Positions 1 to 41,320 of a DNA stretch of 41,320 nucleotides are shown here, one piece after another. The notes beneath the pieces are model-generated. The model was not told where the DNA came from and did no database searches. It was given only the letters and a program-made list of their open reading frames with translations. The stretch is from a virus. Positions within the stretch are counted from its first letter, which is position 1; every line of letters starts with the position of its first letter. Both the position numbers and the translations under genes were made by a program. Location: IMG/VR virus record IMGVR_UViG_3300032331_001475, positions 1-41,320 of that record; one strand, written 5' to 3'.

Positions 1-123
1 CTCGGACATCACGAACGAGGTTGCGTCCGGTGGTGGGTACACGACTGGTGGTGCAACCCTTGCGTCAAAGACGACGAACTACGATTCAGCGACCAACACG
101 TTTTCGCTCCGTGCGGGCGCAAC
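1..123. repeat. Terminal direct repeat, left copy (contig circularity)
   Basis: These 123 bases are identical to 41198-41320. A single reading frame enters the right copy and continues from base 124 without interruption, so the repeat is best read as overlap of a closed circular or circularly permuted assembly rather than a physical phage end. The breakpoint falls inside a gene, which also argues against a true packaging terminus. Unique genome length is therefore about 41,197 bp. Confidence 0.95.
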
Positions 124-304
124 AAGTTGGACGACGGCAACGTTCACCGCACGTTACGCAGTCTTGTACAAGGACACTGGCACCGCATCGACGTCTCCGC
201 TTCTGGGGTACGTGAACTTCGGCGGAGACCAGACGGTTACGAGCGGTACGTTCACGATCACGTGGGATACGACTGACGGCGCTCTGAAGATCGTCGCGGC
301 CTAG
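1..304 (+). CDS. Beta-rich phage structural protein, 3' part (gene spans the contig junction)
   Basis: This is the C-terminal part of a gene that begins at 41049. Joining 41049-41320 to 124-304 gives one open frame of 150 codons ending in TAG at 302-304. The protein contains the segments IKCALCTSSY, SDITNEVASGGGY, GGATLASKT and LLGYVNFGGD, which I recognise as a recurrent family of small beta-rich virion proteins in many tailed phages, usually annotated only as hypothetical or structural. It lies directly upstream (2-nt gap) of another beta-rich protein. A decoration or fibre-base role is inferred from family and position; no catalytic motif is visible. Confidence 0.8.
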   Translation, partial: SDITNEVASGGGYTTGGATLASKTTNYDSATNTFSLRAGATSWTTATFTARYAVLYKDTGTASTSPLLGYVNFGGDQTVTSGTFTITWDTTDGALKIVAA

Positions 305-306
305 CG

Positions 307-759
307 ATGGCAGATAACGTCACGCTCAACGCTATGGCCGGTGGCTCGACAGTCGCCGCCGACGAAGTAACCGACGGCACGCTTGGAACTGTCAAGGTCC
401 AGTACGTCAAGATTATGGATGGAACTCTTGACGGGACGAACAAGGCAAATGTTGACGCCAACGGCCTTCGCATTGTCCAGCGAAGCGGCACCACGCTTGG
501 ACAGGGTTCCGCTGCTCCCACTGCAACGGCCACACTTATTGCGGCAGCAGTAAGCAGCAGCCCGTTTCGACGCTCGGTAACAATCTGCAACACCGGCTCG
601 TTCAATGTTTACGTTGGAGGTTCTGGCGTTACTGCGACTACCGGTATCCTCCTTGTCCCTTATGCAACAGTGACGCTTACTGAAGCAGCAAACGCCGCTG
701 TGTATGGGATAACCGCAAGCGGAACCGGCGCAGTTACTTACATGGCAGAGAGCGACTAA
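307..759 (+). CDS. Putative head or fibre decoration protein
   Basis: A 150-residue protein without signal peptide or membrane segment. It is rich in Gly, Ala, Thr and Val, as expected of a beta-sandwich or fibre protein. The C-terminal half (about residues 85-148) has the pattern SVTICNTGSFNVYVGGSGVT...GTGAVTYM. The 93-residue protein at 40768-41049 shows a similar order (VSLHNATGAG.TYIGGAGVT...GTNTVRILVG), so the two are likely paralogous small beta domains on either side of the junction gene. The gene starts 2 nt after its predecessor and its TAA overlaps the next ATG, indicating one late operon. Virion role is inferred. Confidence 0.7.
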   Translation: MADNVTLNAMAGGSTVAADEVTDGTLGTVKVQYVKIMDGTLDGTNKANVDANGLRIVQRSGTTLGQGSAAPTATATLIAAAVSSSPFRRSVTICNTGSFNVYVGGSGVTATTGILLVPYATVTLTEAANAAVYGITASGTGAVTYMAESD

Positions 760-1718
760 TGACCGTCGTTATCCCACCAAGTTTCCGACTGATCTCGACG
801 CAGGATTACTCCAGCGGTTCCGGCACATACACCATCCCGTCAAACGGAAAGTTGCTTGTCGTTCATCTGTGGGGTGCTGGCGGTGGCGGTGGTGGTGGGC
901 GGCTCAACGCTTCTGGATACGGCGGCGGTGGCGGCGGTGGCGGAGGGTACGCACAGTATTCCGCTGACGTTGCACAGTTTGGCGGTGGTGGTTCATCTGT
1001 CAGTTACAGCGTTGGCTCTGGAGGAAGTGCCGGTACAAGCGGCACAACGGCCACAGTCGGTGGCAATGGCGGCACAACTTCATTTGGTTCGCTTGCTGCC
1101 GCTGGGGGTACTGGTGGATTGCCGGGAAGTATCGGGTCGCCCTCAACTCTTGCCAACTGCATGGGCGGATTTTCACCATCCGGTGTTGCAGTTCCTCGGT
1201 TTGATTACTCGTCCACTATTTTGGGATCTCTTACAACCAGTACCCCCTCAACCTCATTTGCGCATTACATGCTTATGTTGATGCGTGGTCCGGGGCACGG
1301 CGGAAATGCAGCGGGGCTAGGCGGTGTCACCACGCAGGGCTACCAGAACTATCTTGGCGGCGGCGGCGGCGGCGGCGGTGCCGCAGTTACGTCAACAAAT
1401 GGTAGCGCGGGGGGGTCTTGCACAACGCTTGCCTCGGCCTCTGGATTAACTTCGCTAGGTACTGGTGGTGGCGGCGCTGGCGGTGTTGGTAGTGCTGCTG
1501 CCGGTACAGCGGGTTCTTTGGGTGCTGGTGGTGGTGGGGGCGGTGGAGGATCCGTGGGCGGAATCGGTGGTGCTGGATCAAGTGCCAGCGCATCGTCTTC
1601 TACTATTTCCAGTTGGTATGGCGCTGGCGGCGGCGGCGGCGGTGGCGGTGGCTCGTCAAGTGTCACTGCTGGTGGAAGCGGCGGTGCCGGTTACATAAAG
1701 ATTTATGTGTACGGGTAG
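759..1718 (+). CDS. Glycine-rich tail fibre/adhesin-like protein (poly-Gly domain)
   Basis: A 319-residue protein. After a short N-terminal beta segment ending in LLVVHLWGAGGGG (about residues 30-45), it has at least six runs of 4-9 glycines separated by 15-40-residue loops, and it ends GGAGYIKIYVYG. This layout (WGAGGGG opening, alternating Gly runs and variable loops, closing beta strand) resembles poly-glycine type II sandwich domains known from phage receptor-binding adhesins such as S16 gp38. Loops between the runs would carry host specificity. It sits in a run of fibre or decoration genes. Receptor binding is inferred; the Gly-run pattern is directly visible. Confidence 0.65.
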   Translation: MTVVIPPSFRLISTQDYSSGSGTYTIPSNGKLLVVHLWGAGGGGGGGRLNASGYGGGGGGGGGYAQYSADVAQFGGGGSSVSYSVGSGGSAGTSGTTATVGGNGGTTSFGSLAAAGGTGGLPGSIGSPSTLANCMGGFSPSGVAVPRFDYSSTILGSLTTSTPSTSFAHYMLMLMRGPGHGGNAAGLGGVTTQGYQNYLGGGGGGGGAAVTSTNGSAGGSCTTLASASGLTSLGTGGGGAGGVGSAAAGTAGSLGAGGGGGGGGSVGGIGGAGSSASASSSTISSWYGAGGGGGGGGGSSSVTAGGSGGAGYIKIYVYG

Positions 1719-1743
1719 CCCCACACAACATAACGAGTAGCAA

Positions 1744-2646
1744 ATGACCGTCGTACTCCTTCTCTCGAACGGGGTAGATGTAGGGATTTCTGCTGTTGCG
1801 GGTAGTTCAACCGCTTCAGCAACTCCAGCGTCTGTTCGCATTGACACATCTATCGCGCCCCCCGGTGGCTCGGCTTCGAGTTCTTCGGCATCTTCATACC
1901 CGAGCATCGCTGCCACAGCAACGTCTGCTTCTTCTACCGCAGGCGCGACTGCACCAACCGCGTCAGTTTCTACGGTCGCAGCGCCTGCGTCGTCTACTGC
2001 GTACGGTGTGTCGCCGCTACCAGTTATCTCGTCTGCTGTACAGGCTGCGCTTGCGTCTGCGCTTGCACCTTCTCAGCAACCGTCGATAGGAGCGTTTCCT
2101 CCTGCGGGTAGCGCAACGTCATCATGTACGTCGCCGTCGGTATCCGTTTTTATTGCTGCGCTGTCGTCGTCGGCGTCTGCGTACTCTACCGCACCGCAAC
2201 CATCGGTATTTACCTCACCGCCATCTGGAGTTGCAAACGCTTCTTGCCATGCTCCGCTTGCTGATGTCGAATGGATTGTTTACCCCTCCGCTGGATCAGC
2301 AACTTCGTCTGCAAAGTATCCAGCGATTGCACTTGCTGCGTACCCGATGTCTGCGCTTATCAACGCATCGCCTGCTTCCCCAAGCCTTTACATCTGGAGT
2401 TCTCACCGCGCAGCAAGCGGGACAGCATCAAGTTCTTCCGGCAGAGAGTCCTCCGGCTCTGCAACATCTTTTTCGGGAAGGTCAAGCAGCGGGGCAGCAA
2501 ACTCTAGTTCTGGCCGTAGTTCGTCCGGGACAGCGTACCCAATAGATTTTTCAACCGCAGGTTTGCTTCTTGCGCTAACCTGTGCAGGGCCAAATACGCG
2601 CACAAAAAGCGGAACAGCGTCTCCATCGTCTGGGAGGAATAGTTAG
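1744..2646 (+). CDS. Ser/Ala/Thr-rich tandem-repeat fibrous protein
   Basis: A 300-residue low-complexity protein built from about ten degenerate repeats of roughly 19-22 residues. A typical unit runs (A/G)-S-A-T-S-S, a few residues, P-S-(V/I) and alternating hydrophobics; GSATSSCTSPSVSVFI and GSATSSAKYPAIALAA are two examples. About residues 220-265 then hold four short repeats containing SSGR. The repeat style resembles Ala/Ser beta-solenoid stretches in minor tail proteins of actinophages. It lies 25 nt after the poly-Gly protein, and its TAG overlaps the portal GTG by one base. A fibre or surface-decoration role is likely but unproven. Confidence 0.6.
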   Translation: MTVVLLLSNGVDVGISAVAGSSTASATPASVRIDTSIAPPGGSASSSSASSYPSIAATATSASSTAGATAPTASVSTVAAPASSTAYGVSPLPVISSAVQAALASALAPSQQPSIGAFPPAGSATSSCTSPSVSVFIAALSSSASAYSTAPQPSVFTSPPSGVANASCHAPLADVEWIVYPSAGSATSSAKYPAIALAAYPMSALINASPASPSLYIWSSHRAASGTASSSSGRESSGSATSFSGRSSSGAANSSSGRSSSGTAYPIDFSTAGLLLALTCAGPNTRTKSGTASPSSGRNS

Positions 2647-4871
2647 TGCCTGCATCATTTAGCGGTTATTACACTGGGAAGGGCGACGCTGCGACAAAAA
2701 TCCAGCGCATGGTTTCTCAGGGTAAGAACGTTGCACGTAACGAGCGACGCCGCTGGCAGCAGAACCGGATGATCTATCGCGGTGACCAGTGGGTCAGGGC
2801 GCGTCCCGGCGCTGGCTTTTCGTCAGGTCGTCTTGAAGTTCTTTCCGAAGGAGCGCGTGGGCGCAAGCGCGATACGTTCAACCGCCTGCGGCAGATGACC
2901 GACGGTCGTGTCTCTACGCTTACCTCTCAGCGCCCGCCGTACGAAGTGATCCCGAAGAGCCGTGAGCAGGACGTTATTGACGCTGCTCGTCAGGCGCAGA
3001 AACTTATTGCAGCGAAGTGGGGCGAACGCGGCTGGGGAGTTGACGTTGCTCTGCGTGAGATGGTACTTACCGGAGAGATCGACGGGGTGTCGTTTCTTTC
3101 AGTGATCTTTGACCCGCATTGCGGGGAAGAGACGGTCATTTACATCGACCAGAGCGGCCAGCCAATCTCTTCGCGTGAGCAGTACGAGGCACTCACCATG
3201 CAAGACGAAACTGGTGGAACGCTCTGGAAAGACCAGCGCGTCAAGATGGGTGAGATTGTTTGGCGTGTCGTACGACCCGGAGCAATTGCGACCGATCCAT
3301 CTGCAATCCACTGGAAGGACGTCAACTGGGTTATTGAGTCTCGTGTTCTTCCTCGCGCAAAGATCGAGTCAGAAAATAAGATCGACATTGACAAGATGCT
3401 CAAAGAGCAGAGCAACCGTTCCGGTAGTTCCCGCCCCTCTGACCTGTCGATCGGACCGGTCGTCGCAGAAGACGAAGGCAACATCAGCGACAGAATTATT
3501 CCGGGCAACGAGGAATACATCGTCCACGAAATGTTCGTGCGCCCCAGCGCAGAGTGGCCAAAGGGGTGCCATGCCAAGTGGCTCGACCGCGCGCCGGGTC
3601 AGCCGCTGCTTGTTGAGGAGTATTCAGATTACGACCTCCCTTACAGGCCGTTCAACCCGAAGCCAGACGGCGGGCATTACATGCGCTGCCGTGGCACGGT
3701 GGATGAACTGCGGCCAATTCAGGTGCGGTTCAACCGCATCCTCTCCCTTCTTTCAGACTGGATGGAGAAGGTTGCGCGCCCTCCCGTCCTTGTCCCCGTT
3801 GGCTCGATCCGTGGGCAGGAGTTGTACAACGAGAAGGGCTACACCGAAGTACACCCGATCGGCGATCCGCACTTCATGCCGACGCCAAGCGAGCCTGTTG
3901 CAATCCTGACAAACCACCTTCAGTGGTGCGTTCAGCAGATGGCAGAGATCGCTAACCAGAGCGACGCGCTTCGCGGTATCCAGCCGGGACAGGTTGACTC
4001 AGCGATCGGTATTCAGGCGCTAGCGCAGAACTCAGAGACGCAGTTGTCGGGTACAGCCACTCAGGTGGCATCAACAATTGAGTGGGGGCTTTCCCGTTCG
4101 CTTCGTCTCGTGCGCCAGTACTACGTGATCCCCCGCCTTGTTCAGACGGCTGGTGTCGAGGACGGCGAAGAGTTGACTGCGTTCGTCGGAGAGATGATTC
4201 GAGACGCAGAAGATGTTCGCATTACTGCGTCGATTCTCCCAAAGAGCCGTGCGCTTCAGTTCCAGACGCTGATGCAACTTGCGCCGCTCGTCGGAAACGA
4301 CATCCGACCTTATGTCGCTAGATTCATCGAAGGTTCTTACGACGAGTTTCTTTCGTCAGAGACTTCGCAGCGTGATAAGCAGAAGCGCGAGAACAGGCAG
4401 TTGGGTGCGCTTGGCAAGTTGCAGGAGCGAGATCAAGTGTGGATGGACTTTTCGCAGATTCAGTCGCAGTACACGGAGGCGATCAACCTTGCGTCTGCAA
4501 GCGGGCAAGACCCGATGGCGACGCTCGCTCAGTCTGGTATCCAGCCTCCGTCTCTTATTACGTACCTGAAGGACGCTGGCGTCAAGGTTCCCGTTGTCGA
4601 AGACTTTGATGACCACGCGGCCCACCTCCGCGCCCTTGACCTGTGGCGTCTTTCCGACGGGTACGACGCAGTTCACCCGCTTGTAAAGCAGGCTGCGCGC
4701 GAACACGCGGCAGACCACAAGCGGATGCTGGCAGGGACTCTCACCTCAATGGGTGTGCAGACTCCGCCACAGATGGGGCAGGGGCAGGGTTCTGCACCAG
4801 CACCGAAGGGCCAGCCTTCTCCTCCGAAGGATAAGGGTATGGGTAATCCGACGATTGCGGGGACGATGTGA
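2646..4871 (+). CDS. Portal protein (P22-like head-to-tail connector)
   Basis: A 741-residue protein beginning with GTG that overlaps the previous stop. Length and features fit the large portal family of podoviruses: a basic N-terminus (KIQRMVSQGKNVARNERRRWQQNRM), a central clip/wing region, a segment with HYMRCRGTVDELRPIQVRFNR and WMEKVARPPVLVP, and a long helical crown-like C-terminal region from about residue 580 ending in a Pro/Gly/Lys tail. The portal forms the dodecameric ring through which DNA is packaged and ejected. It is followed by scaffold-like and capsid genes, the normal order. The large terminase is not beside it but on the other strand at 34.6-36.1 kb. Confidence 0.88.
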   Translation: MPASFSGYYTGKGDAATKIQRMVSQGKNVARNERRRWQQNRMIYRGDQWVRARPGAGFSSGRLEVLSEGARGRKRDTFNRLRQMTDGRVSTLTSQRPPYEVIPKSREQDVIDAARQAQKLIAAKWGERGWGVDVALREMVLTGEIDGVSFLSVIFDPHCGEETVIYIDQSGQPISSREQYEALTMQDETGGTLWKDQRVKMGEIVWRVVRPGAIATDPSAIHWKDVNWVIESRVLPRAKIESENKIDIDKMLKEQSNRSGSSRPSDLSIGPVVAEDEGNISDRIIPGNEEYIVHEMFVRPSAEWPKGCHAKWLDRAPGQPLLVEEYSDYDLPYRPFNPKPDGGHYMRCRGTVDELRPIQVRFNRILSLLSDWMEKVARPPVLVPVGSIRGQELYNEKGYTEVHPIGDPHFMPTPSEPVAILTNHLQWCVQQMAEIANQSDALRGIQPGQVDSAIGIQALAQNSETQLSGTATQVASTIEWGLSRSLRLVRQYYVIPRLVQTAGVEDGEELTAFVGEMIRDAEDVRITASILPKSRALQFQTLMQLAPLVGNDIRPYVARFIEGSYDEFLSSETSQRDKQKRENRQLGALGKLQERDQVWMDFSQIQSQYTEAINLASASGQDPMATLAQSGIQPPSLITYLKDAGVKVPVVEDFDDHAAHLRALDLWRLSDGYDAVHPLVKQAAREHAADHKRMLAGTLTSMGVQTPPQMGQGQGSAPAPKGQPSPPKDKGMGNPTIAGTM

Positions 4872-5128
4872 GTAGTGAAGCAGAGCGGGGTTTCGGCCCC
4901 GGATTTGAGAAGGACGTTGCAGCGATCCTTGCAACGGCTGACCGTGGGTTGATGTACCCGAGGGAGGTTCGTGAGAATCTCGCCAAGGCCGGGATGATTA
5001 TCTACGATCAGGTGGAGATGCCCTCTGTTGAGCCGCCTTCTCCGACTGACGAGGTAGAGGACGAGATGCAACTCATCGGCGGATTCGACGATGAGAACAA
5101 TAACGGCGAGGAGGCCGACGGTGAGTGA
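4868..5128 (+). CDS. Small acidic protein between portal and scaffold
   Basis: An 86-residue protein starting with GTG in a GTGA overlap with the portal stop, so probably translationally coupled. The C-terminal third is strongly acidic (EVEDEMQ, DDENNNGEEADGE) and there is no recognised domain or membrane segment. The acidic tail and the position between portal and the scaffold-like gene fit a head-assembly accessory factor, but this is inference only. Its last codons contain a GAGGAGG sequence that acts as ribosome binding site for the next gene. Confidence 0.6.
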   Translation: MSSEAERGFGPGFEKDVAAILATADRGLMYPREVRENLAKAGMIIYDQVEMPSVEPPSPTDEVEDEMQLIGGFDDENNNGEEADGE

Positions 5129-5897
5129 TGCTGAAGAGCAGCACGACGAGCAGGGAAACCCTTGGGAAACTTGGCAGCAGGTCGGCTTTGATCCCGAGCA
5201 GTACGATCCAAACGATGTTCGTAACGCTTGGGACGGTTGGAACGCTCTGGGCGATCGTGACCAGCGACCGTACCTCATCGAGCGAATGCTTCAGGGAAAC
5301 GAAATCCCCGACGGCATGAGCCTCAACGAAGTCACCGAGGCAGCAAACCTGTACTGGCAGGCAAAGAACGACCCGTTTGGGAACGAGGACTACCAGTACG
5401 ACGACCCTTACTCAGAACCTGCGTACGTCCCTGAGTACGGGGGGGAAGCGCCTATCGGTTACGACCCTTCTCCTGCTACCGACCCCAACTACCTTCGGGG
5501 AGTCTGGCAGCAGGACATTGAATCGGTTATTGACCAGCGATTCGCTGAGATGGAGCAGCAGTATCAGGAGCGCCAGCAGTTCGACGAGTTTCGCGGCGAG
5601 ATGGACAGGCTTCGGAATGAGAACAATCTTTCTGACGTAGACCTTCAGTTCATTGCGCCGCGTGCTGCTGAGTACTTGCAGGCAAACCAGCCGATCTCAA
5701 ACGCGATCAGTCAGGCATACAGCGACTTCGACGAGTGGCGTCGAAACTCGCTTGCCAACTATGCGCAGCAGCAGGGGCGCGCTCCGCAGACGTACTCGCC
5801 TAGCGGAATGGGCGCTTCCCCCGATCAGCCGCCTCGCAGTCTTGCGGAGGCGCAGCAGATCATGGAATCCCGTTACAGCAACGGTCCGGGTTTCTAG
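5121..5897 (+). CDS. Putative capsid scaffolding protein
   Basis: The GTG at 5121 was chosen because GAGGAGG lies 7 nt upstream and the start overlaps the previous stop by 8 nt; this gives 258 residues. The protein is acidic in its first half (many Asp, Glu, Pro, Tyr). It has a predicted coiled-coil/helical stretch around residues 135-185 (DIESVIDQRFAEMEQQYQER and following), and a Gln/Ser/Pro-rich tail. That composition, and a place between portal and major capsid genes, match phage scaffolding proteins, which guide procapsid assembly and then leave. No protease motif is visible in it or nearby. Identification rests on composition and synteny rather than homology. Confidence 0.6.
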   Translation: MSDAEEQHDEQGNPWETWQQVGFDPEQYDPNDVRNAWDGWNALGDRDQRPYLIERMLQGNEIPDGMSLNEVTEAANLYWQAKNDPFGNEDYQYDDPYSEPAYVPEYGGEAPIGYDPSPATDPNYLRGVWQQDIESVIDQRFAEMEQQYQERQQFDEFRGEMDRLRNENNLSDVDLQFIAPRAAEYLQANQPISNAISQAYSDFDEWRRNSLANYAQQQGRAPQTYSPSGMGASPDQPPRSLAEAQQIMESRYSNGPGF

Positions 5898-5907
5898 CAC
5901 ACTGGGT

Positions 5908-5947
5908 GACGCCGTGCTTGTGGTACTCTTATCGCAAGCACGGCGTC
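5908..5947 (+). promoter_or_regulatory. Perfect 13-bp hairpin upstream of the major capsid gene
   Basis: GACGCCGTGCTTG at 5908-5920 is perfectly complementary to CAAGCACGGCGTC at 5935-5947, with a 14-nt loop. It lies in the only sizeable gap (5898-6053) of the head operon. It has no U-tract, so it is not a standard terminator; it could be an RNase processing or mRNA-stability element boosting capsid expression. I see no convincing promoter in the rest of the gap. Confidence 0.75.
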
Positions 5948-6053
5948 GGCTCTGGCGGAGAGAATCTTCGGGAGGACGGTGTGGACATAAGCGAGGCGCA
6001 CTCATCGTGCCCGCTTTCCATCCCATTCTTCATAGTTAGGAGATTCTTCAACA

Positions 6054-7358
6054 ATGTCTCTGTATTCCTCTTCCTCCGCATTTGCGAAGGATGTCTGGCT
6101 GCCGGGGCTGAACTACGAACTGCTCAGTGAGCCGGGTACTCTGCTCGGCTGGCTTGGTTCGTTTGCAGACAGCCGCGTCACCGTTGACATCGAGGGTCGT
6201 CGTTCGTACCTGAAGTTGCGTATCGGTGACTCGCTTGGTCAGGCAACCATCTCGCAGGGCGGGGATTACCCCGATCCGGGCGACCCGACTTACGACGAGG
6301 CTTCGCTCAACCTTGCGCACCTTGCGCACGCAGTTTCCTTCACGATGGAGGAGATGGCGCTTCTGGAGTCCACCGAGGCCGCTGCGGTCCCGGTCATGGC
6401 CGAGAAGATGAACGCCGCCAAGGAGTCAATGTCTTCGGACATTGAGCGTCAGGCTTGGGGCGACGGTACTGGTGTTCTTGCCAACGTCGCTTCTTCGTCG
6501 GGTAGCACCATTACCCTTGACGCCACCACCTCGGCACAGGTTGACCGCGACCGTTACCTCTGGGTGGACGACGCAAACCGCGCTCGCTACTCGGTGGTGC
6601 ATGGCACGACCGGTGCGGTGCAGGTTGCCAACTTCACCATCACCGACATCAACGAGTCCACGAACGTCGTGACTTGTTCGACGTCGATGACTTCCGCTAC
6701 CTCCGCTGGCGTCCTCGTCCGCTCGGGTACGTGGGCATCGGGTGGCGCGTTCAACTCTCTGGAGTTCCCCGGCATCAAGGCCGCTGTGTCGAACACCGGT
6801 ACCTACATGGGTATCGACCGCTCGGCTGCTGGCAAGGGGTACTGGCAGGGTATTAGCGTCAACAACTCGGGCACGCTGCGTCCGCTTACGGAGGAACTGG
6901 TTCACCAGACCTTCAACAAGATCGCGCGTCGCGCTGGCCGTCAGCCCACGGGTGACTACGCTGCGTTTGGTTCGTTCGGTACTTACACCGCGTACCACCA
7001 GATCATCACTCCGGGTCTGCGTTACACCCTGAACGACACTCCGGACATCGGCTTTGGCCGACCGCTGGAGATGCTGGGTGTCCCGCTTTACCGTGGCGCA
7101 CGTTGCCCGCGCAACAGCATCTACGTGCTGAAGAAGGACTCGCTGAAGTTTGTGCGTCCGAAGCACACGAAGCCGGGTGACCTGCTGAACTTCGTGAACC
7201 TTGGCGGTTCGGAGTTCTTCCTGAAGAACGCTTCGAGCGGTCAGGGCCACAGCGCGTCTGTCGTGGCCTACCTCGACGGCTTCCTCGGCATGATGACGAC
7301 TCGCCCGCGTGACCACGCGGTGCTTGCCGACATCTCTGAGGTTGCGGGCGCGTACTAG
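6054..7358 (+). CDS. Major capsid protein (HK97-fold type)
   Basis: A 434-residue protein with a good ribosome site (AGGAGA, 9 nt before ATG). The N-terminal arm region (SSAFAKDVWLPGLNYELL) is followed by FADSRVTVDIEGRRSYLKLRIGDS and a typical spine-helix-like segment with MEEMALLESTEAAAVPVMAE. Then comes DIERQAWGDGTGVLANV, a recurring motif of HK97-fold major capsid proteins. A Ser/Thr-rich insertion around residues 145-225 may be an inserted surface domain. The C-terminal region contains YRGARCPRNSIYVLKKDSLKF, typical of the capsid P-domain. Position between scaffold-like and decoration genes agrees. It would form the icosahedral shell. Confidence 0.88.
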   Translation: MSLYSSSSAFAKDVWLPGLNYELLSEPGTLLGWLGSFADSRVTVDIEGRRSYLKLRIGDSLGQATISQGGDYPDPGDPTYDEASLNLAHLAHAVSFTMEEMALLESTEAAAVPVMAEKMNAAKESMSSDIERQAWGDGTGVLANVASSSGSTITLDATTSAQVDRDRYLWVDDANRARYSVVHGTTGAVQVANFTITDINESTNVVTCSTSMTSATSAGVLVRSGTWASGGAFNSLEFPGIKAAVSNTGTYMGIDRSAAGKGYWQGISVNNSGTLRPLTEELVHQTFNKIARRAGRQPTGDYAAFGSFGTYTAYHQIITPGLRYTLNDTPDIGFGRPLEMLGVPLYRGARCPRNSIYVLKKDSLKFVRPKHTKPGDLLNFVNLGGSEFFLKNASSGQGHSASVVAYLDGFLGMMTTRPRDHAVLADISEVAGAY

Positions 7359-7360
7359 CC

Positions 7361-7690
7361 ATGGGTCTTTCAGTCAATAAGTCGCGCACCGATACTGTCG
7401 GTCGCTACACCAAGTTGGTGACTGGAACCATCACCTTCGACTCGTCGTACGTTACGAACGGTGAGCCTCTCGTCTCTACTGATGTGGGTCTCTCGTCGAA
7501 GATCGAGGTCATCTGCTGCGCTCCTGCCAGCGGGTATGTCTTCGAGTACGACTACGACAACAACAAGTTGAAGGCGTTCAACACGACGAAGGGCGGGGTC
7601 ATCCCTGCGGGTGGTGCCCCCGGCGTCGAGGTGGCTTCGACCACCGACCTTTCGTCCGTTACCTGCCGCTTTATTGCGTTCGGTAACTAG
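7361..7690 (+). CDS. Capsid-associated decoration-type protein
   Basis: A 109-residue protein starting 2 nt after the capsid stop. The stretches TITFDSSYVTNGEPL, DVGLSS and YVFEYDYDNNKLKAF match a very common small virion protein found just downstream of major capsid genes in many tailed phages; its members often begin with an FDSSY motif and carry GYVFEYDY..N.KLKA near the middle. It is predicted to be all-beta. The likely role is capsid decoration or head fibre. No signal peptide or membrane segment is visible. Confidence 0.75.
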   Translation: MGLSVNKSRTDTVGRYTKLVTGTITFDSSYVTNGEPLVSTDVGLSSKIEVICCAPASGYVFEYDYDNNKLKAFNTTKGGVIPAGGAPGVEVASTTDLSSVTCRFIAFGN

Positions 7691-8173
7691 ATGAAGATCG
7701 GCGATCCAATCGGCTCAGTTCTCTACGAGGACTGGCGGTTTGTGGAGGGAGACCTTCATGACATCTCCACCCGCGTTACTGAGTACGACAGCGAGGCTCG
7801 GCTTGCCCGACAGAATGACTCCGGTCAACTGGGCCTCGCTCGCCGGATCGTCTCTCCATTTGACGGCGGCGGTCACATATGGGTGATCGCCCGCCGTCTC
7901 TTGGACAAGGAGACTGGCGAGCCGCTTACTGGCGAGCCTGATGCACGTGTGCTTGAAGAGCAGCAGAGTTCTGACGCGTTCCGCTGCCAAGACCTTGACC
8001 GCTGGCGCAGGGCGCAGGAGCGGATGTGGATTCTTGAAGAGGAAGCAAAGCACGCTCGCTCTATTGAGGAGAACATGGCAAACGCAGAAGAGTTTGTCTG
8101 GACGTTCAGGAAGAAAGACCTTGGACGCAAGGACGGAATCCTCGTACCCGCATCAGTAGCGAACGATGGCTAG
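7691..8173 (+). CDS. Hypothetical head-tail region protein
   Basis: A 160-residue protein whose ATG directly follows the previous TAG; its own stop overlaps the next start by 8 nt. It opens with a probable beta region and has a charged helical segment around residues 90-135 (EEQQSSDAFRCQDLDRWRRA and EEEAKHARSIEENMANAEEF). I do not recognise a named family. Its place between the decoration protein and the adaptor suggests a head-completion or neck function, but nothing in the sequence proves it. Confidence 0.6.
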   Translation: MKIGDPIGSVLYEDWRFVEGDLHDISTRVTEYDSEARLARQNDSGQLGLARRIVSPFDGGGHIWVIARRLLDKETGEPLTGEPDARVLEEQQSSDAFRCQDLDRWRRAQERMWILEEEAKHARSIEENMANAEEFVWTFRKKDLGRKDGILVPASVANDG

Positions 8174-8867
8174 CGGGGACTTCCAAGACCTTTACTCGAA
8201 GGCGATCTACGGTTCGCGCCGTGACACCAGCGATTCGTTCGACGTCGCAAGGGCAAAGGAAGCGATCAACGAGGCGTACCTAGCGGTCGCATCTTCCGGT
8301 GATCCGTGGGACTGGCTGGAGAAGGAAGGCCAGTTTGTCTGCGAGGTTGGAAGCGACGTGTATTCCTACGACACCCTTGGCGCTGCCCTTGGTAACGACA
8401 TTGAAGAAATCCACACGATTGAGATGGACTCCGGGGACGGGGGCTGGACGCTTGACTCAATGTCGTGGACTTCGCTAGAGCGAGTTGCGTACAGCACGCA
8501 GGACAACGAGCAGAATGGAGAGCCGATCATGTTCTCCAAGTGGGACCGTCGGATCAGGCTGTTCCCTTCGCCTGACGACACCTACGTGTTCGGCGTCTTT
8601 TACAAGATTCGAGCGTCGGAGATGTCGAATGACAGTGACACTCCGTTGCTCCCGCTGGCGTGGCGCACGCGTCTCCTCGTCCCCTACGCGTGCGCCCGCC
8701 TCCTTCGTCAAGAGGGTGGCAGCGATGCCGCTGTTGAGGCAGACCGTTACACCAACGAGTTCGACAGGGCATTCAGGGACGCAAGAACCGCACTCGCAAC
8801 CGCAAAGGTGCCGACGTTCCGTGTCACCTCGCCGGGGTGGAATGACGCTTCGATCTGGGGAACCTAG
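8166..8867 (+). CDS. Tail adaptor (gp4/gp11-like tubular protein)
   Basis: A 233-residue protein. The N-terminal helical region (SFDVARAKEAINEAYLAVAS) followed by DPWDWLEKEGQF, a middle beta section (YSYDTLGAALGNDIEEIHTI; RRIRLFPSPDDTYVFGVFYK) and a C-terminal helix (LPLAWRTRLLVPYACARLLR) match the adaptor family that forms the dodecameric ring under the portal in P22 (gp4) and T7 (gp11). The next gene encodes a nozzle-like protein, the usual partner. Assignment relies on this pattern and synteny. Confidence 0.7.
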   Translation: MASGDFQDLYSKAIYGSRRDTSDSFDVARAKEAINEAYLAVASSGDPWDWLEKEGQFVCEVGSDVYSYDTLGAALGNDIEEIHTIEMDSGDGGWTLDSMSWTSLERVAYSTQDNEQNGEPIMFSKWDRRIRLFPSPDDTYVFGVFYKIRASEMSNDSDTPLLPLAWRTRLLVPYACARLLRQEGGSDAAVEADRYTNEFDRAFRDARTALATAKVPTFRVTSPGWNDASIWGT

Positions 8868-11057
8868 TTGCGCAGGGTCTCTATCCCGCGTCCGTTCGCT
8901 GGCGGGTATCGCTCTGATGTCCCGGATTATGCGCTGGAGGATAGCCAGACGGCGTTTGCGCAGGATGTTGTGGCCCCGCGTGGGATCGCGCACCAGCGTT
9001 GGGGCTGGGAGTATCGCGGGACAAACGCTGTTGTCTCGTCGCCGCGTTATCTGACAGGGGTATGCCGGACTAGGTATCCGATCACGGAGCGCAACCGCAC
9101 CGTTGTCTGCACCGACAACGGAAAGGTATACGTCACGGATCAGGACGGGGCGCAGATTACGCTGTGGGATAGTTCTGCTACTGCCAACACGTACTTCGTC
9201 CCTCGTTGCGTTTACAACGGTGACCTTATTCTTTGCGCTCAGGATGGAGAGACTCCTCTACTCCGCTACGCAGGAAGTCTTCTCCCGGTAGGTGCAAGCA
9301 ACGGACAACTAAGCCCATCTATGACGATGACTCTTTCTGGCGGGGGCCAGACAATTACGTCTGCGTCATCGGTAACGTCACCCTCCGGCATTGACAAGGG
9401 TTCGTTTCTTACGTTCCTTCCGTTTCAGCCCGGAGGAACCGTGAGCATGAACCCGTGGATTTCGTCTCACATTATTGAGACGGACGGGACAAGTTCTTTC
9501 TCGCTTGAAGTAATCAGAAACGTTGGCGCGACTGCTGCGACAGGAAGCAGCGCGTACATGAACGCTCTGCCAGTTGGGTTCGCTTGGCCAGCAGTGTCGG
9601 TCTACGAGGCAGGAAAACTTACGTCATTCGCAAGCGGGACTGCAACGTTTCAGGGCACCGACTTTACGTCGTCGTCTGCAAACGTGAATACAAATACGCT
9701 GGGCGGAGACGCGCTTCTGGCCATCAACCCAGCAGACCCGCCTGAGCCGCACCAGATTGCTTCGATCATCGGGAAAACGGCGACAACGCTCAGTATTGGG
9801 TATAACGTAGTAACTGTAAGTAACGCGGCATACCGCATTCTGCGCAGGTGCCCATTCAAGGACGCGGCTGTCCACCGTGGCTCGCTTTGGGGGACAGGGG
9901 TCAAGCAGTACCCGTCGCGTGTGTACGTGTTTGGTCCGACCGATGACATCGGAATTCCTCCGGGTTCAGCAAAGCCGTACGACTCAACGAAGCAGGCTGG
10001 CTATGCCAACGCGACGGTTACCGGGTTTACGCGCGTCAACGATTTCCTTTGCGGTGCGTATGACGTACCCGGTCCGTACGACACATCGCCCAACATCGCA
10101 ATCCTCCCTTCGTCCGGGCCACTGCTTGTTCTGAAGGCAGACTCGGTATACGGGATTTTCGGAACGTATGACCAGTCAAACGCCGCTGCCTGCGAAGTCA
10201 CCCGCATTGCCGACAACTCTGGGTGCATTGATCTTCGGTCTGCGATTACGTCCGGTTCCATCCCGTATTGGGCTGGCGAAGACGGCATCTTTACGTACCA
10301 GAACGGGATGATCTCTAGCCTTACTGATGGAAAGATCAGCCGCGAATGGCAAGTTCTTATGCGTGCTTACGTTCCCGGAACATCTTGGGTCTCGTCAGGC
10401 TCTGTCGGTAGTTACCTTGTCGTGTCATGCGGAGGTCTTGATGACACGCGCACAGCGGATGCGAAGATCGGGACTGACACCGCTAACCCGAGCGGCAGGA
10501 CGTTCGTCTATGACACGCGAGCAAACGTCTGGCTTGGACGCGTAACAAACTTCAACCCCCGCCACATGTGGGCAGTCGAGTTCAACAACATCCCCGCGTC
10601 CTTGTACTCGGCTGATGACAACTCGCCCGGTCGTGTTATTGACGCAGCACCAGCGTTTATCAACGGCGCTAACCCGATCGACGCAAACAGCCTTGGCCCG
10701 CGCATGAAGGCTTGGTCGCGGAGTTCGCTTGCTCAGGCTGATGGTGTCGAAGGCGAGACGAGGTTTTGCGACGCGCTTATCCATACAAACCTTTACGACG
10801 CAACGACACCGACGTCACAGATTGATGTGTCGGTTGTGTCTGGCGGGTCAACCAACGAGAAGCCGAGCGCGACGAAGGCTCTCTCGTCGATCTACGCAGA
10901 CGCCACCGATCGGGTGGACCGCAACAAGCGCATTGTCAACCGGTCTGGTCGGCTCCACCAGATCAGGATTGATATGTCGGTTACCGACTCGTCGAATGAG
11001 AAGTCGGAAATCCCAGAGGTAATGATGTCGTTCCGCGACTCTAGGCGTGGAACGTGA
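8868..11057 (+). CDS. Tail nozzle/tubular protein B-like protein
   Basis: A 729-residue protein starting with TTG immediately after the adaptor stop. The opening IPRPFAGGYRSDVPDYALE with conserved residues then leads into many short beta repeats, e.g. TVVCTDNGKVYVTDQDGAQ and VIAVGASNGQ-like blades. A late segment around 430-600 has SIPYWAGEDGIFTYQNG and FVYDTRANVWLGR, as in beta-propeller nozzle proteins (P22 gp10, T7 gp12). Size, composition and its place after the adaptor support a nozzle role. It would form the short tail tube; no tape-measure gene is present in the window. Confidence 0.72.
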   Translation: MRRVSIPRPFAGGYRSDVPDYALEDSQTAFAQDVVAPRGIAHQRWGWEYRGTNAVVSSPRYLTGVCRTRYPITERNRTVVCTDNGKVYVTDQDGAQITLWDSSATANTYFVPRCVYNGDLILCAQDGETPLLRYAGSLLPVGASNGQLSPSMTMTLSGGGQTITSASSVTSPSGIDKGSFLTFLPFQPGGTVSMNPWISSHIIETDGTSSFSLEVIRNVGATAATGSSAYMNALPVGFAWPAVSVYEAGKLTSFASGTATFQGTDFTSSSANVNTNTLGGDALLAINPADPPEPHQIASIIGKTATTLSIGYNVVTVSNAAYRILRRCPFKDAAVHRGSLWGTGVKQYPSRVYVFGPTDDIGIPPGSAKPYDSTKQAGYANATVTGFTRVNDFLCGAYDVPGPYDTSPNIAILPSSGPLLVLKADSVYGIFGTYDQSNAAACEVTRIADNSGCIDLRSAITSGSIPYWAGEDGIFTYQNGMISSLTDGKISREWQVLMRAYVPGTSWVSSGSVGSYLVVSCGGLDDTRTADAKIGTDTANPSGRTFVYDTRANVWLGRVTNFNPRHMWAVEFNNIPASLYSADDNSPGRVIDAAPAFINGANPIDANSLGPRMKAWSRSSLAQADGVEGETRFCDALIHTNLYDATTPTSQIDVSVVSGGSTNEKPSATKALSSIYADATDRVDRNKRIVNRSGRLHQIRIDMSVTDSSNEKSEIPEVMMSFRDSRRGT

Positions 11058-11803
11058 GCAATTTCTTTTCTTCGCAGCCGCAGCAATACCAGCAGGGCGC
11101 GGAGGCTATGCAGCAGGGCGACTTCATTACCCGCGACGAGTTTTATTCGTACTTGCGCAGTGACTCGTTCCGCTCTGTGATGAAGAACCAGAACTCTGAT
11201 CTGTACAAGTTCGGAGAGTGGCAGTCGTGGAATCCAGTGCTTCGTCTTGCCAGCGACAACCTTCCGTACCTCAGCGCTGATGCGACTCAGACTGGCGGAT
11301 ACACAAGGATCGGTAATACCGTCGTCTGTTCGTTCGGATTCAAGTTTGGTGCCGGTAACCCTGCATCAAGCGGGACAGGGAGCATGTACGTAGAACTACC
11401 GTTCAACGCAGCGCGCCCATCGCTGCCAAGTTCCGTCGCTGGAACAGCGCCAAATAACTATGTGTACACGCAGTCGTTTCAGGGGACTTTCTACATGCAG
11501 CAATGGGTAAGTTCGTCTATTCCCGGAAGTCTTGCGTGGGGCGCAGCAGGCATTGCAAGTGATGCGACTACTGGTCAGGTGACCACTCCTAGCCGGGTGG
11601 AGTTCTGGCTCGGGAACCTTGGCTACCTAGGGGGTAGTGGCGGAGCATACGACCCGTTCAACGGTGAACCAATCATCGATCAACTTACTTTCACTGGAAT
11701 GAGGAAGGTAACTACAGGGTGGCCTTGGAGCGGTGGTACTCCGCTTTCTTCCAGTGTTATCAGCGGACAAGTAATATACGAGGCGGTGCCAGATGTCAAC
11801 TAA
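11054..11803 (+). CDS. Tail fibre/spike-like structural protein
   Basis: A 249-residue protein with a GTG start in a GTGA overlap with the nozzle stop. The N-terminal 55 residues are Gln-rich and helical, suitable for virion attachment. The rest is Gly/Ser/aromatic-rich beta sequence with GYTRIGNTVVCSFGFKFG and STGSMYVELPFNAARP-like strands. That pattern (an N-GY.R.G..V...G tip element followed by a beta sandwich) is typical of the C-terminal part of phage fibres. No enzymatic motif is seen. A host-binding appendage is the likely role. Confidence 0.6.
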   Translation: MSNFFSSQPQQYQQGAEAMQQGDFITRDEFYSYLRSDSFRSVMKNQNSDLYKFGEWQSWNPVLRLASDNLPYLSADATQTGGYTRIGNTVVCSFGFKFGAGNPASSGTGSMYVELPFNAARPSLPSSVAGTAPNNYVYTQSFQGTFYMQQWVSSSIPGSLAWGAAGIASDATTGQVTTPSRVEFWLGNLGYLGGSGGAYDPFNGEPIIDQLTFTGMRKVTTGWPWSGGTPLSSSVISGQVIYEAVPDVN

Positions 11804-12653
11804 TTACTTCAACGTACCCACGTACAACCCTCAGAGTACGGTCAACCCGTACGCAGTGACACGCACCCCGCTGCCAATCCCCGGTCAGGAACAGGTCAAC
11901 GCGGTTGACAACAAGTACGGGGCAATCGTTGACGGCCAGAACTACGCGCAGCGTTCCCAAATCATTGGGCAACTTGGCACCGGACCCGGAAGTATTTCTG
12001 CTCGTTACTCAGGTCTTATGCAGGCAAGACAGAAGAACGCTGCCGGTGCATTGCGTGGGTACGGCGGCATTTCGTTTGGCGCGGATGACCCATCTACGCC
12101 AAATGTTGACGAGTCGCTTTCACCGTCTTATGAGTCTGGCCGGATGGGGCAGAACGAGAACGACGCGTACAAGCACGCGCTTGCCACTGGAGCGAGTAAG
12201 GGGATCGTCTACTCAACCGGTGGCGAACAGTTGGTTGGGTCTGCCCTTCAGCGCGTTAGCGAAGAAGCACGCGGCATTGTGAACCAGTATGCGTCTGACA
12301 TCAATAACCTTGCGACCCAGCAGTTGCAGGAGTCGCAGGGCGTGTTCAACACATACGTCAGTCTGTACGGAGCGGACTCTGCTGCAATGCTTTCCGCTGC
12401 CTCGACTACCGCTCCTACCGAACCTTCGCTTCAGCGTTACACGACTAAGCCAAACGTTGACCCCACTCAGTACAACGTCGTCAAGGCTGGCGATGGTTCT
12501 TATCTCACCGTCAAGATCAGCGACTATACGGTCCCTGCTGGCACGTACTCAAAGAAGACCCCGCCAAAGCGGAGCGAACTGAACAAGCGATTCCCCAACG
12601 GGTACGCAATCGTCACACTCCCCGACGGTCGTTACGAAGTGAGGACTAAGTAG
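11793..12653 (+). CDS. Putative internal virion/ejection protein (small)
   Basis: A 286-residue hypothetical protein overlapping its upstream neighbour by 11 nt and its downstream neighbour by one base. The N-terminal half is Gly/Ser/Tyr-rich, the middle (about residues 135-205) is helical (QRVSEEARGIVNQYASDINN and following), and the C-terminus has TVPAGTYSKKTPPKRSELNK and LPDGRYEVR. No named domain is recognised. It is the first of three adjacent large genes after the tail genes, the position of ejection proteins in podoviruses; that is the basis of the tentative call. Confidence 0.5.
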   Translation: MSTNYFNVPTYNPQSTVNPYAVTRTPLPIPGQEQVNAVDNKYGAIVDGQNYAQRSQIIGQLGTGPGSISARYSGLMQARQKNAAGALRGYGGISFGADDPSTPNVDESLSPSYESGRMGQNENDAYKHALATGASKGIVYSTGGEQLVGSALQRVSEEARGIVNQYASDINNLATQQLQESQGVFNTYVSLYGADSAAMLSAASTTAPTEPSLQRYTTKPNVDPTQYNVVKAGDGSYLTVKISDYTVPAGTYSKKTPPKRSELNKRFPNGYAIVTLPDGRYEVRTK

Positions 12654-14287
12654 TGACGACAAACGCACAGTTCATGGGGCTGCCGGTTGAGTACCTTGGT
12701 GGCGCTCCCCAGAACCTTGGCGATATGGTCACTGACCCCGCCGCACAGCGTCGCAATCAGGCGATCTACGACTACCTGAAGGGCAACCGCAAGGCAACGC
12801 GTAAGACGTACGGCCTCGGCGCAAGACTCCCCTCAATCGGCGGTCTTCGTCTAAGGCGTAAGGTCAACACGAGGTACGGTGTCCGTGACGTCATCACTGA
12901 CGGAAGCGGCATGGTCTTTGGCTACGCAAACCCGGCAGCGCAACTTGCTATCGGACGTACCGGCAAGCCGGGTAGCCAGTACATCGGTCTGACCAAGCGT
13001 GGCGCGAAGCCAGTCCCTCTCGCTCCTACCCCCGGTGGTACTGCCGCAGGCGGCGGTACGGCTGGTAAGCCCAGCACCGCACCCGGACTCGACGAGTTCA
13101 GCGGGTACGGCGACTATCCGATGATCGCCACGTATCTCCGTGGGCTTCAGCAGCAGGAGAAGAACTTTGCTGAAGACTGGAAGACGAACATTCTTCCGGG
13201 CGTTTCCGGTGGCCTTCAGAACATTGCAAACATTGGCGCAAACATTGCGTCTCAGTACGGTGGCTCGGTCGGTACAGGAACTGGCGGCGGCTACGTAACG
13301 AACGCTTACAACGTTGGCGCTGGCATCGCACCGGCTCAGGTCGCTGGTGGTCTTGGCGGTGCGACACAGACGTACAACCCGAACGCGCAGGCGGCTGGCA
13401 GCGCACGTTCGTCTGCTGCCGGTATGAACGCAGCGGCTGACGCGAGGTACAACACGCTCCTCGCAGCAGCGACTCCGGTTAGCGCGACGCAGGGAATCCT
13501 CGCTGGCCTTACGTCGCAGGCTGCAAACATCTCGAAGAGTTACGCAGACAAGCGCCTCTCCGAGCGTCTGAAACTTGACCAGTGGATCGTTGAGCAGAAG
13601 GCAGCGAAGGCCGCGCAGGATGCGAAGGACACGTACAACACCGCCCTGTTGAAGATGAGCGGACTGACTCTGGATGAGAAGAAGCGTTCTAACCAAGCGA
13701 ACGAAGCAATCGCGCAGGCAAACGCCACGACCGCACGCATCAACGCAAACAACGCTGGCCAGATGACGGACAACGAGATCGCGACTAGCGCACAGGGATT
13801 TGTCAAGGTTACGGGCAGGCCGGGGCCGAAGAGTCAGGCAATCATTGACAAGACGAAGATTGTCTCCCGCGATGGAACGACTTGGTATAGGCCGAACAAG
13901 CCCGGTAAGGGCGGAGGCGCAAGCGGGACTCTTAGCGGCCAGACTGAGAAGGCGGCCAAGGCTATCTCTGGCGCGTACTACGGCGAGAAGTACGACGTAA
14001 CTGGCGCAGTCATTTCAACGCAGCCCGGTATCAACAGGCTTGGGACTGCTGCTGCGCAGGGGCAGCGCATTGCTTCCATTATTGCCAGCATGGTTAGCAG
14101 CGGAGAGATCAGCAAGTCGTCTCTGAAGGGGCTGAAGGGTCAGGACTTCATCCGCTCGCTTGTCCAGCGTTCGCTCGCACAGGGGCACACATATGGAGAA
14201 GAGCAAGGCGCAATGGATGACAAGGATTTCATTATCTTGCTCGACACAACGATCAACGCGTTGAACCGTCGCGGCGTGTTCAAGTAG
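12653..14287 (+). CDS. Putative internal virion/ejection protein (middle)
   Basis: A 544-residue protein starting with GTG that shares one base with the preceding TAG. It is strikingly Ala/Gly-rich. Long helical stretches dominate residues 225-385 (many NAxAxAARxN-like segments such as NQANEAIAQANATTARINAN), preceded by a Gly-rich region and followed by a short basic segment. Such long Ala-rich helices fit proteins that are stored inside capsids and ejected to build a trans-envelope channel. It is directly followed by the 1210-residue gene. The function is inferred from composition and position only. Confidence 0.5.
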   Translation: MTTNAQFMGLPVEYLGGAPQNLGDMVTDPAAQRRNQAIYDYLKGNRKATRKTYGLGARLPSIGGLRLRRKVNTRYGVRDVITDGSGMVFGYANPAAQLAIGRTGKPGSQYIGLTKRGAKPVPLAPTPGGTAAGGGTAGKPSTAPGLDEFSGYGDYPMIATYLRGLQQQEKNFAEDWKTNILPGVSGGLQNIANIGANIASQYGGSVGTGTGGGYVTNAYNVGAGIAPAQVAGGLGGATQTYNPNAQAAGSARSSAAGMNAAADARYNTLLAAATPVSATQGILAGLTSQAANISKSYADKRLSERLKLDQWIVEQKAAKAAQDAKDTYNTALLKMSGLTLDEKKRSNQANEAIAQANATTARINANNAGQMTDNEIATSAQGFVKVTGRPGPKSQAIIDKTKIVSRDGTTWYRPNKPGKGGGASGTLSGQTEKAAKAISGAYYGEKYDVTGAVISTQPGINRLGTAAAQGQRIASIIASMVSSGEISKSSLKGLKGQDFIRSLVQRSLAQGHTYGEEQGAMDDKDFIILLDTTINALNRRGVFK

Positions 14288-14290
14288 ACG

Positions 14291-17200
14291 GTGGCAAGCA
14301 ACCTTCCAGCACTAGGTCGCAGTGGCCCCGCCCGCATCTACCTGTCGCCATCGACTGCGCCAAAGGCTGGCAGTAACAGGGCAACGTCGCGAGTATCCAC
14401 TGCTCGGGATGTAAGGAAAGAACCGGGCAACGCACCAGCCCGCCAGATGTCTTCGTATGCGGCACGTGCCATTGACCTGAGAAAGCGCACAGACGCAGCA
14501 CTTGTCAGGGTTGACCGACGTCTCAACAAGGATGAAGGCGACGGGGGAATCCTCGGAGCAATCACTGCTCCGTTCCGTATTGGCGGAGAGGTACTTGCTA
14601 ACGCTGCAACAGAGGCGCAGCAGATCATTCCCGGCATCGCCCGCCTTGGTTACGAGGTTGGGAAAAACACGGTTCAGGCTGTCACTGGCCCGATCCCCGG
14701 CGTCCCGTGGAGTGGCGCGCAGGCGGCAGGGCGTCTTGCCAACCTCGGTGTCAATGTTGTCAACTCGCTTGGCGAAGACATCCGTTACGTTGGCCAGCCG
14801 ATTGCGCGTGGGGACATTGGGGAACTTGCACGCCGTGTCAAAGAACAGCCGATCAGGGCAGCCAGCACCGGGATGCTTGCGTTCCCGGTCGCTGGCGCTG
14901 CGGTATCTGGCGGGCTGAAGGCTGGTTCGGTGGCAGCACGTGCAGCAGGATCGGTAAGGACGGCAGAACGTCTGGCCGCTGCCGCGTCAAAGAAGACCGG
15001 TCCCGGTAGCCGCAGGTTCCGCGAGCCAGAAGTTATTCAGAAGCCAACGGTTGACAAGTACGGGCGTGAGGTCAAGGTAGATGCTGGCCCCATCGAGCGC
15101 CGACGCCGACCGCGTTCCGCAAACCCCATCACAAGGGAAATCCAGCGTGCGGTAAACGACAGGGTTGTAGACGCGGTACGCAAGGCTGCGGGCACCGTCC
15201 CGATTACGTTCCGTGGGAAGAACATCAACCCGATGTCACCGGCTGCCCGATACAACCGGATCATCAACAAGGACGCTCGCGATACCGGCACGCAGTTCAT
15301 TGCCGATATGGAAACGGATGTCCTGAAGGGGAGCCAGACATTCCAGTCTGTTGTGCGCAAACTCCCCAAGTTGCTGGGCAGCAAGAAGAACGCAAAGATC
15401 GCTGGCCACACTGCCGCAATCCGTGCGATGGGGCTGAATAACCTTGGCAAGACGCATACGTCTCGTACATGGGGCCGAGACAGGCTTGTCAAGATGTACG
15501 AGACGGCGCGCGACACCACAGATAACCCGCTTCACGCTCGCGACGCTCAGGAGAACATTGACGTTCTCCGCTCTATCCCGGACCACTGGCTTGATCCAGC
15601 ACGGGCACCGAAGCCGGTCAACGATCTGACCAAAGTCTCCATCGATATGCTCAACGAGACGACCGGTCTGAAGGTTGGGACCGGGCTTCTTAGTGCAGAG
15701 GCTGCGATGGCGAGCGGCCGCAGGGCACAGGCTGTTGTCGCTGGCGTTGGCGAGGAATACCGCAATCTCCGCAAGGCTGTCAGGGCGCAGGAGAAGGCAG
15801 CCGCTGAGATCACCACGCTCCGTGGTTCGATCGCTGGCAAGCAGGCGCAACTTGCGAAGATGCGAACGAAGGTTGCTGCTGGTGGTGCGCTTAGCCCAAA
15901 GCAGCAGACTCTTGTCGTCACGCTCAAAGAAGACATCGTTGCCGCAAACCAGAGTATTCGTTCGCTAACTAACAAGCAGGCGAAGAAGACGGCGGAGGCG
16001 GAGAGGCTGCGCGCAGAAGTCGGTGCAGTGATTGACTGGGAGATGGCACCCGGCTCTTACTTCCCCAACCTGCGTAAGCCAGAACAGGGGATCGTCAAGC
16101 GGAAGCGGTTGGGTCAGCCGCTCGGTAAGCAGTCACCCCGCATGACGCCGCGCCGTGAGTTTGAGAACAAAGGGATCATTCTCCGAGACGGAACCGCAGC
16201 CTTCGGCCCAGACGTTTCGTTGTACGCGTTCCGCAACGCGCTTGACACGTTGGGTAGGCAGCGTGCAGTCGAGTCGCTGCTCACCAAGTATGTGGTCAAG
16301 GACACGAATGGAGTCCCGATCACGGGGGCAGCGGCACGGAAACTTGCGGAAGAGTCGAATGACCTTTACGTGTCGCGCTCAAAGATGCAACTTGTCCGTA
16401 CTCTGGCTGGCGTTGACCCCAAATCGCCTGAGGCGAAGGCGCTTTACAAAGCAGCGAGCAAGACTGACGACACGAAGTACCTGATCCCCAAGTCTGTCGA
16501 GACCGGTTGGAGGCAGGCGCTTGCCCCGTCCCGCAACTGGTTCGATGAACTCAACTCTTTCTGGAAGGCTGGTGTGCTAGCCCTGACTCCTCGCTGGTAC
16601 ATCCAGAACATGGTCGGTATGTGGGGCCAGTTCTCGCTTGGCGCTGGGCTTGACCTTCAGGCAATCCGCATGGCGAAGTCACCCAAGTATCGGGACGCTG
16701 TTGTCGCCGAGATTGAAGGGCACGGACTTGCGTCTGACCTTGGCGAGTTTGCACGGCGTGAGAGTGGGCGCGAAGGAAGGAACCCACTGCGTCGGGTCGT
16801 TGACTTTGGTTACAGGTGGAACGCAAAGTTCGAGGCTGTGCCGCGCCGCGCAATGTACTTCCATTCGATCAAGAAGAAGTTGCGCGAAGAAGAGATGGTC
16901 AAGCGCGGCGCTTCGTCTGCCGAACTTTCCGAAGCATGGCTCAACGTCATCGACGCTGCAAAGCGTGGCGAGAAGTGGGCCGATGACCTGATCGGTCAGG
17001 CGACGCTAGAGACCGAGCGGTTCATGGGTAACTACGTTCGTTACAACGAGTTCGAGCGGGCCTTCCTCCGCCGAGCGTTCCCGTTCTATGGGTGGATGCG
17101 GGCAATCCATCGTCTTGCGTTTGCACTTCCTATCAAGTATCCGAAGCGTGCTGCCCTCCTGTTCTCCGCGTCGCGCATGGCATATGAGTTGTACAAGGAC

Positions 17201-17923
17201 AACGAGTCAACGTTGCTCGACCCGATTCAGGGTCTGGTGATCGGTGGTGGTTCGTTCCTTGGGACCGGTTCATCGAACCCGGCTGAGACGCTACGTTCGA
17301 CGACCGAACTTACTTCGTCAATTGCGCGCAGCCTCCAGCGTGGTGACATCACCCAGATTCCTTCGGAGATCATTGCGTCTGCTTGGGAGCAGGCGAACCC
17401 GCTCGTAACAACGCCAGCAACAATCGCGATGAACGCAACCCCGACCGGCATCCCGCTCAACTTTGGAGCAGGGGGAGATGTGTTTACCGACAGGGCAAGC
17501 GGGAGATCGTTCACTATTGACCCCGCAACTGGAAACATCGTTGAGGCGAAGAACCGACTCGGCGTCGAGCAGTTGCTTGGCAAGCCCTTCCCGCTTTACA
17601 ACCTTGCAAAGCGCGCGCTTGCTGGCGGAACCCCGACCGACAGCGCGTCGCTTGCTGCGCTTGCTGCGTGGAGGATGCGCGGCAGCCCAGCGGAAGAAGC
17701 GCCGAACCTTGTGCAGCCCGAAAAGCCGGGTGGCCGTGCGCTTTCACGTGACCTGCGCTACGACCTCACCAACCTCCTTGGGTTCCCTGTGTACAGGTAC
17801 TCGCCAAAGAACGCGCTCATCGACTCGATCAAGGACATCGAAGCGAAGAAGCGTGCGTATGAGAATTACATCAAGAGCCAGCGCGAAGGCGAGGCTTTCT
17901 ATCGTAAACTTGGGGTACGGTAA
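14291..17923 (+). CDS. Large internal virion/ejection-type protein
   Basis: At 1210 residues (GTG start) this is the largest gene. An Ala/Arg-rich N-terminus (1-200) precedes long charged helices, including a coiled-coil-like stretch around 495-580. Around residues 745-800 is a conserved-looking block, WFDELNSFWKAGVLALTPRW and IQNMVGMWGQF. A second block around 840-960 contains NAKFEAVPRRAMYFHSIKKK, RYNEFERAFLRRAFPFYGWM and YPKRAALLF. I have seen comparable blocks in very large virion proteins of actinobacterial podovirus-like phages and in polyvalent-protein regions. It likely enters the cell with the DNA. No catalytic motif was identified. Confidence 0.6.
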   Translation: MASNLPALGRSGPARIYLSPSTAPKAGSNRATSRVSTARDVRKEPGNAPARQMSSYAARAIDLRKRTDAALVRVDRRLNKDEGDGGILGAITAPFRIGGEVLANAATEAQQIIPGIARLGYEVGKNTVQAVTGPIPGVPWSGAQAAGRLANLGVNVVNSLGEDIRYVGQPIARGDIGELARRVKEQPIRAASTGMLAFPVAGAAVSGGLKAGSVAARAAGSVRTAERLAAAASKKTGPGSRRFREPEVIQKPTVDKYGREVKVDAGPIERRRRPRSANPITREIQRAVNDRVVDAVRKAAGTVPITFRGKNINPMSPAARYNRIINKDARDTGTQFIADMETDVLKGSQTFQSVVRKLPKLLGSKKNAKIAGHTAAIRAMGLNNLGKTHTSRTWGRDRLVKMYETARDTTDNPLHARDAQENIDVLRSIPDHWLDPARAPKPVNDLTKVSIDMLNETTGLKVGTGLLSAEAAMASGRRAQAVVAGVGEEYRNLRKAVRAQEKAAAEITTLRGSIAGKQAQLAKMRTKVAAGGALSPKQQTLVVTLKEDIVAANQSIRSLTNKQAKKTAEAERLRAEVGAVIDWEMAPGSYFPNLRKPEQGIVKRKRLGQPLGKQSPRMTPRREFENKGIILRDGTAAFGPDVSLYAFRNALDTLGRQRAVESLLTKYVVKDTNGVPITGAAARKLAEESNDLYVSRSKMQLVRTLAGVDPKSPEAKALYKAASKTDDTKYLIPKSVETGWRQALAPSRNWFDELNSFWKAGVLALTPRWYIQNMVGMWGQFSLGAGLDLQAIRMAKSPKYRDAVVAEIEGHGLASDLGEFARRESGREGRNPLRRVVDFGYRWNAKFEAVPRRAMYFHSIKKKLREEEMVKRGASSAELSEAWLNVIDAAKRGEKWADDLIGQATLETERFMGNYVRYNEFERAFLRRAFPFYGWMRAIHRLAFALPIKYPKRAALLFSASRMAYELYKDNESTLLDPIQGLVIGGGSFLGTGSSNPAETLRSTTELTSSIARSLQRGDITQIPSEIIASAWEQANPLVTTPATIAMNATPTGIPLNFGAGGDVFTDRASGRSFTIDPATGNIVEAKNRLGVEQLLGKPFPLYNLAKRALAGGTPTDSASLAALAAWRMRGSPAEEAPNLVQPEKPGGRALSRDLRYDLTNLLGFPVYRYSPKNALIDSIKDIEAKKRAYENYIKSQREGEAFYRKLGVR

Positions 17924-19014
17924 TGGCTAGCGGCGTCCCAACATTCGAGCAGTTCAAGCGTGCGCTACGTGGCACTCCGATGTACGGAGAAGCACGCGGC
18001 ATCTACAACGCTTCGCTGAAGTATGGGATCAACCCCGCGTTCACCGCTGGCCTTGCCGGTGCAGAGTCAAACTTCGGGCGTGCCGGTGGCGGTGCGTCAC
18101 GGCATAACCCGTATGGCTTTGGCGCGCACTACAACACGGGTTTCCCCACGTGGACGGCAGCGACCGAAGCGATGGGCAAGGGGCTACGTGACCCAAAGGG
18201 TTACTACAAGGATGCCCGCAGTCTTTCTGAGTTCATCAATATCTACTCGCCACCCAGCGAGAACGACACGGCGCAGCACATTCGCAACATCACCAGCATC
18301 GGGCGTAGGACGGGAGGCAACCCCGTCCAAATGATTATCGGCGCACCGAACGCTGGCGGTGCTGCTGTCCCGACGATGCCGCAGCAAGTACCCGGCGTCC
18401 AGTCGCCAGCACCTAGGATGCAGAACGCACGTTCGGTTGCTCTCGCCTTGGCACCGTACATCATGGGGACAAACCCGAAAGACCCGCTGCTTGAAATGGC
18501 AATGAGCAAGAACATGGGCGGGGCAGCCGATCCGACTAGCGCAGTTGGCACGACAGGCACTGGACAAACGGTGGCGGCAGACGGCTACACGTACGCGCCA
18601 ATCCCGCGTTCCGCTAACCAGCGAACGTTGTCTAAGTGGGGTGGACCAGAAGACCACGGAAGCCGCGCACTTGGCAACTGGCAGAGCGATATGGCGTATG
18701 ACCTTGGGGGAAACACAGGGACAGTCGTGACTAGCCCGCTTGGTGGACAGATCGTCAAGATCAGCGGGCAGCCCGGAGGCAACCCGCAATTCGCTGGCTA
18801 CGGCGTGACTGTCGATTACGGCGGTGGCAGGAAAGCGTTCTTCAAGCACCTTGGTGCGCTGGCTCCGGGCGTGAAAGTTGGGTCGCGAGTTTCGCGGGGT
18901 CAGTCCATCGGTGGGCTTGAAGCAAAGACTGGCGGCGGTCCGCACCTCCACCTCGGTGCCAGTTCGAGTGGGTTCCTCGGACAAATCCTTTCGTACTACA
19001 CGGGCGGAAAGTAA
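17923..19014 (+). CDS. Virion-associated lysozyme-fold transglycosylase plus M23 peptidase
   Basis: A 363-residue two-domain protein; ATG overlaps the previous TAA. Residues 20-135 look like a Slt/glucosaminidase-type muralytic domain: YGINPAFTAGLAGAESNFG provides the probable catalytic Glu48. A Pro/Ala-rich linker (135-225) leads to an M23 (LytM-like) peptidase domain at 235-363 with KHL (His309) and the GPHLHLG motif (His341, His343). The usual first zinc ligand pattern HxxxD reads DMAYD here (Asp256, Asp260), so the His is replaced. Adjacent to the ejection genes, it probably cuts peptidoglycan during DNA entry, cleaving both glycan and peptide bonds. Confidence 0.75.
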   Translation: MASGVPTFEQFKRALRGTPMYGEARGIYNASLKYGINPAFTAGLAGAESNFGRAGGGASRHNPYGFGAHYNTGFPTWTAATEAMGKGLRDPKGYYKDARSLSEFINIYSPPSENDTAQHIRNITSIGRRTGGNPVQMIIGAPNAGGAAVPTMPQQVPGVQSPAPRMQNARSVALALAPYIMGTNPKDPLLEMAMSKNMGGAADPTSAVGTTGTGQTVAADGYTYAPIPRSANQRTLSKWGGPEDHGSRALGNWQSDMAYDLGGNTGTVVTSPLGGQIVKISGQPGGNPQFAGYGVTVDYGGGRKAFFKHLGALAPGVKVGSRVSRGQSIGGLEAKTGGGPHLHLGASSSGFLGQILSYYTGGK

Positions 19015-19019
19015 AACGA

Positions 19020-19241
19020 ATGACGCCCGAGAATATCTTTGCGATCACGCGTCGGCTTGACGCCATCAAAGAAGACGTTGACGAAGTAAAGTCTCTTGCG
19101 AAAGAAACGAACGGGCGAATAAAAGAACTTGAACTTTGGCGGGCTAGAGTTCAAGGTGCGTTGGGGACGACGCGAATCGTGTGGATGGTCGGCGGCGGTC
19201 TCATTACCGGGATCGTCATCGGCATTGTCAGAGGGGTATGA
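19020..19241 (+). CDS. Small coiled-coil/membrane protein, holin-like
   Basis: A 73-residue protein. The first 45 residues form a charged helix (RRLDAIKEDVDEVKSLAKET) and residues 48-70 form one hydrophobic segment (IVWMVGGGLITGIVIGIVRG). This coiled-coil-plus-C-terminal-membrane-anchor design is common in holin-type proteins placed just before endolysins (for example the hemolysin XhlA style). Its stop overlaps the ATG of the CHAP endolysin (ATGA), so the two are coupled. A holin or lysis-regulator role is likely. Confidence 0.65.
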   Translation: MTPENIFAITRRLDAIKEDVDEVKSLAKETNGRIKELELWRARVQGALGTTRIVWMVGGGLITGIVIGIVRGV

Positions 19242-19933
19242 GCATGAAGGCAAACCCTGCGTGGGTTGTACGTAAGAAGCGGATGAAGGCGTGGGCTAAC
19301 GCAAACGGGGTCATCGTCCCGAGCGGGCTTCGTATGACTCCGTACTGTGGCAGCGCCTGTCGCACGTTGATCCGGCGCATCCAACTGAAGGCGTTCGGAC
19401 CGGCGAAAGCAGACGGCAAGTGGCGCAACGACATCCGCGTTCTTGTCACTCCTCGCCTTACGCCACGTGTGAAGGCGAAGAACATCGCCGTCAAAGAGCG
19501 CGGCGTGCATGAGGTACCCGCTGGCTCAAACTCTGGGCCTCGTGTGTCGCAGTACCAGTCAGTGACTGGCGCGTACAAGGCACCTTGGTGCGGGTCATTT
19601 GTTGCATGGGCATACAGCAAGGCGGGTCGTCCGCTTGTCGGCTTCAACGCTGCGTACGTACCTTCGTACGTTGCGGCGGCAAAGGCTGGGAAGCATGGAC
19701 TCTCAGTTGTGTTTGCTACGAAGGTCATACCCGGTGATCTCGTGTGTTACGACTGGCAGGGCGACGGTGAGTGCGATCACATTGGGATCGTCACGAAGCC
19801 TGTGTCTGCTGGCGGTGACTTCGAGGCAATCGAGGGCAACACCTCCGTAGGAAACAACAGCAACGGCGGCGAAGTAATGCTGCGCAGCAGGAACACCAAC
19901 TCGGTTGGCTGCTTCATCAGGGTCAACGACTAA
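19238..19933 (+). CDS. CHAP-domain endolysin
   Basis: I chose the ATG at 19238, which overlaps the previous stop; it gives 231 residues (a second ATG at 19244 is possible). The basic N-terminal part (1-95) is of unknown fold and may bind the cell wall. The CHAP amidase/endopeptidase domain covers about 97-231: APWCGSFVAWAYSKAG holds the nucleophile Cys118, CDHIGIV the general base His181, and IEGNTS the polar third residue near 199-201. There is no signal peptide, so a holin is needed for release. It sits between two small membrane proteins, forming a compact lysis cassette. It would cleave peptidoglycan peptide bonds to release progeny. Confidence 0.82.
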   Translation: MSMKANPAWVVRKKRMKAWANANGVIVPSGLRMTPYCGSACRTLIRRIQLKAFGPAKADGKWRNDIRVLVTPRLTPRVKAKNIAVKERGVHEVPAGSNSGPRVSQYQSVTGAYKAPWCGSFVAWAYSKAGRPLVGFNAAYVPSYVAAAKAGKHGLSVVFATKVIPGDLVCYDWQGDGECDHIGIVTKPVSAGGDFEAIEGNTSVGNNSNGGEVMLRSRNTNSVGCFIRVND

Positions 19934-19948
19934 AGAACTGGGGACGGC

Positions 19949-20173
19949 ATGAAGGTTTCTTTTGGCTGGGCATCTTGGATCGGTGTTGTGTCAGCGGCTG
20001 TCGCTGCTGTCATCCCGATGATCGGCGCGCTTGCAGAGGTGACCAAGCCGCTCGGGGTAAACCCCGCTGTGTACGTGTACGTCAGCGGGTTCCTCACAGC
20101 AATCACGGTCATTGGCCGTATGGCGCAGGCAGCGGTGATCGCTGCCAAGGGTGCGTCGCCTCACGCTAAGTAG
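19949..20173 (+). CDS. Holin-like two-helix membrane protein
   Basis: A 74-residue protein with two hydrophobic segments (about 8-30, VVSAAVAAVIPMIGALAEV region, and 42-66, YVYVSGFLTAITVIG region) separated by a short loop. A short charged tail ends in SPHAK. This fits class II holins, and it directly follows the endolysin. It may form the pore that releases the endolysin; the single-span protein at 19020 could be a partner or antiholin. No other function is suggested by the sequence. Confidence 0.7.
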   Translation: MKVSFGWASWIGVVSAAVAAVIPMIGALAEVTKPLGVNPAVYVYVSGFLTAITVIGRMAQAAVIAAKGASPHAK

Positions 20174-20179
20174 CCCGCC

Positions 20180-21079
20180 ATGAACATAGTTCACGTTGAG
20201 GAAACCGTCGCCAAGACAGGGGATGAGTTCGTCCTCATCCCGACGGGTGACTGGCACCTTGGTGCCGCAGATTGTGCAGAGGAGAAGTTGCGCTCAGACA
20301 TTGCTGAGTGGGCGAAGATACCGAACGCAAGACTCCTCCTGATGGGCGACCTGATGGAGTGCATCGACCACCGTGACAAGAGGTTCTTCCCGCAGGAACT
20401 TCCTCCGCGTTACGCAGATGCGTTGCTCAACTCCGACGGCGGTATCGCAAGCGAGTCAGTGACTCATGCTCTGGAGATTTTGGAGCCGTGGCGTGAGTCG
20501 GGGAGAATCTGGGCAATCGCGACTGGTAACCACGAACGCAAACTGGAGACCACGCAGAGCAGGAACCTGACGGCAGAGGTGGCTCGGGAGTGCGGAATCT
20601 CCCATCGCCAGATCGGTTACGGCGGGTTTGTCCATGTTACGTTCAGGTCTAAGCAGAGCGGCAAAGCAACGATTGGTTCGTTGGTTATCGATGTCCACCA
20701 CGGGTGGCAGACCGCTGGTCGTGGTGGTTCGGGCAACCTGCTCAACGGCATGGAGCGCGAGTTGGGCAACAGCAACGCAGACATTATTTTGCGTGGCCAT
20801 TCCCATGCGCCGAAGGTTGGGCAGATCATCCCGTCGCTTCAGATCACCAAGACAAGGGCACGTGAGTGGCCGCGTGTCGTGTCGTCCACCGGTACGTACA
20901 AGCGAGGGTCGGTAGAGGTCAAGGCGGGGGGAGCGCCCAAGGAAACCTACGAGTTGTTCAAGGGGTTCCGAGGGCGACTTGACACGGGGCTGGGTCCACC
21001 GCGTATCATCATCCGCCCTGCACCGAACCCTTCAGGTCGGGAGAACGTGCCAACCTTTGAGTATGAGGTAACGATTTAG
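20180..21079 (+). CDS. Calcineurin-like metallophosphoesterase
   Basis: A 299-residue protein with all hallmark metal-binding motifs of the family in order: GDWH (Asp24, His26), GDLME (Asp57), GNHER (Asn117, His118), DVHHGW (His173/174) and GHSHAP (His207, His209). It would bind two metal ions and hydrolyse phosphoesters, possibly as a DNA nuclease of the Mre11/SbcD type or a nucleotide/RNA phosphatase. It opens the replication/recombination block, only 7 nt after the holin-like gene. No Mre11-specific capping domain can be recognised, so the substrate is open. Confidence 0.82.
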   Translation: MNIVHVEETVAKTGDEFVLIPTGDWHLGAADCAEEKLRSDIAEWAKIPNARLLLMGDLMECIDHRDKRFFPQELPPRYADALLNSDGGIASESVTHALEILEPWRESGRIWAIATGNHERKLETTQSRNLTAEVARECGISHRQIGYGGFVHVTFRSKQSGKATIGSLVIDVHHGWQTAGRGGSGNLLNGMERELGNSNADIILRGHSHAPKVGQIIPSLQITKTRAREWPRVVSSTGTYKRGSVEVKAGGAPKETYELFKGFRGRLDTGLGPPRIIIRPAPNPSGRENVPTFEYEVTI

Positions 21080-21342
21080 TGGACATCAAGGACGACCCTT
21101 GGCCGTACATCGAGCAGGAGATTGCTGCTGCATGGCGGGAAGCAAGGGCGCAACTAGAGGGACCGCAGCCGGGGTTTCTCATGCAGGCCGAAGCCCGGTA
21201 CCGCAACGGCGAGCGCCTGTACAAGCGCGAGTGGCTTGAATGGCCGCTTGACCGCTTTGAGGACGAGGCGATGCAGGAACTCGTTGACTGGATTCTGTAC
21301 AAGGCCATGCGTCGGGTGAAGTTTCCCGAGGGGCTGGCGTAG
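21079..21342 (+). CDS. Small hypothetical protein
   Basis: An 87-residue protein with a GTG start sharing one base with the phosphoesterase stop. It is helical and rich in Trp, Glu and Arg (EWPLDRFEDEAMQELVDWIL), without membrane segment or recognised motif. It probably belongs to the early DNA-metabolism operon by position. A 45-bp gap follows, containing a weak candidate -10 (TAGCAT at 21358-21363) that might start transcription of the downstream genes. Confidence 0.55.
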   Translation: MDIKDDPWPYIEQEIAAAWREARAQLEGPQPGFLMQAEARYRNGERLYKREWLEWPLDRFEDEAMQELVDWILYKAMRRVKFPEGLA

Positions 21343-21387
21343 CACCGAGCATAGGTGTAGCATCACGCACCCCACAGATAGGAACAA

Positions 21388-21654
21388 GTGGACCTACGCA
21401 ACTTCATACATGGCGACGACAGGCAGAAGGACGAGTACGTGGCGGCAATCCTCGCGCACTCGATCGCATACACGACGACACTGATTCGCATCATCGACAG
21501 GTGGGTGGATGAACTTCCATCCGAGATGATCGACGAACTCTCGTCGTCAATCGACAACTTCATCGGGATGGTGGGTGAATTTGTTGACGTCGATTCCATG
21601 TACAAGGCAATAGACGAAACGATCGGCGAGGAGGACAATGACTCCGCCGCGTAA
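21388..21654 (+). CDS. Small acidic hypothetical protein
   Basis: An 88-residue GTG-start protein with an AGGA ribosome site. It is acidic and helical (DRWVDELPSEMIDELSSSID), with no recognised domain or signal. It overlaps the RecB-type nuclease gene by 17 nt and carries that gene's GAGGAGG ribosome site, so the pair is likely co-translated. The role is unknown; small acidic partners of phage nucleases may modulate them, but this is speculation. Confidence 0.55.
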   Translation: MDLRNFIHGDDRQKDEYVAAILAHSIAYTTTLIRIIDRWVDELPSEMIDELSSSIDNFIGMVGEFVDVDSMYKAIDETIGEEDNDSAA

Positions 21655-22489
21655 CGCAGTACAGCGAAGGGGCGGGGGTAGGTTCTACCCATACCCGCTC
21701 CATGCAGAAGCAGGAGAGCAGAAGGAATACCCGTCGTCTACGTCAGCCACAGGGATGTGGCCGAAGCCTTGGGCTATGCCTTGGGCATCGAAGATGGCAG
21801 CGGAACGTGCGATGGAACTGCACAAGAGCGGGGCGCTTTCCGCACTCGCGCTTCAGTCGGACGAGGTTGCGATCGACGCAATCAAGAGCGCGTTCCGGCA
21901 CGCACGTGACGACGCAGCAAACGCTGGCCGTCTCGTACACGAGGCGATGGAGGAATACCTGAAGTCTGACAGCCCGATCGCAGAGGCAAAGCGCATCCGC
22001 GCCAGCCTCCCTGAGTTGGCTCGTCAGATGTGGGACCACCTGCTCGACCTGTGCAACAAGTTCAACGTGGAGTGGGAGCGGTCGGAGCAGACCGCGTACA
22101 ACCACGACCACGAGTACGCAGGCACGTTCGACGGCATCGTCCACATGGACACGCCGAACGGACGCAAGTACCTGCTGGTTGACATCAAGACCAGCAAGTC
22201 GCCTACGCGTGACGAGTACGCCGCGCAGTTGGCGTCGTACCGTTGGGCCACGCACATCGTCCACCACGACGGCACCGAAGAAGAGATGCCGCAGGTTGAC
22301 GGGTGCGTGATCTTTCACGTGCGCCCGGAAGGTGCGTTCGTGATCCCGGTGAATACGGACCGAGAGATTTTCGATTCGTTCCTCACCTGTCTCGCCCTGC
22401 TCAGGGCAACCAAGAGCGAAACGAAACTGTTCTGGCCTCCATTCTCGGAGCCGAACGACGAAACCAAGAACCTGAAAGCGAGCAAGTAA
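21638..22489 (+). CDS. RecB/Cas4-family PD-(D/E)XK exonuclease
   Basis: A 283-residue protein. The nuclease core is visible in order: GRLVHEAMEEYL with His101, the acidic EWERSEQ region, AGTFDGIV with Asp165, LLVDIKTSK giving the D-x-K pair Asp182/Lys184, and QLASYRWA (Gln197, Tyr201), the QxxxY motif of RecB-like and Cas4 nucleases. The Cys cluster typical of Cas4 is absent. It likely acts as a DNA exonuclease in recombination or end processing, together with the SSB-like protein and the RuvC-like resolvase downstream. The next gene's ATG overlaps its stop. Confidence 0.82.
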   Translation: MTPPRNAVQRRGGGRFYPYPLHAEAGEQKEYPSSTSATGMWPKPWAMPWASKMAAERAMELHKSGALSALALQSDEVAIDAIKSAFRHARDDAANAGRLVHEAMEEYLKSDSPIAEAKRIRASLPELARQMWDHLLDLCNKFNVEWERSEQTAYNHDHEYAGTFDGIVHMDTPNGRKYLLVDIKTSKSPTRDEYAAQLASYRWATHIVHHDGTEEEMPQVDGCVIFHVRPEGAFVIPVNTDREIFDSFLTCLALLRATKSETKLFWPPFSEPNDETKNLKASK

Positions 22490-22962
22490 TGGGCATTAGC
22501 GACGAGCAGTTGGAGGCAATGCGGGCAGAGGCACGTTCGTCTGGCGGCGGGGGTACGTTCGTTATCCTCGACGAGCCGGGTGAGTTCCTCGCCGGTACCG
22601 TGACCGGCCTGTTCGATGAGGTCACCTCCTTTGGTGAGGTGGAGGAAGTCGGGCTGGTTGACGTACGCACGAAGTTCGGTGCGCTGGATGGCGAGCGACG
22701 TCTCCGCCTGTCCCGCTCCGTCCTGAAGCGTGAGTTGGGTAGCGAGTCGGAGGATGGCCCGGTCAAGGTGGGGCAGTCGATCTACGTGGAGTACCACGGC
22801 GAGGCGATGTCCAAGGCTGGCCGTCAGTTCCACCGCTACACCGTCAAGCGTTTCGACAACGTGCCGGAGGCTGCGGCCTCGTCCGAGTCGAACCCGCTCG
22901 ACACGCTTGCGAAGGCGCAGGAGAACCTTGCGCAGATGGACGCAGAGGAAATGCCGTTCTAA
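22489..22962 (+). CDS. SSB-like protein with acidic C-terminal tip
   Basis: The ATG at 22489 overlaps the nuclease stop (TAATG) and gives 157 residues. Residues 20-125 read as a compact beta fold, with FLAGTVTGLFDEVTSF, GLVDVRTKFGAL and GQSIYVEYHGEAMSK, compatible with an OB fold. A flexible Ala/Ser linker follows. The protein ends DAEEMPF, closely resembling the D-D-I-P-F tip of single-stranded DNA-binding proteins, which recruits partners. Together with the neighbouring nuclease, resolvase, primase and helicase this strongly suggests phage SSB function. Homology to classical SSB was not verifiable here. Confidence 0.65.
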   Translation: MGISDEQLEAMRAEARSSGGGGTFVILDEPGEFLAGTVTGLFDEVTSFGEVEEVGLVDVRTKFGALDGERRLRLSRSVLKRELGSESEDGPVKVGQSIYVEYHGEAMSKAGRQFHRYTVKRFDNVPEAAASSESNPLDTLAKAQENLAQMDAEEMPF

Positions 22963-23011
22963 CCTAGATGTTGGGGCTGGCCCCCTGACGGGGACGATCC
23001 AACGGGGGGCC

Positions 23012-23221
23012 ATGCCCAGCATTGACGTAATAGAGGCGATGCAAGACGAGCGCCGCGAGTTGCTAAAGCGAATTGACAAGTTCGCTGGCAAGCGCGGCGC
23101 TCCGCTTCTTTCTGCGTTCGCTAACGAAATGTTCGATAAGTTGACAGAGCAAGTTGACTGGGAGCGTCGCGAATGGGAAGACGTTCTCAATCAACTTATG
23201 CAAAGGGACGATGAGTTGTGA
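23012..23221 (+). CDS. Small helical hypothetical protein
   Basis: A 69-residue protein starting at ATG 23012. It is almost all charged helix (MQDERRELLKRIDKFAGKRG; WERREWEDVLNQLMQRD) with no recognised domain. The ~50-nt gap before it contains GGCCCCC (22979-22985) complementary to GGGGGCC (23005-23011), so a hairpin may cover its ribosome site. It overlaps the RuvC-like gene by 4 nt (GTGA), implying coupling with recombination functions. Confidence 0.6.
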   Translation: MPSIDVIEAMQDERRELLKRIDKFAGKRGAPLLSAFANEMFDKLTEQVDWERREWEDVLNQLMQRDDEL

Positions 23222-23685
23222 CAGACGACCAAGAGATATGGGGCATCGACGTATCCCCGACAAGGATTGCCATCGCTGTGTACTCGCCAGCGGGCAAGCG
23301 TTGGGCAGAGACGACGCCGCTGAACACGGGCGACGATCAGTACGTGCTTGTGCGTAACGCGCTGATCTCCGCAAGCCGCAACAACAACGAGCCGACAGAT
23401 GTGTGCGTCGAGCAGCCAGCCATGCCGTTCGCACGTGCTGCGTACATGGCGGGTGCTGTGTGTGCCCGTACGCAGGACGCGATCTTCGGGCGCTGGCCTC
23501 ACGTTGTGCTGCGCTGGATGCAGCCATCCGAGTGGCGTAAGATCGCCGGTCTCGGTGGGCGCGCAAGCAAGGACGAGGTGATGCTTTGGTCTATCGAGAT
23601 GGGGTTCAACCCCAAGGATCAGGATCAGGCGGACGCGTCGGCTATCGCAGTCGCCCGGTACAACGAACTGATGGACGAGGATTGA
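23218..23685 (+). CDS. RuvC-like Holliday junction resolvase
   Basis: A 155-residue GTG-start protein. The RNase H-fold catalytic acid pattern is present: GIDVSPTR (Asp11), VCVEQP (Glu65), and the C-terminal QDQADASAIAVA with Asp136 and Asp139. Length and the typical DxADAxAIA-like ending match phage RuvC-like endonucleases that cut four-way junctions and branched DNA. It would resolve recombination or replication intermediates before packaging. It lies between the SSB/nuclease genes and prim-pol, 1 nt before the latter. Confidence 0.78.
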   Translation: MTDDQEIWGIDVSPTRIAIAVYSPAGKRWAETTPLNTGDDQYVLVRNALISASRNNNEPTDVCVEQPAMPFARAAYMAGAVCARTQDAIFGRWPHVVLRWMQPSEWRKIAGLGGRASKDEVMLWSIEMGFNPKDQDQADASAIAVARYNELMDED

Positions 23686-23686
23686 A

Positions 23687-24166
23687 ATGGAAAGCGTTCT
23701 TGATTGGGCGGTGAAATACGCAGAGAGGGGGTGGGCAGTGATCCCCCTGCACGGAGTGAACGACGACGGCTCATGCACATGCCACCTTGGTAATGAATGC
23801 GACAGCGCAGGCAAGCACCCGTACTGGCGCGACTGGCCGTCGAAGGCAAGCAGCAACGTTGAGCAGGTGACGGCATGGTTCATGGACGACACGCGCCCGC
23901 GCAACATCGGGATCGTGTGCGGTGCGTCGGGCTTGGTCGTGATCGACATTGACGATGAAGGCGGCGAGGCGATGATCCTCCCGCTCATGGAGGTGGGGAT
24001 CATCCCGCCTTGCCCGATGGTACGCACGAGGCGTGGCATCCACCTGTACTTGACAGGCAACGTGCCAGCCGCCAAGTTGCGGGGCATCGACATCAAGAGT
24101 GGCAACGGTTTCGTCGTGGCCCCACCGTCACGCAGGGTTGATGGCGGGGTGTACGAATGGGCGTGA
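23687..24166 (+). CDS. Prim-pol (archaeo-eukaryotic primase-polymerase domain)
   Basis: A 159-residue protein that is essentially only the N-terminal bifunctional primase/polymerase domain: GWAVIPLHG near 15-23, GKHPYWRDW near 42-50, NIGIVCGASG, the catalytic VIDIDD motif (Asp87, Asp89), RGIHLYL with His119, and GIDIKSGNGFVVAPPS (Asp135, last conserved block). Two Cys pairs in the segment at 30-38 may bind zinc. In many plasmids and phages this domain is fused to a PriCT helicase; here the chain stops at YEWA, and the next frame begins with the PriCT part in a 10-nt overlap. It would synthesise primers for replication. Confidence 0.85.
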   Translation: MESVLDWAVKYAERGWAVIPLHGVNDDGSCTCHLGNECDSAGKHPYWRDWPSKASSNVEQVTAWFMDDTRPRNIGIVCGASGLVVIDIDDEGGEAMILPLMEVGIIPPCPMVRTRRGIHLYLTGNVPAAKLRGIDIKSGNGFVVAPPSRRVDGGVYEWA

Positions 24167-25548
24167 CAGAACACGCGCTCCCGTGGGACTCGGGTACACC
24201 GGCAGTCACTGACGAACTCGCCCGCTGGATATGGGCAGAGTCCGGCACGGAGCGCATCACGCGTGATCGTGTGGACGGCCAGACCATCACGTACCCCGGA
24301 CGCAACAACGCGCTTGCGTCGCTCGCTGGCTCCATGCGTAGGCGTGGCATGGCACAGCCAGAGATTGAGGCGGCGCTGCTTGCAACTAACGCCAGCCGTG
24401 TCGAGCCTCCGCTTGACGAGGAGGACGTACGCAGGATCGCGAAGTCGGTCAGCCGGTACGAGGTGGCCGACGACGTACTGAAGATGGTGGAGCGCGGGCA
24501 GAGCGACCCCGTGTTCGGTGGCGAGACGAGCGCAGACAACACGCTCACGCCTGTCAGCATCCGCCAGATCGCAGAGATGGAGAACCCCGGTTACGTTGAG
24601 TTGCTCGGGCCTCTCGTCATGCGTGGCCTGCGTACGCTCGTGGGTGCGGCAACGGGTGAGGGCAAGACCACGCTCGTCATGTGGATGATGCGTGCGATCG
24701 TGGAGGGCGAGGGCTTCCTTGACTGGAAGGGAATTGGCCCTGACGAGGAGGGGAAGAAGCCAACGATCCTCATCATCGACGCAGAGCAGACGATCCCCGA
24801 TATCCAGCGCCTTGCGAAAGAGATCGGGATGGAGGACAGCGAACAAATCCAATACCTCTCCGTCCCCGATGGGCTGAACCTTGGCGAGTCAACGAACGAT
24901 GCGCTTCAGGTCGAGAGGATCATCGAGCAGATGCGACCCGACGTTCTTTGCGTTGATCCGTTGTACAAGGTTGCGTCGATCGACTCCAACAACGAGCAGG
25001 AAGCAGTGGGCCTGATGAAGTTGTTCGACCGCTGGCGTACCGAGTACGACTTTGCGTTCGTTATGCCTGTCCACACACGCAAGGGAGACAAGAAGAACCC
25101 CGGCAACGCACCGACACTTGACGACATCTTTGGCTCGGGCGCGTTCTCACGTGGTGCCGAGGTGATCCTCGGGCTACGGCAGGGCGACCCCGGTTTCTCT
25201 CGCATGTTCGTGTGGAAGCACAGGCCCGGTGGTTTGCAGAAGGGCACGCACATCGATATGACGTTCGACAGGGAGACGGGGTTCACCCGTGTGCATCGTG
25301 AGGGTATGCAGACGAACAGCCAGATGGTTGAGTCGCTGCTCGCGCGCAACCCGCAGGGCGTGACCGTCGATGAGATGGCAGCGCAGTTGGACAAGACACC
25401 GGGCAACATCCGCAAGACGCTCTCCCACCTCGGCGTTCGCATTGAGACTGAGCAGGTTCCGCATAGCAAGCGGAAGGTCTATCGTTTGTCAGAGAACGCG
25501 ATGGTTGACGACAACCTGCTCGCACGATGGGAGGACTTGGTTGACTGA
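24157..25548 (+). CDS. PriCT-RepA-type replicative helicase/ATPase
   Basis: A 463-residue protein. Residues 15-100 resemble the primase C-terminal (PriCT) domain, with YPGRNNALASLAGSM and PPLDEEDVRRIAKSV. The RecA-like ATPase domain follows: Walker A GAATGEGKT (163-171), Walker B ILIIDAE (204-210), DVLCVDPLY, and VMPVHTRKG as the likely H3/sensor part. Around 385-430 a winged-helix segment (NPQGVTVDEMAAQLDKTPGN) precedes the C-terminus. This domain order matches RepA/AAA_25 helicases that act with prim-pol at plasmid and phage origins. The overlap with prim-pol implies coupled translation of the two replication halves. Confidence 0.82.
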   Translation: MGVTEHALPWDSGTPAVTDELARWIWAESGTERITRDRVDGQTITYPGRNNALASLAGSMRRRGMAQPEIEAALLATNASRVEPPLDEEDVRRIAKSVSRYEVADDVLKMVERGQSDPVFGGETSADNTLTPVSIRQIAEMENPGYVELLGPLVMRGLRTLVGAATGEGKTTLVMWMMRAIVEGEGFLDWKGIGPDEEGKKPTILIIDAEQTIPDIQRLAKEIGMEDSEQIQYLSVPDGLNLGESTNDALQVERIIEQMRPDVLCVDPLYKVASIDSNNEQEAVGLMKLFDRWRTEYDFAFVMPVHTRKGDKKNPGNAPTLDDIFGSGAFSRGAEVILGLRQGDPGFSRMFVWKHRPGGLQKGTHIDMTFDRETGFTRVHREGMQTNSQMVESLLARNPQGVTVDEMAAQLDKTPGNIRKTLSHLGVRIETEQVPHSKRKVYRLSENAMVDDNLLARWEDLVD

Positions 25549-26041
25549 CGATACGCCGCTCGAAGTGCAGTCGATGAAGGAGATCGCTGCACCTAAGAAA
25601 CGAAAGCCGAAGAAGACCGACCTCGCTCCAGACGAAGCGAAGGGTGCGATGCTCATCGCCTCTGCGTACGAGATGCGCTGCAAGGGCGAGGACTACGTGA
25701 CCATCGCCAAGGCGCTGAAGATCAAGGGCGGGTGGGTTGAGGCGTACCGACTCATATCCGAACACTACGGAGAGTTGGTTGCCGGGATCGACAAGGCCCG
25801 CCTACGTGAGCAGGAAGCGGGTCGTCTGATGGAGTTGCGCGCAGCGATCGAACCCGACGTACGCCGTGGTGAGAAGTGGGCGATCAGCGCATACATGGCA
25901 ATGACCGATCAGATCGGGAAGTTCATGGGGTTGGAGGACACCGGCCCATCGGGTGGTGGACAGGCCAACGTGCAGATCAACATCACGCCTCCGTGGGACG
26001 CAGGCCCGCCCGCGATAGATGGCGTGTCGTTCGACGACTAG
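25541..26041 (+). CDS. Probable terminase small subunit (HTH-type DNA-binding protein)
   Basis: The TTG at 25541 was chosen because GGGAGGA lies 5 nt upstream and the start overlaps the helicase stop; it gives 166 residues (an ATG at 25574 is an alternative). A Lys-rich start (PKKRKPKKTD) precedes an HTH-like segment (YVTIAKALKIKGGWVEAYRL). The helical part reading RLMELRAAIEPDVRRGEKWA and IGKFMGLED follows the pattern of many small terminases, in which E.RL..L..A..P.V..G...A precedes R..KLLGL. If so, it would recognise pac DNA and feed it to TerL, which lies 8.5 kb away on the other strand. A replication regulator is the alternative. Confidence 0.55.
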   Translation: MTDDTPLEVQSMKEIAAPKKRKPKKTDLAPDEAKGAMLIASAYEMRCKGEDYVTIAKALKIKGGWVEAYRLISEHYGELVAGIDKARLREQEAGRLMELRAAIEPDVRRGEKWAISAYMAMTDQIGKFMGLEDTGPSGGGQANVQINITPPWDAGPPAIDGVSFDD

Positions 26042-26051
26042 AAACAAGAAA

Positions 26052-26084
26052 GGGGGCCGGTTACTAAGTACCGGCCCCCCCTGT
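26052..26084. terminator. Strong bidirectional intrinsic terminator
   Basis: GGGGGCCGGT (26052-26061) and ACCGGCCCCC (26070-26079) form a perfect 10-bp GC-rich stem with a short loop. Downstream on the plus strand is CCTGTTTG; on the minus strand the stem is followed by TTTCTTGTTTC. It sits 10 nt after the last plus-strand gene and between convergent transcription units, so it probably ends both. Confidence 0.85.
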
Positions 26085-26085
26085 T

Positions 26086-26273
26086 TGCTAGACCCGTCGA
26101 TGTTCACCCCGTCTAGCGCGAGGCGGAAGTTACCCTATGGACCACGTGCGCCATATGCAAAACGCCGTGAGGGAGAACGTCAGGTGTCGAACGGCGGCAC
26201 CTACCCGCAGGGACCACACAATCCCCGCGAGTTGCACCGGATCCCAATGAGACCCCGGTGCAGGGCTGGGAAG
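26086..26273. other. Intergenic segment between convergent units
   Basis: No credible gene. It contains a 30-bp element with 8-bp perfect inverted arms (26233-26262), described separately, and a weaker pair AGGTG (26182-26186)/CACCT (26198-26202). It is the natural place for a recombination site of the adjacent recombinase. Confidence 0.5.
26233..26262. repeat. 30-bp inverted-repeat element beside the serine recombinase
   Basis: TGCACCGG (26233-26240) and CCGGTGCA (26255-26262) are perfect inverted arms around a 14-bp centre, 11 bp beyond the 3' end of the recombinase gene. Small serine recombinases act on sites of about 28-30 bp with two inverted half-sites, so this could be its site; with no U-tract it is a poor terminator. 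Function is inferred. Confidence 0.45.
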
Positions 26274-27002
26274 TTAGACCTCCTCCCCAGACTTGTCAAG
26301 CGCCTGCTGTTCGGCTTGCATGGCACGCGTGACGCTGCCCCACGCCTCACCTGTGACCATGTGCCGGACGGTGTTGCGGTTCCACTTGGCGCTGCGAGGT
26401 GGCTTGTATCCGAGAGCGTCAAGTTCCAACGCGATCTCGCTCATGCTCATGCCGCCCTCGTGAAGCGTGATCGCCTCCGCAACGGCAGCCGGGTCTACCT
26501 CCTTGCGCCTACCGACCGACCCACCCGAGCGGATGATTGCGTGAAGCGCGTCGCTCGTACGCTCGCTAATGATGCGGCGCTCGTACTCCGCAAGCATGGC
26601 GAACATTGCCTGCATCATCCACCCGCCAGCGGTGGTCGGGTCTGCTTCGGGAAGGTCGCACATGAACACGTACCACCCCTCTTTCTGCGAACGCTCGATG
26701 GTTTCGAGACGCTCGATCATGCGGCGGGAAAGCCTGTCACCCTTCGCTACCACGAGGATGCCCGACTCACGCCTGCACAGTTCGATCGCATCGACCGCAG
26801 CGTTGCGCTTCGCGAGCGGCTTGCTGAAACCGGACACTACCTCCGTGAACACGGCGATGTTGCGCCACCCCTTGTCCGTGATCCACTGCTCGCACGTGTG
26901 CAGTTGCGCGTCAAGCCCGTGGCCCGACTTGCCCTGCTCGTCAGTCGATACCCGCCTCAGGATCACTGCTGGCTGGTCCGTCGTCGTTGTAGATTGCTTC
27001 AC
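26274..27002 (-). CDS. Small serine recombinase (resolvase/invertase family)
   Basis: A 242-residue GTG-start protein with ribosome site GGGAGG. The resolvase domain covers about 12-150: ILRRVSTDEQ with nucleophile Ser19, GHGLDAQL, VVAKGDRLSRR (Arg90, Arg93), and EYERRIISERT (Glu139, Arg142). Residues 165-220 hold a helix-turn-helix-like stretch (AAVAEAITLHEGGMSMSEIA) and KWNRNTVRHM, as in the start of recombinase DNA-binding regions. It is far shorter than large serine integrases (over 450 residues). It could integrate, invert or resolve DNA; no prophage repressor or attachment site was proven. It overlaps the upstream gene by 62 nt. Confidence 0.85.
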   Translation of the reverse strand: MKQSTTTTDQPAVILRRVSTDEQGKSGHGLDAQLHTCEQWITDKGWRNIAVFTEVVSGFSKPLAKRNAAVDAIELCRRESGILVVAKGDRLSRRMIERLETIERSQKEGWYVFMCDLPEADPTTAGGWMMQAMFAMLAEYERRIISERTSDALHAIIRSGGSVGRRKEVDPAAVAEAITLHEGGMSMSEIALELDALGYKPPRSAKWNRNTVRHMVTGEAWGSVTRAMQAEQQALDKSGEEV

Positions 27003-27171
27003 GTTCCCTTACCTCCCTGCGTAGTTCTTGTTCTGGTGAGTATGCGTCCCTCTTGCCATGCCTCCTGCGCCACGCAACGGACATCGTGTTCCAGCATGGG
27101 TTGCAGTAGTCGCCCATGTTGTACTTAGACAGGCGACCCTTGCACCTTGCGCAGTTACGTGGTGGCGGCAT
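26941..27171 (-). CDS. Small zinc-ribbon protein
   Basis: The ATG at 27171 gives 76 residues. CARC near the start and CNPC 13 residues later form a C-x2-C...C-x2-C zinc ribbon (residues 7-28). The C-terminal half is a charged helix and acidic tail (SPEQELRREVREREAIYNDD). Similar short C2C2 proteins in phages may bind DNA, RNA polymerase or other proteins. It overlaps the recombinase gene by 62 nt at its 3' end, an unusually long overlap for this genome, and its 5' end overlaps the next gene upstream by 17 nt. Confidence 0.65.
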   Translation of the reverse strand: MPPPRNCARCKGRLSKYNMGDYCNPCWNTMSVAWRRRHGKRDAYSPEQELRREVREREAIYNDDGPASSDPEAGID

Positions 27172-27364
27172 CGTCCTTCGCCCTCGTGTACAGGGAAAGG
27201 TCGGCGATGGGTACAAGCCGATCCTTCCCCTGAATGCTCGCCTTCTTGCGGTTGCGCAACGACACGATGTACCCGTAGTGCCAGCGCATGTTGGCGTCCA
27301 TCCACTTCACGACAGGCGGGTCGCCGCCTGCACGCAGGATGGCACGTGCTTCCTCGTACGTCAT
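27155..27364 (-). CDS. Small hypothetical protein
   Basis: Start chosen at ATG 27364 (MTYEEARAIL), giving 69 residues. The sequence has a short helix, then VVKWMDANMRWHYGYIVSLR and a basic stretch KKASIQGKDRLVPIADLSLY, which looks like a small beta barrel or SH3-like fold. No family is recognised. It is the second gene after the Rpf-like protein, 19 nt downstream of it, and probably in the same transcript. Confidence 0.5.
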   Translation of the reverse strand: MTYEEARAILRAGGDPPVVKWMDANMRWHYGYIVSLRNRKKASIQGKDRLVPIADLSLYTRAKDDAATT

Positions 27365-27383
27365 GTGCGCAAGCCTAGCGTTG

Positions 27384-27779
27384 TCATGGACGGAAGCAAG
27401 CGTGTGCGCCCCACGCCGTGATGCCAAACCTGTCACGGATGGCGTCGGCCACGAGGATCGTCTCGGGGATTGAGCCGGACCACAGGCGGTACGGGCTACC
27501 CGCTGCGTACCACGTGTGCTTATAGATGCCCAAGCCCCCGCCCCACGTTGGCCCTTGGTGGTGCCACGCCACGCCGTACTTCTCCGTGCGTGACGGCTGC
27601 TCGCACCTGCCCATTCGCACGAAACCCATCCAGTCGGGGACGCGTTGCTTCATCTGCGCCATCGTCGGGTGCGGAGGGAACTGCTGCGTTTTCTGCTTCG
27701 CGTCTGCCGATGCGTAACACACGAACGAACTCGTGAACGTAACGAACGCAACGGTTACTGCAAGCGTGGTGATCTTCAT
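27384..27779 (-). CDS. Secreted Rpf-like transglycosylase-fold protein
   Basis: Start at ATG 27779; 131 residues. Residues 1-26 form a signal peptide (KITTLAVTVAFVTFTSSFVC with an Ala-rich cleavage area). Residues 55-128 carry the resuscitation-promoting-factor/transglycosylase-like pattern: MGRCEQPSR with probable catalytic Glu, then WHHQGPTWGGGLGIYKHTW, and ILVADAIRDRFGITAWGAHAC. Such domains cleave actinobacterial peptidoglycan and are typical of Actinobacteria and their phages. It is separate from the lysis cassette and on the opposite strand, so it may modify the host wall, aid exit, or influence host dormancy. Confidence 0.78.
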   Translation of the reverse strand: MKITTLAVTVAFVTFTSSFVCYASADAKQKTQQFPPHPTMAQMKQRVPDWMGFVRMGRCEQPSRTEKYGVAWHHQGPTWGGGLGIYKHTWYAAGSPYRLWSGSIPETILVADAIRDRFGITAWGAHACFRP

Positions 27780-27813
27780 TGTCTTTCGTGTCCTATCTTC
27801 TTTGACATTTATC

Positions 27814-27833
27814 GCGAACGTAAGGAACGAACG
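27814..27833. promoter_or_regulatory. Motif shared with the terminase upstream region (copy 1)
   Basis: GCGAACGTAAG, two bases, then (A)CGAACG occurs here, 35 bp upstream of the Rpf-like start, and again at 36105-36122, 37 bp upstream of the large terminase start. The similar spacing and orientation suggest a common regulatory element. Sequence beside the motif is A/T-rich in both cases, giving a possible -10 (GATAAAT here on the minus strand; TATACAAT at the other copy). Confidence 0.5.
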
Positions 27834-27849
27834 CTTGACTAACGCAGAC

Positions 27850-27882
27850 GGGGGGGCTAGCATCGACGATGCTAGCCCCCCC
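27850..27882. terminator. Long perfect GC-rich hairpin, probable terminator
   Basis: Sixteen-base perfect arms (27850-27865 and 27867-27882, beginning with seven G and ending with seven C) around a single central base. It follows the stop of the small HTH gene by 12 nt on the minus strand. The U-tract is poor, but stem strength is exceptional, so it likely separates the HTH transcript from the Rpf-like transcript. Confidence 0.75.
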
Positions 27883-27894
27883 GCTTTCGCTATC

Positions 27895-28158
27895 TCAACC
27901 TTCGGTCGCTTCGGTCGCAACCACGGGGCGCTTTGCGAGCGCCGTGTTGATTACGTTGATGATGCTCGGCGATGCTACGCCAGTTGCACGTGACATATCC
28001 GCGATCGTGACGCCAGCATTGCGCGCCTCGATCATTGCGTCGGCCCACGTTTCACGTGAGTCGGCCAGTTCTTTCTCGTGCCTGCGCTTCGTGATGAACG
28101 CTCTGACCACCGCCAGCATGTGAGGGTTGTCCGAGAAGTCGTACGTGATGCTGTCCAT
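27895..28158 (-). CDS. Small HTH DNA-binding protein, candidate regulator
   Basis: Start at ATG 28158 with strong ribosome site AAAGGAG; 87 residues. Residues 43-73 read as a helix-turn-helix (IEARNAGVTIADMSRATGVA then SIINVINTA). The N-terminal half is a charged helix (AFITKRRHEKELADSRETWA). It lies between two hairpin terminators, so it may be expressed by read-through or from its own weak promoter. As the clearest small HTH protein in the minus block, it is a candidate for binding the operator-like palindrome at 32056-32079. That link is inference. Confidence 0.65.
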   Translation of the reverse strand: MDSITYDFSDNPHMLAVVRAFITKRRHEKELADSRETWADAMIEARNAGVTIADMSRATGVASPSIINVINTALAKRPVVATEATEG

Positions 28159-28183
28159 CGTGTTCTCCTTTCGGGAGAGTCGT

Positions 28184-28209
28184 GGGGAGGGGGCGGATAC
28201 CCCCTCCCC
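28184..28209 (-). terminator. Intergenic hairpin (partial terminator/attenuator)
   Basis: GGGGAGGGGG (28184-28193) and CCCCCTCCCC (28200-28209) form a perfect 10-bp stem with a 6-nt loop, directly after the winged-helix-like gene (stop at 28217) and before the HTH gene. No clear U-tract, so it may act as attenuator or 3'-end stabiliser that lowers expression of the HTH protein. Confidence 0.65.
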
Positions 28210-28216
28210 GTATCGT

Positions 28217-28909
28217 TTACGGGCGGAGTGCCCAGACTTCCTGCTTGCCACGCTTGCCTGCCACGTACACCTTGCCCTCCTGCTCCAGCGAGGTGAGCGC
28301 GGCGCGCGCCTGTGACGTAGTGAGCGGAGACGGCCACCCGTTCGCGCCCTCCCACAAGCCGATGCCCCTGACCGTGGACTGCGCGCTCGTGAGCGCCTGC
28401 TGCACACGGAGTTTCGCGTCGGTCGGGCTGACACGTGGGGCACGCTTGCGGTTGGTGACGCTTGCGATCGGAGACCTGTACGAAGGCGAGTCGTTGTCCT
28501 CGGCAGGCTCGTCGTCCTCCTGCACCACGGGTGCGGAGCCGAACACGCCGCCCGTGATGGGCGTGAGGTCAACGGTGACGGAGCCGTCGCCTGCGTGTAC
28601 CACCTGCGTGGATGGCATGGTCGGCGTGGTCACGGTACCCGTGGTGGCGTACTCGTCAAGCGCCTCGGCAAGCGTCGGCTCGCCGTCCACGTGGGCGCTC
28701 AAACCTGCCTCGTGAAGCGCGTCCTGCAACACGCCAAGTGCTGCGAGGTGGGCGTCGGCACGGCGCTCTGCCTCGATCACCCTGCGCTCCACCTCCTCGC
28801 GCCACTCGTCCCACGTATCCGCGTCCCACATCGTGGAGCGGTCCATGCCGAACGTGCTTCCGTTCACGTGTCCTCCGTTCGTTGTGTTTGTCGTGTACGT
28901 ACCCAGCAT
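28217..28909 (-). CDS. Third protein of the MoxR-VWA operon, C-terminal winged-helix-like
   Basis: ATG 28909 (6 nt after GGGAGG) is preferred over GTG 28912; it gives 230 residues. Residues 25-70 form a charged helix or coiled coil (WDEWREEVERRVIEAERRAD). The middle is acidic and disordered-like (VVQEDDEPAEDNDSP). The last 75 residues look like a winged helix (RVQQALTSAQSTVRG; TTSQARAALTSLEQEGKVYV; GKQEVWAL), similar to DNA-binding or partner-binding wings. Its start overlaps the VWA stop (TGATG), so it is co-translated with it. It could be the substrate adaptor, DNA-binding part or regulator of the module. No known family was recognised. Confidence 0.6.
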   Translation of the reverse strand: MLGTYTTNTTNGGHVNGSTFGMDRSTMWDADTWDEWREEVERRVIEAERRADAHLAALGVLQDALHEAGLSAHVDGEPTLAEALDEYATTGTVTTPTMPSTQVVHAGDGSVTVDLTPITGGVFGSAPVVQEDDEPAEDNDSPSYRSPIASVTNRKRAPRVSPTDAKLRVQQALTSAQSTVRGIGLWEGANGWPSPLTTSQARAALTSLEQEGKVYVAGKRGKQEVWALRP

Positions 28910-30855
28910 CACTTGCCTCCCTTCATCATGGTGCGGATGAAGTCGCCGAGAACCTTCGGCAACTGGTTGCTGCTTGCGATCGACGTTGCGTACGTGTGGT
29001 AGTCGGGGTCAACGCTGCCGATACCGATGCCACCCGTAACGATTCCCTCCCGCAACGCCAACGCAACCTGCTCCGACGCTTCGTCCGGCGAGTTCGGATA
29101 CCCGTCAGTCACGACGACGATCATCTGCGTGTCAGCCTTGCGCTTGCGGCTCACTGCTCGTGCCCACACAAGGGCATCCGCCTCGTTCGTGCCGCCGCTT
29201 GCCCCGTAACGTACGCAACGGAGCGCCCGTGACATAGCGTTGTCGATCTTGCGAACCTGCGCCTTCGTGAGCGTTGATCGGAACGGGATGCCAAAGTCAA
29301 CGGTGCATCCGTACGCACACACTGCGACGTCGAGTCCGTCAACCTTGTCGGCTGCGTTGTACACGGCGAGTGCTGCGTCGGCTGCCTCGTATCCGTCGTG
29401 TCCTGCCATCGACCCGGATGCGTCGATGCACACGACGAGCGAGTAGTCGAGCGACCCCTTCGGCCCCGTCCTCTCACGGAAGGAACGGAGATCGCCAAGT
29501 GCGAGGCGCTTGGCAGACGCTGCGTCGAACGCGCCGCGCCGCTTGCGTCCGATCCATCCGCCGTTCGCGTTGTCCTGCAACACACGGCGAAGGTTCTTCG
29601 TAACGAGGCGGGTCACGGGAGAGAGACGCTGCGACGCACGCTGGTCGTCCACGTACTTGGGCGTGGTCTTACGCGTGGTGATGAAGTCGCCCTCCAACAC
29701 CTCGCTCGTGCGATCGTTGGCGGGGAGTGGCGTCTCGTCGCGATCGTCCTCCCACTTGCCACGCTCACGGTCCGGGCGAACCTTGTCGGGCAGGTTGTCG
29801 CTCTCCTCGCTGCTTGCGCCATCGCCACCGGGGTCGCCCCCGTACTCGTTCGTGGTGCCGTTGCTGTCGCCGTCATCGCCATCGTCCTGCGTGTCGCCGT
29901 CGTCGGCGTCCTCGTCGCCGTCGTCGCCGTCCTCGTCGGACTCGCCGTCACCCGTAGCGTCGCCGCTCGTGCCATCGGCACCCTCGTACTCGTCGTCCGT
30001 GTCGCCGTTGCCATCGGCTCCCTCGTCCTCGCCATCCTCGCCCTCGTCGCCCGTGCCGTTGGTCGGGCCGCTCGTGGGAGGCGGGTACTGGATGGTGCCG
30101 TCCATGTACGGGAGCAACGCGTCATACATAGGCTCCAGCGTGTCGATGAGCGAGCCGGTGTCCGGCTTGTCGCACGCCTCCATGAACGCGTCGTGGCAAG
30201 CGTCGATCACGGACTGCTCCGTTGCGTTCACGACGGGTGCGTACTGGTCTGCGCCGTCCGTGCATGACCGCTTGGCGAACAGGTACGAACACACCCTGCG
30301 CACCATGCCAACGTTGTTCCACTGGCTCACGTTCGGGGCGACCATGCGATCGTTCTCAATCTTTCGCAGCATTGCGAACGCAGGTACCTCACGCTCCATG
30401 CAGTCCTCGATGCGCACATCCTCCGCAAAGTTGACGACCATGAAGAACTCACGCCAGTGTGCGGGATCGCACCAGTCGGGGCGGCTGATCTCCGTCGTGA
30501 ACAACACGTGCCCCATCTCGTGGATCATGACCATCACGGCCTCGCCACGCATGATCGGGCGCAGCCTGTCGTAGTACCCGGTGGGGTTATCGTTCGCGGT
30601 CTGCGTTGACCACATGACCGTGATCTGGCGGGAGGTGGACTCGTCGATCTTCACGGCCCACCTGCCCACGGAGTTGTGACGCGTGATGATGGGGCGAGAG
30701 TCGCCGACGATGGCGCTCATCGTGACGGCAACCTCACGCTCCGCACGTGCCGTGTTGCTCGCCGACCATCCCGTGTACTCGACGAGCGGCTCGTTCCACC
30801 GTGCGTGATCGTTCGTAAGGCTGACGATCGTAGGTGTGGGTGTTTGTGTACTCAT
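28909..30855 (-). CDS. VWA-domain protein with HExxH motif (CobT/DUF2201-like)
   Basis: Start at ATG 30855 with GAGGT upstream; 648 residues (the frame stays open upstream but lacks a ribosome site). Residues 90-155 have a zincin-like HEMGH (112-116) followed by NFAEDVRIED (142-151), the pattern of metallopeptidase-like domains that precede VWA domains in CobT-related and DUF2201 proteins. Residues 268-350 are an extremely acidic Asp/Glu/Gly linker. Residues 468-620 form a VWA domain with an intact MIDAS: DASGS (478-482), Thr556 and Asp584. It follows the MoxR-type ATPase by 26 nt, the classic partner arrangement. It may be a chaperone or chelatase-like adaptor, or a regulated peptidase. Confidence 0.82.
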   Translation of the reverse strand: MSTQTPTPTIVSLTNDHARWNEPLVEYTGWSASNTARAEREVAVTMSAIVGDSRPIITRHNSVGRWAVKIDESTSRQITVMWSTQTANDNPTGYYDRLRPIMRGEAVMVMIHEMGHVLFTTEISRPDWCDPAHWREFFMVVNFAEDVRIEDCMEREVPAFAMLRKIENDRMVAPNVSQWNNVGMVRRVCSYLFAKRSCTDGADQYAPVVNATEQSVIDACHDAFMEACDKPDTGSLIDTLEPMYDALLPYMDGTIQYPPPTSGPTNGTGDEGEDGEDEGADGNGDTDDEYEGADGTSGDATGDGESDEDGDDGDEDADDGDTQDDGDDGDSNGTTNEYGGDPGGDGASSEESDNLPDKVRPDRERGKWEDDRDETPLPANDRTSEVLEGDFITTRKTTPKYVDDQRASQRLSPVTRLVTKNLRRVLQDNANGGWIGRKRRGAFDAASAKRLALGDLRSFRERTGPKGSLDYSLVVCIDASGSMAGHDGYEAADAALAVYNAADKVDGLDVAVCAYGCTVDFGIPFRSTLTKAQVRKIDNAMSRALRCVRYGASGGTNEADALVWARAVSRKRKADTQMIVVVTDGYPNSPDEASEQVALALREGIVTGGIGIGSVDPDYHTYATSIASSNQLPKVLGDFIRTMMKGGK

Positions 30856-30881
30856 GTGTGTACCTCTTTCTTTCGTGTGGA

Positions 30882-31988
30882 CTAGGCGATCGGGAGACCG
30901 GACTCGTCCACGTTCCACATTGCGAGGATGTTTCGGACGGGCTGGCGCTCGTCCTCGGGGAACTTGGCGACCAACGCACGCTCGGCAGACTCGGCCCACG
31001 TGTAGCAGCCGGACACCATCGCCTCGGCCCACATGAGCAGCGTGCGGAAGCCGACGGGGTGCGTGATCTCGCCCGCCTGCCTGATCTTGCTCACGGTCTC
31101 GGCCATGTTGCGTGCCACCGTTGCGTCGATCGACGGCACACGTGTCATGAGTGCCAGCGCCTCGTCGCCGTACGCAGGGTACGTGATGGCGGGCGTCCAC
31201 GGCAGGCGGTTCTCGAACGCAGGGTCCAACTCGTTCGTGCCGACGTACTCGTTGGGCGGGTTCGCCGTGGCCACGAGGATCAAGTCGCCACGGTCGATCG
31301 TCTCGCCCGTTGCCAACGTGAGGCGGGCGGTGCCGTCGAGCAGGGGCATGAGCGATGCGTACTCATTGACGTCACGGATGCGGTTGATCTCGTCGATGAG
31401 CAGGACCGTCGGCCTCTCGTGGCTCATGCGCACGGCGCTTGCGATCATGCGATCGACCCACTCAACGGTCGGCGCTCCCGTGGTCTCGTGTGCGGCGGGC
31501 AACTGCGTGCCGATGAACGAGTCCTCGTTCGACCCCGGCGTGATGCTCACGATCACGAGGTTCCAGTTGAGCAGCGACGTAAGCCACTCGATGCTCGCGG
31601 TCTTGCCGCACCCGGTGTCGCCGAACACGGCCATGTGCTTGCGCTCACGCAGGCCGAACATGACGTCGTACAGGTAGTCGTCCTGCCCGATGAGCGGGAA
31701 GGCACCGGGCGAGGGCGACGTAGGCAGGCCGTCCTCGATCGGGATCGCGATGCTCGGGCGGCTGCCCTTCTTGCACGTAACGTGCGTTGACGAGACGTCG
31801 ATGCCGCTGCCGACGTTCGCGAGGCTGGCCGTCAGGTCACGTGTGACGTAGACGTCCTTCGTGTCGGGGGACGGGAGCATGACGCCGATGTTTCCGTTCG
31901 CGCCGATGCTCACGGTGGCGACGCTCGTGCCGTCCACGGTGAGGGCTGCGTTGCCGTTGCCATCGGGGGTCAGGGTTACGCTAGGCAT
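30882..31988 (-). CDS. MoxR/CobS-type AAA+ ATPase
   Basis: A 368-residue protein. Residues 1-75 form a small beta-rich N-terminal region (VTLTPDGNGNAALTVDG and GANGNIGVML) unusual for the family. The AAA+ core follows: Walker A GDTGCGKT (123-130), Walker B VLLIDEIN (195-202), sensor 1 in ATANPP (Asn243), arginine finger in PAFENRL (Arg261) and sensor 2 in PVGFRTLLM (Arg315). This is the pattern of MoxR/CobS (AAA_5) ATPases that form hexamers and work with VWA partners to insert metals, activate or remodel protein complexes. The gene has its own promoter with an operator-like palindrome, and heads a three-gene operon. Confidence 0.85.
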   Translation of the reverse strand: MPSVTLTPDGNGNAALTVDGTSVATVSIGANGNIGVMLPSPDTKDVYVTRDLTASLANVGSGIDVSSTHVTCKKGSRPSIAIPIEDGLPTSPSPGAFPLIGQDDYLYDVMFGLRERKHMAVFGDTGCGKTASIEWLTSLLNWNLVIVSITPGSNEDSFIGTQLPAAHETTGAPTVEWVDRMIASAVRMSHERPTVLLIDEINRIRDVNEYASLMPLLDGTARLTLATGETIDRGDLILVATANPPNEYVGTNELDPAFENRLPWTPAITYPAYGDEALALMTRVPSIDATVARNMAETVSKIRQAGEITHPVGFRTLLMWAEAMVSGCYTWAESAERALVAKFPEDERQPVRNILAMWNVDESGLPIA

Positions 31989-32014
31989 GTGTGATTACCT
32001 CCTGTTCGGATGCG

Positions 32015-32029
32015 GTGGGCCGATCCCAC
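32015..32029 (-). promoter_or_regulatory. 5'-leader hairpin of the MoxR-VWA transcript
   Basis: GTGGG (32015-32019) pairs with CCCAC (32025-32029). The hairpin would start within a few bases of the mRNA 5' end predicted from the promoter at 32041-32069. Equivalent hairpins are found in the leaders of the other two minus-strand promoters. Confidence 0.55.
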
Positions 32030-32040
32030 TGCATGGATAC

Positions 32041-32079
32041 ACTGTAGCATGGGGCAAAGTGCCTGCTAATCGGCACTTT
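32041..32079 (-). promoter_or_regulatory. Promoter P1 with palindromic operator, upstream of MoxR-VWA operon
   Basis: On the minus strand, -35 TTAGCA (32064-32069) and -10 TACAGT (32041-32046) are 17 bp apart, with TGC before the -10 (extended -10). A perfect palindrome AAAGTGCC-N8-GGCACTTT (32056-32079) covers the -35. The -10 lies about 53 bp from the ATG at 31988. The -35 overlaps the stop codon of the upstream small gene. The element is shared in part by two other promoters. The palindrome is directly visible; repressor binding is inferred. Confidence 0.7.
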
Positions 32080-32236
32080 CCACCGCTGTGTGCGGGCGCG
32101 CCTGCGCCGGGGTGTAGTACGTGTCGAGCGTGTGATCGTACGCACGCCCGATGGCCCACGTAGCGAACGCAAGCGTGATGATGAACAACGCAAGGTATGC
32201 GTACGTGATGGCTAGCGCCTTCGTCCTACGTGTCAC
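32066..32236 (-). CDS. Small single-span membrane protein
   Basis: A 56-residue GTG-start protein; its GTGA overlaps the previous stop, behind an AAGGAGGTGAACGC ribosome site. Residues 6-31 are a transmembrane helix (ALAITYAYLALFIITLAFAT) after a basic start (TRRTK), followed by a short polar tail. It is the last gene of the seven-gene small-ORF operon. Early phage membrane proteins of this size often alter host membrane functions or exclude other phages, but no specific role can be assigned. Confidence 0.65.
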   Translation of the reverse strand: MTRRTKALAITYAYLALFIITLAFATWAIGRAYDHTLDTYYTPAQARPHTAVESAD

Positions 32237-32532
32237 GCGTTCACCTCCTTCGCGAGACGCTTGATGCGTGCCGTCTTGTTGAGCAACACGAGGATCGCGG
32301 TCTCCGCGTCCACCACGTGGTACGGGGGCCAGCAGGGTGGGCGGTCCTCCCGCCACGCCATCATGAGCGCCATGCCGAGGGCAGCGCCACCTGCCCATGC
32401 GTGCGCCTCGAAACACGCGCGGCCCTGTGCCTCGGTCCATGCGTACGGGCCGGGTGGGTAGTCGTTCACCCGCTCCTTGGCGGGTGGCTTGTGCCCGTTC
32501 TGCTTCTTGCGTACGTTCGTCCAGCGGTTCAT
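32233..32532 (-). CDS. Small hypothetical protein of the coupled operon
   Basis: A 99-residue protein from ATG 32532, preceded by AAGGAGGACAACGC. A basic start (NRWTNVRKKQNGHKPPAKER) is followed by a region rich in Trp, Tyr, Pro and Ala (WTEAQGRACFEAHAWAGGAA) and a helix near the C-terminus (AETAILVLLNKTARIKRLAK). No family recognised. Its last residues are KEVNA because they encode the ribosome site and start of the next gene. The role is unknown. Confidence 0.6.
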   Translation of the reverse strand: MNRWTNVRKKQNGHKPPAKERVNDYPPGPYAWTEAQGRACFEAHAWAGGAALGMALMMAWREDRPPCWPPYHVVDAETAILVLLNKTARIKRLAKEVNA

Positions 32533-32774
32533 GCGTTGTCCTCCTTGTCGTCCCTCACGTTGTCGAACAGGTCGTTGAGCGCGATGAAGTCGGCGATGCC
32601 GTCGGCCTCGCCACGCCACGTGTAGCCCGTGTCCATGCGGTCCTCGTCAAGCACCGCGTACTTGGTGTCGTCCTCGTCCTTGCACAAGTACAGGTCCACA
32701 TCGCCACGTGTGATGCGTACCTCGACAGTCCAGCGAGGGTCGCTCACTTGGATCGTGGTGTCGTCGTTCGTCAT
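32529..32774 (-). CDS. Small acidic protein of the coupled operon
   Basis: An 81-residue protein from ATG 32774. Acidic and beta-rich at first (TIQVSDPRWTVEVRITRGDV, DLYLCKDEDDTKYAVLDEDR), then WRGEADGIADFIALNDLFDN. This small acidic beta fold is reminiscent of DNA-mimic or inhibitor proteins, but no family could be named. It ends KEDNA owing to the overlapping ribosome site of the next gene. Start and stop overlap neighbours by 4 nt. Confidence 0.6.
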   Translation of the reverse strand: MTNDDTTIQVSDPRWTVEVRITRGDVDLYLCKDEDDTKYAVLDEDRMDTGYTWRGEADGIADFIALNDLFDNVRDDKEDNA

Positions 32775-32884
32775 GCGTTGCCCTCCTTCGTACGGCGCGT
32801 GATTGCGCGGTGGTGAATGACTGCCGGGATCACGTGGAACGCGACCACGAACGTTGCTCCGATGATTGCGAACGCGTTGCTCAT
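32771..32884 (-). CDS. Tiny membrane protein (37 residues)
   Basis: A 37-residue gene from ATG 32884 with strong ribosome site AAGGAGGACAACGC. Residues 4-22 are one hydrophobic helix (AFAIIGATFVVAFHVIPAVI), followed by a basic segment (HHRAITRR) and the cassette-encoded tail KEGNA. The tight ATGA overlaps with genes on both sides support it as real despite its size. Function unknown; membrane location is predicted from the helix. Confidence 0.6.
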   Translation of the reverse strand: MSNAFAIIGATFVVAFHVIPAVIHHRAITRRTKEGNA

Positions 32885-33087
32885 GCGTTGTCCTCCTTCG
32901 CGATAGGGGTACATGCGTCGCGGAACTTCCACGCGTCGAAGCGTGCGTTGTCGTCGTCGAACAACTCCACGAACAACTCGCGCATCGTCGAAACGTGGAT
33001 GCGGTCGTACGGGTCGTACTTCGCAAAGATCGCAGCGACGGCATCGTAGTGCTGTTTCGTGAAGCGTGGCGATGGGTGGCTGGGCAT
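32881..33087 (-). CDS. Small hypothetical protein of the coupled operon
   Basis: A 68-residue protein from ATG 33087, 2 nt after the previous stop and behind GGAGG. It looks like a small helical domain (YDAVAAIFAKYDPYDRIHVS; MRELFVELFDDDNARFDAWK). No family recognised. It ends KEDNA, the overlap with the next ribosome site. The role is unknown. Confidence 0.6.
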   Translation of the reverse strand: MPSHPSPRFTKQHYDAVAAIFAKYDPYDRIHVSTMRELFVELFDDDNARFDAWKFRDACTPIAKEDNA

Positions 33088-33089
33088 GG

Positions 33090-33254
33090 TCAGTCCTCCT
33101 GCGTGGTCGTGAGGCGGTGCTTGGGCTGCCTCGTGTACGGAACGGCGACACGCTCGAACGTGAGGCCGGTGGTGCGGTGGTCCTTGCGCTTCGCGTTGTC
33201 GCGGCGCTTGGCGTGGCGGAACTTGTCGTTCGCCTTGCTCGTGTTGTCGCTCAT
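33090..33254 (-). CDS. Short basic protein (54 residues)
   Basis: A 54-residue gene from ATG 33254, preceded by AAGGAGGTCTGACGC inside the end of the previous gene. It is strikingly basic and helical (KANDKFRHAKRRDNAKRKDH), followed by TTGLTFERVAVPYTRQPKHR and a TTTQED end. The composition suggests nucleic acid binding. It lies between two coupled genes with 2-3-nt gaps, the same spacing as elsewhere in the operon, which supports it. Function unknown. Confidence 0.6.
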   Translation of the reverse strand: MSDNTSKANDKFRHAKRRDNAKRKDHRTTGLTFERVAVPYTRQPKHRLTTTQED

Positions 33255-33257
33255 GCG

Positions 33258-33428
33258 TCAGACCTCCTTGTCTTCGTCGAGCAGCATCACGAACGTGACG
33301 TCCGAGAGCAGATCGTCGCATTCGATGGCCTCCAACTCGCGTGCCGTGAACGGCGCGCTGCTGCGGTTCACCGCGATGATCTCCTGCAACGTGAGGTTGC
33401 GAATGAGCGTGGTCCGATTGCTGTCCAT
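33258..33428 (-). CDS. First gene of the small-ORF operon
   Basis: ATG 33428 with GGGAG 8 nt upstream; 56 residues. It contains a helix (TTLIRNLTLQEIIAVNRSSA) followed by an acidic helix (RELEAIECDDLLSDVTFVML) and ends DEDKEV. No family recognised. It is the first gene after promoter P2, so it should be the most strongly expressed of the seven. Function unknown. Confidence 0.6.
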   Translation of the reverse strand: MDSNRTTLIRNLTLQEIIAVNRSSAPFTARELEAIECDDLLSDVTFVMLLDEDKEV

Positions 33429-33449
33429 CGTGTGTCTCCCGTAATCATG

Positions 33450-33469
33450 GCCGGGGACCATTCCCCGGC
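33450..33469 (-). promoter_or_regulatory. 5'-leader hairpin of the small-ORF operon
   Basis: GCCGGGGA (33450-33457) and TCCCCGGC (33462-33469) form a perfect 8-bp stem with a 4-nt loop, starting a few bases after the expected start of the P2 transcript. It matches in position the leader hairpins after P1 and P3. Confidence 0.7.
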
Positions 33470-33478
33470 ATCTCCAAT

Positions 33479-33517
33479 AATGTAGCAGGCCAGTAATCCC
33501 CTGCTAATCAGCACTTT
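33479..33517 (-). promoter_or_regulatory. Promoter P2 of the small-ORF operon
   Basis: Minus strand: -35 TTAGCA (33502-33507), 17-bp spacer, -10 TACATT (33479-33484) with preceding TGC. The core GATTAGCAGG is identical to P1, and the AAAGTGC half-site (minus strand, 33511-33517) is kept while the other half-site is lost. The -10 lies about 51 bp from the ATG at 33428. Confidence 0.7.
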
Positions 33518-33561
33518 CTGGGGCTGCTCTGGTCGGGTGTGCGCCCGCCTTTCGCATTACT

Positions 33562-33660
33562 ACGTGTTACCACGTGTTACTGCACTTGTGACTGTGCGAT
33601 GCGCGATTACGTGTTACTCGAACACGTGTTACCCCCGTATAGGGAGTAACACGGTAACAC
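33562..33660. repeat. Iteron-like repeats with internal stem-loop
   Basis: ACGTGTTAC occurs at 33562-33570, 33572-33580, 33609-33617 and 33624-33632, and inverted GTAACAC copies lie at 33646-33652 and 33654-33660. The last direct copy and first inverted copy form GTGTTACCCCC-gtata-GGGAGTAACAC, an 11-bp arm hairpin with one mismatch (33626-33652). Two further ATTACCC-type units follow to about 33688. Such iterons mark replication origins or multi-site repressor regions. Confidence 0.7.
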
Positions 33661-33714
33661 TTGGCACGTATTACCCCCGCATTACCCACACGTGACCCGC
33701 CACGGGCTGGACGC

Positions 33715-33824
33715 GACCACGCGAGGGGCTAGCGCCCCCTCGCGATGGTCACGTGCAGCCCTTGCGCGTAGGGCGGTCACTGGCCGCCCCAAACTTCACA
33801 CGTGACGCGTGGTCGCACGTGTGA
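33715..33824. repeat. Cluster of three inverted repeats in the control region
   Basis: First, GACCA+CGCGAGGGG (33715-33728) pairs with CCCCTCGCG+A+TGGTC (33736-33750), a 14-bp stem with one bulge. Second, GGGCGG (33771-33776) pairs with CCGCCC (33784-33789). Third, TCACACGTG (33796-33804) pairs with CACGTGTGA (33816-33824). CACGTG occurs six times between 33571 and 33821. No gene is visible between 33429 and 33931 apart from these elements. Confidence 0.7.
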
Positions 33825-33856
33825 CGGGTGAGACCTACGCGCCCGTACGAGGGCAC

Positions 33857-33903
33857 AAAAAAAGCCCCCCGCGCCCGGACACCGTGTCCGGACGCGAGGG
33901 GCT
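33857..33903 (-). terminator. Intrinsic terminator of the Ala/Lys-rich protein gene
   Basis: On the minus strand, a 19-bp stem (33885-33903 with 33863-33881, one or two mismatches; core TGTCCGG/CCGGACA) is followed by seven T residues (plus-strand A run at 33857-33863). It lies about 29 nt after the stop at 33932, and isolates that gene from the control region. Confidence 0.9.
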
Positions 33904-33931
33904 GCGTGGAAACCGACCGCTTTGCGAGCGG

Positions 33932-34333
33932 CTATGCGCCGATGTGCGCGGCGATGCGGGCGAGCATGACCTCCATCGCGTCCACTCGCGCCTCCACGCT
34001 CGTGGGCGTGGCGATCTCGACCGTCTGCGTCGCCTTCGCGGGCGTCTTGCGTGCGCGCTTGGGCTTCGCGGGAGCGGGTGCGTCGGCCTTCGCCTTCGCG
34101 CTCGCGTCCTTGCGCGAGGCCTTGTCAATCTCGCGGAGCCGGTTCACCTCGCTCGTGGGCACGGTCACGTGCGTGACCTGCTCGCGTGGGACGCCCATCG
34201 CGTCGGCGAGAAGGTAGCGCCACCCGCCCGCGCCTTCGGGCGCGTCGGACGCGTCGCGGCCTGCGAGGAGGAGATCGTTCGCCCGCACGTTCTGCGCGAG
34301 CGTGAGCATCTGCTTGTCGGTAAGGGTCTTCAT
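33932..34333 (-). CDS. Ala/Lys/Pro-rich early protein, possible nucleoid-type
   Basis: A 133-residue protein from ATG 34333 (GGAGG upstream). N-terminal helical region (KTLTDKQMLTLAQNVRAND) with GGWRYLLADAMGVP at about 37-50. Residues 73-100 are a histone H1-like linker (RKDASAKAKADAPAPAKPKR), and the C-terminus is a helix (SVEARVDAMEVMLARIAAHI) that may oligomerise. It is monocistronic with its own promoter (P3) and strong terminator, a sign of high expression. A DNA-compacting or host-takeover role is possible. No family was recognised. Confidence 0.65.
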   Translation of the reverse strand: MKTLTDKQMLTLAQNVRANDLLLAGRDASDAPEGAGGWRYLLADAMGVPREQVTHVTVPTSEVNRLREIDKASRKDASAKAKADAPAPAKPKRARKTPAKATQTVEIATPTSVEARVDAMEVMLARIAAHIGA

Positions 34334-34357
34334 GTGCGTGTGTACCTCCGTGTGTGT

Positions 34358-34376
34358 GCCAGACGGGATGTCCGGC
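34358..34376 (-). promoter_or_regulatory. 5'-leader hairpin after promoter P3
   Basis: GCCAGAC (34358-34364) and GTCCGGC (34370-34376) form a 7-bp stem including one G-U pair, right after the predicted transcription start of P3 and before GGAGG. It parallels the leader hairpins at 32015 and 33450. Confidence 0.6.
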
Positions 34377-34385
34377 TTCCATTAC

Positions 34386-34424
34386 AGAATGACAGACCGC
34401 AAAGTCCCTGCAAATCGCAACAAT
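34386..34424 (-). promoter_or_regulatory. Promoter P3, related to P1 and P2
   Basis: Minus strand: TTTGCA (34409-34414), 17-bp spacer, CATTCT (34386-34391). The block GATTTGCAGGGACTTTGC closely matches P1 (GATTAGCAGGCACTTTGC), with one operator half-site intact. The -10 is weaker than in P1/P2. Position about 50 bp from the ATG at 34333 equals the P1 and P2 spacing. Confidence 0.55.
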
Positions 34425-34613
34425 TCTCCGGCTCTCTCCGTGCGCACACGGCGCGTAGCGCACGCAAGGGGGGGGTGGGGGGTGCCCCGCACCCGCGTGA
34501 ACGCCCCCGCGCACGTAATAGATTCCCTTACACGCATAAACCCGGAGCCATTTTTGCGTTTTCCGGGCAAATACCGCTTAGAAACGCACAATCGCCCCTC
34601 CGAACCGCCGCTT
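34425..34613. other. Intergenic segment after the large terminase gene
   Basis: No gene seen. CCCGGA...TCCGGG (34541-34567) forms a weak hairpin followed on the minus strand by TTTATG, a possible weak terminator for the terminase transcript. A G-run rich stretch lies at 34468-34485. Confidence 0.4.
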
Positions 34614-36068
34614 CTAGCCCCTCGAAGCCCGCAATTCGTTCACTCCCGGCGCAATAAGCCCTTCTTCGAGGTATTCGCGCCACTTTCCGCTGTCGGCAGT
34701 CTCCCTTGGAGGCGGAGAAACCATCAACGCGTACTCCAGAGCGTCGAGACGGTGGTCATCTTTCTTTACTCGCTCGTCTGGGCGGTCGCGGTCCACCCTT
34801 CCACCGGGTCGATAGCGCGCGGAAGTGATGGAATCAACCAACCCGGCGCATCTGCGGCAGATAACGATCGCAGGACCGCGCCCATCCTTTCTCACAAGGC
34901 GAGACGCCAGCAACTGGGCGAGCCGCTGGTCACGGATACCCTGCCTCTTGCCCTTATCGCACGGTGCAATGTAGATACCCTGCCGTGCGTACTCCTCCAT
35001 GTATGAACCCGATGCGCCTCTGGCCCGCCCAGCAGGGTCACCGATGGCCATAACCTCTTTGATACCGAATCGCTCCCGGATCGCCTTGACATTCTTAGCG
35101 TGTTCCGATGGTTCCAGTTCTGCGACACCGTAATCAGCGAACACAACGATCGGGTCTTCGCCATCTTCGTCTACTGCCATCCATACGACAGCGGTTTCGA
35201 CGGCACGCCCGAAGTCCCAACCCTCGATGATGAGTTTGCCTCTAAGTGATTCGGGGGGTACGTCGTCGATGATGTGGATGTTCTCGTCGAACTCGGTGAA
35301 TACCTGCCCCTCGAACGCGCCCCAATCACCTCGAACGTACGCAGCGTGTCGCGCTCCGCTGAATCGCTTCTTGATTTCTTCGACGTATTCAGGGGGCAAA
35401 TATGGATTTTCGTCGGTCCGCGCTGCGAACACCTCGAACCCCTGCGAACGTTTCCCACTACATCCCGGAGGAACAAAGTTCTTGCGGATGAATCCAGACG
35501 GGCCGGGGTTGCACGTAACCCAGATACGCAGCGGGCCAGACACACGGACGTCTACTTCGCGCCCGTTGATGATCTGGACAGAGGTCGTCTTCCCCTCAGT
35601 GTTCGGCGTGCCGCGCAGACGGCCAGCGCCCAGCATCTCGTAGACCTCATCCGAAATCTCGGACCCCTCGTCGAGATATACCCAGTCGGGTTCCACTCCA
35701 AGGAAGTTCTGCTCGCTCTTTGCGTTACGGAACATGATCTCCGATCCGTTCCAGAACTTCACGTGAGGAGGTGCCGACGCTGCTTTGCCGCCAGTTACCT
35801 TCGCTAGGCCAGACTCAACGAGTCCGGTCATATCCAACTCACGCAGAAAAGTGCGCCAAGTAGAGTCCATCAGCGGGCGATATTCCTTACGCCCAATAAT
35901 CCCGAGACTCTTGGGGTATTCGATCGCGGTTCGGATCGCTTCCCGCGACCCGGCTTTGGTCTTGCCCGCGCCTACCGCTCCAGCGTAGAGACGCCACTTA
36001 CTTGTTGAACGGTGGAACGCCTCCTGCGCAGGAAGCGGGTGGTAGCCAGCCCATACATCGACGTTCAT
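34614..36068 (-). CDS. terL: Terminase large subunit
   Basis: A 484-residue protein from ATG 36068. ATPase domain: Walker A GAVGAGKT (30-37), Walker B WVYLDEGSE (129-137, Asp133/Glu134), coupling motif TCNP (185-188). Nuclease domain: WDFG (Asp285), AIGDPAGRA (Asp344) and DDHRLDALEY (Asp437/438 and Asp442). It docks on the portal, cuts concatemers and pumps DNA into the head. Unusually, it is on the opposite strand to all capsid genes, about 7.8 kb from portal and 8.5 kb from the putative small subunit, and heads the minus-strand block. Between 380 and 405 are basic residues (KGKRQGIRDQRLAQLLASRL), normal for the family. Confidence 0.9.
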   Translation of the reverse strand: MNVDVWAGYHPLPAQEAFHRSTSKWRLYAGAVGAGKTKAGSREAIRTAIEYPKSLGIIGRKEYRPLMDSTWRTFLRELDMTGLVESGLAKVTGGKAASAPPHVKFWNGSEIMFRNAKSEQNFLGVEPDWVYLDEGSEISDEVYEMLGAGRLRGTPNTEGKTTSVQIINGREVDVRVSGPLRIWVTCNPGPSGFIRKNFVPPGCSGKRSQGFEVFAARTDENPYLPPEYVEEIKKRFSGARHAAYVRGDWGAFEGQVFTEFDENIHIIDDVPPESLRGKLIIEGWDFGRAVETAVVWMAVDEDGEDPIVVFADYGVAELEPSEHAKNVKAIRERFGIKEVMAIGDPAGRARGASGSYMEEYARQGIYIAPCDKGKRQGIRDQRLAQLLASRLVRKDGRGPAIVICRRCAGLVDSITSARYRPGGRVDRDRPDERVKKDDHRLDALEYALMVSPPPRETADSGKWREYLEEGLIAPGVNELRASRG

Positions 36069-36137
36069 TTATCCCCCGGTTATACCTCGCTGTTGTATTG
36101 TATAGCGAACGTAAGTCGAACGGGGGGAATATCTCCG
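36069..36137. promoter_or_regulatory. Divergent intergenic region between terL and plus-strand structural genes
   Basis: This 69-bp A/T-rich gap separates the outward-facing minus and plus blocks and should hold both start sites. TATACAAT (minus strand of 36097-36104) and TATAGC (36101-36106, plus) are candidate -10 elements, with no firm -35. GCGAACGTAAG..CGAACG at 36105-36122 is shared with 27814-27833. Confidence 0.5.
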
Positions 36138-36557
36138 ATGTCAGACCGCTGGGTTGAGTCTCCGCTTCATATTCCGCGCCGTTGCCACCGTACGGGAACA
36201 TCTTCCACCGACGCTGGGCCGTACTTCGAGCATAACTGGGCGTACTACGACGCCGATCCTAACGCTGCTGCGAACATGGAACTGCGTCATCAGACGCTGT
36301 ACCAGAGTAAGGACTGGATCAAGCATATGCTTGGTCAGCCCGGTTCTCCGTTTGTGCCCGTTACTGCCGATGAGTGGATGGATGCCATCGTGGAGAAGAA
36401 GGAACTTTCCGCACGGGTCGAGGAACTGGAAGCAAAGATCGAGGAGTTGCAGGCAGACCTCATCGTTGCTTTGGAGCAGGAGCAGTTTGTGCTGCGCGAC
36501 GAAGATGTTGAGCGTCTTGCCGCAGCGATGAAGCCAAAGCCGAGGGCTGCGAAGTAG
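36138..36557 (+). CDS. Hypothetical protein with C-terminal coiled coil
   Basis: A 139-residue protein from ATG 36138, first gene of the plus block. The N-terminal half is Pro/Tyr/Asn-rich (GPYFEHNWAYYDADPNAAAN). From residue 86 there is a coiled coil (KKELSARVEELEAKIEELQA then DLIVALEQEQFVLRDED), ending in a basic tail. No family recognised. Position ahead of a string of small presumed virion-associated genes suggests a structural or morphogenesis role. Confidence 0.6.
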   Translation: MSDRWVESPLHIPRRCHRTGTSSTDAGPYFEHNWAYYDADPNAAANMELRHQTLYQSKDWIKHMLGQPGSPFVPVTADEWMDAIVEKKELSARVEELEAKIEELQADLIVALEQEQFVLRDEDVERLAAAMKPKPRAAK

Positions 36558-36559
36558 CA

Positions 36560-36937
36560 ATGGAGACTGACTGGAGAAACGAACCAAACCTTGTCGCGCT
36601 ACAAAAGCGGTACGGCTTTTCCGGTCCAGAGATGAACAAAGTTCTGTACCACCGGAACCGAATGGCGACCCCATACCAAACCAAGAACGGGGAACCAGCC
36701 ACGATTTACGCTACTGGGGTGAACCTTCCAGATGGAAGAGTCGCATCAGTTCCGGGGTACATTGGCCGTGGCGGGAAGGGGCGTATTGTCAGTAATCCAG
36801 ACGCGCTCTATAAGTACTGGAAGGACGACATCGCCAAGGGAAGATGGCCCGTGTATGCAAACGGTGCGCAACTCAATAAGCGTGACGCCTTTATGCACAA
36901 GGTCGTGATGGAACCAGATATGCGGAGCGGGCAGTAA
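36560..36937 (+). CDS. Hypothetical protein
   Basis: A 125-residue protein. It begins with an acidic helix, then QKRYGFSGPEMNKVLYHRNR and two beta stretches (EPATIYATGVNLPDGRVASV; GYIGRGGKGRIVSN) and ends YANGAQLNKRDAFMHKVVME. I do not recognise the family. It starts 2 nt after its predecessor; its stop shares a base with the following ATG. Probably part of the structural transcript. Confidence 0.55.
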   Translation: METDWRNEPNLVALQKRYGFSGPEMNKVLYHRNRMATPYQTKNGEPATIYATGVNLPDGRVASVPGYIGRGGKGRIVSNPDALYKYWKDDIAKGRWPVYANGAQLNKRDAFMHKVVMEPDMRSGQ

Positions 36938-37260
36938 TGCCATACCGCGACCCACAGGGCGGGCTTACCGAAGCAGGTCGTGCGCATTACAAGCAGACGC
37001 AGGGCGCGAACCTGAAGCCCGGTGTCAAGAACTACTCGTCTGCGTCTGACGCGGACAAGAAGCGTTGGATTTCGTGGGCATCGCGCTTCTATGGACAGAG
37101 CAACCTACCGCCGATGAAGAAGCCGAACGGCCAGCCGACGCGTGCCGCGCTTACTGCGGCAGCGTGGGGTGAGCCTGTCCCGTCAAACGAAGCAGCAGCG
37201 CGTCGTATTTATGCAAAGGCGCTCGCAAGAAAGCAACAGGTGTACGGCGATGCCCGCTAA
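36937..37260 (+). CDS. DUF6321-like small phage protein
   Basis: A 107-residue basic protein. It opens with GLTEAGRAHYKQTQGANLKP and continues DADKKRWISWASRFYG, a pattern I know from phage proteins of the GL.A.GR..YN...G.NLKPGV type (DUF6321), whose function is not described. It overlaps the next gene by 11 nt. It probably is a minor virion or DNA-associated protein; evidence for that is composition and neighbours only. Confidence 0.6.
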   Translation: MPYRDPQGGLTEAGRAHYKQTQGANLKPGVKNYSSASDADKKRWISWASRFYGQSNLPPMKKPNGQPTRAALTAAAWGEPVPSNEAAARRIYAKALARKQQVYGDAR

Positions 37261-37597
37261 GTCACAGGCACAGTTCCGTTTCATGGCAGCAGTTGCATCC
37301 GGCAAGGTGAAGAAGTCCGGGCTTTCTCCCAAAGAAGCGAGAAAGTTTATGCACGAATCAAAGGGAACGTATGGCAAACTACCGGCTATGGCTATGAACC
37401 CTGACAAGGATGTCGAGGGCGGCGCGAAAGAGCGTATGTCCGACAGCCCTTCCACCCGCAAGGCCGAGTACGGGAACAAGTTCGGTAAGAACACGTACGC
37501 AGGTCGAGGAAAGAAGCCAGCAAGGGGAAAGAAGATGTCCCGCGCTGAATTCCTGAAGATGGTCCGCGAGAAGAAGTTCGCGAAGAAGAAGAAGTAA
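37250..37597 (+). CDS. Basic small protein (DUF3008-like)
   Basis: ATG 37250 was selected because it begins with MPAKSQAQFRFMAAVASG, a typical start of a widespread small phage/bacterial family (DUF3008-like: MP..SKAQ.RFM). 115 residues, very basic at the C-terminus (GKKPARGKKMSRAEFLKMVR, KKFAKKKK). A nucleic-acid- or virion-binding role is plausible. It overlaps the preceding gene by 11 nt; the next GTG follows its stop directly. Confidence 0.6.
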   Translation: MPAKSQAQFRFMAAVASGKVKKSGLSPKEARKFMHESKGTYGKLPAMAMNPDKDVEGGAKERMSDSPSTRKAEYGNKFGKNTYAGRGKKPARGKKMSRAEFLKMVREKKFAKKKK

Positions 37598-40150
37598 GTG
37601 GCCGCAACCCCTAGCCCGTACGACAAGAAGCCGGGACCGTCCCATGAATTTCAGAAGACGTTCCCCTTTGTGTCGAATAAAACCGGCGCGGCAGTCGGAG
37701 CAAGTCTTGGAGCCACTGCATTAGGTATTGGCGGCGGGATATACACAATCGGGAAGAAAGTCTCCGCAAGAAGGTCCGCTGCCGCTGGCGCTGCTCCTAA
37801 GCGGAAACTCCTAATCTCACCAACCGACGTCGTTCGCAACTCAGCAACGCGTGGACCGAAGAAAGTTGTTTACGGTCCTCCGCGTAATCCTGTTCGTGCG
37901 CCTCGTCCGGCTGCAGCAGACTCCCCAATGGCGTCTGTCAACCGTGCGATGAACGTGTCTGACAAGACGCGGGCTAACGTAAGGCAGTTTGCCAAAGACC
38001 TGCACAGCATCTACCAGATTCCGCCAAACGGACTCAACGACATCGGAAGCCACGACTGGGAAAACCGGGAGATGATCCGCAACTTTGACAAGTTGCCTTA
38101 TCGTGGAAGTGTGCCCGGAAACAAGGCAACAACAAGTCCATCTCCAGCAGCAGTAAGCAAGCGCAGCAGTAACTATCGCGGTCGTCACATTGTTTCGAGT
38201 AGTTCTTACCCACAGGGCCTTGCCACTCGCACTAGCAGCGGCGCTGCGTATGACCCGTACGGCAGTCTGACTGCTAGCGAGAAGGGTGCGCTCCGACGCA
38301 AGACCAATAAGGCCGCTGCTGCTGCAAAGCCGATCATTCAGCAGGGGTTGCGTGCGAGGTTCGGCGGTGACCAGCCTGCTCCGCCTAAGCCAAAGGCACC
38401 GAAGAAGCCGAGTGGTACTAAGACCCCCGCTCCGACGACTGTCGAGATTGTCCCGCAGGAGCCGCCAAAGCCGACGACGCCGAAGCCGTCTGGCGGAGGA
38501 AAGGGCAAGGGTAAGTCAACTCCCACTACGTCAGCCACCTTTGAGCGGACGTATCAGCCGGGACGACTTCCGGGCGAAACAAAGAAAGAAGCAAGCGCGC
38601 GTCACAAGGCGGAAACTGCGGCTGACAGGGCAGCCGAGCGCGCAGCAAAGAAGGGCGAGCCTAAGAACACGATGAAGGCTCCGACTTCGGCAAAGCCTCC
38701 TGCGCCTCCTAAGGCTGAAACCCCTGCACCACTTTCGACCGGAGACGGCCCAGAGCCGCCCGCTAAGATGGTGTACGACAACTTTGGCCAGCGCTTTGCA
38801 GATGTTCGTAACAACGAGATTGCGAGCATGACTCGTCAGGAGAAGACTGCGGTTCGTAAGGCGTCCAACAAGGCTGCATGGGCTGCCCGTCCGGTGCAGC
38901 GCCGTGGACTGAAGGCTAGGTATGGCGCTGGCGCGCAGAGCATGACACCCGAGCGGGTTGTTGCTCCTCCCACAAAGCCGAATAACGGAATGACGGCAGC
39001 GGAGCGGAAGTCTGCGAAGGAAGCAAAGCGTGCCGAGAACCGCGCAAAGCACGCTGCCGATCAAGCCGCAAGAGCGGCGGAGCGTAAGGCTGGAAAGGCG
39101 GCGGGTAGTGGGTTTGCACCGACCCCGAATCCGCCGTCTAAGGTTGGAACGGCAGCAGGTGGTGGGTTCGCACCGACCCCGCAGCCTCCCCCTAAGGCTG
39201 GAACAGCAGCAGGTGGTGGCTTCGTAAGCAGGTACATTCCGAAGCCAGCGTCCGACGTAATGACTCGGTACGGCGGGACCGGAAGAACTACACGCGGAAC
39301 ACTTCGCACCGAAACAACCCCGCATGGCCTAAAGCATGAAATGCGTGTTCGCACCCACCGCTATGGCCCCGTTAGTCCGGGAAGGCTGAAGCAAGACCCG
39401 ACTCTCGTCGGCAAGCCGAAGTTGACACCCATTGCCGAATCGACGACCAGCATGTTCCCCGGAACTCCGAGCAAACCTGCGACTCAGCAGCCGCACATGC
39501 AGGGGCGCGGGGCAAAGGTTATCGGCGAGCAGGGTAACTTCAGGGTTTGGCAAGGCAAGAACCGTGGTGACATTGTTATCCAGCATCGGTCCGGTAGGCA
39601 GTACAACCTTCCCTACAACCCGAACAAGCAGGGGCCGGTCAACGTCAAGGGTATCCTTGACTACGCCGGTAAGGGGAACAACGAGAAAGCGTTCCTGAAG
39701 GGCGGCTGGACCGCTGACGGTCGGTCCGTATCTGGCAAGGTTGGAACAAGAAGCCGCGCTGGGCGCTTTTTGATTGGTGCGGCAACAAAGGGCGGAGTTC
39801 TTTCCCTTGGTGGCGCTGCGCTATACGGGATTGGCAAGTTGCTCGGCCCCGCTGGTTCACTTCTTGGACCACAGGAGGCTGCCGCAGCGCCGACAATTCC
39901 GGGGCGTAGTTATGCGAACCGTGCTGCTAATGAACCGAATCGCGCTGCTCGTCACCGGTTGCAGCGTGAGGCTGTGACGGCAGACAGGTACCGGGCTGGC
40001 ATCGCCCGTCCGTTTATTGAGCCGAGCCAGTACCGCAGGATCGTAAAGAAGTACGGTCCGAGTCCGTTTGGTAACTACGCGGACGTCGTGAATACGTCTG
40101 GAGCGTTCGCAAACCGGTATCCGAACAAGCGTTATGGGGGGAAGAAGTAG
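37598..40150 (+). CDS. 850-residue Ala/Pro/Lys-rich repeat protein
   Basis: A GTG-start protein with low-complexity composition. Near 25-50 is a hydrophobic Gly/Ala stretch (AAVGASLGATALGIGGGIYT), a possible membrane-inserting segment. Two related ~34-residue blocks (about 223-256 and 411-445; core NKAA.AA.P...GL.AR(F/Y)G) are separated by Pro/Lys/Ala-rich linkers. Near 500-545 two 17-residue repeats G(S/G)GFAPTP.PP.K.GTAAG follow one another. A compact beta-rich region (610-700) and a second Gly/Leu hydrophobic stretch (725-755) follow. Probably virion-associated and possibly ejected; no enzyme motif seen. Confidence 0.6.
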   Translation: MAATPSPYDKKPGPSHEFQKTFPFVSNKTGAAVGASLGATALGIGGGIYTIGKKVSARRSAAAGAAPKRKLLISPTDVVRNSATRGPKKVVYGPPRNPVRAPRPAAADSPMASVNRAMNVSDKTRANVRQFAKDLHSIYQIPPNGLNDIGSHDWENREMIRNFDKLPYRGSVPGNKATTSPSPAAVSKRSSNYRGRHIVSSSSYPQGLATRTSSGAAYDPYGSLTASEKGALRRKTNKAAAAAKPIIQQGLRARFGGDQPAPPKPKAPKKPSGTKTPAPTTVEIVPQEPPKPTTPKPSGGGKGKGKSTPTTSATFERTYQPGRLPGETKKEASARHKAETAADRAAERAAKKGEPKNTMKAPTSAKPPAPPKAETPAPLSTGDGPEPPAKMVYDNFGQRFADVRNNEIASMTRQEKTAVRKASNKAAWAARPVQRRGLKARYGAGAQSMTPERVVAPPTKPNNGMTAAERKSAKEAKRAENRAKHAADQAARAAERKAGKAAGSGFAPTPNPPSKVGTAAGGGFAPTPQPPPKAGTAAGGGFVSRYIPKPASDVMTRYGGTGRTTRGTLRTETTPHGLKHEMRVRTHRYGPVSPGRLKQDPTLVGKPKLTPIAESTTSMFPGTPSKPATQQPHMQGRGAKVIGEQGNFRVWQGKNRGDIVIQHRSGRQYNLPYNPNKQGPVNVKGILDYAGKGNNEKAFLKGGWTADGRSVSGKVGTRSRAGRFLIGAATKGGVLSLGGAALYGIGKLLGPAGSLLGPQEAAAAPTIPGRSYANRAANEPNRAARHRLQREAVTADRYRAGIARPFIEPSQYRRIVKKYGPSPFGNYADVVNTSGAFANRYPNKRYGGKK
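38264..38932 (+). repeat. Duplicated ~34-codon block in the 850-residue protein
   Basis: The segments 38264-38365 and 38829-38932 encode matching blocks: SEKGALRRKTNKAAAAAKPI and QEKTAVRKASNKAAWAARPV, each followed by a GL(R/K)ARFG-like end. The DNA has diverged while the protein pattern is kept. Confidence 0.7.
39099..39227 (+). repeat. Tandem 51-bp repeats encoding GFAPTP units
   Basis: Two full 51-bp units and a partial third encode (S/G)GFAPTP.PP.K.GTAAG, within the 850-residue protein. High similarity between units indicates recent duplication and a length-variable linker. Confidence 0.7.
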
Positions 40151-40516
40151 ATGGACCCAGTTGCAATTCTTGCTCGCGCAATGAAGAAGGGCTACTCCCC
40201 CTCTGATCCGCGTCCGACAACGATCCGTCCACAGCAGACGCCACAGCCGCCAAAGCCGCAGCCGCAGGTTACTGGCGATGGTGGCCCGCGTATCAATGCT
40301 CCAAAGGGTTCTGGCAAGTTCCTGCAAAACGCGTACGCCTCGTACAACGCAGCGCCGGAAAAGAAGCCGGACTCTGCGCTTGTCAATTATGCATTGAACG
40401 AGTTCAAGCGGACGCATAAGTGGGCGCGGGCAAAGAACGCGAACGATAACCGCCAACTCGAATTTGCGGTTCGTTACCTGCTGCTGTCACCGAAGAAGAA
40501 CAGGTACAACCCTTGA
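40151..40516 (+). CDS. Hypothetical Pro-rich small protein
   Basis: A 121-residue protein starting directly after the preceding stop. A short helix (AILARAMKKG) is followed by a Pro/Gln-rich linker (about 20-45) and a helical C-terminal domain (GKFLQNAYASYNAAPEKKPD; LVNYALNEFKRTHKWARAKN; QLEFAVRYLLLSPKKNRY). No recognised family. It overlaps the next TTG-start gene by 4 nt. Likely a minor structural or assembly protein. Confidence 0.55.
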   Translation: MDPVAILARAMKKGYSPSDPRPTTIRPQQTPQPPKPQPQVTGDGGPRINAPKGSGKFLQNAYASYNAAPEKKPDSALVNYALNEFKRTHKWARAKNANDNRQLEFAVRYLLLSPKKNRYNP

Positions 40517-40767
40517 TTGCCGCAGCCATCATCCTCGGGATCACAACCGCGATCAACGCTGCTGTTGCGTGCTTCGTGTTCTACATGGGCCAGAAGGAGC
40601 GCGATCTTCTTCTTACGCGCATTCAGGCTCCCGAGGCTTCGCGTCTGAAGGCCGTATCGGAAACGTTCGATAACATGCCTGATGCACCGGTCGATGACGA
40701 CGTTGCGCTACCGGCCCTTCCATGGGACGAAGACCTTCAGATGATCTTGTCCGAGGAGGACAACTAG
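40513..40767 (+). CDS. Small N-terminal-anchored membrane protein
   Basis: An 84-residue TTG-start protein in a TTGA overlap with the previous stop. Residues 2-24 are a membrane anchor (IAAAIILGITTAINAAVACF), followed by QKERDLLLTRIQAPEASRLK and an acidic tail (DAPVDDDVALPALPWDEDLQ). The design resembles small spanin-like or membrane-docking phage proteins located near tail genes. Role unknown. Confidence 0.6.
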   Translation: MIAAAIILGITTAINAAVACFVFYMGQKERDLLLTRIQAPEASRLKAVSETFDNMPDAPVDDDVALPALPWDEDLQMILSEEDN

Positions 40768-41049
40768 ATGCCTTTCACTTCGACATCAGTTTCGGTTGGT
40801 ACCACCGCCGTTGAGATTCTTCCTACCGACCCGCGTCGCCGTCGCGTCTCGCTGCATAACGCGACTGGCGCTGGCACGACGTACATCGGCGGGGCTGGCG
40901 TGACGACCGCAAACGGTTTCGACCTCGCGTCCGGTGACCGCCTTGATTTCACCGAGTCGCACCCTGCGGACTGCTCGCTTCGTGGAGCAATCTACGCAGT
41001 CAACTCCAGTGGCACGAACACGGTACGCATCCTCGTGGGGACTGACTAA
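40768..41049 (+). CDS. Small beta-rich decoration/fibre protein
   Basis: A 93-residue protein directly after the previous stop. The sequence alternates beta strands and turns (TAVEILPTDPRRRRVSLHNA; TTYIGGAGVTTANGFDLASG; NSSGTNTVRILVG). It parallels the C-terminal half of the 150-residue protein at 307-759, suggesting duplication. Domains of this type (jelly-roll or Ig-like with a NxG..YIG.G element) decorate phage heads or tails. Its TAA shares a base with the junction gene's ATG. Confidence 0.7.
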   Translation: MPFTSTSVSVGTTAVEILPTDPRRRRVSLHNATGAGTTYIGGAGVTTANGFDLASGDRLDFTESHPADCSLRGAIYAVNSSGTNTVRILVGTD

Positions 41050-41320
41050 TGGCGATCACTGCATTCTGGTACGGGCCATCGATCACTGGGCAGTACTCCG
41101 CAACGTCAGCACGCCGCATTGACTGGGCAACCGACACGATCAAGTGCGCACTTTGCACATCGTCGTACTCGCCCAATCAGGACACCAACACCTACTACTC
41201 GGACATCACGAACGAGGTTGCGTCCGGTGGTGGGTACACGACTGGTGGTGCAACCCTTGCGTCAAAGACGACGAACTACGATTCAGCGACCAACACGTTT
41301 TCGCTCCGTGCGGGCGCAAC
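41049..41320 (+). CDS. Beta-rich phage structural protein, 5' part (gene spans the contig junction)
   Basis: The first 90 codons of the gene completed at 124-304. It starts MAITAFWYGPSITGQYSATS and includes IDWATDTIKCALCTSSYSPN, characteristic of a recurrent small virion protein family in tailed phages. Its ATG overlaps the previous stop, continuing the late operon across the contig ends. See the entry at 1-304 for the complete description. Confidence 0.8.
   Translation, partial: MAITAFWYGPSITGQYSATSARRIDWATDTIKCALCTSSYSPNQDTNTYYSDITNEVASGGGYTTGGATLASKTTNYDSATNTFSLRAGA
41198..41320. repeat. Terminal direct repeat, right copy (contig circularity)
   Basis: Identical to bases 1-123 over 123 bases. 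See the left copy; read as overlap of a circular assembly. Confidence 0.95.

Follow-up and report, generated by a model that had tools for sequence, protein, structure and literature searches.

Three adjacent minus-strand ORFs of a phage contig (28217-31988) encode a MoxR-type AAA+ ATPase, a VWA protein and a third protein, and we consider it probable that they form one ATP-driven remodelling machine whose likeliest targets would be phage nucleoprotein or packaging components. Judged from its sequence, the VWA protein looks like the carrier of an apparently intact zinc-protease site, and our tests favour here a MoxR/metallopeptidase-VWA reading over CobS/CobT chelation.

Organization of the locus

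The window (the whole stretch of 41,320 nucleotides analysed here) is a contig of a bacterial virus. Features are listed in Table 1. We take the three ORFs to be real genes because of their third-position GC (0.91 for the ATPase, 0.77 for the VWA protein over its extended ORF and 0.83 for the third gene) and their conservation in three other contigs, which also confirms the three-gene set of the original prediction. For the VWA protein, an ORF of 763 aa was rejected as an upstream over-extension overlapping the ATPase gene; the start was placed at ATG 30855, after a GAGG-type ribosome site and 26 nt past the ATPase stop. The ATG of the third gene overlaps the VWA stop by a single base (TGATG), as had been noticed at the outset.

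Table 1. Positions of the trio and of neighbouring genes in the window
Feature	Position	Strand	Length	Remarks
MoxR-type AAA+ ATPase	30882..31988	-	368 aa	AAA_5 8e-15; phrog_249 4e-23
VWA protein	28909..30855	-	648 aa	HExxH N-domain, linker, C-terminal VWA with MIDAS
HExxH...NxxED metal-site motif (putative)	30406..30522	-		codons 112-150 of VWA protein
Third protein	28217..28909	-	230 aa	coiled coil, disordered linker, winged helix (predicted)
Terminase large subunit	34614..36068	-		phrog_2 1.3e-30; opens same-strand stretch containing the trio
Serine recombinase	26274..27002	-		Resolvase 7e-27; downstream of the trio, same strand

The near family of the trio comprises four contigs, the window included. 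The gene order from terminase to trio is the same in the three related IMG/VR phage contigs (L002-L004), and the ATPase and VWA genes adjoin or stand one gene apart. The third gene follows the VWA gene in two of the four genomes and lies between ATPase and VWA genes in the other two.

The ATPase

The ATPase carries Walker A (GDTGCGKT, residues 123-130), Walker B (VLLIDE, 195-200), sensor-1 N243 in ATANP, sensor-2 GFR (313-315) and an arginine-finger candidate, R261 (FENRL). These motif residues, predicted to be intact, are invariant in the four near relatives except D124 and L196, at an overall identity of 65-90% across the three related contigs. The motifs place the protein among the MoxR-type ATPases and its AAA_5 match lies above the Pfam cut-off. 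Its N-terminal region of about 100 residues, beta-rich by eye, is common to the four near relatives. An ATPase of the same kind was found in the same locus as the VWA gene in 17 of 19 loci, and in 25/26 mobile loci, the missing case being an annotated ATPase cut by the end of the locus.

Cobalt chelation by CobS/CobT needs CobN. A competing reading, put forward for viral cobST by Liu et al. 2021 (PMC8651126), is that viral CobS/CobT joins host CobN and boosts cobalamin synthesis. Several results point that way: PHROG names the window pair CobS/CobT, a 16-member profile matched PDB CobT 9uka_G at E 1e-30, and hhalign aligned it to genuine CobT over the full length with a probability of 99.6. 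Against it, the window ATPase scored 12.5 bits with TIGR01650 (CobS), the cut-off being 558.55, and the Pfam searches proposed originally, which recovered AAA_5 and VWA, gave for the VWA protein no match to CobT or CobT_C (PF06213/PF11775), nor was there an NCBIfam CobT match. In an unrooted tree with long branches, the window ATPases (support 100/100) are separated from genuine CobS (100/98) by several other mobile lineages. CobS/CobT membership was rejected for the window pair on this mismatch with the curated models and on the ATPase tree. Neither the window nor any of ten related viral contigs yielded a CobN (these records may be partial), relatives of the pair sit on many plasmids, and HExxH is present in the window protein and most mobile relatives versus, at that place, none of 99 genuine CobT proteins. 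We consider CobN-dependent chelation very improbable for this pair.

The VWA protein and its HExxH site

The N-terminal part of the VWA protein contains HEMGH (112-116) followed by N142, E145 and D146, and its C-terminal VWA domain (about 478-585; PF00092, 6.6e-10) contains the MIDAS residues D478-S480-S482, T556 and D584; by sequence, both sites are intact. The acidic linker of the original prediction is present as an acidic, glycine-rich segment (about residues 262-355), with a length of some 90 residues instead of 80. When 16 divergent mobile relatives were aligned, H112, E113, H116, N142, E145 and D146 were invariant, and invariant columns fell almost exclusively in the HExxH/N..ED site and the MIDAS. 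Taken alone this alignment is misleading as to the universality of HExxH, because several of its rows had been found by patterns containing the motif. Among 17 mobile relatives selected independently of the motif, the MIDAS DxSxS was kept in all and HExxH in 15; Pseudomonas phage hairong and Stenotrophomonas phage ANB28 have lost HExxH and kept the pair. A universal HExxH in mobile VWA proteins was rejected on these two cases, and catalysis would therefore not be essential everywhere. In genuine CobT, HExxH occurred at the equivalent place in 0/99 proteins and the MIDAS in 99/99.

The consensus of zinc proteases is abXHEbbHbc, with which the context of the motif here, VMIHEMGHVL, agrees. Both sequence features of a zincin are present, that is HExxH and a conserved downstream acidic residue as candidate third ligand. 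The model of the N-domain (pLDDT 73.8, pTM 0.71; pLDDT about 45-68 in the strand region) runs from a helix through three strands to the HExxH helix and then the N..ED helix. Searched by Foldseek against the PDB it matched no solved zincin (best E 0.68, prob 0.06), and its BFVD matches were viral proteins named VWFA or CobT. No curated peptidase family matched the domain, phrog_459 'peptidase' reaching E 0.019 only. The proteins may remodel without cutting, the HExxH...NxxED residues binding metal or stabilising the domain. Such a role would fit the PDB result as well as the lack of HExxH in hairong, ANB28 and CobT, where the pair persists; the invariance of N, E and D on the next helix in the 16 divergent proteins (several found by motif patterns) and the agreement with the zinc-protease consensus argue against it, and we hold it to be possible but doubtful.

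By the original prediction, the idea of a distinct three-part module would fail if a zincin-like fold were lacking and the third gene were also absent beside related pairs. Only the first half of this was observed: the PDB search recognised no zincin fold, but each of the four near relatives has the third gene beside the pair.

The third protein

The third protein, unrecognised at first reading, also gave no match in family-profile searches. Its predicted parts are an N-terminal coiled coil (30-67), a disordered linker and a C-terminal winged helix (about 160-230). In the model of the latter (pLDDT mostly 64-86) the helices are followed by a two-strand wing, and Foldseek returned winged-helix matches (2mh2, Zalpha) with prob 1.00, E 0.009-0.04 and TMt 0.73, in agreement with the winged-helix-like protein predicted. 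Assignment to DUF3150 was rejected (hhalign probability 0.04%). With a dN/dS of 0.56, the third gene is the fastest of eight genes compared (ATPase 0.17, TerL 0.06), and its product retains 45% identity where TerL has 93%.

Such divergence would suit a device for host takeover or counter-defence, in which a host protein is remodelled or cleaved and the fast-evolving winged-helix protein serves as target adaptor; carriage of the family by unrelated mobile elements would suit it too. On the other side, nothing links the trio directly to a host target, and to known defence families there was no more than weak P-loop similarity. We regard this role as unlikely.

Distribution in phages and plasmids

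The phage survey recovered the trio in the three related IMG/VR contigs, and a search for the third gene by tblastn in INPHARED (E 1) and by profile scan in IMG/VR gave only already known contigs. The window VWA protein had no match in INPHARED by tblastn at E 1e-5; its relatives were found by way of the ATPase and of profiles. A genome-contig scan with the near-family VWA alignment gave no cellular homologues. Sets of ATPase, DUF3150 and VWA genes, with HExxH and MIDAS in the VWA proteins, occur on IncA, IncHI2, Xanthomonas and Pseudomonas megaplasmid carriers, and some of those on conjugative plasmids adjoin Bet/exonuclease or toprim genes. In other phages, genes for primase, ligase, DNA polymerase III alpha, gp46/47 and a clamp occur in the vicinity of the pair. 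Phage PhiR41_1 has a VWA gene at 3480-5588 of its locus (L178) and a CobS-like gene at 5684-6919.

These neighbourhoods bear on whether the trio serves virion assembly only, maturing or packaging particles like the pair of Acidianus two-tailed virus and, as proposed, that of jumbo phages. The same-strand block shared with terminase, in the window phage and three relatives, and published proposals for the jumbo-phage pair (PMC7824862) agree with such a role; conjugative plasmids, however, build no virions and carry homologous sets, and the replication-type neighbours of other phage pairs also speak against it. An exclusive role in assembly appears doubtful.

A model for the trio

Characterised MoxR/VWA pairs include CobST, NorQD, RavA-ViaA and midasin, and there is published support for a common MoxR-VWA mechanism. 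By analogy with such pairs, in the remodelling machine that we prefer the ATPase would form a ring, with the VWA subunit docked on it and gripping a substrate by its MIDAS, and hydrolysis of ATP would exert the pull on that substrate. Less surely, the N-terminal site of the VWA protein may bind zinc and clip the remodelled protein, as its residues suggest, and the winged-helix protein, from its predicted fold and gene proximity, may be an adaptor that recruits nucleic acid or a target bound to it. The likeliest targets would be nucleoprotein or packaging components of the phage itself, because the trio lies in the terminase same-strand block and relatives stand beside replication or recombination genes.

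A bolder version, which we judge quite improbable, would be a three-subunit AAA+ protease in which the winged-helix adaptor delivers DNA-bound proteins to the MoxR ring and a VWA-metallopeptidase clipper, the same core being a general nucleoprotein remodeller in phages, phage-plasmids and conjugative plasmids, and CobST being a relative from cells in which the cutting site has been lost.

Comparable MoxR/VWA genes are carried by hundreds of phages with sequenced genomes and by many plasmids. Annotations frequently assign them to cobalamin biosynthesis, and some count as auxiliary metabolic genes. Should most of them be remodelling peptidases, the inferred B12 boost is wrong for them. The contrast in HExxH, kept by 15/17 mobile proteins and by 0/99 genuine CobT, allows a direct test of the two published readings. 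For this phage group, the third gene is a plausible targeting subunit.

Comparison with known systems

Jumbo phages of group 2.2 have a MoxR AAA+/metallopeptidase-VWA pair (proteins ASV44728/ASV44729) for which remodelling plus processing was proposed (Iyer et al. 2021, PMC7824862). As in the trio, the ATPase gene stands beside a VWA gene with an N-terminal metallopeptidase-like domain, the jumbo-phage proteins being likened by published description; unlike that pair, the trio lies in a contig of about 41 kb and has a third gene, for a winged-helix protein. Acidianus two-tailed virus also has a MoxR/VWA pair, likewise likened by description, which was reported without a peptidase domain (PMC7824862).

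Viral CobST pairs were published as widespread (Liu et al. 2021, PMC8651126). The cyanophage pair of cobS and 'peptidase' in Synechococcus phage S-ShM2 resembles that of the window in HExxH...N..ED, linker and VWA, with an ATPase nearby, although these viral 'CobS/CobT' proteins are only about 15-20% identical to the window proteins and profile search gave no third winged-helix gene beside such pairs. The retained HExxH is not accounted for by the published reading of a CobN hijack. Genuine CobS/CobT of alphaproteobacteria share full-length remote homology and the MIDAS with the window pair, but differ in a CobT without HExxH at that place and in a separate ATPase group. The plasmid ATPase-DUF3150-VWA modules likewise have three genes, with both sites in the VWA protein, whereas their DUF3150 gene is unrelated to the third gene of the window.

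A MoxR/VWA remodelling pair with an accompanying third gene therefore stands as originally predicted, and the claim of a new kind does not, since the jumbo-phage pair, viral CobST and plasmid trios are known. The two-gene core is of an already known kind, in many phages and plasmids; the third gene is a new part beside it, and its identity, together with the separate ATPase branch, is what is distinctive in the window trio.

Genomic surroundings of the trio

The trio lies on the minus strand, flanked by the terminase and a recombinase, in a 41,320-base IMG/VR record (GC 60%) that also encodes exonucleases and a primase. We confirmed the three-gene module described in the original prediction and its coordinates, with one refinement: the start codon of the VWA gene is the ATG at 30855, versus 31200 for the upstream start of the open frame. 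The gene for the terminase large subunit lies far from those for the portal and head, and the two sets are on opposite strands. The fast-evolving lysozyme/Rpf-like protein, so named by eye (WHHQGPTWGGGLGIYKHTW), gave no match in Pfam or PHROG and is a weak hint of an actinobacterial host; Pfam and PHROG gave no match for two large proteins either.

Features of the window and elements of the HExxH-domain model
Feature	Position	Strand	Remark
Portal	2646-4871	+	
Major head protein	6054-7358	+	
Large protein	14291-17923	+	1210 aa
DnaB-like helicase	24157-25548		
Serine recombinase	26274-27002		
Lysozyme/Rpf-like protein	27384-27842	-	
Third protein	28217-28909	-	
VWA protein	28909-30855	-	
MoxR-type ATPase	30882-31988	-	
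Terminase large subunit	34614-36068	-	
Large protein	37598-40150	+	850 aa
Helix	residues 32-50		model
Strands	residues 56-60, 66-71, 76-78		model, low confidence
Helix bearing HExxH	residues 96-119		model
Helix bearing N142/E145/D146	residues 131-156		model

The ATPase forms a distinct branch

The AAA+ motifs are all intact, as originally described, and their residues are nearly all invariant across three relatives (68, 90 and 64% identical), D124 (Walker A) and L196 (Walker B) being variable. The protein matches Pfam AAA_5 and PHROGs phrog_249 (CobS-like) and scores far under the NCBIfam CobS cut-off. An unrooted tree covering 34 ATPases placed those of the window and of the related phage contigs L002, L003 and L004 together (100/100) at the end of a long branch. 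Eight genuine CobS formed a separate group (100/98), with other mobile lineages in between; deeper joins are unsure because several branches are long. An additional N-terminal 100 residues is common to the four near relatives.

A conserved, probable metal site in the VWA protein

In the VWA protein, an acidic/Gly linker connects an N-terminal domain to the VWA domain at the C-terminus. Relatives were gathered by pattern-based scans, tblastn to named phages and plasmids, and annotation. Sixteen divergent proteins shared, without exception, the start Met, H112, E113, H116, N142, E145 and D146, together with MIDAS residues D478, S480, S482, T556, D584 and G585. Since some collection patterns included HExxH itself, we separately counted 17 mobile proteins reached without it: 15 carried HExxH and all 17 DxSxS. 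HExxH was lost in Pseudomonas phage hairong and Stenotrophomonas phage ANB28; these two VWA proteins (L172:3495-5573 and L173:3483-5468) have kept the ATPase neighbour and MIDAS. The predicted N-terminal metal site is thus well supported by conservation, and probably works. Proteolysis by this domain may be proposed, and the balance tilts slightly towards the trio being a protease.

An AlphaFold2 model of the domain (16 sequences; pLDDT 73.8, pTM 0.71) showed elements ordered as one would expect for a minimal gluzincin. Foldseek retrieved viral VWFA and CobT-named proteins from BFVD (prob 1.00) and no match from PDB. With this empty PDB search and low-confidence strands, the model does not establish a zincin fold.

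The third protein

Family searches gave no match, and no relatives were found past L002-L004. The window and L003 share the gene order ATPase-VWA-third, and L002 and L004 have the third gene between ATPase and VWA. That the gene was kept despite this shuffling is an argument for its functional link to the pair. In the predicted structure a coiled coil (30-67) precedes a disordered middle part, and the C-terminus forms a winged helix, in agreement with the winged-helix-like protein first proposed. Among eight genes compared between the window and L003, dN/dS was highest for the third gene (0.56); values were 0.40 for the lysozyme-like gene, 0.33 for VWA, 0.17 for the ATPase and 0.06 for TerL. 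The protein could be a regulator of the operon; the simplest reading is an adaptor contacting nucleic acid or a variable partner.

Comparison with genuine CobT

We selected 99 genuine alphaproteobacterial CobT ORFs (L028-L107 and further loci) with a pattern (VEQARVEAIG) from a different segment. HExxH was absent from the equivalent position in every one, and DxSGS was present in all; a single HESPH lay 170 residues upstream, at an unrelated position. The mobile VWA profile aligned full-length with CobT (hhalign 99.6), also its top PDB match, so that by profile comparison both belong to one superfamily. Most mobile members retain the metal site absent from CobT; as the tree is unrooted, we can only infer the direction of change, possibly a loss in CobT. 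The trio itself is unlikely to be a chelatase.

Function and relation to known systems

In other MoxR-VWA members, the VWA protein grips a substrate and the ATPase drives conformational change; the trio would act likewise. Our results support the original interpretation in part. A remodelling machine is very likely. Sharing a same-strand block with terminase points to a role in packaging or virion work, but a virion-only role is opposed by the wider family, found near replication/recombination genes and also on plasmids without virions. With one VWA protein of this kind, tblastn at E 1e-5 matched 3,080 plasmid records (2,194 conjugative), full-module plasmids being fewer because many matches span the VWA domain only. 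The plasmids inspected (L027, L174-L177) carry an ATPase-DUF3150-VWA module, several adjoining Bet/RecT plus exonuclease or toprim genes. None of the papers searched mentions DUF3150. Direct comparison ruled out the third protein as DUF3150, hence the third genes differ between plasmid module and trio.

In jumbo phages, a MoxR-VWA pair whose VWA protein has a metallopeptidase domain at the N-terminus was proposed to serve virion assembly with processing (Iyer et al. 2021, PMC7824862). Viral cobST clusters were proposed to hijack host CobN, the peptidase annotation of cyanophage CobT being considered an error (Liu et al. 2021, PMC8651126). In Synechococcus phage S-ShM2 (L005:9451-12990), the 'peptidase' gene lies one gene away from cobS, with gp46/47 on one side and the clamp genes on the other, and its product carries HEVGH...NVIEDARVE and MIDAS; the two papers therefore appear to describe one kind of protein, and the residues favour a conserved metal site in most proteins of that kind. 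S-ShM2 'peptidase' and cobS form a VWA/MoxR pair like that of the window. The pair itself is thus of a known kind; the novelty here lies in the third gene and in the separate branch that the ATPase forms.
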